Shown one piece after another: positions 1 to 64,000 of a stretch of DNA of 64,000 bases; position 1 is the stretch's first letter; each line of letters starts with the position of its first letter. The translations under genes were made by a program, and so were the position numbers. The DNA is from Planctomycetota bacterium (GTDB lineage Bacteria; Planctomycetota; UBA1135; GCA-002748355): positions 62,001 to 126,000 of the forward strand of contig JALSSW010000148.1 in NCBI GenBank assembly GCA_026984035.1, in the 5' to 3' direction. A model generated the notes under the pieces. It worked only from the letters and a program-made list of their open reading frames with translations. It did no database searches and was not told the origin of the DNA.

Positions 1-1294
1 GAGAAGAGTTTCCGGAGCTTCCACCATTTCCATGCAGGTCTGTCGGCTTTTGGAACCCAGGCCTCGGACCCTTCACTCCAAGCTCCTCGAATTCTTCCGG
101 ACACGCCAACTGGAGCGGATCTGGACCAAGGAGCGGATCCTGACGTACTATCTCAATTCGGCTCCCCTTGGGGGGACTTTGCGAGGGTTTGAAGCCGCTT
201 CCCTCTTTTGGTTTGGTGTCCATGCAAAAGACTTGGATCCCGCTCAGGCCGCTACCCTTGCTGCCCTTTTGCCGGCCCCCAGTGCGAGGTCACCCAAAAG
301 GAACCCGAAAAAACTCCTGGCTGCTCGGAATCGAATTCTGTTCCGGATGACCGCCCAAGGAATGCTCCAGAGACAAGAATTGGAGTTTTTTTTACGGCGC
401 ACCTTGGGAACCCGAGTCCACCCTTGGCCCTTTCGGGCACCCCATGCGGTTTTTTGGTTCCTCCGTCATATGAGGGGGGAGCATCTCCAGACCAGTCTTC
501 GGTGGTGGATGCAACAGAGGGTTCAAAAGCTTATGAAAGGTCATGATCCAGGTCCAGGCTTGGGGCTTGCCGTCCTGGTTCTTGATAGAAAGAAGGGGGA
601 TGTACTTGCTATGGCGGGCTCTCCCGACTGGAAGAGGACTCAGGTCAATGCTCTTTTCTCCCCTCGTTGCGTGGGGAGCACGCTGAAACCCTTTTTATAT
701 GCCCTTGCTCTTGATCTTGGAGTGGGATCTCCGGTCCAAGCTCTCCCCGATCAACCGAGCCATTTTGCCAATTGGAACCCCAAGAACTTTGATCGGAAGT
801 TTTTTTCCTGGGTTGGCTTTTCTGAGGCACTTCGTTCTTCTCGGAATCTTCCAGCAATTACCTTGTTGCAAAGGGTGGGGACGGCTCGTTTCCGCGATCT
901 CCTTGTTCAGTTGGGTCTAAAGGTGCCAGAAGATCAACTTCTTGGGCTTGATGCGGCCTTGGGGACCCTTTCCCTGACCCCGTTCCAGTTGGCCCAGGCC
1001 TATAGGATCTTTGGAGACGCTCAACAAAGATTAACTCCCTCTCCTGCCTCCCGGCAGGCGATTCTCAGAATCTTGAAACGGCCCAAGATGCCGGGGCTCC
1101 TCCTGCATCCTGAGGTGGCTTGGAAAACGGGGACTTCCTCGGGGCGGCGAGACGCTTGGAGCATTGGGCTCACAAAACACTATGTCATCCTGGTTTGGAT
1201 GGGTTCCTTAATTGGAGCTGGCTCTCCTCTTTGCGTTGGGGGAGGTGTGACAACGGATCTTCTTTTCGATCTTGCCTCTTTTTTCGAGGCCTGA
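1..1294 (+). CDS. pbpC: Penicillin-binding protein 1C, 3' part (5' end outside window)
   Basis: Bifunctional peptidoglycan glycosyltransferase/transpeptidase acting on the outer face of the inner membrane. The frame is open from the first bases of the window, and the residues before the first ATG (position 32) read GASTISMQ. This matches the family 51 glycosyltransferase motif G-x-S-T-(I/L)-(T/S)-M-Q, so the start lies upstream of the window. The rest of the glycosyltransferase domain follows (YLNSAPLG, then GFEAAS). The transpeptidase has all three active-site motifs: SxxK (S-T-L-K, serine codon at 677), SxN (S-R-N near 840) and KTG (lysine codon at 1124). The protein ends soon after the transpeptidase, so the C-terminal domain usual in E. 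coli PBP1C is absent. The 1C assignment rather than another class A PBP rests on overall resemblance and is less sure than the enzyme class. Confidence 0.85.
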   Translation, partial: RRVSGASTISMQVCRLLEPRPRTLHSKLLEFFRTRQLERIWTKERILTYYLNSAPLGGTLRGFEAASLFWFGVHAKDLDPAQAATLAALLPAPSARSPKRNPKKLLAARNRILFRMTAQGMLQRQELEFFLRRTLGTRVHPWPFRAPHAVFWFLRHMRGEHLQTSLRWWMQQRVQKLMKGHDPGPGLGLAVLVLDRKKGDVLAMAGSPDWKRTQVNALFSPRCVGSTLKPFLYALALDLGVGSPVQALPDQPSHFANWNPKNFDRKFFSWVGFSEALRSSRNLPAITLLQRVGTARFRDLLVQLGLKVPEDQLLGLDAALGTLSLTPFQLAQAYRIFGDAQQRLTPSPASRQAILRILKRPKMPGLLLHPEVAWKTGTSSGRRDAWSIGLTKHYVILVWMGSLIGAGSPLCVGGGVTTDLLFDLASFFEA

Positions 1295-1382
1295 CCTTTG
1301 CCAGAGGCTGGATCCCGGCTTTAGACTCAGGTATGGAGCCCTCCATTCGGTTGAGGCTGATCCTTGGAGAAACAAAAGGCCA

Positions 1383-1604
1383 ATGAACGAACAAGAAACA
1401 AACCCAGAAAGCATGCTCAAGGAAGCTCTCGTTTTTGCTGGCCTCGGTCCTCAATACAGGGATCTGGTTCGTGAATATGTGAACCGTCCGGATCCCAGCT
1501 GGCGCCAGTGCTGTGAAGGAGGGTGCATTCCCTGTGTGGACCAGATAGGCCTTGCCGTGGATTACTTGCGGGAGCGTGGTTTTGGAAAAGAGGGGTCTTC
1601 ATGA
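1383..1604 (+). CDS. Small cysteine-motif protein (oxidoreductase-like domain family)
   Basis: A 73-residue protein with a cysteine cluster, CCEGGCIPCV. This resembles the CCxSGCxxCV core of the short oxidoreductase-like domain family (PF09791, as I recall it). I chose the ATG at 1383 because the earlier in-frame start would run back into the 3' end of the PBP gene. The function of the family is not well established; the four cysteines could bind a metal or an Fe-S cluster. The gene converges on the tonB-like gene, and the two coding ends overlap by about 40 bp (1562-1604). The neighbouring isc operon makes a link to metal or redox chemistry possible, but this is inference. Confidence 0.6.
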   Translation: MNEQETNPESMLKEALVFAGLGPQYRDLVREYVNRPDPSWRQCCEGGCIPCVDQIGLAVDYLRERGFGKEGSS

Positions 1605-2347
1605 ATCCCTTCGATCTCTACGGCTCCATTTCCTCTGGCGAGCTTAAAGATCACCTGCTCGCGGACTTTTCCGGGGCCTCCGTCATAGCGCCATTGGCCC
1701 AAACATTTTCGGCAAACCAGGTCGAGTAGGGGAGAACCGCTCCCCTTGAGAATGCGGGTTTTGGTGACGAAACCCTTGGAATTGATCTCCAGTTCGAGAA
1801 GAACGCTCCCCTCTTGGCCCAAGGAGATGGCATGTGGGGGATAGGGAGGTGGAGAGTTCCAACCTTCGACAGGGCTGAGGGTTTTGGTTTGGGCTTTGCT
1901 GGGTGGAGTGAAATTGCTTTTCTTTTCCTTGAGGGGGGGATGATGGGTGTCCTTGTGGACAGTTCTTGGCGGGAATGGTTTTGTCAAGCTTGTGGAGTCC
2001 AGGGGATCAGGCCTCCAAGGCAAGAGTCTCGCTTGCTGTTGCTTCTCTTCAGAAGGAAGTGGTGCAAGAGGCTCCTCTGGGAGAGGAGGAAGCTTTTGGA
2101 GGGGAAGAGGCGCAGGAAAGGTTGTTAGGGGTAGTTTGGGTTCTTTGGTGTCGGGAATGTCTGGCTCTTCCGCAAGCTGGGCAAGCTGATCCTTTGGTAC
2201 CCATGCCAAGTTTCTTTGCAAGGAAGCGGCTTCCTTATAGGGTCCAAAGACCCTGGAAAGACCAATAAAAAGGAGTCCTTCCAATACAAGGGCCAAGCTA
2301 AGGCTTTTGAGCCCGAGAATTGTGGGAGCCTTTTTTGGAGAGTGCAT
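1562..2347 (-). CDS. TonB-like energy-transducing protein, last gene of the isc cluster
   Basis: The protein has 261 residues from the ATG at 2347. A hydrophobic segment follows the start (LGLKSLSLALVLEGLLFIGL), and next comes a long proline-rich stretch (PLPLQKLPPLPEEPLAPLP), as expected for a periplasm-spanning linker. The C-terminal region, with PPYPPHAISLGQEGSVLLEL followed by V-T-K-T-R-I-L, matches the TonB C-terminal domain. An upstream in-frame start at 2461 exists but would overlap iscX by 80 bp; the 2347 start leaves a 34 bp gap. TonB links inner-membrane ExbB/ExbD to outer-membrane receptors. No receptor gene lies here, and the window's exbB/exbD genes are 23 kb away, so the partner is unknown. 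Position at the end of the isc operon suggests co-transcription. Confidence 0.75.
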   Translation of the reverse strand: MHSPKKAPTILGLKSLSLALVLEGLLFIGLSRVFGPYKEAASLQRNLAWVPKDQLAQLAEEPDIPDTKEPKLPLTTFPAPLPLQKLPPLPEEPLAPLPSEEKQQQARLLPWRPDPLDSTSLTKPFPPRTVHKDTHHPPLKEKKSNFTPPSKAQTKTLSPVEGWNSPPPYPPHAISLGQEGSVLLELEINSKGFVTKTRILKGSGSPLLDLVCRKCLGQWRYDGGPGKVREQVIFKLARGNGAVEIEGIHEDPSFPKPRSRK

Positions 2348-2381
2348 GAATCGTCGAGAACGCCTGGTTGTGCTAGAAGGT

Positions 2382-2594
2382 TCAGTCCTCTTCCCATTCT
2401 TCAATCCAGGCCATCTGGATGGCCTCAAGGATACGCTCATTGGATCCCTTTGGATTGTCATCGAAGTCCGGGAGTTCCGTCACCCATTTGTGGAGATCGG
2501 TGAAGCGAATGGTTCTTGGGTCCACCTCGGGATGGCGATCAAAAAGCTCCTCGGCCAGGCTTTGAACTGAGGTCCAAGTGAGCTTGGGCTTCAT
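2382..2594 (-). CDS. iscX: IscX, Fe-S assembly regulator
   Basis: A 70-residue acidic protein. The motif RTIRFTDLHKWVTELPDFDD and the ending SNERILEAIQMAWIEEW match the IscX (YfhJ) family almost throughout. In proteobacteria IscX binds IscS and iron and tunes the rate of cluster assembly on IscU. Its start codon overlaps the stop of fdx by 4 bp (ATGA), so translation is probably coupled. Length is normal for the family. Confidence 0.95.
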   Translation of the reverse strand: MKPKLTWTSVQSLAEELFDRHPEVDPRTIRFTDLHKWVTELPDFDDNPKGSNERILEAIQMAWIEEWEED

Positions 2595-2923
2595 CCCTCC
2601 TCCTTCACCGCGTTGATATTCCAGCTGGGGATCCGAATTTCAATTTCTCCCGAAGAGCCTGGTTTGATTTTGGCTTGGCAAGCCAGTCGGGAGTTGAGGC
2701 CAGAATCCCGGGCTTCATCTATCAAATCTTCTTCACATTCTTCCATTTCTGTGAGGAGTTCCAGGCCTTTTTCTACACGGACGTGGCAGGTCGAGCAGGC
2801 GCAAAACCCACCACAGGCATGTTCGAGATCCACTCCACCATCCAAGGCAATGTCCAGCAGAGAATCGCCGGGCTTGCCCTCGAACCATTTGTCCTCATCT
2901 TTGTAATACACTCTGACCGTCAT
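2591..2923 (-). CDS. fdx: ISC-type [2Fe-2S] ferredoxin
   Basis: A 110-residue ferredoxin that supplies electrons for Fe-S cluster assembly on IscU. Cluster ligands can be assigned as C37, C43, C46 and C82, spaced C-x5-C-x2-C-x35-C as in the adrenodoxin-like Isc ferredoxins. The additional cysteine between the first two ligands (C41), also seen in E. coli Fdx, is present. The segment SRLACQAK around C82 is characteristic. It overlaps hscA upstream and iscX downstream by 4 bp each. Confidence 0.95.
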   Translation of the reverse strand: MTVRVYYKDEDKWFEGKPGDSLLDIALDGGVDLEHACGGFCACSTCHVRVEKGLELLTEMEECEEDLIDEARDSGLNSRLACQAKIKPGSSGEIEIRIPSWNINAVKEEG

Positions 2924-4797
2924 CTGTTTTTATTCTCCTGTTCGTTTTTTAAAGCTGTGGACACAGCGGACGAGATCAAATCGTCCGCGAGTTGGCCTGT
3001 CAAAGAGGAAAGCTCCTCCAATGCTTGGTGCAGAGCCAATGTATTCTGCTCCCTTTCGTTGTTTCCAAGGGCTTTTTTAACCCGAGAAATGGCTTTCTTG
3101 AGGCTATAGACCTGCTCGGGCGGTAAGCCCTTTCCGCCGGCTTTCATCGCGGCCTCCGTTCCCTTGAGGACGCCTTCGGCTTTATTCCTGAGATCAATGG
3201 CCTCGCGAGCGCTCATATCCTCACCGGCTTTGTTGATGGATTCGTGAACCATCCTTCGGACTTCTTCTTCGCTGAGTCCCATGGGTTTGACTTCTACGCT
3301 GGCGGTTTTGCCTGTTCGGAGTTCACGTGCTGTTACTCGCAACAACCCCTGTTCATCGACGGTAAAGGTCACAGCCACCCGCGGAAGCCCGGCAGGAAGG
3401 GCTGGAAGCCCGGACAACTTAAAGGATCCAATTTTGCGACAGTCCTTGACCAACTCGCGCTCACCCTGATAGATGTTGAAGTCAATGCCTGTTTGATTGT
3501 CCACCTGCGTAGAAAACTCTTCGGTATGAGAGCAGGGAACCGGGGTGTTACGTAGAATCAGTTTGGCAAAGGTTCCTCCCAGTGTTTCGATTCCGAGGGA
3601 GAGGGGGACGACATCCAGAAGCAGTACATCCTCGCTCTGACCTGCGAGGACAGCTCCTTGGCGAGCGGCCCCAAAGGCGACCGCAAGATCCGGGTCGATT
3701 CCCGAGAGGGGCGGCTTTTGGAATTCCTTTTCAAGACTCTTTGTCACGAGTGGGATACGGGTGGAACCTCCCACGAGAAGTACCTCGTCCACGTCGGCCG
3801 GCATCAGCTCTGCATCATGGAGACAAGAACGAAGCTCCCTCATGCTGCGTTCCACAAGAGGACGAATCATTTCCTCGAACTGGTCCCGGCGGAGGTTGAA
3901 TTCTAAGGTTCCATCTCCGCTGACATCAATTTCCAGATCGGCTTCTTCCTTGGTAGATAGACGTTTCTTGAGGGCTTCGGCAGCAAGTCGGAGTTGAGAA
4001 AGAATCTGAGGGTCCTCTTTGGGGCGTGCAGAGGTTTCGTTCTCGATCTGTTGGAGCATGGCATCCAGGATGAGCCGATCAAAGTCATCTCCCCCCAGTT
4101 GTGTGTCACCATGGGTGGCAAGGACACGGAAGATCCCCTCTTGCACTCGAAGAACCGAAACATCAAAGGTCCCACCCCCTAGATCGTAGGCTACGATATT
4201 GGCTTGCTTTCGTTCACCTAGCCCGTAGGCGAGCGCAGCAGCAGTCGGCTCGTTGATGAGTCGAATGACTTCTAGCTGAGCGAGTTCGGCGGCCCGTTTG
4301 GTCGCTTGACGTTGAGCCTCGTCAAAATAGGCAGGAACCGTTAGGACGATCTGACGGAGACTGGGATCGGAGATGTCCCTTCCCTCTGCCTCCAGTGCGG
4401 CCAAGGCTCTTCGATGAACCTCTTGGAGGATGTGTGCTGAGATTTCTTCGGGACTAAGATCCCGAAAGCTTTGGTTTTTAAGGGGGATACGGACAAGGGC
4501 TCGCCCCCCTGAACCCTCGACCAGACGATAGGGGAGGGTGGCTGCCTCAAGAGCAACTTCGGCTCGGGTCCTTCCGATCAATCGTTTTGCCGAATGGATG
4601 ACTCGCTCTGGATGAAGGATCGACAGGTTCTTGGCTGCCGTTCCGACCAAAAAGGTTCCATCCTCAAGAAGGGCCACAACGGAAGGAACCAATGGGGAAT
4701 CTGCACCTGGGGGAACCAGAACCCTTGTCCCTTTTTCATCCTCAATTGCTGCGAGGCTATGGGTTGTCCCAAGGTCGATTCCAAGAAAGCTTTTCAT
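2920..4797 (-). CDS. hscA: HscA, Hsp70-type chaperone for Fe-S cluster transfer
   Basis: A 625-residue specialised Hsp70 that, with HscB, drives cluster release from IscU. The nucleotide-binding domain shows the phosphate-1 motif GIDLGTTHS at residues 6-14, the phosphate-2 motif [12 protein letters not shown] and the adenosine motif [10 protein letters not shown]. The substrate-binding domain follows, with a shortened lid, as in HscA (E. coli HscA has 616 residues). Assignment as HscA rather than DnaK rests on its place between hscB and fdx and on the IscU LPPVK motif encoded nearby. A 130 bp gap with an 18 bp palindrome separates it from hscB; fdx overlaps its end by 4 bp. Confidence 0.95.
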
Positions 4798-4895
4798 GTG
4801 TTGATCCTAAGGGGAAGTTCTCGATATTTAGGGGGACCTTCGGGGAAAGCCAAGGCGAAGATGCATGCTATTTCCAAAAGGAACTGATCGTAAAA

Positions 4896-4913
4896 GTAAC
4901 TTGTACAAGTTAC
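4896..4913. promoter_or_regulatory. 18 bp perfect palindrome in the hscB-hscA gap
   Basis: GTAACTTGTACAAGTTAC is identical to its own reverse complement over all 18 positions. It lies 99 bp upstream of the hscA start, in the only large gap (130 bp) inside the isc operon. A perfect two-fold site of this size is typical of an operator for a dimeric regulator. As RNA it would form a stem with almost no loop, so a DNA-level role seems likelier. The regulator is unknown. Confidence 0.45.
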
Positions 4914-4927
4914 CCAGGTCAGCCCGG

Positions 4928-5452
4928 TTATAGAGGAATCTGATCCTCTTGACGCTGGAGCGTTTCCAGGGAGCGCCTCAAGTATTTGGACTGATGCAGA
5001 AGCGTTCCGACTTCTTCTGCGTTTTTTGGATCCTGCAGAAGATCCGCGATACGTTCGCGGATCTTTACGATCCTTTCTTGGAGGTCCGTGGCGAGTTGGC
5101 GCTTAAGTAAGGGGTCGCTGCGGGCTTGTTCGATAGCCTCTCCCATTTCCATTGCTTCCATCAAAAAGGCAGGTGAGAGCTTTTTGGTCCTCTCCAATAT
5201 TCCAGGTTCGTACAGCTCCACAAGATATGCGAATCGTTCCCATGGTTTTGAGAGGACTCGATAAGCTTCATTGATGGCAGCGGAAACTTGGAGGTTCTTA
5301 CTTTCATCTTCTTCAGACCAATTCGCCTTTCCACGGAGCCGATCAGGATGCGTTTCCTTGCTTTTTTGCAGGTAAGCCTTCTCGAGCTGCACTGGGCAGG
5401 GCCGAGGATCTCGTTCGAGTCCAAGGCGTTCGAAATGGTCCATCCGCTTCAT
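4928..5452 (-). CDS. hscB: HscB, J-domain co-chaperone of HscA
   Basis: A J-protein of about 174 residues. The HPD motif (in ETHPDRLRG) lies in the N-terminal J domain, and a C-terminal helical region (LEMGEAIEQAR-like, with Q- and E-rich helices) matches the HscB domain that binds IscU. HscB delivers IscU to HscA and stimulates its ATPase. The start is uncertain: GTG at 5461, ATG at 5452 and ATG at 5443 are all in frame, and MDHFERLGL at 5443 aligns with the usual family start. It follows iscA by a few bases. Confidence 0.92.
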   Translation of the reverse strand: MKRMDHFERLGLERDPRPCPVQLEKAYLQKSKETHPDRLRGKANWSEEDESKNLQVSAAINEAYRVLSKPWERFAYLVELYEPGILERTKKLSPAFLMEAMEMGEAIEQARSDPLLKRQLATDLQERIVKIRERIADLLQDPKNAEEVGTLLHQSKYLRRSLETLQRQEDQIPL

Positions 5453-5468
5453 TGTTGGCACTTGTTAT

Positions 5469-5891
5469 CTAGACCTGGAAAGACACTCCGCAACCACAAG
5501 AGCCTTGGGCCTTGGGGTTTTGGAAAACAAAGCCTCGGTTTAAGAGGTTGCTGTCATCGAAATCGATGGTTGTTCCTCCCATGAAAAACTCGCTTTTTTT
5601 GTCGATCAGAACCCGGACTCCATGGCTGATATATTCAAGGTCGAATTCTGTCTTGGGGTTGTGGTCAAAATCCAGCACATAGGAAAAGCCCGAGCAACCC
5701 CCACCCTTGGCCCCGACCCGGAGAGCCGTGTCAGAAGGGTAATTCTGTTCTTGAATAATGCGTTGCACTTCTTGGGCGGCTTTTTCGGTCAACTGAATGC
5801 CCCGACCGGCGATTTGAGCTGAATCCCCACCGGCATTGGTGCTGACAGAGGCCTTTCCGCTTTCGGTGCTGCCTGGATTGTTTTGGGTCAC
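5469..5891 (-). CDS. iscA: IscA-type Fe-S cluster carrier
   Basis: A 140-residue A-type carrier that receives clusters from IscU and passes them to apo-proteins. The three conserved cysteines are C66 (GGGCSGFSY) and C132 and C134 (GSCGCGVSF). The core is of normal length, but there is a low-complexity N-terminal extension of about 30 residues (N, S and G rich) not usual in E. coli IscA. It sits 2 bp after iscU and just before hscB, the position of iscA in proteobacterial operons. ErpA is the closest alternative family name. Confidence 0.93.
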   Translation of the reverse strand: MTQNNPGSTESGKASVSTNAGGDSAQIAGRGIQLTEKAAQEVQRIIQEQNYPSDTALRVGAKGGGCSGFSYVLDFDHNPKTEFDLEYISHGVRVLIDKKSEFFMGGTTIDFDDSNLLNRGFVFQNPKAQGSCGCGVSFQV

Positions 5892-5893
5892 TT

Positions 5894-6295
5894 TTACTGC
5901 TCCTGGTCTTTGGTTCCCTGCTTTTTCTTGTAGTCTTCGATGGCCGCCCGGATCGCATCCTCCGCGAGAACCGAGCAGTGGATCTTAACGGGTGGAAGGG
6001 ACAGCTCCTCAACGATGTCTGAGTTTTTGATCTTGAGAGCCTCGTCGATGGTCTTTCCTTTAACCCATTCCGTGGCCAGGGAGGAGGAGGCGATGGCCGA
6101 GCCGCAGCCATAGGTTTTAAATTTTGCCTCCACAATCTGACCTGTTTCCTTGTCCACCTGGATTTGAAGTTTCATCACGTCGCCGCATTCGGGGGCGCCG
6201 ACGATCCCGGTCCCGACATCTGCTTCTTTTTTATCGAGACTCCCGACATTCCGGGGATTGTTGTAATGGTCTAAGACCTTTTCACTGTATGCCAT
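5894..6295 (-). CDS. iscU: IscU, Fe-S cluster scaffold
   Basis: A 133-residue scaffold on which IscS builds [2Fe-2S] clusters. The three ligand cysteines C37, C64 and C107 and the aspartate D39 are present (APECGDVM, YGCGSAIASSS, KIHCSVLA). LPPVK at residues 100-104 is the recognition motif for HscA, so the HscA/HscB step should be functional. It lies 43 bp after iscS. Confidence 0.97.
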   Translation of the reverse strand: MAYSEKVLDHYNNPRNVGSLDKKEADVGTGIVGAPECGDVMKLQIQVDKETGQIVEAKFKTYGCGSAIASSSLATEWVKGKTIDEALKIKNSDIVEELSLPPVKIHCSVLAEDAIRAAIEDYKKKQGTKDQEQ

Positions 6296-6338
6296 TTTTT
6301 AGCTCCTTTATGGATCTTTTTGTTTCTCGTGATTTTCG

Positions 6339-7568
6339 TTAGTGGGCTTCCCATTGGACGGTTTTGAGGTCAACTCCTTCCTGGACCAGCTCATAGAGAG
6401 GAGACATTTCCCTGAGTCGCCTGACGGCAGAGACGACTTGCTCTACAGCTACGTCGATTTCTTCTTCTTTGGTGAATCTCCCCAAACTGAAGCGGATGGA
6501 GGAGTGGGCAAGCTCGTCTTCAACTCCCGCGGCTTTGAGGACGTAGCTGGGCTCAAGGCTTGCCGAAGTACAGGCCGAACCCGAAGAGACGGCGAGATCC
6601 TTCATCCCCATAATCAGGGATTCTCCCTCGACATAAGCGAAGGAGAGATTGGTCATGCTGGGAAGGCGGTTGTCAGGGTCTCCATTGATATAGACATAGT
6701 CGAGTTGATCCATAATGGATGTTTCCAGCCGATCCCTAAGGGTTCGGCAGTGCTCAACCTCTTGTTTCATCCCCTCTTGGAGAAGGGAGCAGGCCTTGCC
6801 AAGTCCTACGATTTGAGTGACGGCAAGGGTTCCGGAACGCATGCCCCGTTCATGACCACCACCGTCAATTTGCGCCACGAGGCGAACCCTTGGGTTTCGT
6901 CGTCGGACATAGAGGGCGCCGACTCCTTTAGGACCGTAAATCTTATGCCCGGAGAGGGAGAGCAAATCGATTTTGGCCCTGTCTACGTCGATGTCGACCT
7001 TGCCGATGGCTTGGGTCGCGTCGCAGTGGAAAAGGACTCCATGCTCCCGGGTGATCTCCCCGATCTTTTCAATGGGATGAAGGGTTCCGGTTTCGTTGTT
7101 TGCCGCCATCAAGGTGACGAGGATCGTATCGTCCCGGATGGCTTTTTTGAGTTCATCGAGGTCGATCCTTCCACGCGCATCTACAGGGAGGAATGTCACT
7201 TCATACCCCCAAGTCTCGAGACGCTTACAGCTGTCGAGGACGGCCTTGTGTTCGGTGACGCAGGAGATCACATGTTTACCCTTTTCCCCGTACATCTGGG
7301 CGACCCCTTTGATCGCGAGGTTGTCCGACTCGGTAGCCCCCGAGGTGAAAACGATTTCTTTGGGGCCGGCCCCAATGAGATCGGCTACTTGGCGGCGGGC
7401 CATGGAGACAGCTTCTTCGGCCTCCCAGCCGTAGGCGTGTGACCTGCTGGCGGGGTTGCCGAACTTTTCAGTGAAAAAGGGGAGCATGGCCTCGACAACC
7501 TTGGGATCACAAGGAGTCGTTGCATTGTAATCCATGTAAATGGGACGTTTTCGGATGTTCTGTTTCAT
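6339..7568 (-). CDS. iscS: IscS cysteine desulfurase
   Basis: A 409-residue PLP enzyme that turns cysteine into alanine and hands persulfide sulfur to IscU and other acceptors. The PLP lysine is K209 in [12 protein letters not shown], and the catalytic cysteine is C333 in [13 protein letters not shown] within the long mobile loop typical of group I (IscS/NifS) enzymes. The N-terminus YMDYNATTP is standard. Length and all key residues match E. coli IscS. It is the second gene of the operon, 72 bp after iscR. Confidence 0.97.
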
Positions 7569-7640
7569 GTTCCTTGTTCCGTTTTTGTTTGGAGTTCCTA
7601 TTGGCCGAGTTTTGGCTGCGAGTTTTCCAGGAATGTCAAT

Positions 7641-8318
7641 CTAGATGTCTAGGTTTGAGGGGAATACGCTTCCTTCTGTTCCTTCTGTTTGCGCTGCTTG
7701 AGCCAACTGAGGCTTTGGAATGCCGGACTTGGCCAGTTCGGCCAAGGAGAGGTCTTCAAGAAGATGGACGATGCGGTTATGGATGACCTGCATCGGCCCT
7801 ACGGAAGGGCAAATGTTCATGAGGTCACAGCTTTGTTGGATTGGTTTTTGTTGGATTGGTTTTTGTTGGATCGGGTGCTCGGTTTGTTCTAAGGCTTCTT
7901 CGGCACAGCCGACAAAACGGAGTGGGCCCTCGATGACTGCGAGGGTTTCCCGCAGGCTGATGGTTTCGGGTGGTTTGGCAAGCCGATACCCTCCCTGCTT
8001 CCCGCGAACCGAGACAAGGAGCCCAGCCTTGGCAAAGTCCTTGAGGAGGTTGGCAACATAGGAGCGGCCCAAACCAGAAAGTTTGGAGAGTTCATGGGCG
8101 CTCATTGTGGGAATGAGAGCCCGGGGGTTGGAATTGGGATCCAAAGGAGGCGAATCGGAAAAAGGATGGGAGGAGGAGGCCGGGGATCTATGTGTGCCCT
8201 TCGTTGGGGGGAAGAGGGCGGAACAGGATCCGATCTCTCCACGGTGCAGCAATTCTTGACGGGCGAGGATCGCCATCAAGAACACCGAGTAGTCCCCTTT
8301 TTTTGAAAGCCGTAACAT
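7641..8318 (-). CDS. iscR: IscR-like Rrf2-family regulator with two insertions
   Basis: A 225-residue Rrf2 regulator heading the isc operon (E. coli IscR has 162). The first helix (MLRLSKKGDYSVFLMAILAR) and the winged-helix core (SAHELSKLSGLGRSYVANLL, then VRGKQGGYRLAKP) are clear. An extra segment rich in proline and serine, at about residues 29-70, separates them. Cysteines C138, C164 and C170 correspond to the IscR [2Fe-2S] ligands. C138 and C164 are 26 residues apart instead of 6, because of an insert containing PIQQK repeats. I see no histidine 3 residues after C170, where IscR has its fourth ligand. It is probably autoregulated, but cluster binding needs testing. Confidence 0.85.
   Translation of the reverse strand: MLRLSKKGDYSVFLMAILARQELLHRGEIGSCSALFPPTKGTHRSPASSSHPFSDSPPLDPNSNPRALIPTMSAHELSKLSGLGRSYVANLLKDFAKAGLLVSVRGKQGGYRLAKPPETISLRETLAVIEGPLRFVGCAEEALEQTEHPIQQKPIQQKPIQQSCDLMNICPSVGPMQVIHNRIVHLLEDLSLAELAKSGIPKPQLAQAAQTEGTEGSVFPSNLDI
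7832..7876. repeat. Three 15 bp tandem repeats inside iscR
   Basis: The unit TTTGTTGGATTGGTT occurs twice in full (7832-7846, 7847-7861), followed by a third copy with two changes (7862-7876). On the coding (minus) strand it encodes repeated P-I-Q-Q-K between the first and second cluster cysteines. The unit is a multiple of three, so copy-number change keeps the frame. Confidence 0.9.
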
Positions 8319-8328
8319 TGGTTTATTG

Positions 8329-8393
8329 AAATAGCACTATTATAATGCTTCTTCAAGCTTCGAACATAAAAGAGCCCAAATGAAGTGCTATTT
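8329..8393. promoter_or_regulatory. iscR/ygfZ divergent control region with a 10 bp inverted repeat
   Basis: AAATAGCACT (8329-8338) and its exact reverse complement AGTGCTATTT (8384-8393) lie 45 bp apart in the 105 bp between the divergent starts of iscR and ygfZ. A TATAAT box is readable on both strands between them (minus strand 8344-8339, plus strand 8341-8346). The minus-strand box is 20 bp from the iscR start, so the left arm would cover the iscR transcription start. This layout suits two operator sites, possibly for IscR itself; that is inference. Confidence 0.5.
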
Positions 8394-8423
8394 GCAAATC
8401 ATTTACAAAAAAGGGGTTGAGTC

Positions 8424-9431
8424 ATGAATACCTGCTTTGAGGGGCTCGATGGGCTCTGGGGGAAGGAAGGGGATGTGGACCTTTTTCTCGAAGGTCCCGA
8501 TGAGATCAGGCTTTACGGCGCATTACGAGAGAAGGTGGGGCTATTGATCTGTCAGCATCAGGAGACTCTAGAGGTCCATGGCAAGGATTCTGCGGACTTT
8601 CTCCAGCGTATGACGAGCCAAGATTGCTTAGGGATGGAAGTTGGCTCAGGAGGCCCCGCCTGTTTGATGACCGGAAAGGGAAAGCTGATTGCCTTCTTCG
8701 ACCTGTTTCGAACAAGGGAGGATGCTTTCTTACTTCTCGGGCAAGGTGCGTGGATGGGGAAGGTCCGGGAACATTTGGATCTCTTCCATTTTCGGGAGGA
8801 GATGACCCTGGGACCCGTCCAGAAAATTTGTTCCTTGGGGCTCTTTGGAAAGGCCCTTCCCGGGGAAATCCCGGAGGCGGGCTTTTTTCAGGTGGGCAAA
8901 ATGGGATCTTTAGAGGTGCTGGGTTTGGGGGGGTGGCTGGTTCCCGCTTGCCTCTTGCTTGGTAAAGAAGCCGAACTCAAGCTGTTTTTTGAGTCCTTTG
9001 TGGAAAAGGGGCAGCCCTTTGGTGGGTTCCACGCGTGGGAGGGGCTGAGGATTGATTCTCGCCTGCCGCGCCTGGGAGTCGATGCTGATGAATCCAATAT
9101 TCCGCTTGAAGTCCGTTTAGATCCAGCCTGCCATCCTGAGAAGGGATGCTATGTGGGCCAAGAAGTTGTCGCAAGAATTCGGAATCTCGGCCATGTGAAC
9201 CGTTTGCTGTGCTTGCTTTGCGGGGAATCGGAAGAGCTCCCTATGAAAGGGAGTCTCCTCTTCGATGAGGATTTGGAGGCCGGGCGAGTGACCTCCGCTT
9301 TTCGTGTTCCGGGGAAAAAAGAGGTGCACATGTTGGCCCTCTTACCTCGAGTGCTTGCCGCTCCCGGAACAAAACTTTGCCTGGGAAATGAAGCAGGCCC
9401 AAGCTTTGAAGTCAAGGATCCAGCCGCTTAA
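8424..9431 (+). CDS. ygfZ: YgfZ, folate-binding Fe-S-associated protein
   Basis: A 335-residue protein of the GcvT-like folate-binding fold. The YgfZ signature K-G-C-Y-x-G-Q-E is present at residues 240-247 (KGCYVGQE), including the conserved cysteine C242. The N-terminal part has the expected DFLQRMTSQD motif. In E. coli YgfZ supports the activity of certain Fe-S enzymes, including the tRNA methylthiotransferase MiaB. Divergence from iscR fits that role. AGGGG lies 7 bp before the ATG. The last 4 bp overlap the end of the convergent ChaN-like gene. Aminomethyltransferase GcvT is excluded by the signature, despite gcvP nearby. Confidence 0.9.
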   Translation: MNTCFEGLDGLWGKEGDVDLFLEGPDEIRLYGALREKVGLLICQHQETLEVHGKDSADFLQRMTSQDCLGMEVGSGGPACLMTGKGKLIAFFDLFRTREDAFLLLGQGAWMGKVREHLDLFHFREEMTLGPVQKICSLGLFGKALPGEIPEAGFFQVGKMGSLEVLGLGGWLVPACLLLGKEAELKLFFESFVEKGQPFGGFHAWEGLRIDSRLPRLGVDADESNIPLEVRLDPACHPEKGCYVGQEVVARIRNLGHVNRLLCLLCGESEELPMKGSLLFDEDLEAGRVTSAFRVPGKKEVHMLALLPRVLAAPGTKLCLGNEAGPSFEVKDPAA

Positions 9432-10822
9432 GGGATGAGCATCAGTGCTCCTTCGGCGCCCAAAGTCTGTCCGATCCAACGGAGCAAGATTAAACCTTCC
9501 TTGGAACTTGGATTTGGCAAGCGATTGCGCTTTTTTTGGATGGTTTTTCTTCTCAGAAATCCCTCTGCCAAACTTTGGAAAAGATCCTTCTCCAGGCCTT
9601 GGAAATTCTTTCGGCTTGTGGATCCCAAGAAGCGTTGCAAATACCAGTTAAGGGGCATGGGTGTCCTCAGAGGGTTCATTCGCAGGGACCCCTGAAAACC
9701 TCGGATCTCATTCTCCAAGCGCCAGAGACTACGTTCGAGAAGGCGGGTGGGGCGGGGATGGAAATAGCCGTGGATCCATTTCGCTGCGGCTTCTGCAAGG
9801 TGATTGGTGCCGGGAAGATTCACAATGACAGGTCCTCGTGGACCGAGAGTGGCATTTCCGCAGATCAACAGCTCTCTGCAGAGGTCCTCCAGTTCTTTCT
9901 TTGTTTGAACGAGCTCATTGAGCCCATCCCCTTGGCTTGGATCGAAGCTTAGGAGAAGGGGTGGGGCCGGAATGGAGGGAAGGCCCTGGGAGCGTAAAAG
10001 ATCCTCGCAAATTTGAATGAAATGTTCCGTCAGAGGGAGGGCCTCCACAAGGTCTTCCGGCCCCAGGCTCTGAAGTGCCGATTCTTCCACGAGAATGGGA
10101 TGGGTGTCCACCCAGGTGAATCGGTTTTTTCCATGGCGGAGAAGGCTGGGAATGGGAAGGTTTTGTTCTACGAGGGAGAAGTAATAGGGGGCGTGGTTTT
10201 GGTGAAGGACCACGGCTTCCCTTCCTTCCCTTTGTAGGTGCGCTGGGAGGCGCGCCGGATCCAAGTGGATGTCTCCGACCAAGGCCATAACGGGGGGCCC
10301 CGCCTGAAGAAGGGTGTCCCCAAAGTGGTGGTCGCGGGCGGACAGACTCATGGTTCGGTTGGGGGACATAGCCAAGAGTCGGCAACCGAGCTTTCGGGCA
10401 CTGAGGAGAAGATCATGGATCCCGTCTTGAGGAAAGAGACCCCAGTTTTTTTCGAACTTCAAGTCGGCGAGGAGGGTGCTGGGCGATTGGTGAGAGGCGG
10501 TCCATTGGTCCAAGCGTTCTTGCATGTTCAACGGGGCGAACTCGAGCCCTAGAGTCCAGGGTCGGAAGTTTCGGAGGATTTCAGCCGCGAAGAACTGGGA
10601 GCGGGAAAGGCCATGGTGGTCCCCGACGAGGAGGTAGCCAGCCTCTCGAGCCGGTTCTTTCCAGGCGTCGGAAGCAACTCGTTCGAAAGAATTTGGGAAA
10701 CTGGCTTCGAAATCGTGCTTGGCCTTGCGAAGAGAAGGGTGTCCCTCAAAAAGGAGGCGTTCTGAGATCCGGGCACAGCGGTTCCAGAGCTCTCTTTGCA
10801 GGTGGATCCCCTTGGATTTCAT
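9428..10822 (-). CDS. ChaN-like haem-binding uptake family (Tiki superfamily) protein
   Basis: A 464-residue protein without a clear signal peptide. The N-terminal half carries motifs of the ChaN/DUF399 family: [10 protein letters not shown] near residue 63, [14 protein letters not shown] and later [14 protein letters not shown]. ChaN from Campylobacter is a haem-binding lipoprotein, and the wider superfamily includes metal-dependent TraB/Tiki proteins. The C-terminal half (after about residue 270) resembles nothing I recognise and may be a lineage-specific extension. Its role here is unknown; haem or metal chemistry is possible given the Fe-S genes beside it. Confidence 0.65.
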
Positions 10823-10982
10823 TTCTTCTTTATCGGAAGTGTTTTGGGCTTAGATCCTCGGCGCGGAGAGATTCCCATGAGATGGGCCCGGCGTAAGCAG
10901 AAGGAGGGGTGTTTGGATAGATGTGAAAAGGATTTTGAACAGGCCTGGGGAAAGACTGGAAGAGGTCTCCTCACCTCGCAAG

Positions 10983-11010
10983 AATGGGCGCCTTTCGACC
11001 GGTGCCCATT
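10983..11010 (+). promoter_or_regulatory. Hairpin in the gcvP leader
   Basis: AATGGGCGCC (10983-10992) can pair with GGTGCCCATT (11001-11010) through 10 bp including one G-U, around an 8-base loop. It ends 55 bp before the gcvP start. No U-tract follows, so it is not a standard terminator. I looked for the two-aptamer glycine riboswitch and could not recognise its conserved core. Confidence 0.35.
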
Positions 11011-11065
11011 AGGTTTTCCGCAGGGGAGAGCATGGGGCCGATCTGGAGTGGAGCAGGCAAAAGAG

Positions 11066-13906
11066 ATGAGTGATTCCTTTTTGGAGAGGCATTTGGGGCC
11101 ACGGAAGACCGAGCAATCTGAGATGGTTCAAATGCTGGGATATTCCTCCCTTGGGGAGATGATTGAAGCGGCCGTTCCTCCTTCGATTCGCCTGGGGAGA
11201 GAGTTGAAATTGCCTGGTCCGATTTCAGAAGCGGATTCCATGAAACGCCTGGCTGAAGCGGCCAAGAAAAACCGCCCCTACCGAAGCTACATTGGGATGG
11301 GTTATTACGGGACCATCACCCCGCCGGTGATCCTGAGGAATATCCTGGAAAACCCCGGTTGGTATACCCAATACACCCCCTATCAACCTGAGATTTCTCA
11401 GGGGAGGTTGGAGGCCTTGCTGGTGTTCCAGACGATGGTGATGGACTTGACCGGCTTTGAAATAGCCAATGCCTCCCTTTTGGATGAAGCAACCGCGGCG
11501 GCGGAGGCGATGACCCTCTGCCAACGGGTCCTCTCTCGTGGTTCTAAGGGGCGGATGCGCTTTTTTGTGGATGAGGCCTGCCATCCGCAGGTGATTGGAG
11601 TTGTTCGCACTCGGGCAGAGCCTTTAGGGATCGAAGTCATCACCGGTTCCCTGGAGAAGCTTTCACTTGACGAGAGTTATTTTGGAGCCTTGGCCTCTTA
11701 CCCTGCTACTGATGGGCGGATTCGGGATTTGAGGGGATTCTGCGAGGAGGTCCACCGAGTTGGGGCCTTGGCTGTTGTGGATGCGGATTTGTTGGCATTG
11801 ACTCTACTTGAGACCCCAAGGGCGATGGGGGCGGACATTGCCGTAGGAACAACGCAGCGTTTTGGGGTCCCCATGGGTTTTGGGGGGCCGCATGCGGGAT
11901 ATCTCGCAACCTTAGACCCATACCGACGGATGGTGCCGGGAAGAATCATCGGGCAGACCGTCGATGCAGATGGGAGACCCGCTCTCCGCATGGCCTTGCA
12001 AACCCGAGAGCAGCATATCAGGCGGGAGAAAGCTACGAGCAACATCTGTACAGCCCAAGTTCTCCTTGCGATCATGGCCGGGATGTATGCAGTTTGGCAT
12101 GGGCCGGAAGGTTTGCTGAGGATTGGAAAAGAGATCCGGGGAAAAACCGAAGCTCTTGCAGAAGCTCTTAGGCAATTGGGGCACGAAGTACAGGAAGGTC
12201 CACTCTTTGACACCCTGCGTGTTCGGCCAGGCAAAGGAGACCCCTTTCATGAAGCCCTCGCTTTGGGGATCAACCTCCGAGACTTTGGGGATGGGAGTCT
12301 GGGGATTTCCCTGGATGAGACTGTCGAAGAGGAGGATCTTGTCCAGCTCCTCCGGGCCTTTGGTGGGGGGGCCAAGAATCTCCGGCCGGAGGTTCTTCCG
12401 GAATTGCCACGAGAGTTACGGCGCAGCAGTTCTTTCTTGCAGCATCCCACCTTCCATCTTTATCGAAGTGAGACAGAGATGATGCGTTATCTCCATCGTC
12501 TTGCGTCTAAGGACCTATCCCTTACCTCGGCTATGATTCCTTTGGGGTCCTGCACGATGAAGCTGAATGCCGCCAGTGAAATGCTGCCGATCTCTTATCC
12601 AGGCTTCGCTGACCTCCATCCTTTTGTTCCAAGGGACCAGGCTGAGGGTTATCACGAGATCCTTGATGAATTGGCCGATTGGCTCTGTGAGATTACGGGC
12701 TTCGAGGCTTGTTCCTTTCAACCTAACGCAGGGTCGCAAGGCGAATATACCGGCTTGCAGGTGATTCGAGCTCGGCATCGGAGTCTAGGGCAGGCACAGC
12801 GGAGGGTTTGTCTGATTCCTTCTTCGGCTCATGGGACCAATCCTGCAAGTTCCATTCTCGCTGGGATGCGGGTCGTTGTCGTTGCCTGCGATGAGCAGGG
12901 CAATATTGACCTCGAAGATTTGCAAAAAAAAGCCGAGCAGCATCAGAATGAACTGGCGGCCCTGATGGTGACCTACCCTTCGACGCACGGCGTTTTCGAG
13001 GAATCTATTCGAGAGATTTGCACCATTGTTCATGAGAATGGCGGGCTTGTTTATGTGGATGGGGCCAATATGAACGCCATGGTTGGGCTTGCAAGGCCTG
13101 GAGATTTGGGAGGGGATGTCTGTCACCTGAATCTGCATAAAACCTTCGCCATTCCACATGGAGGCGGGGGGCCAGGAATGGGGCCGATCTGTGTGACAAA
13201 GGAGTTGGCCCCCTTCCTCCCGAGGCATCCTGTTGTAAAGACGGGGGGAGAGCAAGGGATCGGGCCGGTGGCAGGGGCACCCTTTGGGAGTCCGTCCATT
13301 CTTCCTATCAGCTGGGCATACATTGCGATGCTGGGGGCCAAAGGACTTCGGAAGGCAACCGAAGTAGCCATCCTCAACGCAAACTATGTTGCGAAACGGC
13401 TCGAATCCGAGTATCCCGTTCTCTACAAAGGAAAAAAGGGATTGGTCGCCCACGAGTGTATTCTGGATACACGGCCCCTTAAGGCTGCCGGTATCGAGGT
13501 CAAGGATTTGGCCAAGCGTTTGATGGATTACAGCTTCCACGCACCCACCATGTCCTGGCCCGTGGTGGGGACCTTGATGGTGGAACCGACCGAGAGTGAG
13601 TCCAAGCAGGAGCTCGATCGATTCTGTGATGCCATGTTGGCGATCCGCGAAGAAGTCCGCCAGATTGAAGAAGGGAAGGCAGATCCCCGGAACAATGTTC
13701 TTAAGGGGGCCCCTCATCCCAGTTGGAGGCTTTGCAATGATTCTTGGGATGTTCCCTATTCAAGGGAGAAGGCAGCTTTTCCGGCCCCGACACTTCTCAC
13801 TTATAAGCAGTGGCCGAGTTCTGGAAGAGTGGACGAAGTCTATGGGGATCGCCATTTGGTTTGCGGTTTGCAGCAAGAAGCAGAATCCTCCTCCCCAAGC
13901 GACTAA
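11066..13906 (+). CDS. gcvP: Glycine dehydrogenase (decarboxylating), P protein
   Basis: A 946-residue single-chain P protein of the glycine cleavage system. It decarboxylates glycine and loads the aminomethyl group onto lipoyl-GcvH. Both halves of the duplicated aminotransferase-like fold are present. The PLP lysine is K692 in [16 protein letters not shown]. The N-terminal helix motif SFLERHLGP is typical and fixes the start at 11066; an upstream in-frame ATG at 10796 would add 90 unrelated residues. Many bacteria split this gene into gcvPA and gcvPB; here it is fused as in E. coli. gcvT, gcvH and the dihydrolipoamide dehydrogenase gene are not in the window. Confidence 0.95.
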
Positions 13907-13917
13907 AGGCCGCCAAA

Positions 13918-13946
13918 GAAGGGCTGCAGATTGATCTTCGCCCTTC
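13918..13946. terminator. Possible bidirectional terminator between gcvP and the convergent gene
   Basis: GAAGGGC (13918-13924) and GCCCTTC (13940-13946) form a 7 bp perfect stem with a 15-base loop in the 58 bp between two convergent genes. T-rich sequence follows on the plus strand. The long loop makes it a weak candidate. Confidence 0.3.
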
Positions 13947-13964
13947 CCCTTTCCAATTTTCTTC

Positions 13965-16334
13965 TTACCTCGTGTGAAAACGGCGATTCAAGAGAAAGGG
14001 GCTTGCTCCTTTGAAAGGTATGAAGGACCAGCGGACGACAATTTCGGTTCTCGCCGGCAGGGGGTTATAGGGGACAAAACTCAGCATGCCTTCAGCGAAG
14101 AAACGATGATCATAAGAATCCTTTTTTGGCTCCAGGAGGAAGCCTTGGATCGCTTGACCCGAAGCAGTGCTTACCGAACATTGAGGGTTCATAAAGCCTT
14201 TTGGGAAGGGGCCGAAATGATGAAGAGCAATGGGATAGCCGATGCGTTTGGCCTTCTCATGACCCTTGAGTGCCCGGATACGATCTCGGAGCCAAGGGCC
14301 GCAACGGTCTAAGGGGATGGATGTCGGGATGCTTTCCCAAAAACGATTTGGTGTTGTGATTCGGCTGGAATGTCCCTTGGAAGCAATGGGATGTTCGATG
14401 GCAGCCCATTTTTTTTGTGATGTGACAGGGAGAAATCCACTCTTTTGATTGCAGAGTTCGTCTCGGTATCCAGGAAAGGCGAGCATATTGGCCAGCCAGG
14501 ATTTGGCGGAATTTTTTAGGGGAAAGACCATGATTTTCCAAAAGAAAGCGGAACCTAATGAAAGAAACCGTTTTGTTTTGTCTCCGATTTCTTGAGGCGG
14601 TCCTCCACGTTGAATAAGATCCCGCCCCGCTTTGCTTGTAATGAGTTGCTTAACCTCGGGGCTGCAGAGATCGGCCCAAGGGAGAAAGATCCAATCGTTG
14701 AGGAGGCGCCAACGGTTCCATTCTTCAAGGCGTTCTGCGAGGGAGGGAGCTAAGCGGTTGAGGGGATTCCATAGGTCTTCCTCGTGAACTGCGAGTCGGT
14801 CCGGATCTGTCAAATAACGACGCCATTCCTCTTCTACCTGAGAAAGATCTTTGCCACGGGTGAGCTTGTAAAAGGCCTTCTTCACATCCATCGGTTTGCG
14901 TAGTTTCCGATATCTTCGGAAACGTTTGACATCCAGAGCAAGCAGGAGTCCGGGGTTCCGCCGGAGGAAGTAGAGGGTAAGGGCCCAGGCCTTAACCCGT
15001 TCCTCATCGCCCATGTCAACAACCTTCATCAAGGTGAGTTTTTGGGCGGGCATTCCCATCTTTTTCCAAGCCAGCTCGGTGACTAAATCTTTCCAGGTTT
15101 CTAAATCCGGTTTGATGGGAGGGCGTTTTTTACCTCCAGCCCGAGTCCCCTTAGGGTTCCGCCGGCCCACAGTAAAGGACAAGGTCTTTCCGAAGAGAAG
15201 GCCGACGACGGAGTGCCCCAGACCTTCGCTGAGAGCTTCGGATTTGAGACCTGCCATGACGATGCCGACCCTGCGGGCCATGGTATCGAAGGCCAACTCA
15301 GAGGTGGCAACATGAGCTGCCCAAAGGCGGTTTCCCACCTCGGAAGCGCTGACTTGTGTCAAAATAAATTTGCGATAACTGGGGTCACGGATTCCCGTAC
15401 GAACCAGGTTGACCCAGGCACTCCTGTTCTGAAAAACCGCAAAACTATAACCGGCCGCGGCTTTGGACTGAAAACCCCCATAGCCACAGAAGATCCAACG
15501 CATCAAATGGTAAGCCCGCTCGGCGTTGCGAAGTCCTTCCTTCAGAGTTTCCGGATCGAAATCTCCATAAACACGAAAATGAGCGCTTTTGAAAGATCTA
15601 TAGGAAATACCCATTGGTTGGAGGGAGCGCCTTATAAGAGGGTGTTCCTTTTCGGCCGGAAGGAGTTCAACAGGAAAATCTGTTCCTTTAATGACTTTGA
15701 GGATTTGGGCGATCCCTCGGAGCCTCTTCATGGTGGCAACTTCGAGGGGGCTGCCATAAAAATCTTCGAAGCGGGCTAGTTTTTGGAGTCGAGCGATTTC
15801 CTTGTCATAAGGTCCAAAGCGGAGTGCTTTGTCAAAATGGAAACGTACCCGGGCGAGTTCCCCCCTTTTTTGGAGCTGGAGAGCATAGGCTTTGTGTAAA
15901 TCGTGGAGCTTGGCGCAGAGTTTGAGCCAACGTTTTTCGATCCGACGCTTTACTGAGGCTTTGGCTGTATCGGGCTTTGGCTGAACCCCATCATCGATCC
16001 AGCTGGTCCCAGTAGATCGATATCCCAGGGCCTTGCGAACCTTAGGATCATTGGGATCGTAGTCCCGAAGGATCTCGCGACGGATCGCCGTAGCCTTCCG
16101 ATTCCAACCTTTGGAAGCGCAATAATCAGCGAAACGGGCCAGTTCTTTGGCGATTTTTTTGAGAAACTTGGTTTCGGATCCTTGTTTCTTTAGAGGGGTT
16201 GATCGTGTTAAGACCTTGGAGGGGGGAAGACCATGGGCCGTGGCAGTTGGGCAAGGACCAAGGCTGAAAAGGGAACTGAGGAACAGGAGGAGGGAAGTTT
16301 GGGTTCCAAAAGTTTTCACGTGCTTTTCTTCCAA
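13965..16334 (-). CDS. Large secreted protein of unknown function, DUF1570-like with CAP-associated C-terminal region
   Basis: A 789-residue protein with an N-terminal hydrophobic export signal (SLLLFLSSLFSLGPCPTATAHG). The N-terminal third is basic and helical. The middle (about residues 260-430) resembles planctomycete DUF1570/peptidase MA-like proteins in layout, including EALSEGLGHSVVGLLFG, where those have an active-site helix. However, I see no HExxH motif, so catalytic activity is doubtful. The C-terminal 130 residues (GYPIALHHFGP, then SYDHRFFAEGMLSFVPYNPL and TEIVVRWSF) resemble the beta-rich domain often attached to CAP/SCP proteins. It starts 36 bp after the FAD subunit gene, but a functional link is not evident. 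Confidence 0.5.
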   Translation of the reverse strand: MEEKHVKTFGTQTSLLLFLSSLFSLGPCPTATAHGLPPSKVLTRSTPLKKQGSETKFLKKIAKELARFADYCASKGWNRKATAIRREILRDYDPNDPKVRKALGYRSTGTSWIDDGVQPKPDTAKASVKRRIEKRWLKLCAKLHDLHKAYALQLQKRGELARVRFHFDKALRFGPYDKEIARLQKLARFEDFYGSPLEVATMKRLRGIAQILKVIKGTDFPVELLPAEKEHPLIRRSLQPMGISYRSFKSAHFRVYGDFDPETLKEGLRNAERAYHLMRWIFCGYGGFQSKAAAGYSFAVFQNRSAWVNLVRTGIRDPSYRKFILTQVSASEVGNRLWAAHVATSELAFDTMARRVGIVMAGLKSEALSEGLGHSVVGLLFGKTLSFTVGRRNPKGTRAGGKKRPPIKPDLETWKDLVTELAWKKMGMPAQKLTLMKVVDMGDEERVKAWALTLYFLRRNPGLLLALDVKRFRRYRKLRKPMDVKKAFYKLTRGKDLSQVEEEWRRYLTDPDRLAVHEEDLWNPLNRLAPSLAERLEEWNRWRLLNDWIFLPWADLCSPEVKQLITSKAGRDLIQRGGPPQEIGDKTKRFLSLGSAFFWKIMVFPLKNSAKSWLANMLAFPGYRDELCNQKSGFLPVTSQKKWAAIEHPIASKGHSSRITTPNRFWESIPTSIPLDRCGPWLRDRIRALKGHEKAKRIGYPIALHHFGPFPKGFMNPQCSVSTASGQAIQGFLLEPKKDSYDHRFFAEGMLSFVPYNPLPARTEIVVRWSFIPFKGASPFLLNRRFHTR

Positions 16335-16370
16335 TGGTCTACCCAGGGTATTCGCATTGACCCCGGGGCC

Positions 16371-17351
16371 TCAGGCTAAGGTTAGAAGGAGTTCCTTTAC
16401 GAATTCACCAGCCATGGACCGACGGTATCCGGGGGGAAAGGGGACATTTTTGTAAGTCTTGACCCTGTTCAACAGTGCTTTCTTGAGTCCCTCGGCCGTG
16501 TCTTGGCAAATGCGTTCCCCATTGAAGCCCAGGTCTCCATACCAAACGGGGATGGCTTCGGAACCCGTCACAGCAACTTCTAATTGACTAATGCGATCTC
16601 CCTCGGTCTTCAGGCCCATGGCAACACCCATAACGGGGTATTCGATGGTATCGCGTGCGCGGAGTTTGCGATAAGCGGTTTTAAGAGCGGGGCCCCTTGT
16701 CTTCGATTGTGTTTCCGGAATATGGATGAAGGTTAATACTTCTTCAGGCTTTTTAACAAAGCGTTCAATTCCGTCCCCTCGGTAAAACGCACGTGCGGGG
16801 ATTTTTCGGACTCCGTCTGGGCCATGAAGTTCGAACTCTGCGTTTAAAACCAAAAGGATGGCGGCGAGGTCCCCCGAATAGGTTGCGTAACAGATTTCTT
16901 TCTGTGGGACCACAAGGCATTCGTCTCCGTCGGCTTTGAGGCAATAACCTTTGCTGGCACGCCAAAACTCAGATTGATTGAAGTAGTAGCATCGTGTGTC
17001 TAATAACAGGTTTCCACCTAGGGTTGCAAGATTGCGGAGGATGGGAGAAGCCACGAGTTTGGCCGCTTGGACCAAACCCGGAAAATGAATTCCAAGTTCC
17101 TTATGGGCGGCAATGTCCCGAACTCGAGCAAGGGCGCCGATACAATTGGGAGAGATTTTGTTCAGCCCTTGGACCTTGGATAAGGAGATTACCTGTCTTT
17201 TTGGGTTCAGGCGATTTTTGTAGTTGGGGAGGACATCTGTTCCACCTGCGATAAAATCGAAGTCCTCGCCTGTTTCCAAAAATTTCTTCGTTAAACCCTG
17301 GATGTCCTCAAGGCTTGTTGGATAGTGGAGGTCAAAATCGGGCAGTCGCAT
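16371..17351 (-). CDS. hcrB: FAD/[4Fe-4S] subunit of a molybdenum hydroxylase, 4-hydroxybenzoyl-CoA reductase beta type
   Basis: A 326-residue subunit of the xanthine oxidase family. FAD-binding motifs include FDFIAGGTDVLP (residues 31-42) and the segment ASPILRNLATLGGNLLLDTR. The latter leads into an insert with four cysteines, C121, C137, C145 and C154. Ordinary CO and xanthine dehydrogenase medium subunits lack this insert. In 4-hydroxybenzoyl-CoA reductase of Thauera aromatica the corresponding loop binds an extra [4Fe-4S] cluster, and the cysteine spacing (16, 8, 9) agrees with what I recall for it. Third gene of the three-subunit operon. The true substrate cannot be fixed from sequence alone. 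Confidence 0.8.
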   Translation of the reverse strand: MRLPDFDLHYPTSLEDIQGLTKKFLETGEDFDFIAGGTDVLPNYKNRLNPKRQVISLSKVQGLNKISPNCIGALARVRDIAAHKELGIHFPGLVQAAKLVASPILRNLATLGGNLLLDTRCYYFNQSEFWRASKGYCLKADGDECLVVPQKEICYATYSGDLAAILLVLNAEFELHGPDGVRKIPARAFYRGDGIERFVKKPEEVLTFIHIPETQSKTRGPALKTAYRKLRARDTIEYPVMGVAMGLKTEGDRISQLEVAVTGSEAIPVWYGDLGFNGERICQDTAEGLKKALLNRVKTYKNVPFPPGYRRSMAGEFVKELLLTLA

Positions 17352-17399
17352 CGAGATTCCTTGTGAAATTCCTTTTGAAGGGAAAAGACCTTCTTTGGC

Positions 17400-19730
17400 C
17401 TAAACGAGAGTGGCGGAGCTTTTCTTTTGGCGTTCCAAGGCCCGCCAAATGCGATCAGCAGTGATGGGCAGCTCATAAAAACGTATCCCTATGGCGTCGA
17501 AGAGGGCATTTGATACAGCAGGGAGGATCGGAAGAAGGGGTCCTTCACCACATTCCTTAGCCCCGAAGGGGCCTTCTGGATCGCATGTCTCTACCAAGAT
17601 GGGATGCACTCGAGGCATCTCCATAGGGGAAAGGGTCCGGTAATCCAAGAAATTGGGGTTGAGGACATTTCCCTTGTTGTAGGCGAATTCTTCGCAAAGG
17701 ACTTGGCCCAGTCCCATATGGATGGAACCTTCAATTTGTCCTTCTACTGCGAGGGGGTTGAGTGCTTTGCCGCAGTCGTGAGCGGCCCAGACATCATGGA
17801 GTTTTGGTTTACCGGTTTGGAGGTCTACCGAAAGCTCGACGACGAAGGCTTGGAAGCTGTAGGTTGGGGAGAGGCCTGCAGCTGCCCCTTTAAATTTGCC
17901 GCCCATGGGGGGGGCCTGATAACAGCCACTGCTTTGAAGGGCGCCACAATCTTTCATGGCCCGCCGGACGGCTTCTCGATAGGAAACCTGTATTTCCGGA
18001 CGAGTGCAATTGATCACTTTTTCGTCCTTAAGGATGAAGACTTCCGGAGGATATCCGGAAAGGTCTGCAGCGGCTTGGATTAAGGCTTTTCGCAGTTCTT
18101 CTGCGGCTCTTCGGGCGGCATTTCCAGCCATAAATGTGACGCGGGAGCTATAGCTCCCCAGATCAATGGGGGCGGTGTCCGTGTCCTCACTGAAGACTCG
18201 ACAGTAATCGATGGGAAGACCCAAAACATCAGCCACGATTTGGGCCAGCATGGTGTCAGAGCCTTGCCCGATCTCCGCTGCAAGACTGTGTATCGTGACT
18301 CCTCCATCCAGGTCTACCTTGAGGTGAACCGTGGATTGAGGGATTTTGTCCCAATGGATAGGGAGGGCAGAGCCAGAAATATAAAATCCTCCAGCGATTC
18401 CAATGCCATGTCCGAAGGGGAGTTTTCCATATTTGTCTTTCCAAGAAGATGCTTCGACCGCCCTGTCAATACACTCTCCAATTCCCGAGGTGGTGATGCG
18501 GAGTTCATTGATGGTCTTCGTGTTAGGAGGGAGGACGTTGTCCCGGCGGAAGGCGGCTGGATCCAAACCTAAATCATGGGCTGCTTCGTCTAAGAGGATT
18601 TCGTAGGCATAGCGTGTATTCACGGCCCCATGTCCCCGCATTGCACCGCATGGAGGCTTGTTGGAGTAAACACGGCGACCTCGATAACGAAAGTTCGGGA
18701 GTTTGTAAGGCCCATTTGCGAGCACTCCATTGTAATAGGCAGTAACGACGCCGAAACTTCCCCAAGCTCCCCCGTCGATAAGAGCATCCACGTGAAGGCC
18801 CGAGATCTTATGGTTTTTGTCAATAGCGAGGGCCACATCGATTTTTGATGGATGGCGCCCGTGGTTCGAATAGAAAACCTCCTCACGGTCAAAGAGGATT
18901 TTTACAGGTCTCCGGCATTTGCGGGAGAGGAGGGCGGCAACCATTTCATGGGGGAAGGGATCGGATTTTCCTCCAAAACCACCACCTACAGTGGGGCGAA
19001 TGACTCGAATCCGATGCATAGGCATTTCGAGGACCTTCGCAAGGGCGCGATGTAGATAGTGGGGGACTTGGGTTGCGGACCAAACCGTTAGTCGCTCATC
19101 TGCATCAAAAAATGCAATTGTGCACATGGGCTCGGTAAACGCATGAGTGACTCCGATGAAACGAAAAGATTGTCGCTTTTTCCAGAGGGCCTCATCATAG
19201 GCTCTGTCAAAGTCCCCAAAATCTTGTTCGACTTGCTTATGGATGTTCGTTCCATCATAAGTTTTGGGGTGGAGGCGCAATTCTTCAGGGACTTGTTCCA
19301 GACTCTCTTCCATCTTGAGGAAGGGACGGAGAACCTGGTATTCAACCTTGATGGCTCCCAAGGCTCGAAGGGCGATTTCTTCGGTATCTGCAGCAACTGC
19401 AGCGACGTTGTCCCCAATAAAGAGAACCTTGTCCACTGCCAAGGCCGTTTCGTCCTGACTCACTGGCAGGACACCAAAGCAGTTCTCAGCGTCTCGGCCA
19501 GTAACAATTGCATGGACACCAGGGATGTTTTCGGCTTCGCTTACATCAATAGAGAGGATCTTTGCATGGGGATGAGGGGATCGGAGAATCTTGCCTACGA
19601 CTTGACCCGGTAATTTGATGTCGTCTGTGTAGATGGCTTGGCCGGTGGCTTTTCGAAAGGCATCAATTAAAGGGATCCGTTTCCCGATCAAAGAATGTTT
19701 CTGGTTGGGAAGGTCATGTGGATGGTTCAT
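17400..19730 (-). CDS. hcrA: Molybdopterin-binding catalytic subunit, 4-hydroxybenzoyl-CoA reductase alpha type
   Basis: A 776-residue large subunit of the xanthine oxidase family. Landmarks are the N-terminal AIYTDDIKLPG, the Moco contacts TVGGGFGGKSD and GAMRGHGAVN, LAAEIGQGSDT, and the C-terminal GAKECGEGPLL with the catalytic glutamate. I use the ATG at 19730, which overlaps the stop of the small subunit by 4 bp; a longer form from 19775 would overlap it by about 50 bp. The enzyme would hydroxylate or reductively dehydroxylate an organic substrate. Neither a CoA ligase nor benzoyl-CoA reductase genes are in the window, so an aromatic degradation pathway is not proved. Confidence 0.85.
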   Translation of the reverse strand: MNHPHDLPNQKHSLIGKRIPLIDAFRKATGQAIYTDDIKLPGQVVGKILRSPHPHAKILSIDVSEAENIPGVHAIVTGRDAENCFGVLPVSQDETALAVDKVLFIGDNVAAVAADTEEIALRALGAIKVEYQVLRPFLKMEESLEQVPEELRLHPKTYDGTNIHKQVEQDFGDFDRAYDEALWKKRQSFRFIGVTHAFTEPMCTIAFFDADERLTVWSATQVPHYLHRALAKVLEMPMHRIRVIRPTVGGGFGGKSDPFPHEMVAALLSRKCRRPVKILFDREEVFYSNHGRHPSKIDVALAIDKNHKISGLHVDALIDGGAWGSFGVVTAYYNGVLANGPYKLPNFRYRGRRVYSNKPPCGAMRGHGAVNTRYAYEILLDEAAHDLGLDPAAFRRDNVLPPNTKTINELRITTSGIGECIDRAVEASSWKDKYGKLPFGHGIGIAGGFYISGSALPIHWDKIPQSTVHLKVDLDGGVTIHSLAAEIGQGSDTMLAQIVADVLGLPIDYCRVFSEDTDTAPIDLGSYSSRVTFMAGNAARRAAEELRKALIQAAADLSGYPPEVFILKDEKVINCTRPEIQVSYREAVRRAMKDCGALQSSGCYQAPPMGGKFKGAAAGLSPTYSFQAFVVELSVDLQTGKPKLHDVWAAHDCGKALNPLAVEGQIEGSIHMGLGQVLCEEFAYNKGNVLNPNFLDYRTLSPMEMPRVHPILVETCDPEGPFGAKECGEGPLLPILPAVSNALFDAIGIRFYELPITADRIWRALERQKKSSATLV

Positions 19731-20290
19731 CGTTCCTCTTCTTGCGAAATTCCCTGAAGTTGTTGGGCAGCGCATTCCACAGCATCTAAGATTTTTTTAT
19801 ATCCGGTGCACCTGCACACATTTCCTGAAAGGGCCTCGGCAATTTCATCTCGACTGGGATGGGGATTGTGTTCAAGCAGTTCTTTTGCCGTCATCAAAAA
19901 ACCTGGAGTGCAAAAGCCACATTGGCTCCCACCTGAATGTGCCCAAGCGGATTGGAGGGGATGGAGATGGCCATCCACTTCAACGCTGAGTCCTTCAACG
20001 GTTTGAATCTCCTTCCCTTCGCAATCAAATGCAAGAACCAAACACGAGGGGACGGCCTGTCCATCGAGGAGGACGTTGCAACACCCACATGTCCCCATAT
20101 CACAACCGCGTTTGGTCCCAATGAGGTTAAACTCTTCTCTAAGGACATCGAGGAGGAGAGCTTTGGGGGGGGCTGCGCAGCGGAGTTCACTCCCATTTAC
20201 CCTGAGGGTAAGAAAGCGAAGGGTGTTTCCAAAGCTTTCTTTAGGGTTACCTGTGGAGCTTCCTGTATCCTTGGTGCGAGTCTGATTCAT
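19727..20290 (-). CDS. hcrC: [2Fe-2S] small subunit of the molybdenum hydroxylase
   Basis: A 187-residue electron-transfer subunit with two [2Fe-2S] clusters. The plant-ferredoxin-type site is C63, C68, C71 and C83 (GTKRGCDMGTCGCC, then PSCLVL). The helical site is C124, C127, C159 and C161 (SQCGFCTPG, then NVCRCTGY). The N-terminus has an extra 25 polar residues before the usual start of the fold. It is the first gene of the operon, giving the order small, large, FAD subunit. Translation is coupled to the large subunit by an ATGA overlap. Confidence 0.93.
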   Translation of the reverse strand: MNQTRTKDTGSSTGNPKESFGNTLRFLTLRVNGSELRCAAPPKALLLDVLREEFNLIGTKRGCDMGTCGCCNVLLDGQAVPSCLVLAFDCEGKEIQTVEGLSVEVDGHLHPLQSAWAHSGGSQCGFCTPGFLMTAKELLEHNPHPSRDEIAEALSGNVCRCTGYKKILDAVECAAQQLQGISQEEER

Positions 20291-20400
20291 TTTTTGAAGT
20301 TATCCAAAGTCCGAAAGAAAGGAAGTTTAACTCCGTTTCCCGGAGAGATCGAGTCAGGGGGGAACCCAAAGTCATGGAAAGAGGAGATTGGGATTGAGAA

Positions 20401-21156
20401 TTACAGGGAAAGCCCGAAATCCTCCCGAAGGATGGAGCGGAGATCATAAAAATCTCGAATCTCGTAGTCTGGTTTGCTTTTTCCCTTCGTCCGAGAATGT
20501 CTCCCTGAACGCCTGTTCCATACCGTGATCATCCCGAGGGAGTTGCAGGGATCGACATCGTTTTCAGGGTGATCCCCGACATACATAGTCCGTTCCGGGC
20601 GAAGATCGAGGGATTCCAGGACGTGTTGATACAGCTTTGGATTTGGTTTACTGATGCCCACCTGATCGGTGATGAAAATTGCGCCAGGTGTCAAAAATTC
20701 ATGGATGTGCAGGCGGATGATCTTCTCAGCTTGTTTTACTCGAAGCCCGGCTGAAATGATCCCCCGAATGAGATTTAGATCGGCGAGGCCTTTGAGGACC
20801 TCGTAGACATCATCGTAGACTTTGAACTCCCGAAATTTCGTATCGTGGTAGGCGACCATTCCCGATGCTACCAATAGGGCTGGGTTGTGGTTGGCGAGAG
20901 ATTCAGGAGGAAGTCGGAGAAGAAGTTTGTCGAAGTGCTGCCCGTAGTTGGAGGAGAATTCTTCTACAACTTCACCGAGCTCCTTAAGAATCCGATCCTT
21001 ATCCCCCTGGAGCCCGGTCTGTATCATTGCCTCTACGGCTGAACGCCGCGCCTTCTCTGCAAAGACCGAGGTCGAAAAAAGAGTATCGTCAATATCAAAA
21101 AAGATCGCATCCAGCCCCGCTGGTGCATGTTCATCTTGTGAGGCAGTTTTTTGCAT
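20401..21156 (-). CDS. HAD-superfamily phosphatase
   Basis: A hydrolase of 251 residues from the ATG at 21156. Motif I is FFDIDDTLF with the nucleophile and acid/base aspartates, motif II is the serine in ISAGL, motif III is the lysine in GISKPNPKLY, and motif IV is YVGDHPENDVD. The helical cap between motifs I and II places it in subfamily IA. Such enzymes dephosphorylate small metabolites, and the substrate cannot be read from the sequence. An earlier in-frame start at 21228 adds 24 residues without family character. It follows the secretin gene on the same strand after 194 bp, so co-transcription is possible. Confidence 0.8.
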   Translation of the reverse strand: MQKTASQDEHAPAGLDAIFFDIDDTLFSTSVFAEKARRSAVEAMIQTGLQGDKDRILKELGEVVEEFSSNYGQHFDKLLLRLPPESLANHNPALLVASGMVAYHDTKFREFKVYDDVYEVLKGLADLNLIRGIISAGLRVKQAEKIIRLHIHEFLTPGAIFITDQVGISKPNPKLYQHVLESLDLRPERTMYVGDHPENDVDPCNSLGMITVWNRRSGRHSRTKGKSKPDYEIRDFYDLRSILREDFGLSL

Positions 21157-21350
21157 CCCTTGCAGTTTCCTTGGTCCAAACCCGATTCGATGAGCAAGCG
21201 ACTCTGTGGGCAAACCTTTTGGCCACAATTGTGTTCATGAATAAAACGGGTTCACTCGTCTCCCATGAAGGGAGCAACAGTCAAAACCTTTGCTTTTCAA
21301 AACGTCCCGGAACAAAGGCTTGGACTCGGGGAACAGAAGGGCGAGAAGCT

Positions 21351-23975
21351 CTAGCGACCCTTCTGTGCCATGATTTCTTGAGAGTTGACAATGAAGGCTT
21401 TAACTAAAACCATCAGAGAGGAGTTTTCATCAACAACCCCCTCTTCCTTAAAGAGGAAGGAGACTAAGGGAAGTTGTGCAAGCCATGGAACCTCGGCCCT
21501 GCGTTCCCGGTTGAGCACCTCATTAAGACCACCAATCAGGACAGATCCACCATCAGGGACCTTCACCGTTGTCGCCATGCTCCGAACAGTCAACTGAGGA
21601 AACTGAATGGTTACAGGCAAAGTTGTGCCTGCGAGTGCAGTGGTAAAGGTGGGAATGGGGCGGGTAAGTTCTGCAACCGTTGGCTGAAGATCCAAGGTAA
21701 TGTGCTTCCGGTCATAAGAGATGGAGGGTCGCACATCGAGAACAACGCCATCCTGGACGACGTTTACTTCAGGGTCAGCAATAAATGCGGCTTGCGCCAC
21801 TTCCACCGTGAAATCTTGAATATAGGTGGTTTGATTAATGACCGAGATATAACCGCGTTGGCCATTCAATACTGTCAGGATTTGGGAATCCACAATCTGC
21901 ACGTTGGTCTTTTTCTCGACAGCGCGAGCCAACAGATTGAGTTGGCTATCATCGAGCAGGGTAAAGCCGAATGTGGCCCCGCCGTTCGTGGTGAGAAGCC
22001 GGCCAAGGCTGTTTTGGAAGAAGTTTTCGGTTCGTCCCCGGAAATCGCCATCCAGGCCGTCATCGTAAAAGAAACCGCTGACGGGGTGGGAGTTGACTCC
22101 TCCCGTCCCATTGTTATCCAAGCCACGGGAAGCATTGTCATCCAAACCGTTTGTGACATCATCCAAAGTGACAACCCGTCCTTTAGCATTAGCTCCACCA
22201 AGGCCACGGAAATCGACACCAAATTGTTGGAGCCAATTCCGATCCACCCGAAGGAACCTGGACTCGATGTTGACCATGCTCGAAGTGAACTTACGGAGGT
22301 CATCCAGAAACCTCGAAACTTGTTCTTGGACTTCCGGAGTATGGGTAACAATGAGGTTCGCGTCCGTGGCTTCAATCGAAACCCCCTCGTTTTCCCAAGT
22401 ACCTGGGGCAACTGCCTTTTGAACAAGGCTTGCCAACACTTCTGGATCAATCATTTTAACCGGATCGCCAATTTGACCGCCTTGGCGAGGTTGGTCCTCG
22501 GGAGCTTCTTCTCCAACAATCGGGATATCTTTGATTTGCGGGCCGGCAAAATCAGCCAAGCCAAAAGTCAGGTCTTGGATCTTATGAACCTTGAGCGTGG
22601 GTTTGCCCATGGCTTTTGCCTTGGTGGTAAGGAGGACGGCTCCATCTTCGATGGTCCAGGCTATCTCCCCCTTGCTTCTTGTGGACATCAGGTTGAGAAA
22701 ATTGCGAACCGAAAGGGGGGATTCGAGCTTCATGGTCAACACAAGCTCATTGCTGTCGATGACTTCTTGGGCTTCGGGGGTTACCAGGATGGGGAGTCCG
22801 GTAACTTTGGCCAAGTAGCTTGCAACTTCCGCATAACCACCGCTTTCATCGGTAAATTCTGCTCCTTTGGGCACGCGAAGCTCGGAGAGTTTCTTCTCCA
22901 AAGCAAGGTTATCTGGGTCTTTCTGGGTTTTGCTGCTGGAGTCCTCGGCACGAATCTTGGAAATCTTGTTCCAATATTCGGGAGTGGGCTTTACCAGAAT
23001 GTCCGTATAGGGGATTTTTTTCTCTTCATTCGCTTCTTGGAACTTTTTAAAGGCCCTGGCTTTTTCAACTAGATAGGAGTCCTGCGCTGCATTCCGAAGA
23101 GCCTTCTCACTTACGGAATAGAGGTCTCGCCCTACTCGACTTAGGGGATCAATCCGAAGGGCTTCCTCTGCGTGTTCCAGAGCAGAGCGGTAATCATGGT
23201 TTTCGAAGGCCTTTGTTCCTTTAGCGAGGTGGAAGTCTGTCCGGGCTTTGCGGCGCTGCCTTTCCAGTTCCTCCTGGCGACGCCGTTGGGCAAAAGCTTG
23301 ACGTTGAGCGTTTTCTTGGGCCTTAAGGAGAGCACTTTCTTGGGCAGCTTCAGCTTTTTTCAGAAGGGCCTCAGCCGTTTTTGGGATGTCTTTCCAATTG
23401 ATGTTGGAACCAATTTCAACTCTGAGTTCTACCTTTTTCAGCTTCCGGATCGCTTCCTCATACTTTCCGTCCCTCATATCCTGTTTTGCTTGGGAAATGA
23501 GCTGATGAGCTTCTCCAATATCTTTTTGAATTCGAAGCTCTGCGAGCTTCCTCATGTGTTCGCCGTAGGTGATCAAATCACCTTGACGTTCTCCGAGAAG
23601 TGTTAGGATCTCGTTATAGACCTTGCGCGTTTCTGGGCGGTCACGATCCAATTCAAGGGCTTTCATGGCAGCCAACTTGGCTTCTTCATAGCGATTATCT
23701 GCCATGAGCCGACGAGCCTTTTTCAAGGCGTTTTCAATAAGGAAATTCTTTTGTTGCGCGGAAAGGGTTCCCAAGCCCTGGTTTCCGGATTCGCGGGAGT
23801 GATTTCCCGTGGGATTCTCTCCTGGAGAGGTTTTGGAAGGAGATTGGGTCTCACTCTTGGCTTGTGCCTTAGATGGATTTGGGGAGTTCTCCTCTGAAGT
23901 CGCCGTACAAGAAAGCACGAGAAGGGAGAGGCCGAAAACGGGAACGGAGAGATACCGTTTGAGATCTAGGGACAT
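21351..23975 (-). CDS. TPR-secretin lipoprotein A
   Basis: An outer-membrane secretin-family protein of 874 residues from the ATG at 23975. A signal peptide ends in a lipobox (LSLLVLSC). The N-terminal part has TPR-like repeats (LMADNRYEEAKLAAMKALEL; DYRSALEHAEEALRIDP) and charged helices. A short ring-like domain follows (LPILVTPEAQEV), then a domain ending in VTHTPEVQEQVSRFLDDLRK. The C-terminal secretin region begins with ESRFLRVDRNWLQQFGVDFR and includes GVVLDVRPSIS and VPDGGSVLIGG. It carries the motif FYDDGLDGDFRGRTENFF shared with the second secretin at 31715-34465. Last gene of the TolQ/TolR locus, preceded by a 667 bp gap that may hold its own promoter. It belongs to no classical type II or III secretion operon here. 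Confidence 0.75.
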   Translation of the reverse strand: MSLDLKRYLSVPVFGLSLLVLSCTATSEENSPNPSKAQAKSETQSPSKTSPGENPTGNHSRESGNQGLGTLSAQQKNFLIENALKKARRLMADNRYEEAKLAAMKALELDRDRPETRKVYNEILTLLGERQGDLITYGEHMRKLAELRIQKDIGEAHQLISQAKQDMRDGKYEEAIRKLKKVELRVEIGSNINWKDIPKTAEALLKKAEAAQESALLKAQENAQRQAFAQRRRQEELERQRRKARTDFHLAKGTKAFENHDYRSALEHAEEALRIDPLSRVGRDLYSVSEKALRNAAQDSYLVEKARAFKKFQEANEEKKIPYTDILVKPTPEYWNKISKIRAEDSSSKTQKDPDNLALEKKLSELRVPKGAEFTDESGGYAEVASYLAKVTGLPILVTPEAQEVIDSNELVLTMKLESPLSVRNFLNLMSTRSKGEIAWTIEDGAVLLTTKAKAMGKPTLKVHKIQDLTFGLADFAGPQIKDIPIVGEEAPEDQPRQGGQIGDPVKMIDPEVLASLVQKAVAPGTWENEGVSIEATDANLIVTHTPEVQEQVSRFLDDLRKFTSSMVNIESRFLRVDRNWLQQFGVDFRGLGGANAKGRVVTLDDVTNGLDDNASRGLDNNGTGGVNSHPVSGFFYDDGLDGDFRGRTENFFQNSLGRLLTTNGGATFGFTLLDDSQLNLLARAVEKKTNVQIVDSQILTVLNGQRGYISVINQTTYIQDFTVEVAQAAFIADPEVNVVQDGVVLDVRPSISYDRKHITLDLQPTVAELTRPIPTFTTALAGTTLPVTIQFPQLTVRSMATTVKVPDGGSVLIGGLNEVLNRERRAEVPWLAQLPLVSFLFKEEGVVDENSSLMVLVKAFIVNSQEIMAQKGR

Positions 23976-24642
23976 CCGATAAGCCTTTGGAAGCCAGGAT
24001 CTGAAGAAAGGAAGCCCATCCCTTCCCCCCGCTTGCTGGAAGTGGAAAGTAGAGGGCTGATGACCCATATCTTTCAGACCGTGGGACGTTCAAGAACAGA
24101 AAAATCAAGAATTTGCGAAAAACGCCTCGCAAACAAACCCAGGGGGGAGGGCAACCCCGTTTTATCCGAAACCTACCCCAAGGATAGGATCCGGATGGAA
24201 TACGATGCTGAAAAATTAGCAGAGGATGGGGCGGCGGAAAAGATGTTTTTCCAGGCTTTCCTCATGAAGGGTCTTGGGACCCAAAGATGGTTTCAAGGCC
24301 CCCTGCCTCTTCGTGATCCTTCTCCTCCATGAGAATGCCTTTGGTCCATCCCGGAGGATGATTTAAACACTTTTTGCTTGTTCCCAAATCCATGGGACTC
24401 AAGCGGTGGGGGGGGGTGGGAGAAGGCTTCTTGGAGCCCGAAGCCTTCCTCAAAAGCTTTGCTTCAAGGTTTGGAGGACTTTGATGAATGCTGAGGAGGG
24501 AATCCCCTTAGTGGATCGCGCTGCAAAGGTTCGGCAGGATGAACCCTTAAGCCTGATCCTTTGTCAGAAAGAGGAAACAGACTTATGGGAAAAAGCAAAA
24601 ACAAAGATCAAAAGTCCAAGGAAAGGTCCTCTTCTTTGTGGT
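23976..24642. other. 667 bp gap between the second tolR and secretin A
   Basis: No convincing gene: the short open frames here lack family features. A perfect 9 bp inverted repeat, GAAGGCTTC at 24422-24430 and GAAGCCTTC at 24440-24448 (9-base loop), could be a terminator stem after the tolR gene, although no T-tract follows it on the minus strand. A run of nine G residues lies at 24408-24416. The space is large enough for a promoter for the secretin gene, but I cannot point to a clear one. Confidence 0.5.
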
Positions 24643-25203
24643 TTATTTGCGTTTCCCGCGTTTTGCCCTCTGCTGGGCTCGTGTTCCTTCGCCACCTCCG
24701 AAGGTGATTTCTTCGAATTTGGCATCGAGAGCGATGTCGACTACGGCTGTCACATCTCCATAGGTCACACCCGGCCCAGCTTTGATGGTGATCGGCTTCG
24801 TCTTCATCGTTTTAGTTTTAGGGTCCAAAACTTTCTTTTTCGCCTGTTTACGAAGCTCTTTTTCCAAACCCGGAATGGAGCTGACCTTTTTTGGCCCAAT
24901 GTACCAATAGACCCGGTGTCCGATTAACTCAAAGCGACGTTGGTTATTGGCATAAACCGTATTGGTCATTTTCTTTTTCCCCCAACCTCCCTTGGGGCAA
25001 ACAATCCGGATATCGAGTTTATCCATGGGGGGAGCCTTACTCGTGTTGACACCAACGTCTTTGGGAAGGTTGGCAGCCAATTTCCCCTCGAGAGTCTTAA
25101 ATTCAAGGCAAAGGAAGAAGATGATGATCAAAAAGGTGACGTCGATCATCGGCGTCATGTCCATTTTAACATCGCCTTCGAGCTTTCTTTTTTTTCTAGC
25201 CAT
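24643..25203 (-). CDS. ExbD/TolR-family protein 2
   Basis: A 186-residue inner-membrane protein. A short basic N-terminus (MARKKRKLEGD) leads into a single transmembrane helix beginning MDMTPMIDVTFLIIIFF. D21 is the conserved proton-path aspartate of ExbD/TolR/MotB. The periplasmic part ends with YGDVTAVVDIALDAKFEEIT, the usual ExbD ending, and has a longer central insert plus a basic tail. It would form the ion channel with the TolQ homologue at 26079-26837. It is separated by 85 bp from the first TolR-like gene. Confidence 0.88.
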   Translation of the reverse strand: MARKKRKLEGDVKMDMTPMIDVTFLIIIFFLCLEFKTLEGKLAANLPKDVGVNTSKAPPMDKLDIRIVCPKGGWGKKKMTNTVYANNQRRFELIGHRVYWYIGPKKVSSIPGLEKELRKQAKKKVLDPKTKTMKTKPITIKAGPGVTYGDVTAVVDIALDAKFEEITFGGGEGTRAQQRAKRGKRK

Positions 25204-25288
25204 GATGTTTCCTTTTCACCCCCCCCGGGGGGCATTACAGCTTTTTCCTCGTAAAAGGGAGCCGTAAAAGCGGTTTTTCAATACTTCC

Positions 25289-25801
25289 TTACTTGGAGGG
25301 TTTCTTTTTACTGTCAGCGTCTTTGGGTTCACCCACCGCGAGTTCCACTTTCCAAATCAGGATCTTCTGGTTTCCGCAAAGCTCCATGATCTTCGCAATA
25401 TGATGCATCTCTGTCCATCGATCAGCCCGGATCAAAAGAGCGTCCTGAGGAAGGACCCTTTTCAAATCAGGATCCATTTTTTTTACCATCAAAGTGTTGG
25501 CAAAATAGTCCAGGAGCTTGAGCAACTTGGAATAATTTTCCCCATCACTGGGTTGCCAAAAGACCTTGGTTCGGTAGACGACGGTTCCGTCTTGTCGGAC
25601 ATTGAGGATGGGACGCTTCCGTCCAGGTTCAGGCTCATCGGGGATGGCATGGATGGCCTTTGGCAGGACCAAAGGTTCGAGCTCTTTGTTTTGGAGATCG
25701 ATGATGAGGAAAAAGAAGATGATCAACTGAAAAATACAGTCGATCATGGGCGTCATGTCCATGTCGGTTTGATTTGAAACAGCGCGACTTCGTCTACTCA
25801 T
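25289..25801 (-). CDS. ExbD/TolR-family protein 1
   Basis: A 170-residue inner-membrane protein with the same plan as its neighbour: a short N-terminus, the transmembrane segment MDMTPMIDCIFQLIIFFFL with the proton-path aspartate D21, and a periplasmic domain with QDALLIRADRWTEMHHIAKI and LCGNQKILIWKVELAV. Two different TolR-type proteins beside one TolQ-type protein suggest a heteromeric motor. The same stoichiometry of genes is known from the Myxococcus AglRQS gliding motor. Confidence 0.88.
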   Translation of the reverse strand: MSRRSRAVSNQTDMDMTPMIDCIFQLIIFFFLIIDLQNKELEPLVLPKAIHAIPDEPEPGRKRPILNVRQDGTVVYRTKVFWQPSDGENYSKLLKLLDYFANTLMVKKMDPDLKRVLPQDALLIRADRWTEMHHIAKIMELCGNQKILIWKVELAVGEPKDADSKKKPSK

Positions 25802-26078
25802 CCTTATTCACCTGATTTTTGAAAGCGACCAAAAGAGGCTTTCCACTCATCCCAACTGCAACAGGAAGGATCCCTTTCCAGGACTTTCTTACCAACATCT
25901 GGGAACTAACGGGGACGACATTGAATGGCCAAAAGAACCCTTCCAGGTTCGTCCATCCCTGAAAGGTTAAAGAAACGCATCGTTTCCAAGACGGTTCAAG
26001 CATAAAGGTGGGGGGGAGCCCCAAACCGTTTAGAGGACAGGTTTGGAAAAACTTCCCTGACCCAAAGCTTGTCCTCAA
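25794..26078 (-). CDS. Doubtful 94-residue frame filling the TolQ-TolR1 gap
   Basis: An open frame starts directly after the stop of the TolQ-like gene and overlaps the TolR1 start by 8 bp, so it would fit an operon. The translation (ending KNQVNKDE) has no recognisable domain, signal or repeat. It could be a real small gene or non-coding spacer; I lean to non-coding. Apart from this frame the 277 bp shows nothing I can name. Confidence 0.2.
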   Translation of the reverse strand: MRTSFGSGKFFQTCPLNGLGLPPTFMLEPSWKRCVSLTFQGWTNLEGFFWPFNVVPVSSQMLVRKSWKGILPVAVGMSGKPLLVAFKNQVNKDE

Positions 26079-26837
26079 TTATTCGTCTTTTGAGCGGAAA
26101 CGTTCAAAGAGTTCCTCCACCATCCCACCGATTTCAATGGAAGCCATTGTGACTCGGTTCCGAAGGAACACATAAACGGTGGTCACAGGAATGGCGACAA
26201 CGAGACCAAGCAGGGTTGTAATCAATGCTCCCTTAATACCTGCAGCGAGATCGTTAGGCTTAACGGATGGCTTTAAGGCGATTTCACCAAAGGCCGCCAC
26301 CATACCATTCACAGTACCAAGCAAACCCATCATGGGGGAGATTGCCGCAATCAAAGAAAGCCAGCCGATTTTATTTCCCAGCTGAACATCTTCTTCTTCT
26401 GCCGCCTCTTGGAAGGCCGTGGCGATCACGTTGTAGTTATGACCCAGCTTATCGAGGCCGGCTGCCACAACATTGGTTAAGTAGCAAGGCTCAGCCTCGC
26501 ACACATCCATCGCCTCGTCAAATTTCCCTTCATCAAACAGGGCCTCCAGCTCTTCCTGGAGATGAGGGGGAGCAAGCTTTTCACGTTTGATAGACATGAA
26601 GTCTTCGATGATCAAGGCAAGCGCCACAATGGAGACCAAGATAATAATATAACCGATCACCCCCGCACTCTTCAGAATATCTTCGAGAAGGGATGGGGCT
26701 GTTTTTTTGGCCGTGCTGGCTGCACCTTCTTGTGCGAAGGCAGAGGAAATGGCGAAGCCTGTAGAGGCCACGATGGTCATTGCGAAAAGGGAAAGGCCGT
26801 TCATTCGACCTTTGAAAAGAGGAGAAGGGATTTTCAT
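26079..26837 (-). CDS. MotA/TolQ/ExbB proton channel protein with N-terminal signal-like extension
   Basis: A 252-residue membrane protein. The first hydrophobic stretch looks like a cleavable signal (MTIVASTGFAISSAFAQEG). Then come three ExbB/TolQ membrane helices: IGYIIILVSIVALALIIEDF, the segment SLIAAISPMMGLLGTVNGMV with the GLLGTVxGM signature, and ALITTLLGLVVAIPVTTVYV. It uses the proton gradient with TolR/ExbD partners to do work in the periplasm. The alternative start at 26804 gives a more compact signal. It is the first gene of the tolQ-tolR-tolR group. Confidence 0.88.
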   Translation of the reverse strand: MKIPSPLFKGRMNGLSLFAMTIVASTGFAISSAFAQEGAASTAKKTAPSLLEDILKSAGVIGYIIILVSIVALALIIEDFMSIKREKLAPPHLQEELEALFDEGKFDEAMDVCEAEPCYLTNVVAAGLDKLGHNYNVIATAFQEAAEEEDVQLGNKIGWLSLIAAISPMMGLLGTVNGMVAAFGEIALKPSVKPNDLAAGIKGALITTLLGLVVAIPVTTVYVFLRNRVTMASIEIGGMVEELFERFRSKDE

Positions 26838-27170
26838 TGCCTTGGAATCTCTCCGTGTATTGCGGAAAGCAGGCTCTGGGGATCCCCCGGAAGTCTTGCT
26901 TTCCTGGCTCGTAAAAAAAGTCTCAAGAGGCTTAAGAATTCATGAAAGCAGAGTCGCAAAACCTACCTTGGTCCTCTGGATACGGACTGTCGGAAATTTT
27001 TGCATCTCGAAAAAAAGTTCTTCCCGGGGCTTGGGAAATCAAAGAATAAGATTCTGGCCTGGATGACCTCCGATGAAAAGAGGTGATCCAGAAGTTTTGT
27101 GCAAACTCCCACAAGATTGGAAGGGGAGAAGGGGGCAAAGGGCTCTCGGAAGGGGTGTGGGAAAGAGAAA
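26838..27170. other. 333 bp gap upstream of the TolQ-like gene
   Basis: No gene seen. It probably contains the promoter of the tolQ-tolR-tolR group and holds the terminator-like hairpin listed at 26913-26936. Confidence 0.4.
26913..26936 (-). terminator. Weak intrinsic terminator-like hairpin
   Basis: On the minus strand CTTAAG-CCT-CTTGAG (26936-26922) forms a 6 bp stem including one G-U, followed by AC and seven T residues (26919-26913). It lies 235 bp after the stop of the TPR gene at 27171 and before the TolQ-like start. If real it would separate the TPR genes from the tolQ group. The stem is weak. Confidence 0.3.
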
Positions 27171-28472
27171 TCATTTCTTTTTTAGCATGGCTTGGGCCTT
27201 GATTCCCCAGGGACTGTTTGGGAATCCTTGGGCAACATCCTCCAAAAGAAGGGTGCTGCGAACTCCAAAATCGTTTCCTTCCCCCTTTTTTCCTAAAAGA
27301 AGAATGAGTTTGGCCAAGAGATACCGGGCTTTAGCTGTTGCATCGCTGTTATGGATGTCTGTAGCCGAAACTTGGCTAAAGAGGATTTGAGCTTTTCGGA
27401 GAAGTCCTTGATCCTTTTCTTCTTTTCCCATTTCAAAGAGGGCTTGCCCCTCTCCACACTGAGCAGCAGGAAAAAGGAGGCTTTTGGGGCCTGCTTTTGT
27501 TTGAAGGTTGGCGAAGTAGCGGCGAGCATCTTTGAAACGCCCCTCGGAAATGTAGCATTCTCCCTCTCCAACCTTTGCTGCAACTAGGAGAGCCTGAATC
27601 TTGAGGTCGCCATTTTTGGCCAAAGACGACAAACTGGTGGAAGCAGAGAGATAGGCGCCACGAGCCTTTTGAAACTTCTTCATTTGGACAAGAGCCCTTC
27701 CCTTACCAAAGGTCCCACGAGCCGACCAAGCTGGGCTCAGGCTTTTTTCATTGGCGAGTTTGTCGAGTTTGTCAAAAACAGCCAGAGCTTCTTTGGGCTT
27801 TTTTGCCAAAAGAAGCACATCCCCAAGGAGTTGATACCCTTCTGGGGTCCTTCGGTGAGCAGGGTTCTTTTTGAGCCAGGCTTGCAAAGCTGAAATAGCA
27901 GCATCAGCTTGAGAGGGATTCCCTTGAGCATGGAGAGTTAATGCCTTCGCAGCGCGAAATTCACTTTCAGCCTTGAGAGGAGCGCGGGAGGAGTTAGAAG
28001 CGGCATCCTCAAAGAGATTCGCCGCAAGATGATATTCCCCGCGTTCTTCGGCAAGAACAGCACGTTGAAAAGAATCGGGAATAGGATTCCAGTCAATGGA
28101 GAGGACTTCATCGGAAGGTACGGTGTTTTCCTTTCCCCCTCTCTTGTATTTCACTTCAAGGATTCCCTCTTCGAGGATTTCGACATTGCGAATCGCTTGT
28201 CCGCCGATTTTCCGGATCTGATCTCTCGCCTTGCCCTTTTTTTGCCAAACTCCAGGCTCCACGCGATATTTTCCCGGAAAATCCTTTCCAGAAGAAAGCC
28301 CGAGGATTTCCTTCGGAGAAATGCAAGGGAGAGAACTCAGCGTAAAGAGGGGGAATAAAATAAGACCTAGTCGTTGAAAGGATGTATTCATTCGCGTCGA
28401 TGTCTGGTTTGAAAGCGATGGAATCGCTATCCCGAAAGGCTTCCTGGAGATTATAGGGAAGTTACGTTTCAT
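27171..28472 (-). CDS. Exported TPR-repeat protein (433 residues)
   Basis: The protein is made mostly of helical TPR-like repeats (for example AVLAEERGEYHLAANLFEDA; PEGYQLLGDVLLLAKKPKEA; GECYISEGRFKDARRYFANL). A hydrophobic export signal lies at residues 33-50 (LGLILFPLFTLSSLPC). Two starts are possible. The ATG at 28472 overlaps the stop of the upstream TPR gene by 4 bp, typical of coupled translation, but puts 27 residues before the signal. The ATG at 28391 gives a normal signal peptide. It probably works in the periplasm or at the outer membrane as a scaffold with the 958-residue TPR protein; no enzymatic motif is present. Confidence 0.7.
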   Translation of the reverse strand: MKRNFPIISRKPFGIAIPSLSNQTSTRMNTSFQRLGLILFPLFTLSSLPCISPKEILGLSSGKDFPGKYRVEPGVWQKKGKARDQIRKIGGQAIRNVEILEEGILEVKYKRGGKENTVPSDEVLSIDWNPIPDSFQRAVLAEERGEYHLAANLFEDAASNSSRAPLKAESEFRAAKALTLHAQGNPSQADAAISALQAWLKKNPAHRRTPEGYQLLGDVLLLAKKPKEALAVFDKLDKLANEKSLSPAWSARGTFGKGRALVQMKKFQKARGAYLSASTSLSSLAKNGDLKIQALLVAAKVGEGECYISEGRFKDARRYFANLQTKAGPKSLLFPAAQCGEGQALFEMGKEEKDQGLLRKAQILFSQVSATDIHNSDATAKARYLLAKLILLLGKKGEGNDFGVRSTLLLEDVAQGFPNSPWGIKAQAMLKKK

Positions 28473-31345
28473 GGCTTCAACCTCAGGAAGAGTCTGTAGA
28501 TTTTTTTGCCTTCAGCCCCCAAGCCCTTGAGGGTCTCGAAATCATCTGTTGAGTTGGCAATATTGAACAAACTCTTGGCGAAGTCGAGATAGTCTGAGTT
28601 GCCCTTTCTGCTTGCCTTTAAGGCCATATCCAAGCAATCCAGATAGAATCGGTACCAAGGAAGGCTGTATTTTTTTACTTTTTTGGATTGGATATAGCGC
28701 CGGTAACCCTTTTCGCCCCAGAGAAGGTCGTATGCTTCTTCAAAGCGCTCTAAACCTCCAGGGTTAATAATCCGTCCATCTTGATCCATGTCTATCCATC
28801 CCCCCAGAGCCCGGGCCTTGAGAAGTTTTAATTGGTAGCTCTTGGGGCGGAGTTTGATGGCGTCATTCAGAAGCTTTAAGGCTTTCCGGAACTCCATTTT
28901 TCTGAGGAGGATTTCTGCAAGTTCAGGCTTAATGAACTTGTTGATTTTGCTCTTTTCTTTTGGAGAGTTTTCAAAAACTTGAATAATTTTCTGGAGGAAG
29001 AGTTCCGCCTGGTCCCAATCTTTGATTTCAGAAGCAAGCTTCGCTGCCTTACGAAGAAGCGCGTAATCGGGGCTTTTTTCATTTTGCAAATAGGTTCGTG
29101 CAAAACTAAGCGTCTTCAACACATCTAACTTAAATCGTTTTCGGATTTCAATGAGGTCCTTTTCCGCTGCTGGGTCCTTGGCGGCTTTGTCTTCAAGGGC
29201 CTTCATTTCCTTTCGAATTTCTGATACCCGGCCATTTCTTGCAGAAAAAAGAACCATTGCTGCTTGAGAAAGTTGGGGAGATTTGGGGAAATCCTTGGTG
29301 AACCTTTGGTATTCAAGTTCGGCTGTTTCAATCTGCTCCAAACCCACATACCCCCGGATCAAATAAAAGGAGGCTAGCTGGGCAAAGGAAGCCATTGAGG
29401 TATTGCCCTTGTATTTCTCCCGGAATCCACGAAAGGACTCAATAATTTTCTTGAGCTTTGTTGGGTCGGGTTTGTGGCCCTTCATTTTGCCCGTTCCTAG
29501 AGCTTCTTCAGCATTCATGAGACCTAGGTAGAAGCGGGCTTGACCAATGGCGATTTCTCGCACAGAAATCCGTTGCGTTTCGCTGGGGGGGAGTTTGTTG
29601 TAGGGGTCGTTTACATACTTTAAGAACTTCTTGAGTTCCTTTCGGGCGCTGTCAAAGTCCTTAAGTTTGTAGTAGACGATGGCCTTGTAAACCGGAACTA
29701 AGTCAAAACGGATAAAGTCCTTTCCAATCTGGGCTAGAGGACGGAGAGCCTTTTTGGGATCACGACTGTCAAGGGCAGCCTGCACTTTGTTCCAAAGGAT
29801 TCGGTTCCGACTTCTGCCTCCCGTACTGACAGCGATGCGATTGGCTTCTTCCTCCAAAGCCTTAAAGAAAGGATCCTTGGTTGCCTTTTTTTTCATACGG
29901 ATGACGCCAACGAGCCTGTCCACAATGGCTGAGGCAAAGGCTTCATCTGTGTGGCGAAAATTCTTGAGGCCTTCCCTGAAGGCAAAGAAAGCTTCAAGCA
30001 GCCTTCCTTGGCGCCTGAAGGCATCTCCCATTTTGCCCCAAGATCGGAGGCCGTATTTATTTTTCTCTTCTTCCGTTTTGAGGGCAGCAAGGACCTTTTT
30101 GAAGCCTTCAATGGCCTGTCGGTTTTTTCCTGATTGGAAATCTCCAGAAGCCGCCTGATAGAGAGCCTCTGCGCTAATGTTACCTCCCGCGACGGTAAGG
30201 ATCTGCTTGATGAGTTCCTTGGCCTTGAGACCAATAAAATCGGTGGGGTGCCTTCGTGCTACCTTGCGAGCTGTTTCGAGGGCCTGGTTGATGTTTTGCT
30301 GAGAACCGGTGTCAACAAGTGCTTGGGCCCCATTGAGCAAGACCTGGTCTCCAAGATTGAAGCTGGGATCCCTCTCGAACTCTTTGGAAATTGTTTTGTA
30401 GTTTTTTAGGTGTTTGAGGACCTCTTTGGTTTTTCCTTCTCGAAGGAGAACTTCTGTTGTTTTTACGTATGCCCGTTCCAAGATGTTGAAGAGCAAAGCC
30501 CCTTGTGCGGGAGTCACTGGGTTGTCCTGGTCTCTCAATCGCTCGGAAACAATTTCAACCGTATCGTTAAATTGAGAGATGGCCATTTCGGTATCACCGA
30601 GAACATCCTGGCATTGAGCGATTTCCAAAAGACCAATCATTCCAAGCGGGGTCTCTTCTCCCGCGTCAAGGACCATGTCCTCCAGAGTCGTCACCGCTTC
30701 CTTTACCTTAATGGTGCGGTCCTGTGGGACCACTCTTCCCCACTCCCTCTGGAGCACTCCTTTCCGGAGCCAAGAGCGATAATAAAAAAGGCGAGCTCTT
30801 GAAGCCTCTTCTCTTTTATCTTCCGTCCTGTCCATCAAATCGTTACAGGCTTGGATCCCTTTGGTGTAGACCTGAATCAATTCCTCTTGGAGAGTCTTAC
30901 GTTTATCCGGATCTTTCTCCGCTTCTTGGGCTTGCCTCAGATAATCTCCAAAAAATTCACAGGCTTCTCCTAAGTTATAAAGAACTTCAAGAGCGCCATC
31001 CTCACGGCCATATTGAGCTAAGTAATCTTCAAATTTTTGGAGAGCTTTCTGGAGGACTTGGCGGCGCCGATCAAGGTCTGGAATCCTTTTGGCTCCGAGA
31101 TAGAGAATCTCAGCTTCAAGCTGGGCCAGAAGTTGATCATCCAGTGCACCTGAAGAGTTCTTCCTTAACTGATTCAATGCATCTTTGGCGAGGTCAACGA
31201 ATCCCCAATCTTTCGCCAATTTCCGGATGAAGCTCACTTCTTTCTGAATGGCCTCTTTCTTTGCCTCAGTTTGCGCCGAAAGGGGGGCGGCAAGAAAAGA
31301 AAAAAGGAGGAGGGGAATTGCGACTCGCAGGGATCGAGGAATCAT
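28469..31345 (-). CDS. Large exported TPR-repeat protein (958 residues)
   Basis: From the ATG at 31345 the protein begins with a classic signal peptide (RVAIPLLLFSFLAAPLSAQ). Nearly the whole mature chain then consists of TPR-like helical pairs, including TEVLLREGKTKEVLKHLKNY, KMGDAFRRQGRLLEAFFAFR, ELEYQRFTKDFPKSPQLSQA and ILLRKMEFRKALKLLNDAIK. Such solenoids act as periplasmic binding scaffolds. It overlaps the next TPR gene by 4 bp at most and lies between the two halves of the secretin/TolQR locus. An earlier in-frame start at 31429 is less likely, because it would bury the signal. I recognise no specific family. Confidence 0.75.
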   Translation of the reverse strand: MIPRSLRVAIPLLLFSFLAAPLSAQTEAKKEAIQKEVSFIRKLAKDWGFVDLAKDALNQLRKNSSGALDDQLLAQLEAEILYLGAKRIPDLDRRRQVLQKALQKFEDYLAQYGREDGALEVLYNLGEACEFFGDYLRQAQEAEKDPDKRKTLQEELIQVYTKGIQACNDLMDRTEDKREEASRARLFYYRSWLRKGVLQREWGRVVPQDRTIKVKEAVTTLEDMVLDAGEETPLGMIGLLEIAQCQDVLGDTEMAISQFNDTVEIVSERLRDQDNPVTPAQGALLFNILERAYVKTTEVLLREGKTKEVLKHLKNYKTISKEFERDPSFNLGDQVLLNGAQALVDTGSQQNINQALETARKVARRHPTDFIGLKAKELIKQILTVAGGNISAEALYQAASGDFQSGKNRQAIEGFKKVLAALKTEEEKNKYGLRSWGKMGDAFRRQGRLLEAFFAFREGLKNFRHTDEAFASAIVDRLVGVIRMKKKATKDPFFKALEEEANRIAVSTGGRSRNRILWNKVQAALDSRDPKKALRPLAQIGKDFIRFDLVPVYKAIVYYKLKDFDSARKELKKFLKYVNDPYNKLPPSETQRISVREIAIGQARFYLGLMNAEEALGTGKMKGHKPDPTKLKKIIESFRGFREKYKGNTSMASFAQLASFYLIRGYVGLEQIETAELEYQRFTKDFPKSPQLSQAAMVLFSARNGRVSEIRKEMKALEDKAAKDPAAEKDLIEIRKRFKLDVLKTLSFARTYLQNEKSPDYALLRKAAKLASEIKDWDQAELFLQKIIQVFENSPKEKSKINKFIKPELAEILLRKMEFRKALKLLNDAIKLRPKSYQLKLLKARALGGWIDMDQDGRIINPGGLERFEEAYDLLWGEKGYRRYIQSKKVKKYSLPWYRFYLDCLDMALKASRKGNSDYLDFAKSLFNIANSTDDFETLKGLGAEGKKIYRLFLRLKP

Positions 31346-31714
31346 CTTAAAATACGGTACCCGTCTGCTGAGGCCATGTTCATTTGGTCCTTCCAAGGGA
31401 GCACTGGAGGGACAAGGGTGCAAAGACACCCAGAACGATTTGAAAAAGGAACGGAATATTCTAGCGGAGGTTCACTCCAGGACCAGGAGCTGCTCGGAAA
31501 GCTTTTGAATTCCTTGGTCATTGTGCCTCCATGCTGGTGGCTGAAAGGGCGCTGATCCTTTGCTGCATTCTTCCTTGAGAAAAACCCCGAGAGATCTCGG
31601 CCTGGAGGAAATACAATTCTGAAAATCCGAAACCCACTCGAGTTTCGTTAATTCGAGAAGACTGCATAGCCAAGAGGCTAGGCGCCCTAGCCTCTTGGCT
31701 TGTGTGGAGTGGGC
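31346..31714. other. 369 bp gap after secretin B
   Basis: No gene seen. It contains the strong hairpin at 31668-31700 directly after the secretin stop, and presumably a promoter for the two TPR genes. Confidence 0.45.
31668..31700 (-). terminator. 15 bp perfect hairpin just after secretin B
   Basis: AGCCAAGAGGCTAGG (31668-31682) and its exact complement (31686-31700) enclose a 3-base loop. The hairpin begins 14 bp after the minus-strand stop of the secretin gene. No U-tract follows on the minus strand, so besides Rho-independent termination it could be an RNA 3'-end stabiliser that lowers, but does not abolish, read-through into the TPR genes. Confidence 0.6.
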
Positions 31715-34465
31715 TTAGCGTTCCTCACTCAGGTCAGGCTCCGATTCGCTAGGAATAATGATTTTTGCGCGAAGAAGAATCAAAATCTTCTTGTTGGCGT
31801 TATAGGTTCCCTTCTTACGGAAGAAAAACCCAACAAAAGGTATGTCTTTTAGGATCGGAACTCCGGACTCAAACTTTTGTTTTTGAGTGGACTTCATTCC
31901 ACCGAGGAGCAGCTTGCCGTTGTCGGGCATTGTTATGGTCGTACGAACCTTCTGAACCGTTAACCTGGGTATCTGGATCGAAACAGGTTGTCCTACACCT
32001 AAGGTGGTCGTGAAGGTGGGGATTGGTTGCGCCAAAGTGGCCACAGTGGGGCGAAGTTCCATTAAAATAAAACGCCGGTCAGCAGAGACCACGGGACGAA
32101 CATCCAGAACAACCCCATCCCGTATGACCCCAATCACTGGGTCGGCAACGGCGGCAGACTGAGCAATTTCGACCGAAAAGTCCCGAATGTAGGTGAATTG
32201 ACGGTTTACGGCCAGGTTGGCTCGGGCAGCGTTGTGGATCAGAAGCCGAGGGGCCGCCAGTTGCTCCACCCTCTCCTTTTTGGAGACACTTCGGAGGATT
32301 GTCTCCAATTCCGTATCGTCAAGGAAAGTGTATTGGAAGGAGAGGCCCCCAGCGTTGGAGAGGCCCTCGGGACCTCCTCCTAGTGTTTGATCAAAGAGGT
32401 TTTCTGTGCGGCCATAGATATCTCCGTCAAGTCCATTGTCATAAAACACTCCCGGTTCAAATCCGGTTCCAATGGCACCCGGTTGCGATGCAGAAATGTT
32501 GCGTCCGAAATCGTCGAAAGCAAATCCTGCACGATTTCCATGTTTCTGGAGGCCAAGGCCTGGCTTTCCTGTGGAGGCTTGATTTCCCAAGCCTCGAATA
32601 TCGACGCCGATTTCTTCTAGGAAATTATCCTCTACGCGAAGGAATCGGGCTTCAACATCAACTTGAATCCCTGAGCTACTGCGTAAATCTTTGAGCAGAG
32701 CATCGATTTTTTTATGGACTTCGGGAGTTTGGGTGATGACCAGGGCGGTTTCGCCCGAAGGCTCAACCCCGGCTCCTTCCTTTTCCCAGCTGCTGGGATC
32801 AATGTTTGTTGTGATAATCGATTGAAGCTTATCCAAGTCGACGACCGCTGGGACCGGCTCGGGTGGCTCAGGAGCTTCCTGAGGCTCCCCGGGCCTAAGG
32901 ATCAAATCCTTACCGGGATGGTCCTTGATTTTATTGACAATTTCTCGAACGTCATAAATCACGGGGACCATGGTTCCGGCGCTTTCCTCGTCCCCAAGAA
33001 TCATGACAACGCCATCACGGATGGTCCATTGAATGGGCTTCACCCGGGCGATCAGGTCCAGTCCTTGGGCGACAGAGCGCTTCCCAAGTTTAAGATTGAG
33101 GGTTGTTGCCGATTCGTCAAGCTCCTGGGCTGCACTACTCACCAAGAAGTTCAAGCCAGTTGCTCTCCGATAAGCATCGACCCAATCCTCGATGGGTGTC
33201 TCGGTAAAGTTCTGTTGGATCACAACCTCGTTCAGTTTTTTCTGAATCAGAGCTGTGTCAGGGTCCACTGTTACCTTGGTGCTGGAAAAGGAGAGTGGTT
33301 TTCGATTCGAGATCTTTTTCCAATGCTCCAAATCCAACTTGACCGTATCGGTCTGAGTGATGTCCATCCGTTTCAGATTTTCAAAGGTTGCAGTCCATTC
33401 CTGGCGCCATTTCCTCTTCAATGAATCCATGGATTGGTCGTGTCGAGCCCGCATGGCGAGTTCTCGAAGATCCCTGGCATCCTTGTTTACCGGGTCGATC
33501 TTAAGGGCTTCATCCAAATAGCGAACCGATTGGTCATATTGCCTGCCCTGGAAGGCCAAGTTCGCCTGTTCAAAAAGATAGCGAACCCGAACCCGGCGGC
33601 GGATTCTCTCCTTTCTCTCTTCGGCTGCCAGCTTCATTCGCGCAGTGCGAGCGCTTTTTTCAGCTTGCTTTTGAATCCACTTGGTTTTCATCGCCTTTGC
33701 TTGCTTCAACTTGGCATTCAGGCGCTTCTCAAGGGCAGATCCTGGGGTGAACCAGGGAGAGTAGCGGAGGGTTAATGCAGCCCTTTGGTAATTCTCAATG
33801 GCTTTCTCGTAGTTATTTTCTTCTGCATAGAGATCACCCTTATTCTCATAGCTGCGGGCAACCGAAAAATCCTTTTGCTTTTCGATCTCAGCACGGGTCA
33901 TCGCATCCCGGCTGGCCTGTCCCAGGGAAGGCTCTCTCTCACCAAGGGCTGTTTGGGCCTTCCTAAGGAGGGAACGAGCGGCTTCATTGTTGGGGTCGAG
34001 TTTGAGGACCTCACCCGTTGCTTTGACGACATCTTCAAAAAGCCTGAGATCCCATGCTCGGCGAGCCTTTTTCAGATTTGTTTGGATCAGGAAGTTCCGA
34101 CGTTGCATTGCAGGCGATGGCTTTCCACCTTGTATTCCTTCCTGAGAATTATCCTCTCGAGCTCCTGCTTTAGAGGAATCTCCAGGTAGGGGTTGACCGG
34201 ATTCTGCGTCGATTCTTCCGGAATCCTTTTGAGAGGACTCCAGGTGAGTCTCCTGAGCTAAATCCTTTGTGGGCTGTGCTTCACCAGCAATATTCATGCT
34301 GCCGGAATCCGCATCGGCAGCACCTGAACAAGCGACCGGAAGGGTCGCAGTCAGGAACGCGCAGAGCGGGAGGGCAACCATACGAGTTGCCCACCGGGGA
34401 AGGACCACGGAAAGGGGGGAAAGGTTTTCGTTTTTTCGGCGGACCGTCAATGGGCTCTTTCTCAT
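31715..34465 (-). CDS. TPR-secretin lipoprotein B
   Basis: A 916-residue paralogue of secretin A. A long basic N-terminus precedes a signal sequence with a lipobox (PLCAFLTATLPVACSG). A low-complexity acidic linker and TPR-like repeats follow (NYEKAIENYQRAALTLRYSP; RQYDQSVRYLDEALKIDPVN). Next come a ring-like domain (FTETPIEDWVDAYRRATGLN), a domain ending in TQTPEVHKKIDALLKDLRSS, and the secretin region from ARFLRVEDNFLEEIGVDIR to FVGFFFRKKG. The motif FYDNGLDGDIYGRTENLF matches secretin A. The two are clearly related throughout but diverged, which suggests distinct or hetero-oligomeric roles. First gene of the locus. Confidence 0.75.
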   Translation of the reverse strand: MRKSPLTVRRKNENLSPLSVVLPRWATRMVALPLCAFLTATLPVACSGAADADSGSMNIAGEAQPTKDLAQETHLESSQKDSGRIDAESGQPLPGDSSKAGAREDNSQEGIQGGKPSPAMQRRNFLIQTNLKKARRAWDLRLFEDVVKATGEVLKLDPNNEAARSLLRKAQTALGEREPSLGQASRDAMTRAEIEKQKDFSVARSYENKGDLYAEENNYEKAIENYQRAALTLRYSPWFTPGSALEKRLNAKLKQAKAMKTKWIQKQAEKSARTARMKLAAEERKERIRRRVRVRYLFEQANLAFQGRQYDQSVRYLDEALKIDPVNKDARDLRELAMRARHDQSMDSLKRKWRQEWTATFENLKRMDITQTDTVKLDLEHWKKISNRKPLSFSSTKVTVDPDTALIQKKLNEVVIQQNFTETPIEDWVDAYRRATGLNFLVSSAAQELDESATTLNLKLGKRSVAQGLDLIARVKPIQWTIRDGVVMILGDEESAGTMVPVIYDVREIVNKIKDHPGKDLILRPGEPQEAPEPPEPVPAVVDLDKLQSIITTNIDPSSWEKEGAGVEPSGETALVITQTPEVHKKIDALLKDLRSSSGIQVDVEARFLRVEDNFLEEIGVDIRGLGNQASTGKPGLGLQKHGNRAGFAFDDFGRNISASQPGAIGTGFEPGVFYDNGLDGDIYGRTENLFDQTLGGGPEGLSNAGGLSFQYTFLDDTELETILRSVSKKERVEQLAAPRLLIHNAARANLAVNRQFTYIRDFSVEIAQSAAVADPVIGVIRDGVVLDVRPVVSADRRFILMELRPTVATLAQPIPTFTTTLGVGQPVSIQIPRLTVQKVRTTITMPDNGKLLLGGMKSTQKQKFESGVPILKDIPFVGFFFRKKGTYNANKKILILLRAKIIIPSESEPDLSEER

Positions 34466-34752
34466 TCGTTGGAACCTGCGTTCACGACCAGATGTTCAGT
34501 TCACGAAAAGTCCCGATGGACCAATCGTCTTCCTTCACCGCTTTTCGCCTCATCATGCAACTTGACGGTGACGGATCCAGGGCTGTCCGAGGGCTGGACA
34601 AAAATGATCTTCCGCGGAAGACCACGAAAGGGCAAGAAACCACAGAATGTTTTTCAAAAATTCTGAACATAAATCCTGTGATCAAGGGAAGAACGGTAGC
34701 GAACATGTGGAAACAGGTCAACATCGATTCAAGAGCTTGTCCCTGCTTTATT

Positions 34753-35499
34753 TCACTCCCCGAGATTTCTATCTTTCAGAATCCTCATAGCCAGTTGAAT
34801 GTCCTTCCAAGTCTCGGCCTTGGCTTCCGGGCGCCTGAGAAGGTAAGAGGGGTGCCAAGTCACAATGAGAGGGATCCCCATAAATTGATGGGCGCAGCCC
34901 CTAAGTTTTCGCATGGGGGCTTGGGTTTTTAAGAAAAAACGTGCTGCCGTAGCCCCCAAGGCAATGAGGATTTTGGGTGCAACACAGCGAATTTGCTCCA
35001 AAAGAAAGGGGCTACACGCCTGAATCTCCTCGGGGAGGGGAGGACGATTCTTGGGGGGGCGGCATTTGAGGATGTTGGCAATGAAGGTCTCCTTTCTTGG
35101 GATCCGGATTCCCTGCTCAATAATTCGTGTAAGTAATTGCCCGGCAGGCCCCACAAAAGGGAGCCCTTGACGGTCTTCCTGGGCTCCAGGAGCTTCTCCC
35201 ACAAAAAAGATATCAGCGTCGGGGTTTCCATCGGAAAGGACCACTTGAGTTCTGGAAAGAGCCAGAGAGCAAGACTTACAGGCTTCGACCCGTTGCCGGA
35301 GGGCTTTGAGGGTTTGTCGCTTTGTGAGCTTGGTCCTTGCTTGGGTGGCAGGTTCAGTGCGGTTTTTACGGCATCCCTGTGCTTGGTCTTTGGGGAGGGA
35401 TGTCTCTGGTAAGGGAAGCAGCGGCGCATCAGGCCCAAGAATGGAAATCCAATTTTTGAGTTGATCCCGGGGAGATGGTGCTTCGGGTCGATCTGCCAT
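34753..35499 (-). CDS. Family 4 uracil-DNA glycosylase with [4Fe-4S] cluster
   Basis: A DNA repair enzyme that removes uracil from DNA, 248 residues from the ATG at 35499. Motifs are FFVGEAPGAQEDRQGLPFVG (uracil-binding and catalytic region), FIANILKCRPPKNRPP and the C-terminal TWHPSYLLR. Four cysteines fit the family 4 cluster: C74 and C77 (CKSC), C146 (KCRPP) and C162 (ACSPF). The 70 or so residues before the domain are proline-rich and variable, and a still longer frame reaches 35724, so the start is uncertain. The cluster would depend on the ISC system encoded in the same window. Confidence 0.9.
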   Translation of the reverse strand: MADRPEAPSPRDQLKNWISILGPDAPLLPLPETSLPKDQAQGCRKNRTEPATQARTKLTKRQTLKALRQRVEACKSCSLALSRTQVVLSDGNPDADIFFVGEAPGAQEDRQGLPFVGPAGQLLTRIIEQGIRIPRKETFIANILKCRPPKNRPPLPEEIQACSPFLLEQIRCVAPKILIALGATAARFFLKTQAPMRKLRGCAHQFMGIPLIVTWHPSYLLRRPEAKAETWKDIQLAMRILKDRNLGE

Positions 35500-35839
35500 A
35501 AAAGGATTTTGGGTGAATGGGCTTTGGGGTGAAAGGGGAAAAGTTGGGTTCTCATGTCTGATCCCATTCAAGGTAGAACTCCTGCTTGCCCCAATCACCC
35601 CAAGTCGCTCACCTTCTCCGTGTCGCAGGTGCATTTTCCAAGCATGAATGCAGGAGTTTTCTGAAATGGGGCTTTTCCCAAACTCGATCTGGGGAGCAAA
35701 GGGGGGTAGAATCTTTCTCTCCAAAAATGGGGGAGCTGGCCTGCTGCCTTGATTTTCTCCGGTCCCCTGAAGGGTTTCCTTTGGATGTTTCCAAAAGAGG
35801 CGGGATTCGTCCCTTTTTTATGAATAGAGAACGTTTGCA

Positions 35840-38653
35840 TTGAAAAATACGATTGGGAAACGGGGGGGAGCTTGGGGAGAGTTTCAATTTTTTCCCTTAC
35901 TTCTTCTTTTAGCTTTTCTCGCTTTGAGTCCGGGGTTATCGGGGGAATTCCTGAACTTTGATGACCCCAGGCTGATCCTCAATAACCCAGCTTTTCATGA
36001 GGGTTTTTTCAAAGGCCTGCTCCATATCCTGGACCCCACTCGACGGATTGCCGAGGTTTACCTACCAGTTTCCTATTTAAGTTTGTTTTTGGATTGGAAT
36101 CTTTTTGGTCCCCAGGGAGCTTTTGGGTTCCACTTACATTCCCTTCTTCTTGAGGGGGTAGTGGCCTGGCTTTTGTTTCTTTTGCTGAGGGATTTAGGGT
36201 TTCCCCGCCTACTGGCTCTTCTCGGAAGCCTTCCCATGGTTCTTCATCCGGTTCTAGCCGAAAATGTCACCTGGGTTTCTTCACGAAAGGACCTACTCGC
36301 CGGCTTGTTCACCCTATGGGCTCTTCTTGAGGGCAGGCGTGCCTTGCGAGGGGAGGGAAAGGCCCTTTGGGTCTACCTTTTGACGGTTCTTGCCTGCTAC
36401 AGTAAGGGGAGTGCCCTAGTGCTTCCTTTGTTAGGGCTTCTCCTATGGGTAGGCCCCCTCGGGGTCCCAAACAGGGACAGAAGTCCTCGGACCATTGGTC
36501 CTAAGCGGCTCCTGTTCATTGTTTTTCTCATCTGTGCTTTGATTGCTTTCCATCATCTTCTTCATTCATGGGCAGTGGGAACGGCTGCTTTCAGGGGGGT
36601 TCCTGCCGCCATTCCTGGGACTTTTCTTCACTACCTGGCATTACTCTTTGATCCTGAACCGCTTGCTGTTTTCTATCCAAGAGGACTTACTCTTGCCTCT
36701 TTTGAATCGCAGTTCCTCGCCAAGTTCTTGTTTCTGACAGTTTTATTGGGTGGGGGAGTTTTCCTCCTCCTGCATGGTGGAAAGGGTGAGAAAAAGATTG
36801 GGGGGGAGCGGTTTCTTGGGGCTGGAATCCTCTTTTCCATAGCCGCTCTTCTTCCTTTTAACGGTTACTTTCCCGCTACGGCCATACCTGCTGCGGATCG
36901 GTATCTCTATTTGGCTCTTCCGGGATTGGGCCTGATGATTGCAGGTTTTCTCTTCTTAATACCCAGAGGGCTGCGCTCCTGGATTGCCGGAATCCTTGCT
37001 GTTTTATTGGGGCTGTGGTGGGTCCCCTCCTTACGTGCTAGGAGTTATGAGTTCACCCGTTCGGATCGACTGTGGAAAAGCAACCTCAAAGTCTTTCCCG
37101 AAGATGGAGTTTCTTGGTTCAATCTGGGCATGTACCATTTGCAAGATCCTAAAGGTTCCGAAGAAAAAGCCCTCCCCTTGCTCGAAAAAGCTCTTACCTT
37201 TGCGGAGCTTCCCCAGCATCGACTCAAAGCGGCAACGACACTTTTTGTTCTCTATCGAAGAAAAGGTGAGGATGGAAAGGCTTTGGAGCGTTTGGATTTA
37301 GCCATCCGTATTGCAGATCGACTCCCTGGTAATCATGAGGTAAAGACCTTGCAGAAGGATCTTCGCCTGGACCGGGCAAGCACCCTTTTCCGGCTGGGGA
37401 GAGATGAGGAAGGCGATCAGTGCATTCAAGAAGTTTTGCAATTGGATCCCAGCAATCCTGAAGCCCTCGGATGGAAGGTTCTTCGAGAGATTGAAGTCTT
37501 TCAAGGCCGACAAGCCAAGGCTTTTCCTATGTCTTTCCTTTCCAAGCTGGATGCAATTCTCCAGAAAGGAAAAGGGAGGAAAGGAGTGAATCCCCACTTT
37601 GTCTTGGCCCAAGCTGAATTAGAGAGACTTCGAGGCAATGCCACCTCAGCTCTTGGAATGTTGGAAAAATTTCGGAAGCTTCATCCCGGAGCCTCCTTGG
37701 ATATTTATCTGGCTCTTGCTCGCACCTACTTAGCCGAGGATGTCCCCTCGGGGGCCATCCAGGTTTTGCGACAGGGGCTCGCCCTCTGGACCTATAGCCC
37801 CGCTCTTTCTTTTGAGCTGGGAAGAATCTTTGAAGGTTTGGAACAACTTCCTTCAGCGGAAAGTCTCTATCGTCGAGCCCTCAAGGTGCGGCCCCTTCAT
37901 CCGGGTCTCCGCAAGGCTCTTGCTCGAGTCCTTGCTGCGGAGGCGCGCCGAATGCTAGCCACTAAAACCCCCCAGGACTACATGGCTCAAGTCCAGGAGG
38001 CCCGGAGGATGGATCCCAATCTTCCGATTCTCGATTACTTGGAAGCTCATATCGCACGCTCCAAGAAAAAGATTCGGCTTGCTTATCGCTTGGCCGACAA
38101 GGCCGCTTCGGCCCTCCCTGATGAGGAGGAAGTCCTAGCCTTTCGACTTCAACTCCTGAGGGATCTTGCCTACTTGGAATTGTTTCAAAACCGGAAAAAC
38201 GCCTTTCGCCTCTTTCGAAAGCTTGTGGATGAGGCTCCAAAGGATTTCCCCTTAGACTCGGTGATGGAACTCTTAAAAAGCGAATACCTTCGCCGAGTGT
38301 CCCGGGGTGAAAAGGCTCTCCTGGATGGGAAAGGGCCTTTGGCCGAAAAAGCTTTCCGTGAGGCTCTTGAGCTTTTTCCGGACCAACCGACCGCATTAAC
38401 CAAATTAGGACTTGCCCAATACGTGCAGAAGAAATTCCGAGAAGCCCAAGATTCTCTTGGAAAGGCGGTCTCTCGGCTTCTTTCTCTTGGCTCTGATCCC
38501 GGGCTTGCCCTTCTTTATCAGATCAAGGCCTTACGGGCGATGGGTAAGAAAAGAGAGGCTGAAAAATTATCCCACCTCTTAAATGACCCCAAAACGGCTC
38601 CTCTCTTTGTTGATGGCGCTTTTCGAGAGAGAATTCTCCAAGCTTTGAAATAG
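35840..38653 (+). CDS. GT-C-type membrane glycosyltransferase-like protein with C-terminal TPRs
   Basis: A 937-residue protein. The first 400 residues are membrane-spanning (about ten hydrophobic segments, starting FFPLLLLLAFLALSP). They contain FLNFDDPRLILNN in the first outside loop and HPVLAENVTWVSSRKDLLAG, which match the TMTC/DUF1736-type O-mannosyltransferase-like family. The DD pair is the likely catalytic site, as in GT-C enzymes. The remaining 530 residues are TPR repeats (for example LFRLGRDEEGDQCIQEVLQL; PLAEKAFREALELFPDQPTA). A periplasm-facing transferase with a TPR partner-binding arm is the best reading; donor and acceptor are unknown. The start is TTG at 35840, as there is no ATG in frame nearby. 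Confidence 0.7.
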   Translation: MKNTIGKRGGAWGEFQFFPLLLLLAFLALSPGLSGEFLNFDDPRLILNNPAFHEGFFKGLLHILDPTRRIAEVYLPVSYLSLFLDWNLFGPQGAFGFHLHSLLLEGVVAWLLFLLLRDLGFPRLLALLGSLPMVLHPVLAENVTWVSSRKDLLAGLFTLWALLEGRRALRGEGKALWVYLLTVLACYSKGSALVLPLLGLLLWVGPLGVPNRDRSPRTIGPKRLLFIVFLICALIAFHHLLHSWAVGTAAFRGVPAAIPGTFLHYLALLFDPEPLAVFYPRGLTLASFESQFLAKFLFLTVLLGGGVFLLLHGGKGEKKIGGERFLGAGILFSIAALLPFNGYFPATAIPAADRYLYLALPGLGLMIAGFLFLIPRGLRSWIAGILAVLLGLWWVPSLRARSYEFTRSDRLWKSNLKVFPEDGVSWFNLGMYHLQDPKGSEEKALPLLEKALTFAELPQHRLKAATTLFVLYRRKGEDGKALERLDLAIRIADRLPGNHEVKTLQKDLRLDRASTLFRLGRDEEGDQCIQEVLQLDPSNPEALGWKVLREIEVFQGRQAKAFPMSFLSKLDAILQKGKGRKGVNPHFVLAQAELERLRGNATSALGMLEKFRKLHPGASLDIYLALARTYLAEDVPSGAIQVLRQGLALWTYSPALSFELGRIFEGLEQLPSAESLYRRALKVRPLHPGLRKALARVLAAEARRMLATKTPQDYMAQVQEARRMDPNLPILDYLEAHIARSKKKIRLAYRLADKAASALPDEEEVLAFRLQLLRDLAYLELFQNRKNAFRLFRKLVDEAPKDFPLDSVMELLKSEYLRRVSRGEKALLDGKGPLAEKAFREALELFPDQPTALTKLGLAQYVQKKFREAQDSLGKAVSRLLSLGSDPGLALLYQIKALRAMGKKREAEKLSHLLNDPKTAPLFVDGAFRERILQALK

Positions 38654-38995
38654 ATCCAAGGCCCTCCCAAGCTCCTTGCTTTTTCATGGGAAAAGATGCT
38701 TGTGGTAAAGCTGGACCCTCAAGCAACCGCGTTGGCAAAGTTTTCCTGTGAAGATCTGTTCTGAGGCTTGCGGCATCCTCCCAAGATGATACACTCTCCG
38801 GCAAGGAACTCCTCTACCAGTAGTAGGGGCTGGGTCTCGTGCAACTATCTGTAGTTGTTGGGCGGTTTGTTTCCTTTAGCTCTTCATAGATCTCATTCCT
38901 TATGTGGATCAGGGCGGGAAATGCGAGAAACAGGGGTTCCTTTAATAATAGTTTCGCGGACTTGAGTCCGTTTGCGAAAAGAGGGAGGGGTATAA
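38654..38995. other. 342 bp gap before the 288-residue membrane protein gene
   Basis: No gene seen. A hairpin (GCAACTA at 38841-38847 with TAGTTGT at 38852-38858) might end the upstream transcript. A second structured stretch, TTTCGC (38952-38957) pairing with GCGAAA (38974-38979) around GGACT/AGTCC, ends 16 bp before the next start codon and could affect its translation. Confidence 0.4.
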
Positions 38996-39862
38996 ATGCG
39001 GCGCAATAAAACGATTTTGGATGTCCTTCGTGAAGCCCAGACGCCACCAGGCAAACAAGGGACTGGGCTTTTTAAGCAGCAGCGCGAACCCGATCGGGAA
39101 ACAAGTAAGAAGGGCCAAAAGAAAGCTCAGGGGGATGAAAGGAGCGCCACCCTTTGGTTGGGTCTGAAAGGCTGGTTTCTGAAAAACCCCGCACTTGGGG
39201 GTGGCCTGACTCTTGGATTCCTCTTTTTGCTTGTCTTCGGATGGGTTCAATGGAAGGGAGCTCATAGATTGGGTGGAACTGGAGAGGGCATAGCAGTGGA
39301 TGGGCCGGGGAAAACGGCGCAAGATCCTTTGGTGAAAAAAGGTGGATTCCAAGCTAAGTCTTCGGGCACAGGCTCAGAGTTAGGGAAGGCACCCCAGTTG
39401 ATGGGAGGAGAGAAGTTTGTCCCTCCTGTGAAGCCCGCTTCGAATCTTGCGGCCCGATCAAAGTCCAAGCTCGCGAGAGGGCGAGCCGGGAAGCTCAAAC
39501 CCGAAACATGGACGAAACGCCAACTTCGTTTTTTCCGGATTTCTTCCTATAAAAACCCTAAGAAGGCTGTTATCGGATATGCCTCGAGCATGGCCCGATA
39601 TCTTAGAAAGCTCGGATTTTCGGCTGAGCATGCCTGGCTGAAGACGAAAGGAACCAAATTATTAATCGTTTTTGTCAGGATTCCCGAAGGTACTTCTCCC
39701 GGCGGCGAGGAGAAGCTCTTTTCCAAGCTCAAATCTTTGGGTTTTGTGAAAAAACCCAAGGATAAAACGGATGATGGCTTCCAGTTCAATTTCCGAACCT
39801 TAAAAAAGAACATCGGACGGGCCAGTTTCCGCGTTCGAGTGGGGGGAAGAGAACGAGGCTAA
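38996..39862 (+). CDS. Single-pass membrane protein of unknown function
   Basis: A 288-residue protein. The N-terminal 60 residues are basic and polar (cytoplasmic), and one transmembrane helix follows (GGGLTLGFLFLLVFGWVQW). A G/K/P-rich linker then leads to a C-terminal domain of about 110 residues (FFRISSYKNPKKAVIGYASS; KLLIVFVRIPEG; KLFSKLKSLGFVKKP). The layout (membrane anchor, flexible linker, small alpha/beta domain with alternating strand and helix) recalls SPOR-like peptidoglycan-binding proteins, but I cannot show a SPOR motif. GAGGGAGGGG precedes the ATG. It lies upstream of the PVC small basic protein gene. Confidence 0.55.
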   Translation: MRRNKTILDVLREAQTPPGKQGTGLFKQQREPDRETSKKGQKKAQGDERSATLWLGLKGWFLKNPALGGGLTLGFLFLLVFGWVQWKGAHRLGGTGEGIAVDGPGKTAQDPLVKKGGFQAKSSGTGSELGKAPQLMGGEKFVPPVKPASNLAARSKSKLARGRAGKLKPETWTKRQLRFFRISSYKNPKKAVIGYASSMARYLRKLGFSAEHAWLKTKGTKLLIVFVRIPEGTSPGGEEKLFSKLKSLGFVKKPKDKTDDGFQFNFRTLKKNIGRASFRVRVGGRERG

Positions 39863-39978
39863 CTTCCTTGGGGTCCATAGAATCTCAATCTTCGTTTCCA
39901 CCGTGAGACCCAAAAAGTCCAAACCCGTTCCAGGGGGAGAGTCTAGGCAGATTTGGGTCTGAAGCCCCTCTCTTGGTC

Positions 39979-40006
39979 TTGCATAGAGCAGAAAGGGGCC
40001 TATACT
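39979..40006 (+). promoter_or_regulatory. Sigma-70-like promoter for the small basic protein
   Basis: TTGCAT (39979-39984) and TATACT (40001-40006) are spaced 16 bp apart, 86 bp upstream of the small basic protein start. This is one of the clearest promoter-like pairs in the window. The intervening leader is T-rich. Confidence 0.5.
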
Positions 40007-40091
40007 CTTTCGCCTTTCAAATTAGCTTTGTGAAAGGGTTTTTTAGGAGCCCATTTTACTGTTTTGTCTTCACTGTTCTGGGAGAACATCG

Positions 40092-40292
40092 ATGTCCATT
40101 CATTCCAGCCTTAAAATCGGTTCTGGGCTCTCTAGGGTTCGAAATGTTTTTAAACGAGTTGAGCGCTTGGCCATTCTTAAAGAACAGGCGCGCTGGGACG
40201 AAAAGGACTCCGTTTTTGGACTTCCCAAAGTTCGAACTCGTTTCAAGGTCGCCACCAAAAAGAAAAAGAAAAAGGCAGAAGAGGCTTCCTGA
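40092..40292 (+). CDS. PVC-type small basic protein
   Basis: A 66-residue, very basic protein. Its start (MSIHSSLKIGSGL), the middle (RNVFKRVERLAILKEQARW), the block DSVFGLPKVRTR and the poly-lysine tail match a small basic protein family known from Planctomycetes, Verrucomicrobia and Chlamydiae (TIGR04137, from memory). Its function is not firmly established; a ribosome or RNA association has been suggested because of its charge and conservation. A promoter-like element lies upstream and GGGAG about 9 bp before the ATG. It serves as the main taxonomic marker in this window. Confidence 0.88.
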   Translation: MSIHSSLKIGSGLSRVRNVFKRVERLAILKEQARWDEKDSVFGLPKVRTRFKVATKKKKKKAEEAS

Positions 40293-40773
40293 TTCATCCT
40301 TCGCTCTAAGCAGGTTCCTTCATATTTCCGCTGCCGTCTTTGGGTTTCGGAATTGGACAGGGGATCTGGGCTCCGGAAAAACAGCAAGGATTAGGGAGGA
40401 CATGGTATTTGGGGGATTGGGTTCAGGGGGAGTGGATTCACATAAAGAACAACATTCAGAGTGCTGATGATCGATGAGATGAGGAGAAATTAGTCCCAGA
40501 GCCAGATGGGTCATCCTTGCAGTGTTTTGCTTGGACAATCCATCTTCTTGGCTGGGTTTTCTACTCATCCGATAAAGAGACCCATTTCGGGCATGCGCTT
40601 TTCTTGAGAGATACGGGTTGGGATTTCTCTCTCGGAAGTCGCTAGTAGGCTGGATCCCCCTTTAGGGGAAATCTGCAAGCATTCATATTTTTGTCCTACC
40701 GGAAGGTTCCTTTCTCCTTCCCTTTTTACGAAGGTGCACATGGATTGGATGGAGAAGGGGTAAGATAGAGACC
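40293..40773. other. 481 bp gap between the small basic protein and the aminotransferase gene
   Basis: No gene I can support. Open frames on both strands exist but lack family features, start sites with ribosome binding sites, or normal composition. I see no tRNA fold or strong hairpin. Confidence 0.5.
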
Positions 40774-41913
40774 ATGCAAGAAAAAGATTTAAACCTTGCC
40801 TCCCGCATGGGGAGGATTGAGGGAAGTGGGGTACGACGCATGTTCGAGTTAGTCTCGAGCATGAAGAACCCCATTAACCTTTCGATTGGACAGGCCGACT
40901 ATGATGCCCCTTCGGAGATGAAAGAGGCGGCCATTCGGGCCATCCACGAAGGAAAAAACAAGTACACAGTTACGGAAGGGATTCCCGCTCTTGTAGAGGG
41001 CGTTTTGAATCGGATCGAAAAGAGAGAAGGCTTCAGGCCTGAATCTGCTTTTATGACTTCTGGAGTTTCAGGGGGCTTGCTTCTTTCAGTCCTTGCTTTA
41101 ATCGATCCTGGGGACCTTGTCCTGCTTCCCGATCCGTATTTTGTGATGTACAAAAATGTCCTGGAAATGGTGGGAGCTGAGCTTGCTTTCTTTGACCTTT
41201 ATCCGAAAGAACCTGGAGCGGGTTGGCGAGTGCATCCTGACGAACTCGTGCGCCTCTTTGCACGAAAGCCCAAACTTGTTCTTGTGAACAGCCCAAGTAA
41301 CCCCACAGGAGGGATTCTCTCTTCGGAGACTTTGGATTTGTTCACCGAGTTGGCGTCTAAAGAGGGCACATGGATTCTTTCCGATGAAATCTATGATCAT
41401 TTTTCTTATGACGGCCCCTTTCCCTCGATGATCCCCCGGATGCAACAACATGAACGTAGCATTGTCCTGGGTGGGTTCTCCAAAACCTGGGGGGTTCCTG
41501 GGTGGCGTCTCGGCTGGGCCTTAGGACCTGATGCCATCCTCGACAAAATGCGATTGCTGCAACAATACACCTTCGTCTGTTGTCCCACCCCCCTTCAATA
41601 TGGTGCCCTTATGGGGATCGAGCGGGATATGAGCGAGGAGCTCGAAGCCTATCGAAAAAAGCGCGACCTTGTCTTCGATGGCTTGAGGGATTTCTATGAT
41701 CTTGAAAAAACGGAAGGCTCTTTTTATGCCTTCCCCGCTTATCCAAAAGGATGGACAGAAACTGAGTTTATTCAGGCTTGCTTGGAGCGACGCTTGCTTG
41801 TTGTTCCAGGATCGGCTTTTTCGAAAAGGGCGACTCATTTTCGGATCTCTTTTGCCACCAATGAAAAATCTCTACAGGAGGGGATCGAGGTTCTTCGGTC
41901 ATTGGTGAAATGA
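40774..41913 (+). CDS. Class I/II PLP-dependent aminotransferase
   Basis: A 379-residue fold-type I aminotransferase of the aspartate aminotransferase superfamily. The PLP-binding lysine is K237 in GGFSKTWGVPGWRLGWA. The substrate-binding NSPSNPTGG is at residues 172-180, the cofactor aspartate is in LSDEIYDHF, and the arginine that binds the carboxylate is near the C-terminus (FRISFA). It catalyses transfer of an amino group between an amino acid and a 2-oxo acid; the exact substrate cannot be read from sequence. Its stop overlaps the start of queE by 4 bp, so the two are co-translated. Confidence 0.9.
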   Translation: MQEKDLNLASRMGRIEGSGVRRMFELVSSMKNPINLSIGQADYDAPSEMKEAAIRAIHEGKNKYTVTEGIPALVEGVLNRIEKREGFRPESAFMTSGVSGGLLLSVLALIDPGDLVLLPDPYFVMYKNVLEMVGAELAFFDLYPKEPGAGWRVHPDELVRLFARKPKLVLVNSPSNPTGGILSSETLDLFTELASKEGTWILSDEIYDHFSYDGPFPSMIPRMQQHERSIVLGGFSKTWGVPGWRLGWALGPDAILDKMRLLQQYTFVCCPTPLQYGALMGIERDMSEELEAYRKKRDLVFDGLRDFYDLEKTEGSFYAFPAYPKGWTETEFIQACLERRLLVVPGSAFSKRATHFRISFATNEKSLQEGIEVLRSLVK

Positions 41914-42734
41914 GGACGAACGAGGTTCAAGGGGTTGCGACGTCCAGCAAAGAGCCGAGGGTTTTTCCCAAGGGCCAACTTGTCGAGGTCTTCGCTTCGA
42001 TTCAAGGGGAAGGCCCCCTTGTAGGAACTCCAACTCAGTTTGTGAGAGTTGCCGGCTGCCCTTTACGTTGTCGATATTGTGACACCGTTAATAGTTATCG
42101 TGCCCCGCAAGAGGTGAGTGTGCTCGATGGTGTTGGGAGAAGGCTTGAATCTCTTCACAATCCTGCCTCTGTGGAGGAGATCCCAGACCTGTTCCCCGGA
42201 ATCCCATCATGGTTGTCCTTGACAGGAGGGGAACCTCTTGACCAGCCTGAGTTTGCCGAGGCCCTGTTTCGGAAATTTCGAGGCCTAGGAAAGAAGAATC
42301 TTTTGGAGACAGCCGCTCATAACGCAAGAAAGCTCTCAGGGCTTCTGCCTTTCATTGATCTTCTTTCTATGGACTATAAACTCCCTTCGACCCTTCTTGG
42401 GGGGGCTTCATTTATAACTGAGACGGGGAGCATCGGAAGCTTGCAGGCAGAGCAGGTCAAATGCCTGGAAAAGGCGATTGCAGCCCAGGTGACAACAAGC
42501 GTGAAAATTGTGCTGACTCCTGGGATGACACAACAAGAACTCTCTGAAGCCTTTCAAACACTTCTTTCCTTCCGTGAGTTTTTTACTCTTGTTCTCCAAC
42601 CGGTATCCCCAGCCCATTTGGTGAAAAAACAACTGGATCATAGAACCCTAAAAGAAGCATGGTGGAGCGCCTTAAGCCTTGGGTTTGACACTTTGGTTCT
42701 CCCTCAGGTCCATAGGCAACTTGATTGGCTCTAG
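41910..42734 (+). CDS. queE: QueE, 7-carboxy-7-deazaguanine synthase
   Basis: A 274-residue radical SAM enzyme that converts carboxy-tetrahydropterin to 7-carboxy-7-deazaguanine on the way to queuosine. The cluster cysteines are C50, C54 and C57 (GCPLRCRYCDT), the C-x3-C-x2-C radical SAM motif. The N-terminal FASIQGEGPLVGTPTQFVR is diagnostic of QueE, and LSLTGGEPLDQPE is the SAM-binding GGE motif. The other queuosine genes (queC, queD, queF) are not in the window. It overlaps the aminotransferase gene by 4 bp. Confidence 0.92.
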   Translation: MRTNEVQGVATSSKEPRVFPKGQLVEVFASIQGEGPLVGTPTQFVRVAGCPLRCRYCDTVNSYRAPQEVSVLDGVGRRLESLHNPASVEEIPDLFPGIPSWLSLTGGEPLDQPEFAEALFRKFRGLGKKNLLETAAHNARKLSGLLPFIDLLSMDYKLPSTLLGGASFITETGSIGSLQAEQVKCLEKAIAAQVTTSVKIVLTPGMTQQELSEAFQTLLSFREFFTLVLQPVSPAHLVKKQLDHRTLKEAWWSALSLGFDTLVLPQVHRQLDWL

Positions 42735-42766
42735 CACGGGTTCCATCCACCGCTGGCCTGAGGACC

Positions 42767-44137
42767 ATGGATGCGGAAAAGCTGGAGTTAGGAAAGGATA
42801 TCGAAACAATGCAGATTCCAAATATCGCGATCATCGGAAGGCCTAATGTCGGGAAGTCCAGCTTGCTCAACGCAATCGCCGGGCGAAGAGTGTCCATTGT
42901 TGAGCCCACGGCAGGGGTGACGAGAGATCGGGTCTCCCTCCTTTTTGACTGGAGGGGCCGCTGTTTCGAATTTGTTGATACGGGCGGAATGGGGCTTGTG
43001 GATGAAGAGCAACTTAAAGCCCACGTGGCCCGCCAATGTGAAATTGCCATGGAGCAGGCAGATCTCATTCTTTTTCTGTTTGATGCCAAGGAGGGTGTCT
43101 CTCCCATGGACCAGTTTGTGGCCCAGAAGGTAAGAAAGCTGAAAAAGCCTGTTCTCCTGATTGCGAATAAGGTGGAGAGCCGCAAAGACGAATTCCAATG
43201 TCTTGAAGGAACGAAGCTTGGGTTTGGGGTTCCGTTGGAGATCTCTGCAAAAGAAGGCTTGGGGATCTCGGATCTTTGTGATGCGATTGTCGAGCATCTT
43301 CCCGAGCCGATGGAAGCCGAAGATATGGAGGTGGGAATCAAGTTGGGGATCCTAGGGAAGCGAAACTCCGGTAAGTCTACTCTTGTAAACCTGTTAGCCG
43401 GTGGGGAACGAGTCATTGTTTCTGATATCCCGGGTACCACACGAGACTCTGTGGATGTTCCCTTTGAACGAGAAGGGAGAAGGTGGATTGCAATCGATAC
43501 TGCAGGGCTTCGAAAAAAGAGCCGAGTACAAGATGCCATCGAGTTTTTCTCTTTGGCACGGAGTGAACGGAGTGTTCGGCGTTCCGATGTCATCCTCCTT
43601 TTGTTTGATCTAAGCCTGGACATTAGCCAAGTTGATAAAAAACTGAGTGGGTTCATCCTTCAAAATTACAAGCCTTGCATTCTCGTCGCGAACAAGGTTG
43701 ATCTCGCTGGGGAGGAACCGGACTTGGATCGATGGGAAGCCTATCTCCGTCAGGAATTGCCGGGACTTTCCTTTGCTCCGATCAGCTTCATCTCCGCATT
43801 GGATCAACAAAACATTGATGAAACTTTGGAACTCGCAGCCGAGCTGTATGAGCAAGCTGGAAAACGGGTTTCTACAGGGGATTTAAACCGGGTCTTCCAA
43901 GAAGCCCGACAACAGCATGCTCCGCACACGAAGGGAAAACAGCCCAAGCTCTTTTATGCGACTCAAGTGGATGTCTTTCCCCCAACCATCCTTGTGTTTG
44001 TCAACGAACCAAAACTCTTCACGGGGCAATATGATCGCTATCTCCAAAACCGTCTTCGGGAAGCTTTTGGCTGGGAGGAGATTCCTATTCGGCTGGTATA
44101 TAAGAGAAGGGAAAAAGTCGAGCTCCCACCCGAATAA
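42767..44137 (+). CDS. der: Der (EngA), double-GTPase for 50S ribosome assembly
   Basis: A GTPase of 456 residues from the ATG at 42767, with two G domains and a C-terminal KH-like domain. The first G domain has IIGRPNVGKSSLLNA, FVDTGGM and NKVE. The second has ILGKRNSGKSTLVNLLAG, DIPGTTRDS, AIDTAGLRKKSRV and NKVD. The C-terminal KH-like part ends LVYKRREKV. Der acts in late assembly of the large ribosomal subunit. The P-loop of the second domain (KRNSGKST) departs slightly from the usual RPNVGKST. Starts at 42725 and 42809 are also possible; TGAGGA just before 42767 favours this one. Confidence 0.95.
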   Translation: MDAEKLELGKDIETMQIPNIAIIGRPNVGKSSLLNAIAGRRVSIVEPTAGVTRDRVSLLFDWRGRCFEFVDTGGMGLVDEEQLKAHVARQCEIAMEQADLILFLFDAKEGVSPMDQFVAQKVRKLKKPVLLIANKVESRKDEFQCLEGTKLGFGVPLEISAKEGLGISDLCDAIVEHLPEPMEAEDMEVGIKLGILGKRNSGKSTLVNLLAGGERVIVSDIPGTTRDSVDVPFEREGRRWIAIDTAGLRKKSRVQDAIEFFSLARSERSVRRSDVILLLFDLSLDISQVDKKLSGFILQNYKPCILVANKVDLAGEEPDLDRWEAYLRQELPGLSFAPISFISALDQQNIDETLELAAELYEQAGKRVSTGDLNRVFQEARQQHAPHTKGKQPKLFYATQVDVFPPTILVFVNEPKLFTGQYDRYLQNRLREAFGWEEIPIRLVYKRREKVELPPE

Positions 44138-44202
44138 TCCTCTTGGCTCTCTGCTCCCTGCTTTAGCGTTCCCCCTGAGACCGGCCGATGGATCCTTTGG
44201 CT

Positions 44203-45525
44203 TTAAAAGGAGAGGAACTCAACCTTGGCTTCTTTGATTTTCTTACGAAGCCAGGATCGGAAAAGCCAGGCCCGGATTTCCTTGAGCATGCGGTCCTTTC
44301 GGGGAGACTTCTTAAGAGCTGTCACCATTAGGAGAGAAATCTTCCCTTGAACTTCAATGGGTGCTGAAACCTGTGCCGTAGGGAGTTCAAAGGTTTTGGA
44401 GAGGATTTTGGGAGAAAACCCATCTTCTTTGCGGTGAACATACCCAAAATCACCAGCAAGTTTTTTTCCTCGAGGGTCTTCGGAATATTGGCGAGCCAGC
44501 ATCCTAAATGACCGAGGGTCCTTTGCGGCTTTTCGGAGTTTTTCTGCTAGGGCCTTCGCTTCTTCCATAGATCTTTTGGGCGGACCTAGGAGGTCAATTT
44601 TTAAGAGTCGCCGGCTTGGACCGAGGCGTTCCAGCCAAAGTTCTCGGTGGGTTTCCCATTCGTTTTGAAGGAACTTCATAGGGAAAAGATTCTGTCCCAA
44701 ACGAACCGCCAGCAGTTGAGCCTGGAATGCAGTCCCTTTTTTCAAATCTTCTACGGTCCGCCCTTGGGCTTTGAGGATATCGATAAAACCGATCTTCGCT
44801 TTTTTATATTGAGGATTTGAGGCGGCTTCCTGCTGACGCCTCTCGAACTCTTTGTCCAGGTCTGAGGGCCTAAGGCGAATGTGATGTTTCTTTGCCTCAA
44901 TCTGAAGGATCTTGGCTGCCACCATTTGTTTTAGGATGGAATTGCGGTCCTTTTCTACCAGGTTTCGGGCCATGACCCGACCAAGATCCGTTAAGGTAAA
45001 TTGATGGGAACCAACTTGTGCAGAGATTCCCGGGGGGAGTTTGCCGGGGGCGGTGATGACCTTGTGTTTCCGAGACTGTTCCCTTCTCCAAACCTGAATT
45101 TGTGCCGGGGAGATGGGGTCCTTCGGACCGAAATGTAAGTCATTTCGGACGAGTATCTCATTGAGGAGGGATAGCCGGATATAATTTTGAAAGACCTGAG
45201 GGTTGAGGCCTCTTCGTTTCAAATAATCTTTGATGTCCTTTCCTTGGGCTTCCAATTGCTTTTTTACAGTCCGAATACGGGCTTGGATGGCATCCTCTGA
45301 GACCCGAATTTTGCGAGTTTTGGCCTCGATCTCAACCAATTGCTGATCGACAAGGAATTGCAGGGCTTCTTTTCCCAGGGGCTTTCCGCGATGTCTCCGG
45401 GCAAGTTCTAGATAAAACTCTTCCCAAGTGACGCTTCCGCCCTGGAACCGAGCTGCCAGGTGTTGTCGAGGTCTCTGGAATCCGGGAAACAGGATGGTCG
45501 TTAGAAAGAAAGGCAACAGAATCAA
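44203..45525 (-). CDS. Exported parvulin-type peptidyl-prolyl isomerase (SurA/PpiC-like)
   Basis: A 440-residue protein with a short N-terminal export signal (ILLPFFLTTILFPG). A long helical chaperone-like region follows (KEALQFLVDQQLVEIEAKTR), then a parvulin domain seen in FRMLARQYSEDPRGKKLAGD and DFGYVHRKEDGFSP. It would fold or escort proteins in the periplasm. Proteins with this layout (SurA, PrsA, PpiD) aid outer-membrane protein insertion, which would suit a cell with several secretins. The start is TTG at 45525, with GGGGAG 5 bp upstream; the nearby ATG at 45530 is out of frame and stops at once. Convergent with der. Confidence 0.8.
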   Translation of the reverse strand: MILLPFFLTTILFPGFQRPRQHLAARFQGGSVTWEEFYLELARRHRGKPLGKEALQFLVDQQLVEIEAKTRKIRVSEDAIQARIRTVKKQLEAQGKDIKDYLKRRGLNPQVFQNYIRLSLLNEILVRNDLHFGPKDPISPAQIQVWRREQSRKHKVITAPGKLPPGISAQVGSHQFTLTDLGRVMARNLVEKDRNSILKQMVAAKILQIEAKKHHIRLRPSDLDKEFERRQQEAASNPQYKKAKIGFIDILKAQGRTVEDLKKGTAFQAQLLAVRLGQNLFPMKFLQNEWETHRELWLERLGPSRRLLKIDLLGPPKRSMEEAKALAEKLRKAAKDPRSFRMLARQYSEDPRGKKLAGDFGYVHRKEDGFSPKILSKTFELPTAQVSAPIEVQGKISLLMVTALKKSPRKDRMLKEIRAWLFRSWLRKKIKEAKVEFLSF

Positions 45526-45859
45526 AACATCTCCCCTTTGATTGGTGGGACAAAAGGGTACCCTCTTTCCCGTTTACAGCAAATGGGTTTTGAGACGAGC
45601 CTGGATGATTCATGAAATCCTGCCAATTGTTGCTTACCCGTCGTTGTCTTTATGGCCCTGCCAAGAGTTTGTTTTGTCCTTGGAGCCCTCTTGGAGGCGG
45701 AAGGGGCCATGAATCCTACTGGGTGATTTGGTAAGGGAGGCGTTGAAACACCAGGTTGAGGGACCGGGGTTTTGGTCCAACCAGAGTAAAGCACTGTGCT
45801 TGCATTCACTGTTTAAGTGGGTATGGATTTTTTTTGGCCCGTTCTAGGAGTTTTCACAC
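45526..45859. promoter_or_regulatory. 334 bp divergent region with palindrome and possible maeB promoter
   Basis: No gene seen. A 13-base palindrome, AAGCACTGTGCTT (45789-45801), overlaps a possible promoter for maeB: TTGCAT at 45800-45805 and TATGGA at 45822-45827, spaced 16 bp. A palindrome over the -35 would suit a repressor site for the malic enzyme gene. The -10 match is only fair. Confidence 0.35.
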
Positions 45860-48130
45860 ATGGTCACCCGGAAAGAAGCGCTCGATTATCATGCCAAGGG
45901 GAGGCCCGGTAAAATTGAGGTTAGCCCTACGAAACCCTGTTTCACGCAGCGCGATCTTTCGCTTGCCTATACCCCAGGGGTTGCGGAGCCTTGCTTGGAA
46001 ATTGAAAAGGATAGCAACGCTTCCTACCTCTATACCGATCGAGGAAATCTCGTTGCTGTTGTGACGAATGGGACGGCGGTTTTGGGTTTAGGGAATATTG
46101 GCCCTGAAGCTGCAAAACCTGTTATGGAAGGGAAAGGGGTTCTTTTTAAACGGTTTGCCGACATTGATGTTTTCGATCTGGAGCTCAAAACCCATTCGGT
46201 TGAGGAGTTTTGCGCTGCGGCACGAACTCTTGAACCCACCTTTGGTGGGATCAACTTGGAAGATATCAAGGCTCCCGAGTGCTTTTTTATTGAGAAAAAA
46301 TTAAGCGAGGAGATGGACATCCCTGTTTTCCATGATGACCAACATGGAACCGCGATCATTTCCGGGGCAGCTTTTTTAAACTACCTAAAAATCGCAGGGA
46401 AGAAGGCCGGAGACGTGCGGGCAGTTTTTTCCGGTGCCGGTGCTGCTGCGATTTCATGTGCTCGAATGTTCCTCCTTCTTGGGGTAAAAAAAGAAAACTT
46501 ATTCATGGTGGATTCTAAGGGGGTCATTACGACCGACCGCTTGGATTCCATCAATGAGTTCAAGAAACCCTTTGCGAGGGAAACAGATCGGAAGTCTTTG
46601 GAAGCGATCTTAGAGGGGGCCGATGTTTTTGTCGGCTTATCCAAAGCGGGTTTACTCACCAAGGAGATGGTGAAGGCAATGGCCTATTCTCCTTTGATCA
46701 TGGCCCTTGCCAATCCCGATCCTGAAATTTCCTATACCGATGCGAAAGAAGCAAGGCCGGATGCCATTGTGGCGACAGGAAGGAGTGATTTCCCCAACCA
46801 GGTGAACAATGTCTTGGGCTTTCCTTTTATTTTTCGAGGAGCTTTGGACGCCCGGGCCCGGAAGATCAATGAGGAGATGAAAGTCGCTGCAGTGCATGCG
46901 ATTGCTGCCCTTGCGAGGGAGGAAGTTCCAGAAACCGTTGGCCTTGCCTATGGGGGGAGGAGTTTCCGTTTTGGCCCGGATTACATCATTCCTAAACCTG
47001 TGGATCCTCGGGTTCTTACATGGGTGGCTCCGGCCGTGGCTCAAGCAGCCGTAGAATCCGGAGTAGCCCGGATTCAAATCGAGGACTGGGAAGAATATCG
47101 GAGTACTCTTGAGAGGAGAATGGGCCAGGGAGCAGATGTCCTTCGCTATATGACCCATCGGGCGAAAAGAAAGCCAGCTCGGATTGTCTTCCCGGAAGGA
47201 ACTCTTCCCATAGTCCTAAGGGCGGCTTCCATCTTGCATGAAGAAAAGGCAGCGATCCCCATTTTGATCGGTAATGAAGATCAAATCCGTGAAACCATTC
47301 GAGATATGGAGCTTGAGAGCCAATTGGATGGCATTGAGATCCATCAGCCCGAGACTTCCCCTCATTATGAAAAATATTGGAGGAAAATTTGGAAAATCCG
47401 GGAAAGAAAAGGGATGACCGAAATCAGCGCTAAAAGGGCGATGTCTTGGCGTTTGAATTTTGCTTCGATGATGGTGCGCGAAGGGGATGCCCATGGTCTT
47501 GTTGGAGGTATTGGGACGAGTTTTCCCGAAACGCTTCGAAGCCTTTTTCAAATCATCGGGACAGCTGAAGGGTTCCATAAAGTCGCAGGTTGCCACATGG
47601 TTCTTCGTCGGAATCGTCTTTATTTCTTTGCGGATACCACCTCGGTCATTGATCCCGATGCCGAGCACTTGGCACGAACGGCAGAAGGTGTGGCCGATAT
47701 GGTGAAACGATTCGATCTGGATCCAAAAATCGCCTTTCTTTCCTTTTCCACTTTCGGGTCCATGGATTCCAAAGAGTCCGAAAAAATGCGTGAAGCTAGG
47801 AGGATCCTGCGAGAATCGCGGCCTGAATTGATGGCGGATGGGGAAATGCAAGCGGATGTTGCCTTGCTTCCTGAACATCGCAAAGAACGCTTTCCTTTTT
47901 GTGAATTGGAAGGGCGCGCAAATGTCCTCATTTTTCCCTGCTTAGCCTCGGGGAATATTTCGTACAAAATTACCCAGTGTATGGGAGCTTCTCTCGTTTT
48001 GGGTCCAATGATGGTCGGGCTGAATCATCCGGCCACCCTCTTAAATCCATATGCTACGGTGGACGAAGTCCTCCAAGCCGCAACGGTGACCTCGATGTTC
48101 TGCGCTTCATTGAACTCTGGTTCGTCATGA
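45860..48130 (+). CDS. maeB: NADP-type malic enzyme with phosphotransacetylase-like C-terminal domain
   Basis: A 756-residue MaeB-type enzyme that decarboxylates malate to pyruvate with NAD(P) reduction. The malic enzyme domain (residues 1-430) shows TPGVAEPCL, the metal/substrate segment [20 protein letters not shown], and the nucleotide-binding [17 protein letters not shown]. The second half (about residues 430-756) resembles phosphate acetyltransferase ([30 protein letters not shown]), but in MaeB proteins it acts as a regulatory domain sensing acetyl-CoA. Length is typical. TAGGAG lies 9 bp before the ATG. Confidence 0.95.
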
Positions 48131-48370
48131 AAAATTTTGCTATCGGTGGCTTCCAGCACCTGCGATAACAACAATTTCTGCTCAGCTGGGTCGATCAGAG
48201 TCTTTTTGTTTCAGGCGGGTCTTTCCGGGAGAGGATCGATGTGAGCCCTCTCTCCGCTTGAAAGAAATGGAAGGATCTATTGGGGCCTCGATCTGCCTCA
48301 AAACGCAAATCTTTAGACATCATCAATGATTTGGGGATTTGAACCCAAAACCAGAAACAAATACCCTTTT

Positions 48371-49087
48371 TCACCAAGCGCAAGTACGGATGCTATCCTC
48401 CTGAAAGGAGTAAAACCGATTTTTCCCAAGGATGAGATGATCCAAAAGAGGAATGCCCAGGATTTTGCCGCTGTCCTCAAGGCGCTTGGTAATCTCCCTA
48501 TCCTCTCCTGAAGGATGTGGGTCTCCGCTGGGATGATTATGGGCCACGATGATGGATGCTGCCGCACAGCGAATCGCCGGCCGAAACACCTCCCTCGGAT
48601 GTACGATAGAGGCCTGGAGGCTTCCGATACTGATGAGCCGAAGGCCCAGAACCCTGTTTTTTGTGTCCAGAAGGAGAGCGTGAAATTCCTCGCGCATCCC
48701 ATCGCCAAGCTGACCTCGAAAACGCCTTGCTGCAAGAACGGGGTCGCGAACGATTTCAGTGAAATCTGGAGAAGGCCTGCTCGCTCGTCTTCCCATTTCA
48801 AAAGCTGCAAGAATACGCGAAGCCTGAGCGATCCCTAGGCCGGGAAGCTCACACAGTTCTTTGACTTCTCTCTGTGCGAGGCCATGAAACCCCTTACAGG
48901 AATCAAGGATCCTGCGGGCAAGTCTCTCAACGCCCAGCCCTGCAGCTCCCTGCCCGAGAAGGAGAGCAAGGAGTTCCGTCTCATCCAGGTGGGACGCTCC
49001 CATCCCCAGGAGACGTTCACGAAGCTGCGGACGATCCTGAAAGGTTCGGGCCTTTTGTCGGTTTTTCAGCGCTTCTCTTTTTCTCAT
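48371..49087 (-). CDS. radC: RadC/JAB-domain protein (UPF0758)
   Basis: A 238-residue protein from the ATG at 49087. The N-terminal helix-hairpin-helix region (LAQREVKELCELPGLGIAQA) precedes a JAMM metalloprotease-like domain with HNHPSGDPHPSGEDREIT. Despite the name, a role in DNA repair is not established for this family. A longer frame reaches 49213 but its added residues are translated from the 3' part of the tmRNA gene, so 49087 is preferred. A 240 bp non-coding stretch with no clear terminator separates its end from convergent maeB. Confidence 0.9.
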   Translation of the reverse strand: MRKREALKNRQKARTFQDRPQLRERLLGMGASHLDETELLALLLGQGAAGLGVERLARRILDSCKGFHGLAQREVKELCELPGLGIAQASRILAAFEMGRRASRPSPDFTEIVRDPVLAARRFRGQLGDGMREEFHALLLDTKNRVLGLRLISIGSLQASIVHPREVFRPAIRCAAASIIVAHNHPSGDPHPSGEDREITKRLEDSGKILGIPLLDHLILGKNRFYSFQEDSIRTCAW

Positions 49088-49149
49088 GCAAACAGAGACG
49101 CGGAAGGGACAAAAGCTGCTGAAAATTGTGTTTTTTTGAGGCAGGAAAA

Positions 49150-49504
49150 TGGTGGAGGCGGGGGGAGTCGAACCCCCGTCCCGTGATGTCCGGACCGGTC
49201 CGTCTACGTGCATAGTCCCCGATTCTGTCTCATCTTTATGAGGCCCCGGGGACGGGGCTCATAAAGACCAGCCTGACGAAAGTCTTATCGGAACGGGGTC
49301 AGACAGCCCGTTTCGACCAGTTCGCTATGTGACGAGCTTCAGAATCCGCGAACAAAACCCTGGGCTCGTGGCAATCCTTCTAGGCTGCCATTGCGTAGTG
49401 CGTATCGGCACATAAAGTTGTTTCCAGGTGTTTTACGAGGCCTCCTGGAACCTCGGCACGCAAAACCGATCTCGACAACATCCGGTCGATACCGTTTCGC
49501 CCCC
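49150..49504 (-). ncRNA. ssrA: Transfer-messenger RNA (tmRNA)
   Basis: A 355-nucleotide RNA that rescues stalled ribosomes. The 5' end GGGGGCGAAACGGTATCGAC (from 49504) is the standard tmRNA opening. The 3' end carries a T-arm with GGTTCGACTCC and closes CGCCTCCACCA at 49150, and GGGGGCG pairs with CGCCTCC as a 7 bp acceptor stem. CCA is encoded. Between them the tag frame at 49409-49380 reads A-D-T-H-Y-A-M-A-A and stop, close to the usual (x)YALAA ending but with methionine in place of leucine. GC-rich hairpins around 49240-49260 fit the pseudoknot region. The RNA is not split or permuted. Confidence 0.92.
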
Positions 49505-49648
49505 ATTTTCAAAGATCGAAACTGAAGATCTCAGAACCTTTTTCGACGATTGGGGGAGGAATTCCAAGGGGGAAATCCTGGGTGGAGCTTGGGCTGAAAA
49601 AAAAGGTGTCGTTGTTTCCTCAAAAAGGGAAGCTAACCTTTTGCGGCC

Positions 49649-50848
49649 ATGGGGTTACGAAGCGAAAAGTCCTGTTCTTTGAAGAGCCCCCCCAGGGGCC
49701 GGGTTTTGCCTGGTCTTTTTTTGATCTTGCTGGGACTTGGAAGTTGCTCCAACTACCGGGGTCTCTTGAAGGAAGTCGATTCCGTCGTGGGGTTTAATCC
49801 TTTAACCTTTGGTGAACCCGCCCGTATCGAATACTCCCCCAAGGCCCTTCGCCATCCCTGGATGATTCGGGCCTTTGGCTGGTTTCACTTGGATGCTTTC
49901 ACTGAAAATGTCCTGGGTTTGCGACGTCAATGGATCGATCTCAAGGATCCGGCCGGATTTCTTCGGGAGCGCATTCCTCGTTTGGTCGGGGAAGCAGAGA
50001 ACCGGCTGGATTTTTTAGGAGAAGCCGCATGGCGGCTTCTTTTGATTCTGGATAAGGATCCCTCCGATTTGAACCGAGCCATGTCCGTCGAGGGGATGAT
50101 GAGGGTTCTGCGAATTCTAGCCCCTGGCTTTGATCCAGAGGACCAGCGCCTTCTCTTTGGGTTTCCCGAAGAGTTCGAACGTCGGGCAGGCCCACTCCTA
50201 AAACGAATGGAAGAATATTGGCCAGGCCTTGGGAAAAGGCCGCTTTTGAGTGAGCAGAGAGATGATTTTGCAACCCTTTTGAGAGACTTAAGCTATCTAC
50301 CTGCTGGAAACTTGATCCAAGAAAGGGGGCGTATCCGACTCTTCCTGGAAGCTTTGAGCTCGGAAACGGATCCGGGACTTCAAAAGGTGATCGCTGAGTA
50401 CCTCTTTGAGAGCTTGCGAAGGGCTTGTTTGCATGGCCTGGTCGTTGGCCTTGCAGATCGATTAAGCCCCGAAGTGAGGATTTCGGCGATTAACGCCTTT
50501 TTTTCTTTAGGCAAAACAAAAGCCATCCCTTGGATTCTTGCCCAGTTGAAGCAGAATGTCGCGGCTGTTTTCGGGCCTACAGGTCCCGTGGATACCAGTC
50601 CGGATGTCCGGAGAAGGTTGGCCGTTTTGTGCGCATCTATGCAGGCTTCTGAGGGAGATTTGGAGGTAGGAAAAGGCCCCAGTCCCTTTGCCTTCATGTA
50701 TCAAATGGCCTTTGAAGATGGGGATCGAGGACTTCGCTTACTTGCTCGAGAATTCTTTGCCTGGATCTTACATCGCCCCATGGACAAAGAGGGTTCTTGG
50801 ATTCCTAAGTGGTGGAGAGATCACACCGCACGTGGCGCGACCAAATAA
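49649..50848 (+). CDS. Lipoprotein with helical repeats, unknown function
   Basis: A 399-residue protein. A signal peptide ends in a lipobox (LFLILLGLGSCSN). The mature chain is mainly helical, with a HEAT-like stretch around residues 250-300 (KVIAEYLFESLRRACLHGLV; SPEVRISAINAFFSLGKTKA). It ends with WIPKWWRDHTARGATK. No catalytic motif. It lies 28 bp before the flippase-like gene, so the two may be one operon and may share an envelope role. I recognise no named family. Confidence 0.6.
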   Translation: MGLRSEKSCSLKSPPRGRVLPGLFLILLGLGSCSNYRGLLKEVDSVVGFNPLTFGEPARIEYSPKALRHPWMIRAFGWFHLDAFTENVLGLRRQWIDLKDPAGFLRERIPRLVGEAENRLDFLGEAAWRLLLILDKDPSDLNRAMSVEGMMRVLRILAPGFDPEDQRLLFGFPEEFERRAGPLLKRMEEYWPGLGKRPLLSEQRDDFATLLRDLSYLPAGNLIQERGRIRLFLEALSSETDPGLQKVIAEYLFESLRRACLHGLVVGLADRLSPEVRISAINAFFSLGKTKAIPWILAQLKQNVAAVFGPTGPVDTSPDVRRRLAVLCASMQASEGDLEVGKGPSPFAFMYQMAFEDGDRGLRLLAREFFAWILHRPMDKEGSWIPKWWRDHTARGATK

Positions 50849-50875
50849 GAAATTGATGCATTTGAGGATTCACCA

Positions 50876-52075
50876 TTGAGTCGGAAATTTTTAGTCCTGA
50901 TCCTGAAGCTACTTTTAGCCACGGCATTAATCTTCTTTGTTCTCAGCAAAATCGACCTTGTGGATCGATATGAGATCTTGCAAACAAAAGCCGGGACCGA
51001 GACGGTCATCCGTCAGGTTGAGGGGAAGATTGTGGGAAACTGGCAAGCTAGGCCCGTCTCCTTTTTAGCCAAGGGCTCAACTCAAACGGAAGAGATTCGC
51101 CCCGGGGTTTTACCCGACGGAAAGGTCCTGGCTCTTCGACCGGGGCTTTTGACATACCTCAAAGGGATGAATATCCCAAAGTTCCTCTTCGGGGCTCTCT
51201 TCTTTTTCATCGTTGCGACGTTTTCATCCGTGAGATGGTGGTGGTTACTTCGAGTCAATGAATTGAAGGTCAGTGTGCTGGAAGCCTTCCGTTTGACCTG
51301 GATCGGAATCTTTTTCAATAATGTTGTTCCAGGCTTGACAGGTGGGGATGTCATCAAAGCTTTTTACATTGCCCGAAAAACCGGGAAAAAAGCTCGACCC
51401 ATTGTCACCGTTCTTGTGGATCGCATCCTTGGGTTGGCTGCCTTGGCCTTTTTGGCCGGTTTGGTGATGTTATTCAACTTCCAGGATTTCTGGGAAGTCG
51501 CACTGGGTATCTATGTTGGGCTTTTTATTTTAGCGATGGGGGCCATTGCATATTTCTCTCGCAGAATTCGGAAAGCGGTTCATTTGGATGCTCTTTTGCT
51601 CAAATTGCCCATGGCTTCCGTTTTTCAACAGTTGGACCAAGCGGTTATTTTCTATCGGCACCATGTCTCTGGCTTGGCGACTTGGTTTTTTCTCTCTGTC
51701 GGAAACCATTTCTTGGCTGTTCTTGGGGTAGCCTTAATCGGTGACTCCTTGGGAGTTGGGGTTCCGTGGACGGGTTATTTTGTTTTGATCCCGGTGATCA
51801 ATATTATTTCCGCGGTTCCTCTGACTCCGTCCGGGTGGGGGGTGGGAGAAGCCATGTATGGGTTTTTCTTCAAAAAATACTGTGCCCATTACCTCGTTGG
51901 CATTGCGAATGCCGGGCAAATTATTGCCACCAGGGCCATTGCTCTTTCGGTGGTCTACCGGATTCATTTGATGCTTTGGTCGGTTTTGGGGGCTATCTTT
52001 TTGCTCTTCGAGCGGGGAAAGGCGCCCATCAAGGTTCTTTCCGAGTCTTTGGAAGAATCGACCCCTTCCCATTGA
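50876..52075 (+). CDS. Flippase-like membrane protein (LPG synthase TM / UPF0104 family)
   Basis: A 399-residue inner-membrane protein with about eight helices. The blocks RWWWLLRVNELKVSVLEAFR, IGIFFNNVVPGLTGGDVIKA and VVTVLVDRILGL-like VLVDRILGLAALAFLAGLV, and PLTPSGWGVGEAMYGFFF, are typical of the family that includes YbhN and the membrane part of MprF. MprF-type proteins flip modified phospholipids; the stand-alone proteins are less well defined. A periplasmic segment of about 80 residues sits between the first and second helices. The start is TTG at 50876 with GAGG 8 bp upstream; there is no better ATG. It lies between a lipoprotein gene and a radical SAM gene. Confidence 0.8.
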   Translation: MSRKFLVLILKLLLATALIFFVLSKIDLVDRYEILQTKAGTETVIRQVEGKIVGNWQARPVSFLAKGSTQTEEIRPGVLPDGKVLALRPGLLTYLKGMNIPKFLFGALFFFIVATFSSVRWWWLLRVNELKVSVLEAFRLTWIGIFFNNVVPGLTGGDVIKAFYIARKTGKKARPIVTVLVDRILGLAALAFLAGLVMLFNFQDFWEVALGIYVGLFILAMGAIAYFSRRIRKAVHLDALLLKLPMASVFQQLDQAVIFYRHHVSGLATWFFLSVGNHFLAVLGVALIGDSLGVGVPWTGYFVLIPVINIISAVPLTPSGWGVGEAMYGFFFKKYCAHYLVGIANAGQIIATRAIALSVVYRIHLMLWSVLGAIFLLFERGKAPIKVLSESLEESTPSH

Positions 52076-52093
52076 TTGGGGTAGGATGAATAG

Positions 52094-53236
52094 ATGCCAC
52101 GAATTCGAACAAAGCGTTTTTTACGAGTGAAGGTTGATATGGTCAACCGCTGTCAGTTGCGGTGTATCATGTGCCATTTCTCCCACCCGGACTTTGAGGA
52201 AAGCAACCTCCTGATGGACCGTGAGTTGCTTGAGAAAGTCGCCAGGGAGATCTTTCCTCTTGCGCACGATGTTGTCCTTTCTTCCTCGGCCGAGCCCCTA
52301 ATGGCCCCCGAACTTCCCAGGGCCTTGGAACTTTGTAAGGAATACGGAGTTCCCTTCTTTCATTTTTCGACCAATGCCATGTCCATGACCGAAAAGTTAA
52401 TGGACAAGATCATCGAAGTGCAGATGCCGGTCCTCACAGTTTCGGTGGATGGTGCAACAAAAGAGACTTTTGAGCGAATCCGCTATCCCGGAAAATGGGA
52501 TGTGTTTTTAAAAAAGCTTGCCTTAATCCGACGAAAAAAAGAAGAAGCTGGATCTGTTTTGCCCAAGCTTTCCGGGACCGCTGTTCTCATGCGATCCAAC
52601 ATCGAAGAGATGCCCGATCTTCTACGCCTTCTTGCCTCCCAAGGATTTAGTGATGTCAATTTTGTCCACATGGGGGTTTTGGGCGGAATGGGAATGGAAG
52701 ATGAGACTCTCGTCAAATTCCCGGATCTAAGCAACCGAATTTTGGAAGAATGCGCTGAAGTTGCTTCAGAGCTGGGACTTAAGCTGATGGCTCCTATGCC
52801 CTTTCCTGAAGGGATCCAGGACGGAATGCGAGAGGATATCCGGAATGAGGAAGAAGGTGGTGGAACAGCCTTGGTGGCCCCGGAGGATAGCGATTTTTCA
52901 GTTCATGAATTTTTGGATCATAAAAACCGTGAGTTCAATTTGGCCGTTTCCCCACGGGATCGTCATAAAAGACTCTGCTACTTCCCTTGGTACTACATTC
53001 ATGTAAATCCTGATGGGACGGTTTTTCCCTGTGGCCATTGGTTTGAATTTTCCACCTTCGGCGATTTTAAAACCCAAACCTTTCAAGAAATTTGGGGGGG
53101 AAAGGAGTTTCGCGAATTGCGCAAGCAAATTCGGGATTTGAAGCTCCGAAAGGTCTGCGCCAATTGCACGATCTCTGGTATGGGGCGTCCGGATGTTCTT
53201 GCCAGCTTTTCCCGGCGGGAAAAACTGAGGAATTGA
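52094..53236 (+). CDS. Radical SAM/SPASM-domain protein
   Basis: A 380-residue enzyme with the radical SAM motif C20-x3-C24-x2-C27 (RCQLRCIMCHFS). A SPASM region follows towards the C-terminus with CYFPWYYIHVNPDGTVFPCG and VCANC, which would bind one or two auxiliary [4Fe-4S] clusters. SPASM proteins modify peptides or small molecules; I see no precursor peptide gene beside it, and the substrate is unknown. It starts 19 bp after the flippase-like gene and is probably co-transcribed, so a lipid or envelope modification is one option. Confidence 0.85.
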   Translation: MPRIRTKRFLRVKVDMVNRCQLRCIMCHFSHPDFEESNLLMDRELLEKVAREIFPLAHDVVLSSSAEPLMAPELPRALELCKEYGVPFFHFSTNAMSMTEKLMDKIIEVQMPVLTVSVDGATKETFERIRYPGKWDVFLKKLALIRRKKEEAGSVLPKLSGTAVLMRSNIEEMPDLLRLLASQGFSDVNFVHMGVLGGMGMEDETLVKFPDLSNRILEECAEVASELGLKLMAPMPFPEGIQDGMREDIRNEEEGGGTALVAPEDSDFSVHEFLDHKNREFNLAVSPRDRHKRLCYFPWYYIHVNPDGTVFPCGHWFEFSTFGDFKTQTFQEIWGGKEFRELRKQIRDLKLRKVCANCTISGMGRPDVLASFSRREKLRN

Positions 53237-53346
53237 GGAAAGAGCTTTTCTCCTTCTTTTTCTCCAAGGGTGCTTGGGTTAGTCTCTCCCCCTTTTGGGG
53301 CTCGGGAAAAATCGAGTCGTGCAGATCCAGCTAAGAGGATGATTCT

Positions 53347-54249
53347 ATGAGTTTGCTCGTCGTTGGCTCAACAGCCTATGACTCCATTGAGACACCTGAT
53401 GGGAGCAGGGAGGATTGTCTGGGTGGTTCTGCTACCTATTTTTCTCTTGCTGCTCGGTTTTTTACCGATGTACGTTTGGTAAGTGTTGTGGGAGATGATT
53501 TTCGGGATGAAGATCGGAAGCTCCTGGAAAAGTGCAATGTGGACACCTTCGGTTTGGAGACAAAGAAAGGCCGGACCTTTCGGTGGTCGGGGCGATATCA
53601 CGCCGATATGAACCATCGAGATACGGTCTCGGTAGACCTCAATGTTTTTGAAGGTTACCAACCAATGGTTCCAATGAATTGGCGAAAAACGCCCTTCGTG
53701 TTCCTCGCAAATGGCCACCCTGAGGTACAAACCTCCGTCCTGGAACAAATGGAAGAGAGGCCACATTTTGTTGTGGCGGATACGATGGACCTATGGATTG
53801 ATATCGCGAGGGACTCCCTGCTGGGTCTCTTGAAAAAGGTAGATGGCATTGTCCTCAATGATGAGGAAGCAAGGCAGATCACCTATGAATCCAACCTCAT
53901 CAAAGCGGGGCAGGCACTTTTGGAATTGGGGCCTCGGATTGTTCTCATCAAGAAAGGGGAGCACGGGAGCTTCCTTTTTAGCCACTTCTTTCAGTTTGCC
54001 CTTCCTTCTTATCCCACAGAAGATGTTGCGGATCCCACTGGAGCAGGAGATTCTTTTGCGGGTGGATTTATGGGGTTTTTGGCAAGCCGAGGGCGGGTGC
54101 AACTGGGAAACCTGAAGCGGGCCATGGCTTTTGGAACCGTGGCTGCATCGATCAATGTGGAGTCCTTTGGTGTGGAACGTCTTGCAGGGACGGAAAAACC
54201 CGAAATCGAAGCTCGATACCAAGATCTTCTACAATTCATCCAGTTGTAA
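53347..54249 (+). CDS. PfkB-family sugar or nucleoside kinase
   Basis: A 300-residue ribokinase-fold kinase. The N-terminal glycine motif is in CLGGSATYFS, and the C-terminal signature is DPTGAGDSFAGGFMGFLA, with the catalytic aspartate in GAGD. It phosphorylates a sugar, nucleoside or related alcohol with ATP. Substrate not predictable, though residues near the start (YDSIETPDG) resemble uncharacterised bacterial PfkB proteins annotated as sugar kinases. It follows the radical SAM gene by 110 bp and precedes thpR by 9 bp. Confidence 0.85.
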   Translation: MSLLVVGSTAYDSIETPDGSREDCLGGSATYFSLAARFFTDVRLVSVVGDDFRDEDRKLLEKCNVDTFGLETKKGRTFRWSGRYHADMNHRDTVSVDLNVFEGYQPMVPMNWRKTPFVFLANGHPEVQTSVLEQMEERPHFVVADTMDLWIDIARDSLLGLLKKVDGIVLNDEEARQITYESNLIKAGQALLELGPRIVLIKKGEHGSFLFSHFFQFALPSYPTEDVADPTGAGDSFAGGFMGFLASRGRVQLGNLKRAMAFGTVAASINVESFGVERLAGTEKPEIEARYQDLLQFIQL

Positions 54250-54258
54250 CTCAAAAAA

Positions 54259-54834
54259 ATGGGTAGGAGCAGCGAGTCCTCCTCCAATACGCTTCGTTTG
54301 TTTCTGGCTGTTTTTCCCTGCCGGGAACAAATTCGGTCGATCCAGGTCTTGGTTCAGAAGCTCCAAGGGCAGGAAACCTCTTTTCATCCAGGGAATCTTC
54401 GTTGGGTTGTTCCTTTGAAGTGGCATGTGACCCTTCGTTTTTTGGGGAATGTTCCTTCCCAACAACTCTCCTCTCTTAAAAGCGGATTGGAAGGTTCTGT
54501 TTCGGGCGTGAAATCCTTTCCTTTTCGCTTGGGTGGTCTTTCCGGATTTCCTCGGTCCCGAACAGCCAGAGTGTTGGTCGTTAAAGTGGAGGAGGGCTTG
54601 GATGAGATCAGGCTCCTTGCGGATAGGCTGGAGAAGTCCTTATCCACTTTGGGGTTCCGTAGAGAAAAAAGGCCCTTCTCACCCCATTTAACCCTTGCCC
54701 GGGTCAGACGTGGAATGATCCAGATCCCAGAGTTGGATTTCTTGTCGCCTGCTTGTCTTCTCTCTAAGATTCACCTGGTCCAATCCCGCCCTTCGGAGGG
54801 TTACAAAACTTTGTTAAAACTGGACTTAGGGTAA
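54259..54834 (+). CDS. thpR: RNA 2',3'-cyclic phosphodiesterase (LigT/ThpR)
   Basis: A 191-residue protein of the 2H phosphoesterase superfamily. Two HxT motifs form the active site: HVTLRFLG (first half) and HLTLARVRRG (second half). The N-terminal RLFLAVFP is typical. The enzyme opens 2',3'-cyclic phosphates on RNA. The biological role in bacteria is unclear. It lies 9 bp after the kinase gene. Confidence 0.88.
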   Translation: MGRSSESSSNTLRLFLAVFPCREQIRSIQVLVQKLQGQETSFHPGNLRWVVPLKWHVTLRFLGNVPSQQLSSLKSGLEGSVSGVKSFPFRLGGLSGFPRSRTARVLVVKVEEGLDEIRLLADRLEKSLSTLGFRREKRPFSPHLTLARVRRGMIQIPELDFLSPACLLSKIHLVQSRPSEGYKTLLKLDLG

Positions 54835-55154
54835 TCTTTAAAAAGCCGAAGTTTGGGGAGAACCGTAATTTGTTCATCGGGAAGGAGATTTGAAAGGGGC
54901 GGAATGGGGGGCCATTTCTAAGATCTCTCGATTTTTTGGGGGATTGGGGCGTCTCATTCATGATCGGCCGATGCGAGTCCATGCATAAATGAGATGAAAG
55001 GTCTCGCTTTGCTAAGCAAGGAACCTTACATTTACCAAACTTTTGGGAAAATAACTGAATCGGTTTTTGAAGGTGTCCGTTATGATGCAAAAAATCGGTC
55101 CCGGGCAGGTCTTTTCCGCTGCATTTTGGGCATTTTGAACAGGAGGGTGATGGA
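54835..55154. other. 320 bp gap upstream of recA
   Basis: Presumed recA promoter region. An imperfect inverted repeat, TCTCATTCAT (54952-54961) and ATAAATGAGA (54985-54994), flanks the palindrome ATCGGCCGAT. I could not identify an SOS/LexA box of a known type. AGGAGG at 55141-55146 is the recA ribosome binding site. Confidence 0.4.
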
Positions 55155-56315
55155 GTGGCAACGAAACGAACGAATTCGACAAAAGAACAAAAAAAAGAGC
55201 TGAAGAAGCCGGGGCAGGATGGAGCATTGCTGCAAGCATTGCAGCAGATCGAAAAGGCGCACGGAAAGGGGGCTATCATGCAATTGGGGGGTGGGGTCGT
55301 CGCCCCCGTCGATGGGATCTCTACGGGATCCCTGTCCTTGGATTTGGCCTTGGGAGGGAAGGGAGTCCCGCGGGGGAGGATTGTTGAGATTTTTGGCCCG
55401 GAATCTTCCGGAAAAACAACTCTGACCTTGCACATCATCGCCAATGCCCAAAAAGGGGGGGGCATGGCGGCTTTTATCGATGCCGAGCATGCCTTGGACC
55501 CAAGCTATGCCCGGAAATTAGGGGTGAATCTCGATGATATCCTTGTTTCTCAACCTGACAGTGGAGAGCAGGCTCTTGACATTGTTGAAACTCTTGTTCG
55601 TTCTAATGCTCTGGACATCATCGTGGTTGACTCGGTCGCGGCGCTCGTGCCCCGTGCGGAGTTGGAGGGCGAAATGGGACAAAGTCATGTTGGCCTTCAG
55701 GCTCGTTTAATGAGCCAGGCTCTTCGAAAATTGACAGCTCTTGTTTCCAAATCCCGGACCTGCTTGATCTTTATCAACCAGATTCGTGAAAAAATCGGGG
55801 TCATGTTTGGAAGTCCGGAGACCACCACAGGCGGACGGGCCCTTAAGTTCTACTCTTCAGTGCGCTTGGATATCCGCCGAATCGGAGGAATCAAAGACAA
55901 GGATGCCTTTATCGGGAATCGCACAAAGGTCACTGCTGTGAAGAACAAAATTGCTCCGCCATTCCGAAAGGCTGAGTTTGACATCCTTTATGGGAAAGGG
56001 ATCAATCTCCCCGGCGATATCCTGGACTTAGGGGTCTTAAACGGCATTGTTCAAAAAAGCGGTGCCTGGTTCTCCTATGGAGATCTTCGTTTAGGGCAGG
56101 GCCGTGAACGAGTGTGCGAACTATTCAGGGACAATGAAGAATTGTTAGAAGAAATCCGAAAAAAGACCCTTGAGACTATCCTTGAAAAAGAGAAAGCAAA
56201 GCTTGCGAAGCATTCCCCTGATCGTTTGGGTCAAAGTAGGGGGGTAAGCCAAGCTGCTGGGCAGAAAGTTTCTGCCGCGCCGCAAGGGGAGTTGCTAAAA
56301 AAGGCTGGATCCTAG
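55155..56315 (+). CDS. recA: RecA recombinase
   Basis: A 386-residue DNA strand-exchange ATPase. Walker A is GPESSGKT at residues 81-88, Walker B is [13 protein letters not shown], and the L2/MAW region includes [20 protein letters not shown] and [12 protein letters not shown]. The start is GTG at 55155, 8 bp after AGGAGG; an overlapping ATG is out of frame. The C-terminal tail is long and lysine/glutamate-rich. recX, often downstream, is absent; a structured non-coding stretch precedes alaS instead. Confidence 0.97.
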
Positions 56316-56700
56316 TCCCTCGGTTTTTTGTTCTTGGGGTGTAGGACAGCTTCCATCCATGGGTTTCTGCGGATAGAACCTTTTCTTTCAGAAAACTTCG
56401 CTGAAAGAAATACAATCTCAGGGTTCATGGGATCGTGTTTCGTTCCTTCAAAGGCCTCTCTGGGCTTTGAAGGAATTGCCGGAGAATGTGGGTGTGCAAA
56501 AAACAATCAACCCCTTGGAGTTCTCTCCTCCGAAAAAGGGGTCCATTCCCAAGGGTTTCAGTCCTGAGGAAAAGCCGGTAGGTGATGGAAATTGGTGATG
56601 AATCGCATGCTATCTGAGGCTTGCGCGCTGACGGGTTCCAAAAGGGTTTGGAGACTTCCCGGCCTTTCCAAAAATACATAAATCACAAACGTCTAAAAAA
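56316..56700. other. 385 bp structured gap between recA and alaS
   Basis: No gene seen. Two perfect 10 bp stem-loops lie in tandem: 56382-56391/56401-56410 (TTTCTTTCAG with CTGAAAGAAA, 9-base loop) and 56444-56453/56465-56474 (TCCTTCAAAG with CTTTGAAGGA, 11-base loop). A weaker third (ACCCCTT with AAGGGGT) follows near 56508-56541. Neither strong stem has a following U-tract, so a simple terminator explanation is poor. recX would normally lie here in some bacteria. Confidence 0.5.
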
Positions 56701-59439
56701 ATGAATCAAGTGAATCGCGAGCTACAATCACCCAAAACATCCGCAGAGATCCGAAAAGCCTATCTAGAATGGTTTGAGGAGCGGGGGCATCACATCTTTC
56801 CTTCGGATTCTCTCCAGCCATCTGCTGACCCAACCTTGTTGTTTACGGGTGCGGGGATGAACCAATTCAAGGATATGTTTCTGGGAAAGGGGAACCTTCC
56901 CTGGAAACGGATCACAACGGTTCAAAAATGTTTGCGTGTTCCTGACCTTGATAAGGTCGGTGTGACCCCAAGGCACCACACCTTTTTTGAAATGCTCGGA
57001 AATTTCTCTTTTGGGGATTATTTCAAGAGAGAATGCTTGTCATGGATCTTCGGTTTTTTTACCGAGCGCTTGGGTTTGTCCAGGGACCGTTTGGTAGTCA
57101 CAGTCTATTCTGAGGACGAGGAGGCCTTTGGCATTTGGACAGAGGACTTGGGGGTCCCTTTAGAGCGTGTCTACAGGTTTGGAGAAAAAGAAAATTTTTG
57201 GCCCTCCGAAGCCCCTTCTAAAGGCCCCAATGGTCCTTGTGGCCCTTGTTCAGAGATTTATTTTGATTTGGAGCCTCAAAAGCCACTTCCTAAGGCGGAG
57301 GGGATGGAAGCTCTGCCGGATCGTTTTCTTGAGATCGGGAACTGTGTTTTTACACAGTTTGATCGCCAAGAGGATGGGAGCCTCCCACCCCTTCCTCAAC
57401 GGAATATTGATGTAGGTTTAGGTCTCGAACGGATTTGTGCGGTTGTTCAAGAAGTTCCCACCAATTATGACACGGACCTCTTTTTGCCCCTGATCCAAGC
57501 CGGTGCCGAACGAGCTGGCATTTCTTATGGAGAAGATCCTGAAATCGATGCACGGTTGCGGAGAATTTCCGACCATGTTCGAGCCGTTTCCTTCTGTATT
57601 GCTGATGGGATTCTTCCGGGGAATGAGGGGCGCTCCTATGTGGTTCGAAAAATCCTTCGTCGAGCTGCGCGAGATGGGATCGAGCTGGGAATCGAAGAAC
57701 CTTTTTTGAGTTCCCTGGCGGGTGTTGTTGTCGCCACCATGGGGGATGCGTGGCCGGAGCTTCGGGATGCCCAAACTCAGATTGAAGTGTTGATGAGGCA
57801 GGAGGAGTTGGGCTTTCGAAATATTTATCATGCGGGCGCAGAAAGGCTTCAGGCATGGATCAAGACCCTTCCAACTTGGAAGACTCTTAAAGCCTCTCCC
57901 GAAACTTTTGCCGAGTTCGAGGAAGTTCAAGATGAAGATCGAGGGACACTCTTTATTCCTCCCGATTCGGGCTCAATTGCCTTTGAGCTTCATGACACCT
58001 TTGGATTTCCCGTTGATATCACCCGTCAGATGTTACTCGACCATGGCCTTGTCCTGGATGAGGATTCCTTTGAGGAGCTCATGGAAGCGCAGAGGAAGCG
58101 GGCACGAGAAGGATCCAATCTCAAAGGGGAGGTCTTTATTGAAGGATTTGTGACCCAGGTCAAAGAACGGGAGATTCCCCCTACGCGATTCTTGGGCTAT
58201 GACCGGTGTTCGGACAAGGGCCATGTTTTGGCTCTTGGAAAGGGGCAGGAGTTTGTAAAGGAGTTGAGCGAGAGAGAAGAGGGGGAAGTGGTGTTGGATC
58301 AAACCCCGTTTTATGCGGAATCCGGGGGCCAAGTTGCGGACAAGGGACAGCTTCTTTGGGAGGGTGGCAAAGCGGACGTTTTGGATGTGAAGAAGCAGGA
58401 TGGATATTTTTTGCATCGCATTCGCTTGGAAATGGGGGTTTTAAGGCTAGGAGATTTTTTACAGTTGGAAGTGGATCAGGAACGCCGTAGACGTATCCAA
58501 AGGAATCACAGTGCAACCCACTTGCTCCATAAAGCTTTGAAAAACGCTTTTGGGGACCAAATCTCCCAAGCAGGCTCTTTGGTCTCCCCCGATCGATTAC
58601 GATTTGATTTCACTCATAGCAAGAGGCTTTCCTTGGCTGAAATCGAAGAGATCGAAAATGCTGTGAATCATGAGATTCTTGCAGATCATCCTGTTCTCCC
58701 GGTGGAGATGTCTCTTGCAGATGCTAGAGAAGCGGGTTTTGTTGCTCTGTTCGGAGAAAAATATGGAGACCGAGTTCGGACCCTCTCCATGGGAGAGTTC
58801 AGCAAGGAACTTTGTGGGGGAACCCATGTCTCTCATACTTCGGAGATTGGATCCTTCAGAATCCTTTCGGAGTCCTCAGTAGCCTCTGGAGTTCGAAGGA
58901 TTGAGGCTGTGACAGGAACTGATGTCATCCATGCCTTTCAGGAAGACAGAAAAGAATTGGATCATCTCTCTCATGTGTTGAAAACGGGGCGTCCACAACT
59001 TCTTGAACGCCTTAAATCCCTAGTCTTGGAAGTAAAAGGTCTTCGAAAAAAAGCTGAATCCCTTCAAGGAGTCCGAGGGGGTGATTTTTTGGAGAGGGTC
59101 GAGGGGGCAATGAGAGAAAAAGGGGGAGTGCATTTTGTTGCTCTTCGCCTTGAAGGGGCTGATTCCAAGCTTCTCTGTGATCTCATGGACCGCCTCCGAA
59201 AAAAGTATGAATCCTTTCAGGGGATTCTGTTTGGAGGGGATTCTTCCACGATTCCTGTTGTGGCTGCGGCAACGAAAGACAGGAATCCCCCCTTCCATTC
59301 CGGCAATTCTGTAAGGTGTCTTACCAAGCTTCTGGGTGGAGGGGGGGGAGGCCGGCCCTTTTTAGCACAAGGTCAAGGAAAGAACCTGGAACGTTTGGAT
59401 GAAGTTCTAAGCGAAGCTTGGAACCTTGTGGAGCCCTAG
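56701..59439 (+). CDS. alaS: Alanyl-tRNA synthetase
   Basis: A 912-residue class II synthetase. The catalytic core begins IRKAYLEWFEERGHHIFPSD and has FTGAGMNQFKDMFLG (motif 1 area) and GLGLERI (motif 3). The editing domain carries the zinc ligands in NHSATHLLHKAL and LCGGTHVSHTSEIG. The C-terminal C-Ala part has GGGGGGRPFLAQGQG. It charges tRNA-Ala and removes serine and glycine. Slightly longer than the E. coli enzyme (876). The ATG at 56701 follows an A-rich stretch without a strong ribosome binding site. Confidence 0.97.
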   Translation: MNQVNRELQSPKTSAEIRKAYLEWFEERGHHIFPSDSLQPSADPTLLFTGAGMNQFKDMFLGKGNLPWKRITTVQKCLRVPDLDKVGVTPRHHTFFEMLGNFSFGDYFKRECLSWIFGFFTERLGLSRDRLVVTVYSEDEEAFGIWTEDLGVPLERVYRFGEKENFWPSEAPSKGPNGPCGPCSEIYFDLEPQKPLPKAEGMEALPDRFLEIGNCVFTQFDRQEDGSLPPLPQRNIDVGLGLERICAVVQEVPTNYDTDLFLPLIQAGAERAGISYGEDPEIDARLRRISDHVRAVSFCIADGILPGNEGRSYVVRKILRRAARDGIELGIEEPFLSSLAGVVVATMGDAWPELRDAQTQIEVLMRQEELGFRNIYHAGAERLQAWIKTLPTWKTLKASPETFAEFEEVQDEDRGTLFIPPDSGSIAFELHDTFGFPVDITRQMLLDHGLVLDEDSFEELMEAQRKRAREGSNLKGEVFIEGFVTQVKEREIPPTRFLGYDRCSDKGHVLALGKGQEFVKELSEREEGEVVLDQTPFYAESGGQVADKGQLLWEGGKADVLDVKKQDGYFLHRIRLEMGVLRLGDFLQLEVDQERRRRIQRNHSATHLLHKALKNAFGDQISQAGSLVSPDRLRFDFTHSKRLSLAEIEEIENAVNHEILADHPVLPVEMSLADAREAGFVALFGEKYGDRVRTLSMGEFSKELCGGTHVSHTSEIGSFRILSESSVASGVRRIEAVTGTDVIHAFQEDRKELDHLSHVLKTGRPQLLERLKSLVLEVKGLRKKAESLQGVRGGDFLERVEGAMREKGGVHFVALRLEGADSKLLCDLMDRLRKKYESFQGILFGGDSSTIPVVAAATKDRNPPFHSGNSVRCLTKLLGGGGGGRPFLAQGQGKNLERLDEVLSEAWNLVEP

Positions 59440-59461
59440 CATTTGTAAGAAACTCCCGTTG

Positions 59462-59483
59462 TCAGGCCTAAAAGCCTTTATTG
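59462..59483 (+). terminator. Possible alaS terminator
   Basis: AGGC-CTAAAA-GCCT followed by TTATTGTT lies about 25 bp after the alaS stop. The 4 bp stem is short, so confidence is low. Confidence 0.3.
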
Positions 59484-59700
59484 TTAAGCAGGCTGGGGGA
59501 GAAAGTCTTCCTTTTCCTTAGACTTAAGGACATCTGCGAGATTCGGATCGGCAAGTTTTCGCCAATGGATTCTTTGTGGCCGTTGTGATCCTGAGGAGAC
59601 CTGGCTAGAATCCTTCGCTTTTCCGCAAAGGTTTTGAGCCCCGAAGGGGAAGCATTCTGGCCGGAGAGTTTGATTTCTTCGGTTTTGGAGGGTTTTAAAG

Positions 59701-59877
59701 ATGGCAGTACCGAGAAGAAAACATAGTCGTGCCAGGCAAGCGAAGCGAAGGGCCCAATGGAAGGGAACCCTGGTGCAGCTAGCAAGTTGCAGCCAATGTG
59801 GAAGTACGGTCCGTCCTCACACAGTCTGTCTGAATTGTGGGTTTTACAAAGGTAAGCAAGTCCTCGTAATTCGCTGA
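59701..59877 (+). CDS. rpmF: Ribosomal protein bL32
   Basis: A 58-residue large-subunit ribosomal protein, starting MAVPRRKHSRARQAKRRAQ, which is the standard bL32 opening. Two CxxC pairs (C30-x2-C33 and C43-x2-C46) make it the zinc-binding form. It precedes plsX, the order known from E. coli and many other bacteria. The DUF177 (YceD) gene that often precedes rpmF is missing: the 261 bp before it contain no recognisable gene. Confidence 0.96.
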   Translation: MAVPRRKHSRARQAKRRAQWKGTLVQLASCSQCGSTVRPHTVCLNCGFYKGKQVLVIR

Positions 59878-59888
59878 TTTTGCTTTCT

Positions 59889-59964
59889 CCCTTTGAGGAA
59901 AAAGTGACGGAGCAAGGTTGAACTTGGATCGGCTTCTCTTTTTCTCAAAGGGAAATTCTTGCTC
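59889..59964 (+). promoter_or_regulatory. Interleaved inverted repeats in the rpmF-plsX leader
   Basis: CCCTTTGAG (59889-59897) pairs with CTCAAAGGG (59944-59952), and GAGCAAG (59910-59916) pairs with CTTGCTC (59958-59964). The two perfect pairings interleave, so the RNA could form a pseudoknot or switch between alternative stems. Each arm can also form a small local hairpin (CAAG/CTTG). The element lies in the 211 bp between rpmF and plsX. A regulatory leader for the fatty acid genes is possible but unproved. Confidence 0.4.
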
Positions 59965-60088
59965 AAGTCGAGGTTTTTCTCGGTTTTTGATCAAGAGCCC
60001 TTGGTTTTGAGGATTCCAAAAATTTGGTAAATGCCGATGGGTTTCTTTTTCATGAAGCAAGGATCAATCGTTTGGAGGGTCTAAATCA

Positions 60089-61150
60089 ATGAGAATCGCT
60101 CTCGACACGATGGGCGGGGATAACGCTCCGGAGGAGACACTTTCTGGTGCCTTGTTAGCTGTTGAAAAGGGATGGCTCAAGCCGGAAGAAATCCTCTTGG
60201 TGGGGCCGTTGGAAAGAATCCAAAATTGGCTAAGGGAAAAAGGAATGGAGTCCTCGACCTTTTCCTTTGAGGCCCCGGAAATGGTTTCAGCAGGGTCCTT
60301 TCCTATTTTGGAGGCAAACCAAGTCGTAGCGATGGATGATGCCCCCATCCAAGCCTTAAGGCAGAAGCCTCAATCCTCTCTCCGTTTGGGTTTTGAGTCC
60401 ATTCGTCGAGGGTTTGCTGGTGCTATTGTCAGTGCGGGAAACACTGGGGCTGTGGTGGCTCATGCGGTAACCCTTCTGAAGTCCCTAAAAGGGGTGAGGC
60501 GTCCAGGAATTGCCGTGACAATTGAGGGAGAGGCAGGACCTTTCACGGTGATTGATGTGGGTGCAAACATCCAACCCAAACCGGTCCACCTCCTCCATTA
60601 TGGGATCATGGGATCCTGTCTCTCTCAGGAAGCCCACGGAGTGGATCAACCTCGTGTGGGACTTTTGAATATTGGTGGAGAGGCTGGAAAAGGGAACACC
60701 CTGGCAAAAGAAGTCCAAGGCTTGTTTCAGGAAACAGATCTCAACTTCAAGGGGAATATCGAAGGTCAGGAAGTATTTTTAGGGGTTTGCGATGTGATCG
60801 TGACCGAGGGCTTTGTTGGAAATGTTCTCTTAAAGTTAAGCGAAGGGTTAAGCACTCACCTTCTTCATGTCGTTCAAGAGGAGTTGGCCAAAGCCGGAGT
60901 TTCAAAAGAAACCATGAAGGAAGCACTCTCTGCGATTTGGCGTCGAGTGGACTATTCTGAATATGGGGGAGCCTTGCTCCTTGGGGTGGAGGGGGTGGTG
61001 ACAATTTGCCATGGAAGGTCTGATCGGCGGGCCATCAGCAATGCCATTGGCTTAGCGAAGCGAGCAACCGAACTAGAAATTGCCCGAAAAATATCTGAAC
61101 GAATTGCAAAGAATTCAGAAATTTCTTCAGAGAAGGAACCCAAATCCTAG
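60089..61150 (+). CDS. plsX: PlsX, phosphate acyltransferase
   Basis: A 353-residue enzyme that makes acyl-phosphate from acyl-ACP for phospholipid synthesis. The N-terminal RIALDTMGGDNAPEETLSGA, SAGNTGAV and VTEGFVGNVLLKLSEG are diagnostic. It acts at the membrane surface with PlsY. The gene follows rpmF and precedes fabH, the classical order. Length is normal. Confidence 0.96.
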   Translation: MRIALDTMGGDNAPEETLSGALLAVEKGWLKPEEILLVGPLERIQNWLREKGMESSTFSFEAPEMVSAGSFPILEANQVVAMDDAPIQALRQKPQSSLRLGFESIRRGFAGAIVSAGNTGAVVAHAVTLLKSLKGVRRPGIAVTIEGEAGPFTVIDVGANIQPKPVHLLHYGIMGSCLSQEAHGVDQPRVGLLNIGGEAGKGNTLAKEVQGLFQETDLNFKGNIEGQEVFLGVCDVIVTEGFVGNVLLKLSEGLSTHLLHVVQEELAKAGVSKETMKEALSAIWRRVDYSEYGGALLLGVEGVVTICHGRSDRRAISNAIGLAKRATELEIARKISERIAKNSEISSEKEPKS

Positions 61151-61193
61151 ATGAGGAATTTGATGAGAGAAGGAGCAAGGGTTATCTGGAGGA

Positions 61194-62192
61194 ATGGTGA
61201 ACAGAGTTAATGGTATCCGGGTGGGAATCGCGGGACTTGGTTCGTTTTCTCCGGACAAAGTTCTGACGAATCAGGATCTGGAAAAACTGATTGATACGAG
61301 TGATGAATGGATCTTTAAACGGACAGGAATTCGGGAACGAAGGATTGCTGCTGATCATGAAGATTCTGGGAAAATGGGGGCTATCGCTGCAATTCGAGCC
61401 TTGGAAGACGCAAAACTTGCTCCGGAGGATTTGGATTTAATCATTTGTGCTACTACAACACCCGATAAACCTTTTCCGACAACCGCCTGCCATATCCAGG
61501 ATGCTATTGGAGCCGTAAATTCTGGTGGATTTGATATGAACTCCGCCTGTTCTGGTTTTGTCTTTGCCTTTAATACTGCAGCCCAATACATCGGAACGGG
61601 AATGGCAAAGCGGGTCTTGGTCGTTGGAACGGAAAAGCTGAGTTCGATTCTGAATTACAAAGATCGGAATACCTGCATTTTGTTTGGCGATGGGGCAGGG
61701 GCAATGGTTTTAACAAGCTTGGAAGAAGCTGGAAGGGGAGAATACCTGGGGGGCTCTATTCAAACAGAGGGAGGGAATGATGATGTCCTTGAAGTACCCG
61801 CCGGTGGAAGCACACGCCCAACCGATCAGGAAGTCTTGGATGCGGGCTTGGATAAAATGGTCATGGGCGGAAATCGGGTTTATCGCTTTGCGGTGAACAC
61901 TTTTGTGAGACTTGTGAAAGATGCTCTTGAGCCCTATGGCTATGAACAGCTTGGCAGAATCGTTCCCCATCAAGTCAATCAACGTATTATTGAATCCGCT
62001 TTAGAAAAATTAGATCTTCCTGTGGAAGCAGCTTATTCGAACATTCATAAGTACGGTAACACATCAGCCGCCTCGGTTCCGATGGCGTTTGATGAAGCCT
62101 ATCGAGGGGACCACTTGATTAAGGGGAAATTGGCCTGCTCGGTTGCTTTTGGTGCCGGCCTTTCTTGGGGACATTTCCTCGTCCGTTGGTGA
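61194..62192 (+). CDS. fabH: FabH, beta-ketoacyl-ACP synthase III
   Basis: A 332-residue condensing enzyme that starts fatty acid synthesis from acetyl-CoA and malonyl-ACP. The catalytic cysteine is C119 (MNSACSGF), the histidine is in [11 protein letters not shown], and the asparagine is in [17 protein letters not shown] lies unusually close to the ATG at 61194; the GTG one codon later would have slightly better spacing, but either start gives the same protein apart from one residue. It lies 43 bp after plsX. Confidence 0.95.
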
Positions 62193-62233
62193 TCTTTTCG
62201 CCTCTTTGGGCAGAGCCCGATAGGAACGCAATC

Positions 62234-63007
62234 ATGTCTTCAGATAATCCTACCCCCTCAAAACCTTTAACTTCTCTTGTAGCCTTAGTTACAGGAGCCT
62301 CCCGGGGAATTGGTAAAGCCATTTCCCTTCGCTTGGGCAAAGATGGAGCCATGGTGGTTTGTGTGGCCCGAAATCAAAATGCCCTCCTTGAGACCGTTGG
62401 AGAAATCGAAGATTCCGGGGGAAAAGCTGTTGCCTTTTCTGCAGATTTAGGCCAAACGACAAGCCTCTCAGAGCTTCAGGCCAAGTTGAAAGAAGCAGAT
62501 TTGCATATAGATCTGTTGATCAATAATGCCGGCATGACAAAAGATGGACTTCTTTTCAGAATGACGCCGGAAGATTTTGAGACCGTTCTTCGAGTCAATT
62601 TAGAAGGCCCCTTCCTTTTAGCGAAAGCTTTTGCCCGCCCCATGATGAAAAAGCGTTTTGGGCGATTGATTCAGATTGGATCCGTGGTCGGAGCTATGGG
62701 AAATGCCGGCCAGATTAATTACGCTGCTTCCAAAGCTGGCTTAGTGGGTATGACTCGATCTCTTGCCCGAGAGTTAGCTTCCCGTGGAATCACCGCAAAC
62801 GTCGTTTCTCCAGGATTTATTCAAACTTCCATGACGGATCGGTTAGGGGAGAAGGTTCGAGACTCACTTCTCGCCGGGATACCCTGTGGGCGTTTCGGAA
62901 AGCCTGAAGAGATTGCCAATGTGGTTTCCTTTCTCTGCCGGCCGGAAAGTGGGTATATCACTGGCCAAACCATTGTGGTAGATGGGGGGATGAGCCTCGG
63001 ATGCTGA
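62234..63007 (+). CDS. fabG: FabG, 3-oxoacyl-ACP reductase
   Basis: A 257-residue short-chain dehydrogenase from the ATG at 62234. The NADPH-binding motif is GASRGIG at residues 21-27, NNAG follows, and the catalytic YAASK with the serine in IGSVVGAMG completes the triad. It reduces 3-oxoacyl-ACP in each elongation round. The frame continues up to 62165, but that stretch overlaps fabH and lacks family residues. fabD, usual between fabH and fabG, is absent. Confidence 0.94.
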
Positions 63008-63160
63008 CCAAAATGGATTTCAATTCTTATGGGTTCTTGGGAGATTCGGTAAAACGGTCGAATTCCTCATCCAGCCCGTGTAAAAAACTTCGCCACCGAG
63101 TGTCTGATGGATTCAGCCTCGGTGAACTCCAGTTTCAAAACCTCACATGGAGAACGAACC

Positions 63161-63397
63161 GTGTCTAGTATTGCAGAACGTGTCAAGAAGATCGTAATGG
63201 AGCAGCTCAGCGTTGAAGAGGACAAGATCAAGCCTGAGGCTTCCTTTATCAATGATCTTGGGGCTGATTCCCTTGATATTGTTGAACTGATTATGCAGTT
63301 CGAAGAAGACTTCGAGATGCAGATTCCTGATGAAGATGCTGAAAAAATCGTGACTGTTGGAGATGCCATTACCTATATCGAAGCTAAGGCTGGCTGA
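63161..63397 (+). CDS. acpP: Acyl carrier protein
   Basis: A 78-residue ACP from the GTG at 63161. The 4'-phosphopantetheine serine is S37 in [12 protein letters not shown], and the chain is acidic as expected. GGAG lies 8 bp before the GTG. An ATG at 63107 would add 18 residues ([12 protein letters not shown]...) with no counterpart in ACP, so GTG is preferred. It carries acyl chains for the neighbouring Fab enzymes. Confidence 0.93.
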
Positions 63398-63453
63398 TTC
63401 AGGCTGAAGGGCTTGGCTAGCAAAAACCGGGAATCTCCGGTTGGAAGGAAACC

Positions 63454-64000
63454 ATGACCAAACGGCGTGTTGTCGTCACCGGTATTGGGCTGGTCTCTCC
63501 TCTCGGCAATAACCGAGAAGAGACCTTTGAAGCCCTTCTTGCGGGAAAGAATGGGATCTCCACGATCACTCACTTTGATCCAACGGAATTTGCTTGCCGA
63601 ATTGCGGGGGAGGTGAGAGATCTTGATTCTGTTTCCCTTCTTGGTGCCAGAGAATCCCGGCGGATGGATCCTCATTGTCAATATGGAGTCGTCGCAGCGA
63701 TTGAGGCAATGAATGATGCCAATCTTGGTGAAGGGAGTGTCCTTGCCGAGATGGATCCCAACCGGATCGCCTGCATTTTAGGAACAGGGATCGGAGGCAT
63801 TCTTGAGGTGGAGCAACAAAGGCTTCGCCTCTCCGAAAAGGGACCTCGATGGGTAAGCCCCATGCTGGTCCCAAAAATGATGTTCAATGCGGTGACTGGT
63901 CAAATAGCGCTCCGCTATGGACTCAAGGGGCCGAATTTTGCGATCGGGTCCGCCTGCGCGTCCTCCTCTCATGCCATTGGAACAGCATTTCGGACAATCC
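63454..64000 (+). CDS. fabF: FabF, beta-ketoacyl-ACP synthase II, 5' part (cut by window end)
   Basis: The first 182 residues of a condensing enzyme that elongates acyl-ACP with malonyl-ACP. The start MTKRRVVVTGIGLVSPLG is standard for FabF/FabB, and the catalytic cysteine is C168 in GSACASSSHAIG. GGAAGGAAACC precedes the ATG. FabF rather than FabB is inferred from the place directly after acpP. The gene runs off the window with its two histidine motifs not seen. Confidence 0.92.
   Translation, partial: MTKRRVVVTGIGLVSPLGNNREETFEALLAGKNGISTITHFDPTEFACRIAGEVRDLDSVSLLGARESRRMDPHCQYGVVAAIEAMNDANLGEGSVLAEMDPNRIACILGTGIGGILEVEQQRLRLSEKGPRWVSPMLVPKMMFNAVTGQIALRYGLKGPNFAIGSACASSSHAIGTAFRTI

Follow-up and report, generated by a model that had tools for sequence, protein, structure and literature searches.

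The window analysed here, a stretch of 64,000 nucleotides, belongs to a planctomycete assembly that comprises 3.8 Mb in 210 contigs and is 90% complete. Between positions 21351 and 34465, it contains seven intact genes, all on the minus strand and without any unrelated gene inside (Table 1), which are transcribed in the order TPR-secretin A (secA), long TPR protein, short TPR protein, ExbB, ExbD1, ExbD2 and TPR-secretin B (secB). A first-pass annotation, made from the sequence alone, had proposed the same seven genes, and Pfam searches confirmed their protein families; its gene order also fits, provided that its "secretin B" is taken as the gene at 31715-34465. The 958-residue TPR protein that it described corresponds to the 986-aa frame read from an internal ATG at 31345, a start that gives the protein a good signal peptide. 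The intergenic gaps are, in transcription order, 285, −4, 333, 277, 85 and 574 bp, with the short TPR gene overlapping the long one by 4 bp. Because the gaps are wide, the locus is possibly split into several transcripts, as had been claimed from gaps and hairpins together. The hairpins proved weak evidence, since 34 terminator-like sites were found versus 25 ± 5 in shuffled sequences, and promoter and terminator scans gave results near the shuffle level.

Table 1 Genes of the seven-gene cassette in the window, in transcription order
Gene product	Position	Strand	Features
TPR-secretin A	31715..34465	-	916 aa; Pfam Secretin 4e-28 + TPR
Long periplasmic TPR protein	28469..31429	-	986 aa by mechanical start; Pfam TPR
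Short TPR protein	27171..28472	-	433 aa; Pfam TPR
ExbB/TolQ-type proton-channel protein	26079..26837	-	MotA_ExbB 7.8e-25
ExbD/TolR-type protein 1	25289..25801	-	ExbD 8.4e-13; membrane aspartate in TPMID
ExbD/TolR-type protein 2	24643..25203	-	ExbD 2e-12; membrane aspartate in TPMID
TPR-secretin B	21351..24068	-	905 aa; Pfam Secretin 7.6e-25 + TPR

The secretin domains of the two outer genes score 98.5 and 87.9 bits against a curated cut-off of 27.5, and both proteins have a cysteine at the expected cleavage position of a lipoprotein signal (C46 in secA and C54 in secB) that is invariant in 20 of 20 sequences each. The predicted fold of secA (AF2 monomer model) comprises a disordered linker, a TPR part with a long coiled coil, N-type domains and the secretin barrel, in an overall arrangement that is uncertain at a mean pLDDT of 71; its closest fold matches in the PDB are PilQ, the lipidated BfpB, InvG and GspD. 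The architecture of secB is the same. No equivalog-level match (GspD, PilQ, MshL or Amuc_1098) was reached by these proteins, the best score being 118 bits against a cut-off of 750, and another 103 against 250. The 118 bits come from Amuc_1098-type type IV pilus (T4P) secretins, which match secA over both the TPR and the secretin parts. In 34 loci, the secA and secB positions form separate clades with support of 0.98-1.0. A single ancient duplication for all secretin pairs was nevertheless rejected, because seven loci, the most distant ones, cluster with one another (support 0.85) and for the most part have their own two clades. Judging from this branching, the duplication in these far loci may have been independent, or gene conversion may have taken place.

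Concerning the inner-membrane part, the nearest relatives of ExbB among solved structures are TolQ and then ExbB, and both ExbD proteins keep, across homologues, the membrane aspartate required for proton flow. These proteins are homologues of the TolQ and TolR of Tol-Pal by their MotA_ExbB and ExbD domains, with scores below the tolQ and tolR equivalog cut-offs. The long TPR homologue directly follows secretin A in most relatives. The short TPR protein is predicted to consist of a small five-strand beta domain followed by a TPR solenoid (AF2, pLDDT 86); it has a weak YbgF/CpoB-like match, and a fold search with it returned generic TPR matches only. A transducer with a membrane helix of the TolA, TonB or vWA type was not found in the locus. 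In one related genome, a 281-aa lipoprotein that adjoins secB (L063:6128-6973, with the same protein at L076:18989-19834) joins a TPR part resembling the secB arm (30 bits, versus 1-2 bits for other TPR families) to an ExbD2-type periplasmic domain (48 bits) without a membrane helix. Such a fusion would fit a contact between the secretin arms and ExbD2; as a general feature it was rejected, being found in this one genome only.

The first-pass annotation had named a lack of conserved grouping in relatives as grounds for abandoning its interpretation. This objection fails: a search with secA was positive in 60 of 61 relatives from the same taxonomic order (47 genera), including all 34 of the best genomes, and the single negative genome is 66% complete. 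In most of these genomes, a further match of lower score (secB) was obtained, as a rule on the same contig at a distance of about 10 kb. Among twenty loci read from eight families of the order, 16 have ExbB and ExbD between the two secretins in the gene order of the window. The genes nearly abut in several of them (L069, L056 and L054), and the set therefore behaves as an operon there. The strand is also kept in 643 of 648 cassette genes, and several median gaps are below 25 bp.

Across the phylum, 75 of 109 genomes match the secA profile at 1e-80 and 92 of 109 match ExbB at 1e-38. Of the 75 secretin-bearing genomes, 53, representing 32 family-level groups, have ExbB at most 15 kb from a TPR-secretin, versus a chance expectation of about 1% (assuming a genome of about 5 Mb that carries two secretin genes and either one or two copies of ExbB). 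Where two secretins occur within 16 kb of each other, ExbB is situated between them in 33 of 37 genomes. A further 20 genomes, too, mostly showed the same gene set at the loci read, so that the earlier prediction of this set in many genomes holds far beyond the order of the window. Four genomes at a greater distance (G064, G077, G119 and G114) have the alternative order secretin-secretin-TPR-TPR-ExbB, followed by ExbD wherever the contig or the sequence read extends far enough; the genes were rearranged, yet the set stayed together. The matches that carry a name come from planctomycete metagenome-assembled genomes, some with no title but "bacterium", and from the isolate Saltatorellus ferox Poly30, in whose complete genome the locus is present.

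The secretins and the motor are not always neighbours. Seven genomes of the same order have the secretin pair without a motor between its members. Loss of the motor in these genomes was rejected as an explanation, because each of the seven has an ExbB-ExbD motor of this type at another site, accompanied by TPR genes where the contig permits. That this motor is a relocated orthologue is likewise unsupported, since its ExbB forms a divergent clade. The split motor loci L180-L182 and L185 additionally encode, 3' of exbD2, a protein of about 270-330 aa that has membrane helices close to either end and whose 322-aa representative has no Pfam match; in some of them, a coiled-coil protein of about 520-545 aa with a zinc ribbon is encoded as well. 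The complete genome G163 has ExbB and the two secretins at widely separated sites, and complete genomes of family f32 contain a TPR-TPR-ExbB-ExbD-ExbD operon and no TPR-secretin at 1e-25. Since linkage is lacking in the split genomes, G163 and f32, the two modules are separable.

The flanking genes also bear on how the linkage should be read. A uracil-DNA glycosylase gene upstream (34753-35724 in the window) and a HAD hydrolase gene downstream (20401-21228) are conserved alongside the cassette in dozens of loci, and in many loci of other families the HAD gene follows secB. As these cytosolic enzymes without an envelope role are conserved too, mere synteny could account for part of the linkage. 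Together with the separated modules and the f32 motor without secretins, this would be expected if a TPR-Tol motor and a TPR-secretin pair were independent modules that do no joint work in an old, stable neighbourhood. We regard such independence as unlikely, because the motor is inside the pair in nearly all close pairs, the rearranged loci keep the set together, the strand is conserved in almost every cassette gene and the split genomes all retain a motor of the same kind. In addition, the HAD gene flips strand in several loci, but the cassette genes hardly ever do. From this frequent, strand-conserved and sometimes rearranged association, we infer that coupling of the secretin and motor modules is likely, but not obligatory.

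Secretins usually suggest type II secretion (T2SS) or T4P, and the first-pass annotation had stated that ATPase and platform genes for these secretins elsewhere in the genome would refute its proposal. This is the case in a formal sense only: T2SSE ATPases were found in 40 of 40 cassette genomes tested, with 11 matches in the window genome. For the same reason, a T2SSE phylogenetic profile was unusable as a test for ATPase absence. These ATPases and the Amuc_1098-type match are what one would expect if secA and secB were the outer-membrane secretins of a T4P or T2SS whose ATPase and platform are encoded at a distance. In the window genome, however, the T4P cluster PilM-(x)-PilO has its own secretin directly behind it and GspD directly precedes GspE in the T2SS; the cassette secretins are thus extra. 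Moreover, none of the loci read showed PilMNO genes close to the cassette, and ATPase, platform or pseudopilin genes were found neither in the locus nor in the loci of relatives. An assignment of secA and secB to T4P or T2SS is therefore highly improbable. The cassette secretins share with PilQ and GspD the secretin fold with N domains, lipidation with BfpB and the TPR arm with Amuc_1098, whereas they differ from T4P and T2SS secretins in being paired and linked to a proton motor rather than to those genes.

The motor half of the locus has published counterparts. In PVC bacteria, clusters of TPR, tolQ-like, paired tolR-like and vWA force-transducer genes with unknown function have been described (PMC12204202), so that the TPR-TolQ-TolR-TolR half is already known there, in company with a vWA transducer. 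The window locus resembles these clusters in having one TolQ-like protein, two different TolR-like proteins and a TPR gene; in contrast, it has two TPR-secretins and no vWA protein with an N-terminal membrane helix beside the motor. The best vWA match in the window genome (4.6e-13) covers the vWA domain only and is on a different contig, and in 17 cassette genomes no vWA match was better than 1e-20, the weaker ones again covering this domain only. Genomes of families f32 and f53 contain a full-length vWA transducer at 1e-52 or better, mostly beside ExbB. A strict either/or of vWA and secretins was found to be only partly true, as a TPR-TPR-ExbB-ExbD-ExbD operon accompanied by neither is also present in the f32 genome G127. 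We found no description of the secretin-coupled form in the literature searched, most of it outside subscription journals and preprints.

A second counterpart is the gliding machinery of Myxococcus. The Glt core consists of a long TPR protein (GltD), a short TPR protein (GltE), the TolQ homologue AglR and the two TolR homologues AglQ and AglS, and its genes are clustered in non-Deltaproteobacteria (PMC3169522). The likeness to AglRQS raised in the first-pass annotation lies in this composition, namely a clustered TolQ, two TolR and a long and a short TPR protein, and no Glt-specific family model was among the NCBIfam matches of the locus proteins. Secretins are absent from Agl-Glt, whereas GltC, GltG and GltA/B were not seen here. 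Given the shared make-up, and given that Poly30 belongs to the shape-shifting Saltatorellus clade, the cassette might be a gliding or surface-motility motor in which secretins replace GltA/B. We consider this quite improbable, since near-universal presence in the order, including genomes of 2.0-2.5 Mb, is more than gliding predicts, and neither GltC or GltG genes nor a Glt-specific model match were seen.

The locus also resembles Tol-Pal, with TolQ as the nearest solved relative of its ExbB, TolR-type partners and the weak CpoB/YbgF-like TPR match. It differs from Tol-Pal in that the locus has no TolA or Pal gene and the genome no TolB, and in having secretins and a second ExbD instead. TolB_N was not found in the window genome, nor in 29 of 30 planctomycetes tested, while the E. 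coli, Caulobacter and Bacteroides controls were all positive. A TonB-type transducer is missing from the cassette, and the Ton set of the window genome, on contig C107, has a TonB_C protein and its own ExbB proteins. By the features tested, the machine is not a member of the T2SS/T4P, Tol-Pal or Ton systems. Another contig (C95, L176:7307-9484) has consecutive genes for one MotA-type protein and two MotB-type ones, only the first of the latter with an OmpA domain.

Overall, these data suggest that the locus probably encodes one proton-driven trans-envelope machine with the lipidated TPR-secretins as its outer-membrane partner. The same idea in the first-pass annotation has gained support from the conservation of the gene set, and contact between secretins and motor, like the role of the machine, stays at the level of a proposal. 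In this model, an ExbB pentamer holding an ExbD1-ExbD2 pair would form the motor driven by the proton motive force, and the two periplasmic TPR proteins, with the TPR/coiled-coil arms of the secretins, would bridge the periplasm. The two paralogous lipidated TPR-secretins would form the outer-membrane ring or rings, whose formation we infer, on which the motor acts. The inner-membrane motor would pull on or remodel its outer-membrane partner in the fashion of Tol-Pal or Agl-Glt rather than in that of a secretion ATPase, and the force would have to leave the motor without a TolA, TonB or vWA-type transducer encoded in the locus.

By analogy, the job of this machine might be envelope upkeep or force transmission during division or shape change in place of Tol-Pal. 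We put this forward tentatively, as the most likely of the jobs considered, because the motor is near-universal and kept in genomes of 2.0-2.5 Mb and because TolB is missing. A different job, a proton-driven gate for export or import, has the motor opening the secretin channel for macromolecules or an envelope polymer. The secretin domains are complete, and macromolecule uptake is a familiar planctomycete theme. In nine loci from families outside the order (L150, L151, L152, L154, L155, L158, L160, L161 and L169), a sulfatase-superfamily protein of 550-670 aa with a C-terminal TPR-like part is encoded between exbD2 and secB and could process the cargo. The same position is without this gene in the order of the window, where no conserved cargo gene was seen either; a TonB-like transducer is lacking and there is no sign of substrate passage, which makes the gate distinctly unlikely.

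What powers the known secretin systems at the inner membrane is, to our knowledge, in every case an ATPase, an export apparatus or phage assembly. If true, a proton-driven secretin would join two machine families that have been considered separate. A bolder claim, that this is a categorically new machine in which a TolQR-type motor instead of an ATPase would run a secretin pair in many lineages, replacing Tol-Pal or gating transport, with the f32-type motor working with vWA, appears rather doubtful to us. Planctomycetota also lack FtsZ (PMC11032199); with FtsZ and, in nearly all genomes tested here, TolB lacking, how the outer membrane is held and constricted is a question that this widespread locus makes testable, and a shape-shifting isolate, Poly30, carries it.

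Several other genes were seen in or near the cassette. In two f5 genomes (L067:11078-12742 and L069:10664-12109), a gene for a pyridoxal-dependent decarboxylase intervenes between exbD2 and secB. An MreB/actin-like gene is found near the downstream HAD gene in four loci (L057:15263-16327, L068:17228-18322, L097:11983-13050 and L063:1-702), with a Pfam MreB_Mbl match of 4e-16 in L057, and may be a relative of "saltatorellin", the actin-like protein that has been reported for the Saltatorellus clade. In the window itself, a divergently transcribed gene (35840-38653, plus strand) encodes a protein of 937 aa in which membrane helices precede a long TPR part; this protein is also present near the locus in many relatives.

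Follow-up and report, generated by a model that had tools for sequence, protein, structure and literature searches.

A conserved motif in the apical loops of paired planctomycete TPR-secretins, shared with unrelated envelope proteins and possibly a docking signal

Results

A pair of TPR-secretins encoded with ExbB and ExbD

We analyzed a stretch of 64,000 nucleotides from a Planctomycetota bacterium (contig JALSSW010000148.1; hereafter the window). It carries an operon with the order secretin B, TPR, TPR, ExbB, ExbD, ExbD, secretin A, whose genes and features are as follows.

31715..34465, minus strand: TPR-secretin B, 916 aa, first gene of the operon (PF00263, E 4.1e-28, plus TPR hits)
32303..32599, minus strand: apical (top-gate) region of B, residues 623-721, 99 aa (model; extent taken from the tree alignment)
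32393..32446, minus strand: B copy of the shared block, FYDNGLDGDIYGRTENLF, residues 674-691 (translation)
28469..31429, minus strand: TPR protein 1, 986 aa (Pfam TPR; position between the secretins conserved)
27171..28472, minus strand: TPR protein 2, 433 aa (Pfam TPR; position conserved)
26079..26837, minus strand: ExbB/TolQ/MotA-type proton channel protein (PF01618, E 7.8e-25, 87.5 bits)
25289..25801, minus strand: ExbD/TolR protein 1, with membrane segment MDMTPMIDCIFQLIIFF (PF02472, E 8.4e-13)
24643..25203, minus strand: ExbD/TolR protein 2 (PF02472, E 2e-12)
21351..24068, minus strand: TPR-secretin A, 905 aa, last gene of the operon (PF00263, E 7.6e-25)
21936..22211, minus strand: apical (top-gate) region of A, residues 620-711, 92 aa (bounds from model and tree alignment)
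22113..22166, minus strand: A-type motif preceding the block, LDDVTNGLDDNASRGLDN, conserved in A and partly present in some non-secretin proteins
22017..22070, minus strand: A copy of the shared block, FYDDGLDGDFRGRTENFF, residues 667-684 (translation)
21771..21821, minus strand: segment IQDFTVEVAQAAFIADP of A, a presumed central-gate strand, named by analogy with GspD alignments; genome G363 encodes a non-secretin protein with a similar stretch

The two secretins are paralogues (33% identity), in which Pfam places TPR repeats at the N terminus and the secretin module at the C terminus. Over this C-terminal module both exceed the PF00263 cut-off of 27.5 bits (87.9 and 98.5 bits); the two ExbD proteins pass that of PF02472 (48.9 and 47.7 bits) and ExbB that of PF01618. 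Of 66 loci, 58 have ExbB with one or more ExbD in the interval from B to A, and 37 keep the exact seven-gene order. The operon looks like an outer-membrane gate powered by a proton-fed ExbB/ExbD motor, to which the gate would be coupled. It shares with ExbB/ExbD-TonB and Tol-type systems a single ExbB and a pair of ExbD proteins bearing the typical membrane motif. It differs from them in having two secretins as its outer-membrane component and in lacking a TonB gene among the seven, the nearest TonB_C match lying at about 1670-1852 of the window. On contig C107 of the same genome, a further ExbD adjoins a TonB_C protein and a TonB-dependent receptor. Neither operon nor motif appears among the matches listed by searches of the open-access journal literature.

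Among known secretins, Amuc_1098 (PilQ) of Akkermansia muciniphila, with 907 residues, also combines a TPR N terminus with a C-terminal secretin (PMC4960237). Its family, NF042912, is the best NCBIfam match of B (E 3.3e-34), and its architecture of TPR, then N-domains, then secretin is seen in both A and B by Pfam and in the models. Their scores of 56.3 and 118 bits (the latter for B) nevertheless fall well short of the 750 bits that the family requires. Assignment to GspD (TIGR02517; 74.6 and 73.3 bits versus a cut-off of 351.35) and to PilQ (TIGR02515; 70.4 and 67.8 bits versus 284.35) was likewise rejected. In structural searches the best matches of both proteins are secretins: for A, 6ve2 (Z 12.9, rmsd 6.9, 282 residues aligned), and for B, 5wq9 (Z 14.7, rmsd 6.2, 268 aligned) and 5wq8 (Z 14.3), matches of B within 1 Z unit being treated as tied. 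The latter two are GspD of the top-gated Vibrio type, which shares with A and B a secretin C-module and an apical loop of more than 80 residues (PMC10550240). In contrast to GspD, A and B carry N-terminal TPR repeats, and the GspD chains in the PDB lack the block described below. No T2SS ATPase, platform or pseudopilin gene is found among the seven genes of the operon.

An 18-residue block shared by both secretins

The original prediction, made from this DNA alone, was that both secretins carry a common block of 18 residues. This was confirmed: with the consensus FYDxGLDGDxxGRTEN, the copies of A and B are identical at 14 of 18 residues and occupy the same alignment position, and the predicted coordinates were correct to about two codons. 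Of the 888 stretches of this length in the A/B alignment, only 2 are as similar, and both lie inside the block; the secretin core holds two separate stretches with 13/18, so that conservation is highest in the block without being limited to it. Across 54 genomes, the mean identity between A and B is 25% directly before the block, 52% within it and 40% in the sequence that follows; for the C-terminal core it is 44% and for the N-domains 24%. The divergence predicted for the preceding sequence thus holds between the paralogues but not within A, where this stretch (LDDVTNGL..DNAS..LDN.G) is strongly conserved, with G641, D651, N652, G654, P662 and G665 invariant in the 56 or 57 A rows scored. Similarly, the predicted enrichment in D, G and N (44% in the block) is found relative to the following sequence (30% in A, 33% in B) and, in B, to the preceding one (34%), but fails for the preceding sequence of A (46%).

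The block marks a secretin subfamily

The motif is present in 110 of 294 Planctomycetota genomes, mostly in two copies. As controls we used the longest ORF of 33 secretin loci, four from the genome of the window and 29 representing the best PF00263 matches in 40 relatives. A secretin frame was recognized in 28 of them (L002, L003, L004, L184 and L196 were dropped), on which the full block profile scores at most -1.9 bits. With L002-L004, which are known from other evidence, the confirmed frames number 31; these are further secretins of the same order, and the block is absent from all of them. Held-out profiles place nearly all carriers above the best of the 28 other secretins: 94/96 when trained on A and tested on B, 72/72 for the reverse, 50/53 from the class to the rest of the phylum and 36/38 from A of the class to B of the phylum. 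Moreover, in a tree computed without the apical region, one split parts 72 secretins with the block from 34 without it (FastTree, SH-like support 0.99). The controls, the held-out profiles and the tree all bear out the earlier suggestion of a subfamily marker.

Likeness of the block between A and B is 0.522 for pairs from the same genome versus 0.478 for random pairs. Co-evolution of the two blocks within genomes was considered and rejected, there being no excess over closely related genomes (27 up, 26 down, p 0.43). When named genome contigs were scanned with the full-length protein, one relative emerged, the MAG HyVt-539, on two contigs. Beyond Planctomycetota, the search covered the PDB, plasmids and phages. 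No PDB chain matched the block. With the block ending at query position 89, 11 of the 15 plasmid matches listed (25 records) and all 10 of the phage matches listed (44 records) begin at position 88 or later; among the matches listed, four from Sinorhizobium plasmids span the block region at 23% identity. No Pfam model matches the block better than E 0.047, and searching NCBIfam with the block region of either secretin in isolation gave no match, a result compatible with Amuc_1098 either having or lacking the block.

Position in the apical loop

Both predicted models place the block in the loop joining the long secretin strands 1 and 2, that is, in the apical loop, and not before the membrane-inserting part, where it had originally been put. 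The accompanying idea of a gate loop fares better, as it fits the apical place of the block in the models and the apical region as defined in PMC10550240. The models are of monomers rather than rings. In that of A (m276b3e4d685c, pLDDT 75.1) the block forms a short hairpin (665-669/675-679) with a mean pLDDT of 45-46, and in that of B (m0e480caae117, pLDDT 80.7) a short hairpin with a mean of 48-55. Given this low confidence in both monomers (45-55), the hairpin is weak evidence. An unstructured, variable loop would have argued against a subfamily marker; the loop is indeed modeled with low confidence in both proteins, but its sequence is conserved.

According to PMC10550240, an apical region of at least 80 residues is the rule for a top gate in secretins. 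With apical bounds taken from our alignment and not from the exact motifs of that work, all 72 block carriers pass this length (82-117 residues). The apical net charge has a median of -7/-8 in carriers versus -2 in non-carriers. Place, predicted hairpin, charge, length and the single split in the tree would all suit a purely structural role, in which a hairpin inherited from the secretin that preceded the A/B duplication narrows or closes the pore. A long apical region is, however, also present without the block in 17 of the 34 non-carrier secretins.

Copies in unrelated envelope proteins

We found the motif in 15 non-secretin proteins from 15 genomes, at per-genome E-values between 1.2e-15 and 6.4e-5. 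This count excludes a 231-aa frame at a contig end (G391:C383, E 1.1e-8) and three rows with E 0.055-0.099. The hosts are of five kinds (alpha-2-macroglobulins, VWA/YfbK proteins, VIT proteins, a DUF4349 protein and a giant membrane protein), and the copies lie in linkers of these unrelated extracytoplasmic proteins, sometimes together with the A-type LDDVTNGL stretch. Among 13,507 ORFs of the loci, all non-secretin matches of at least 24 bits fall in such hosts, the next match having 7.0 bits. The copies turned up in some families only: four genomes of the class of the window (G000, G003, G024 and G008) contain only the two secretin copies at E up to 0.1. One host genome (G320, 89% complete) has no block-bearing secretin in the same search. 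For 8 of the 15 hosts the best-matching secretin from the host's own family ranks first, and for 13 it ranks third or better (Fisher p 1.2e-6, an optimistic value since 7 of the 15 hosts are mutual homologues and the families are related). In the gap-free alignments (L345 and L346, with gaps, were left out), the arginine is kept in 13/13 copies and the glutamate and the asparagine in 12/13 each.

In all 15 comparisons of a host with a secretin, identical codons occur at the frequency expected from the codon usage of each gene (p 0.18-0.86); the secretin came from the host's own genome in only 5 of the 15. Kept amino acids with synonymous codons at chance, together with the likeness of most copies to the secretins of their lineage, favour a peptide motif under selection that a common partner would read, selection being what we infer here, as the host copies were found through amino-acid similarity. 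A purely structural hairpin, for which host copies would be old in-frame pieces without a role, appears rather unlikely to us: such pieces should decay, yet their residues are kept, and the five unrelated kinds of host are left unexplained.

Short DNA matches between copies (e.g., 94.7% over 38 bases and 91.5% over 47 bases, among the matches listed) suggested recent or DNA-level spread, as by a selfish in-frame element, a repeat or an assembly artefact carrying the sequence into unrelated genes. We regard this as extremely improbable, and the codon test speaks against it: high GC3 accounts for the DNA matches, the flanks differ among copies, and the copies come from 15 genomes. Rickettsial palindromic elements encode in-frame peptides within unrelated proteins. 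The present motif resembles them in being one peptide across unrelated proteins, but its chance-level synonymous codons indicate that DNA is not the conserved unit.

Calcium binding had been proposed originally, alongside contact with a partner. A D/N-rich turn that binds metal could stiffen the gate, with the hosts reusing the same small module, and the D-G-D turn recurs in most host copies. Residues D, E, N, S or T occupy three or more of the four turn positions in 55/57 A and 55/58 B of the class and in 14/15 A and 29/38 B of the rest of the phylum; Asn, Ser and Thr are possible calcium ligands too. When carboxylates alone (D or E) are counted, however, the class retains three or more in 51/57 A and 36/58 B, and the rest of the phylum in just 7/15 A and 11/38 B. 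Retention of the oxygen-bearing turn is about the same as that of the R-x-E pair (A 48/57 and B 56/58 in the class, 15/15 and 31/38 elsewhere). The R and E of this pair play no part in a metal site but are kept at least as well as any turn position. The best Pfam match of E 0.047 and the lack of PDB matches also count against a metal loop. On balance calcium binding is neither supported nor refuted by these data, and we rate a metal loop as improbable. Contact with a partner is the part of the proposal that we favour, since the same peptide occurs in unrelated envelope proteins.

Discussion

We therefore propose, giving it about even chances of being right, that the block is the core of a protein-level docking or recognition motif in the apical loops of paired TPR-secretins and in envelope host proteins. 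The proposal builds on the place of the block, its conservation in the subfamily, the operon, the unrelated hosts, the codon pattern and the likeness of host copies to the secretins of their lineage. In the apical (top-gate) loop the motif would probably form a short beta-hairpin with a D/N-rich turn, presumably exposed at the mouth, and one partner per genome would read it. At the mouth of the secretin it may recruit or position this partner, and in the host proteins it may lead the host to this partner as well, or directly to the secretin. Several points count against docking. The operon layout also exists without the block (L254, L256-L259), so that the motif is dispensable for the machine. 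If the apical loop is extracellular and the hosts are periplasmic, a single partner would have to reach both sides. Further points are the weak evidence for the hairpin, the occurrence of host copies in some families only, the host genome G320 and the lack of excess likeness between the A and B blocks of one genome.

The motif could instead be a modification or processing site, on which an envelope enzyme (a protease, glycosyltransferase or similar) acts in several surface proteins. A short linear peptide in linkers and loops of several kinds of envelope protein, with its R, E and N so well kept in the hosts, would suit such a site. In the secretins, though, the motif lies inside a long conserved loop, and cleavage there would sever a barrel protein; we consider this reading distinctly improbable.

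A further idea, unlikely but worth stating, is a peptide code derived from the gate, in which linkers of membrane-anchored envelope proteins imitate the loops of the cell's own secretin pair and insert into the gates or compete with them. What is imitated would be the apical loop of A and the apical block of B and, in G363 (L350), also a central-gate-like DFDVxIAQAAxIA. This host protein matches positions 746-765 of the A profile with an iE of 0.0025 and the B profile with 3.2e-5. Such clients might open, plug or ride the ExbB/ExbD-driven double-secretin machine of Planctomycetota.

Secretins are known as the gates of ATPase-using pilus and secretion machines. A conserved secretin pair encoded with ExbB/ExbD would be a secretin machine with a different power source. 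Planctomycetes actively import large molecules in a way that is still unexplained; the uncoupler CCCP halted the uptake of GFP, and the authors of that work speculated on crateriform outer-membrane complexes (PMC5394234). The operon is a candidate for a part of such an uptake process. Preserved as protein and not as DNA in unrelated envelope proteins, the motif suggests a docking signal, and it offers a direct handle: a bait peptide for the partner and a first list of carrier proteins.

A conserved block in the apical loop of two secretins

The two TPR-secretins of the window, A and B, are paralogues with 33% identity over 819 alignment columns; each combines a PF00263 domain with TPR repeats. 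An 18-residue block, FYDxGLDGDxxGRTEN, occupies the same place in the alignment of both, and 14/18 of its residues are identical. This identity is reached by just 2 of the 888 18-residue windows of the A/B alignment, both inside the block; two separate windows in the secretin core reach 13/18. The closest named organism is the MAG "Planctomycetota bacterium isolate HyVt-539".

22017-22070, minus strand: block copy in A, residues 667-684
32393-32446, minus strand: block copy in B, residues 674-691
21351-34465: seven-gene operon secretin-TPR-TPR-ExbB-ExbD-ExbD-secretin
49150-49504: tmRNA gene, tag ADTHYAMAA

The AlphaFold2 models of A and B have solved secretins as their best structural matches (A: 6ve2, Z 12.9, rmsd 6.9, 282 aligned; B: 5wq9, Z 14.7, rmsd 6.2, 268 aligned). 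In both, the block sits in the long loop from the first long secretin strand (498-523 in the A model, 497-521 in the B model) to the next (from 599 in A, 604 in B). A short hairpin is drawn over it (A residues 665-669/675-679, B 673-675/683-685), with a D/N-rich turn between the strands and a mean block pLDDT of 45-55. Where PMC10550240 defines the "apical region" of T2SS secretins, a length of at least 80 residues is tied to the top gate. By alignment bounds this region spans 92 residues in A, 99 in B and 82-117 in 72/72 block-carrying secretins; 17/34 non-carriers also reach 80, and a purely structural gate hairpin is in our judgment an unlikely account of the block. The region is acidic, with a median net charge of -7 in A and -8 in B, versus -2 in non-carriers.

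The stable core of the block is an aromatic residue, a D/N/G turn and R-x-E-N. Both R and E of R-x-E are kept in 48/57 A and 56/58 B sequences of the class, and in 15/15 and 31/38 from the phylum outside it. Within the class, D or E fills three or more of the four turn positions in 51/57 A and 36/58 B (7/15 and 11/38 elsewhere); if N, S and T are also allowed, the counts become 55/57 and 55/58 (14/15 and 29/38 elsewhere). The turn may form a metal site; that the block as a whole is a metal loop seems slightly less probable than the gate hairpin, and a modification site a shade less so again. Another secretin, L001, on contig C158 of the same genome, and the secretin of locus L198 have a thrombospondin-3-like stretch (DTDGNGLPD, DTDSNGLPD), apparently within the same hairpin loop, and this could be a candidate calcium site.

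The block marks a secretin subfamily

Searching with A gave matches in 61/61 genomes of the order sample (G007 at 4e-10 only) and in 148/154 class genomes at E <= 1e-30. A4, a 50-position profile of the block region built from 54 sequences, matched 110/294 phylum genomes at E <= 1e-3, mostly twice per genome. A PDB search with the block returned a single match, to an unrelated protein (E 2.4), and comparison with Pfam three families, each from 1/54 members and none better than E 0.047.

The block profile matches all 168 A/B sequences, 166 of them its training set, and never exceeds -0.4 bits at 33 other loci, with longest ORFs as control frames. With held-out profiles, 94/96, 72/72, 50/53 and 36/38 sequences scored above the top control (28 controls, confirmed frames). 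We built a FastTree phylogeny of 106 secretins with the apical region removed, A and B being sampled every seventh and so representing part of the class. One split places 72/72 carriers on the same side (support 0.99). The A group minus one member (L139) has support 0.996 and the B group minus two 0.903; those two, L172 and L154, are B by score and group with A. The held-out splits and this single tree split bear out the original prediction of a subfamily marker: the block, lying in the apical loop, is a real marker of a secretin subfamily. At three loci (L254, L260, L261) the tree joins the two secretins of the locus as mutual nearest neighbours, a pattern suggestive of repeated duplication, or of gene conversion, within the pair.

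An operon of two secretins and Exb genes

Between B and A lie TPR, TPR, ExbB, ExbD and ExbD genes on one strand. In 58 of 66 Planctomycetota loci that span at least 5.5 kb and include both secretins, ExbB and one or more ExbD genes lie between the two, 37 of these loci having the exact order; six have none of the five genes there and two a TPR gene only. This arrangement suggests a possible coupling of the two secretins to a proton-driven motor. Since the same layout exists without the block (L254, L256, L257, L258, L259), the block is the signature of one branch only. It is absent from all 20 deeper-group stretches fetched, 17 of which contain no Exb gene (Exb is present in L250, L251 and L254).

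In 13 phylum genomes (90-100% complete; L236-L248) an open frame 751-1564 aa long encodes a TPR-secretin, with neither block nor Exb genes within the stretch fetched. L251 (1-12883, genome G212) has a single secretin in a 1835-aa frame, then TPR, TPR, ExbB, ExbD and ExbD; a second secretin may lie beyond its end. ExbD occurs three times in the window's genome, twice in the operon and once next to genes for a TonB_C protein and a TonB-dependent receptor; an ORF at 1562-2461, ~20 kb from the operon, matches TonB_C (44 bits). By a loose pattern, lipobox-like N-termini occur in 39/57 class A and 38/58 class B sequences and not in the window's B. No mention of the operon was found among the literature matches listed.

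The block recurs in non-secretin proteins

Starting from one A4 match within a 2983-residue frame, we found the motif in 15 non-secretin proteins of 15 genomes, where it occupies a linker (per-genome E from 1.2e-15 to 6.4e-5). Genomes for this search, 32 in all, were picked in part for third matches, so 15/32 is no prevalence figure; the four from the window's class had no such copy.

Proteins hosting the motif
Giant protein, ~2666 aa from presumed start, C-terminal membrane helix: seven genomes
VWA/YfbK proteins: three
Alpha-2-macroglobulins: two
VIT-VWA-TPR protein: one
VIT protein: one
DUF4349 protein with lipobox-like start: one

Signal or membrane segments, assessed by eye, make these hosts look extracytoplasmic. 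In the same search 14/15 host genomes also had a block-carrying secretin, and G320 had none. The membrane-anchored giant family (L278 1409-9406 and homologues L347-L350, L293, L296) has relatives in 51/294 phylum genomes at E <= 1e-10 and none in the window's; a Pfam and NCBIfam scan of one member gave no match. In the host at L346 the resemblance extends over most of the apical region (iE 2.9e-22 with the A profile). The host at L350 has four separate secretin-like pieces akin to A and B in a linker (2132-4801), two strong (iE 9.6e-14, 4e-10) and the weak ones at best iE 3.2e-5 and 0.0075; one resembles the presumed central-gate strand.

We compared each host with its best-matching secretin, setting identical codons among identical residues against both genes' codon usage. 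Identical codons were at expectation in 15/15 comparisons (p 0.18-0.86), five of them with a secretin from the host's own genome (G363, G393, G314, G310, G166). Recent copying, misassembly or a DNA element is therefore unlikely, and a selfish element is by far the least credible reading of the block; selection on the amino acids of these copies is likely. Among 187 distinct segments, the own-family secretin ranked first for 8/15 hosts and within the first three for 13/15 (Fisher p 1.2e-6, relatedness ignored), with G249 a clear exception at rank 15. Because the block is reused in unrelated proteins, we consider a recognition motif its best explanation, a view we hold with about even confidence, ahead of the gate hairpin, the metal loop, the modification site and the selfish element.
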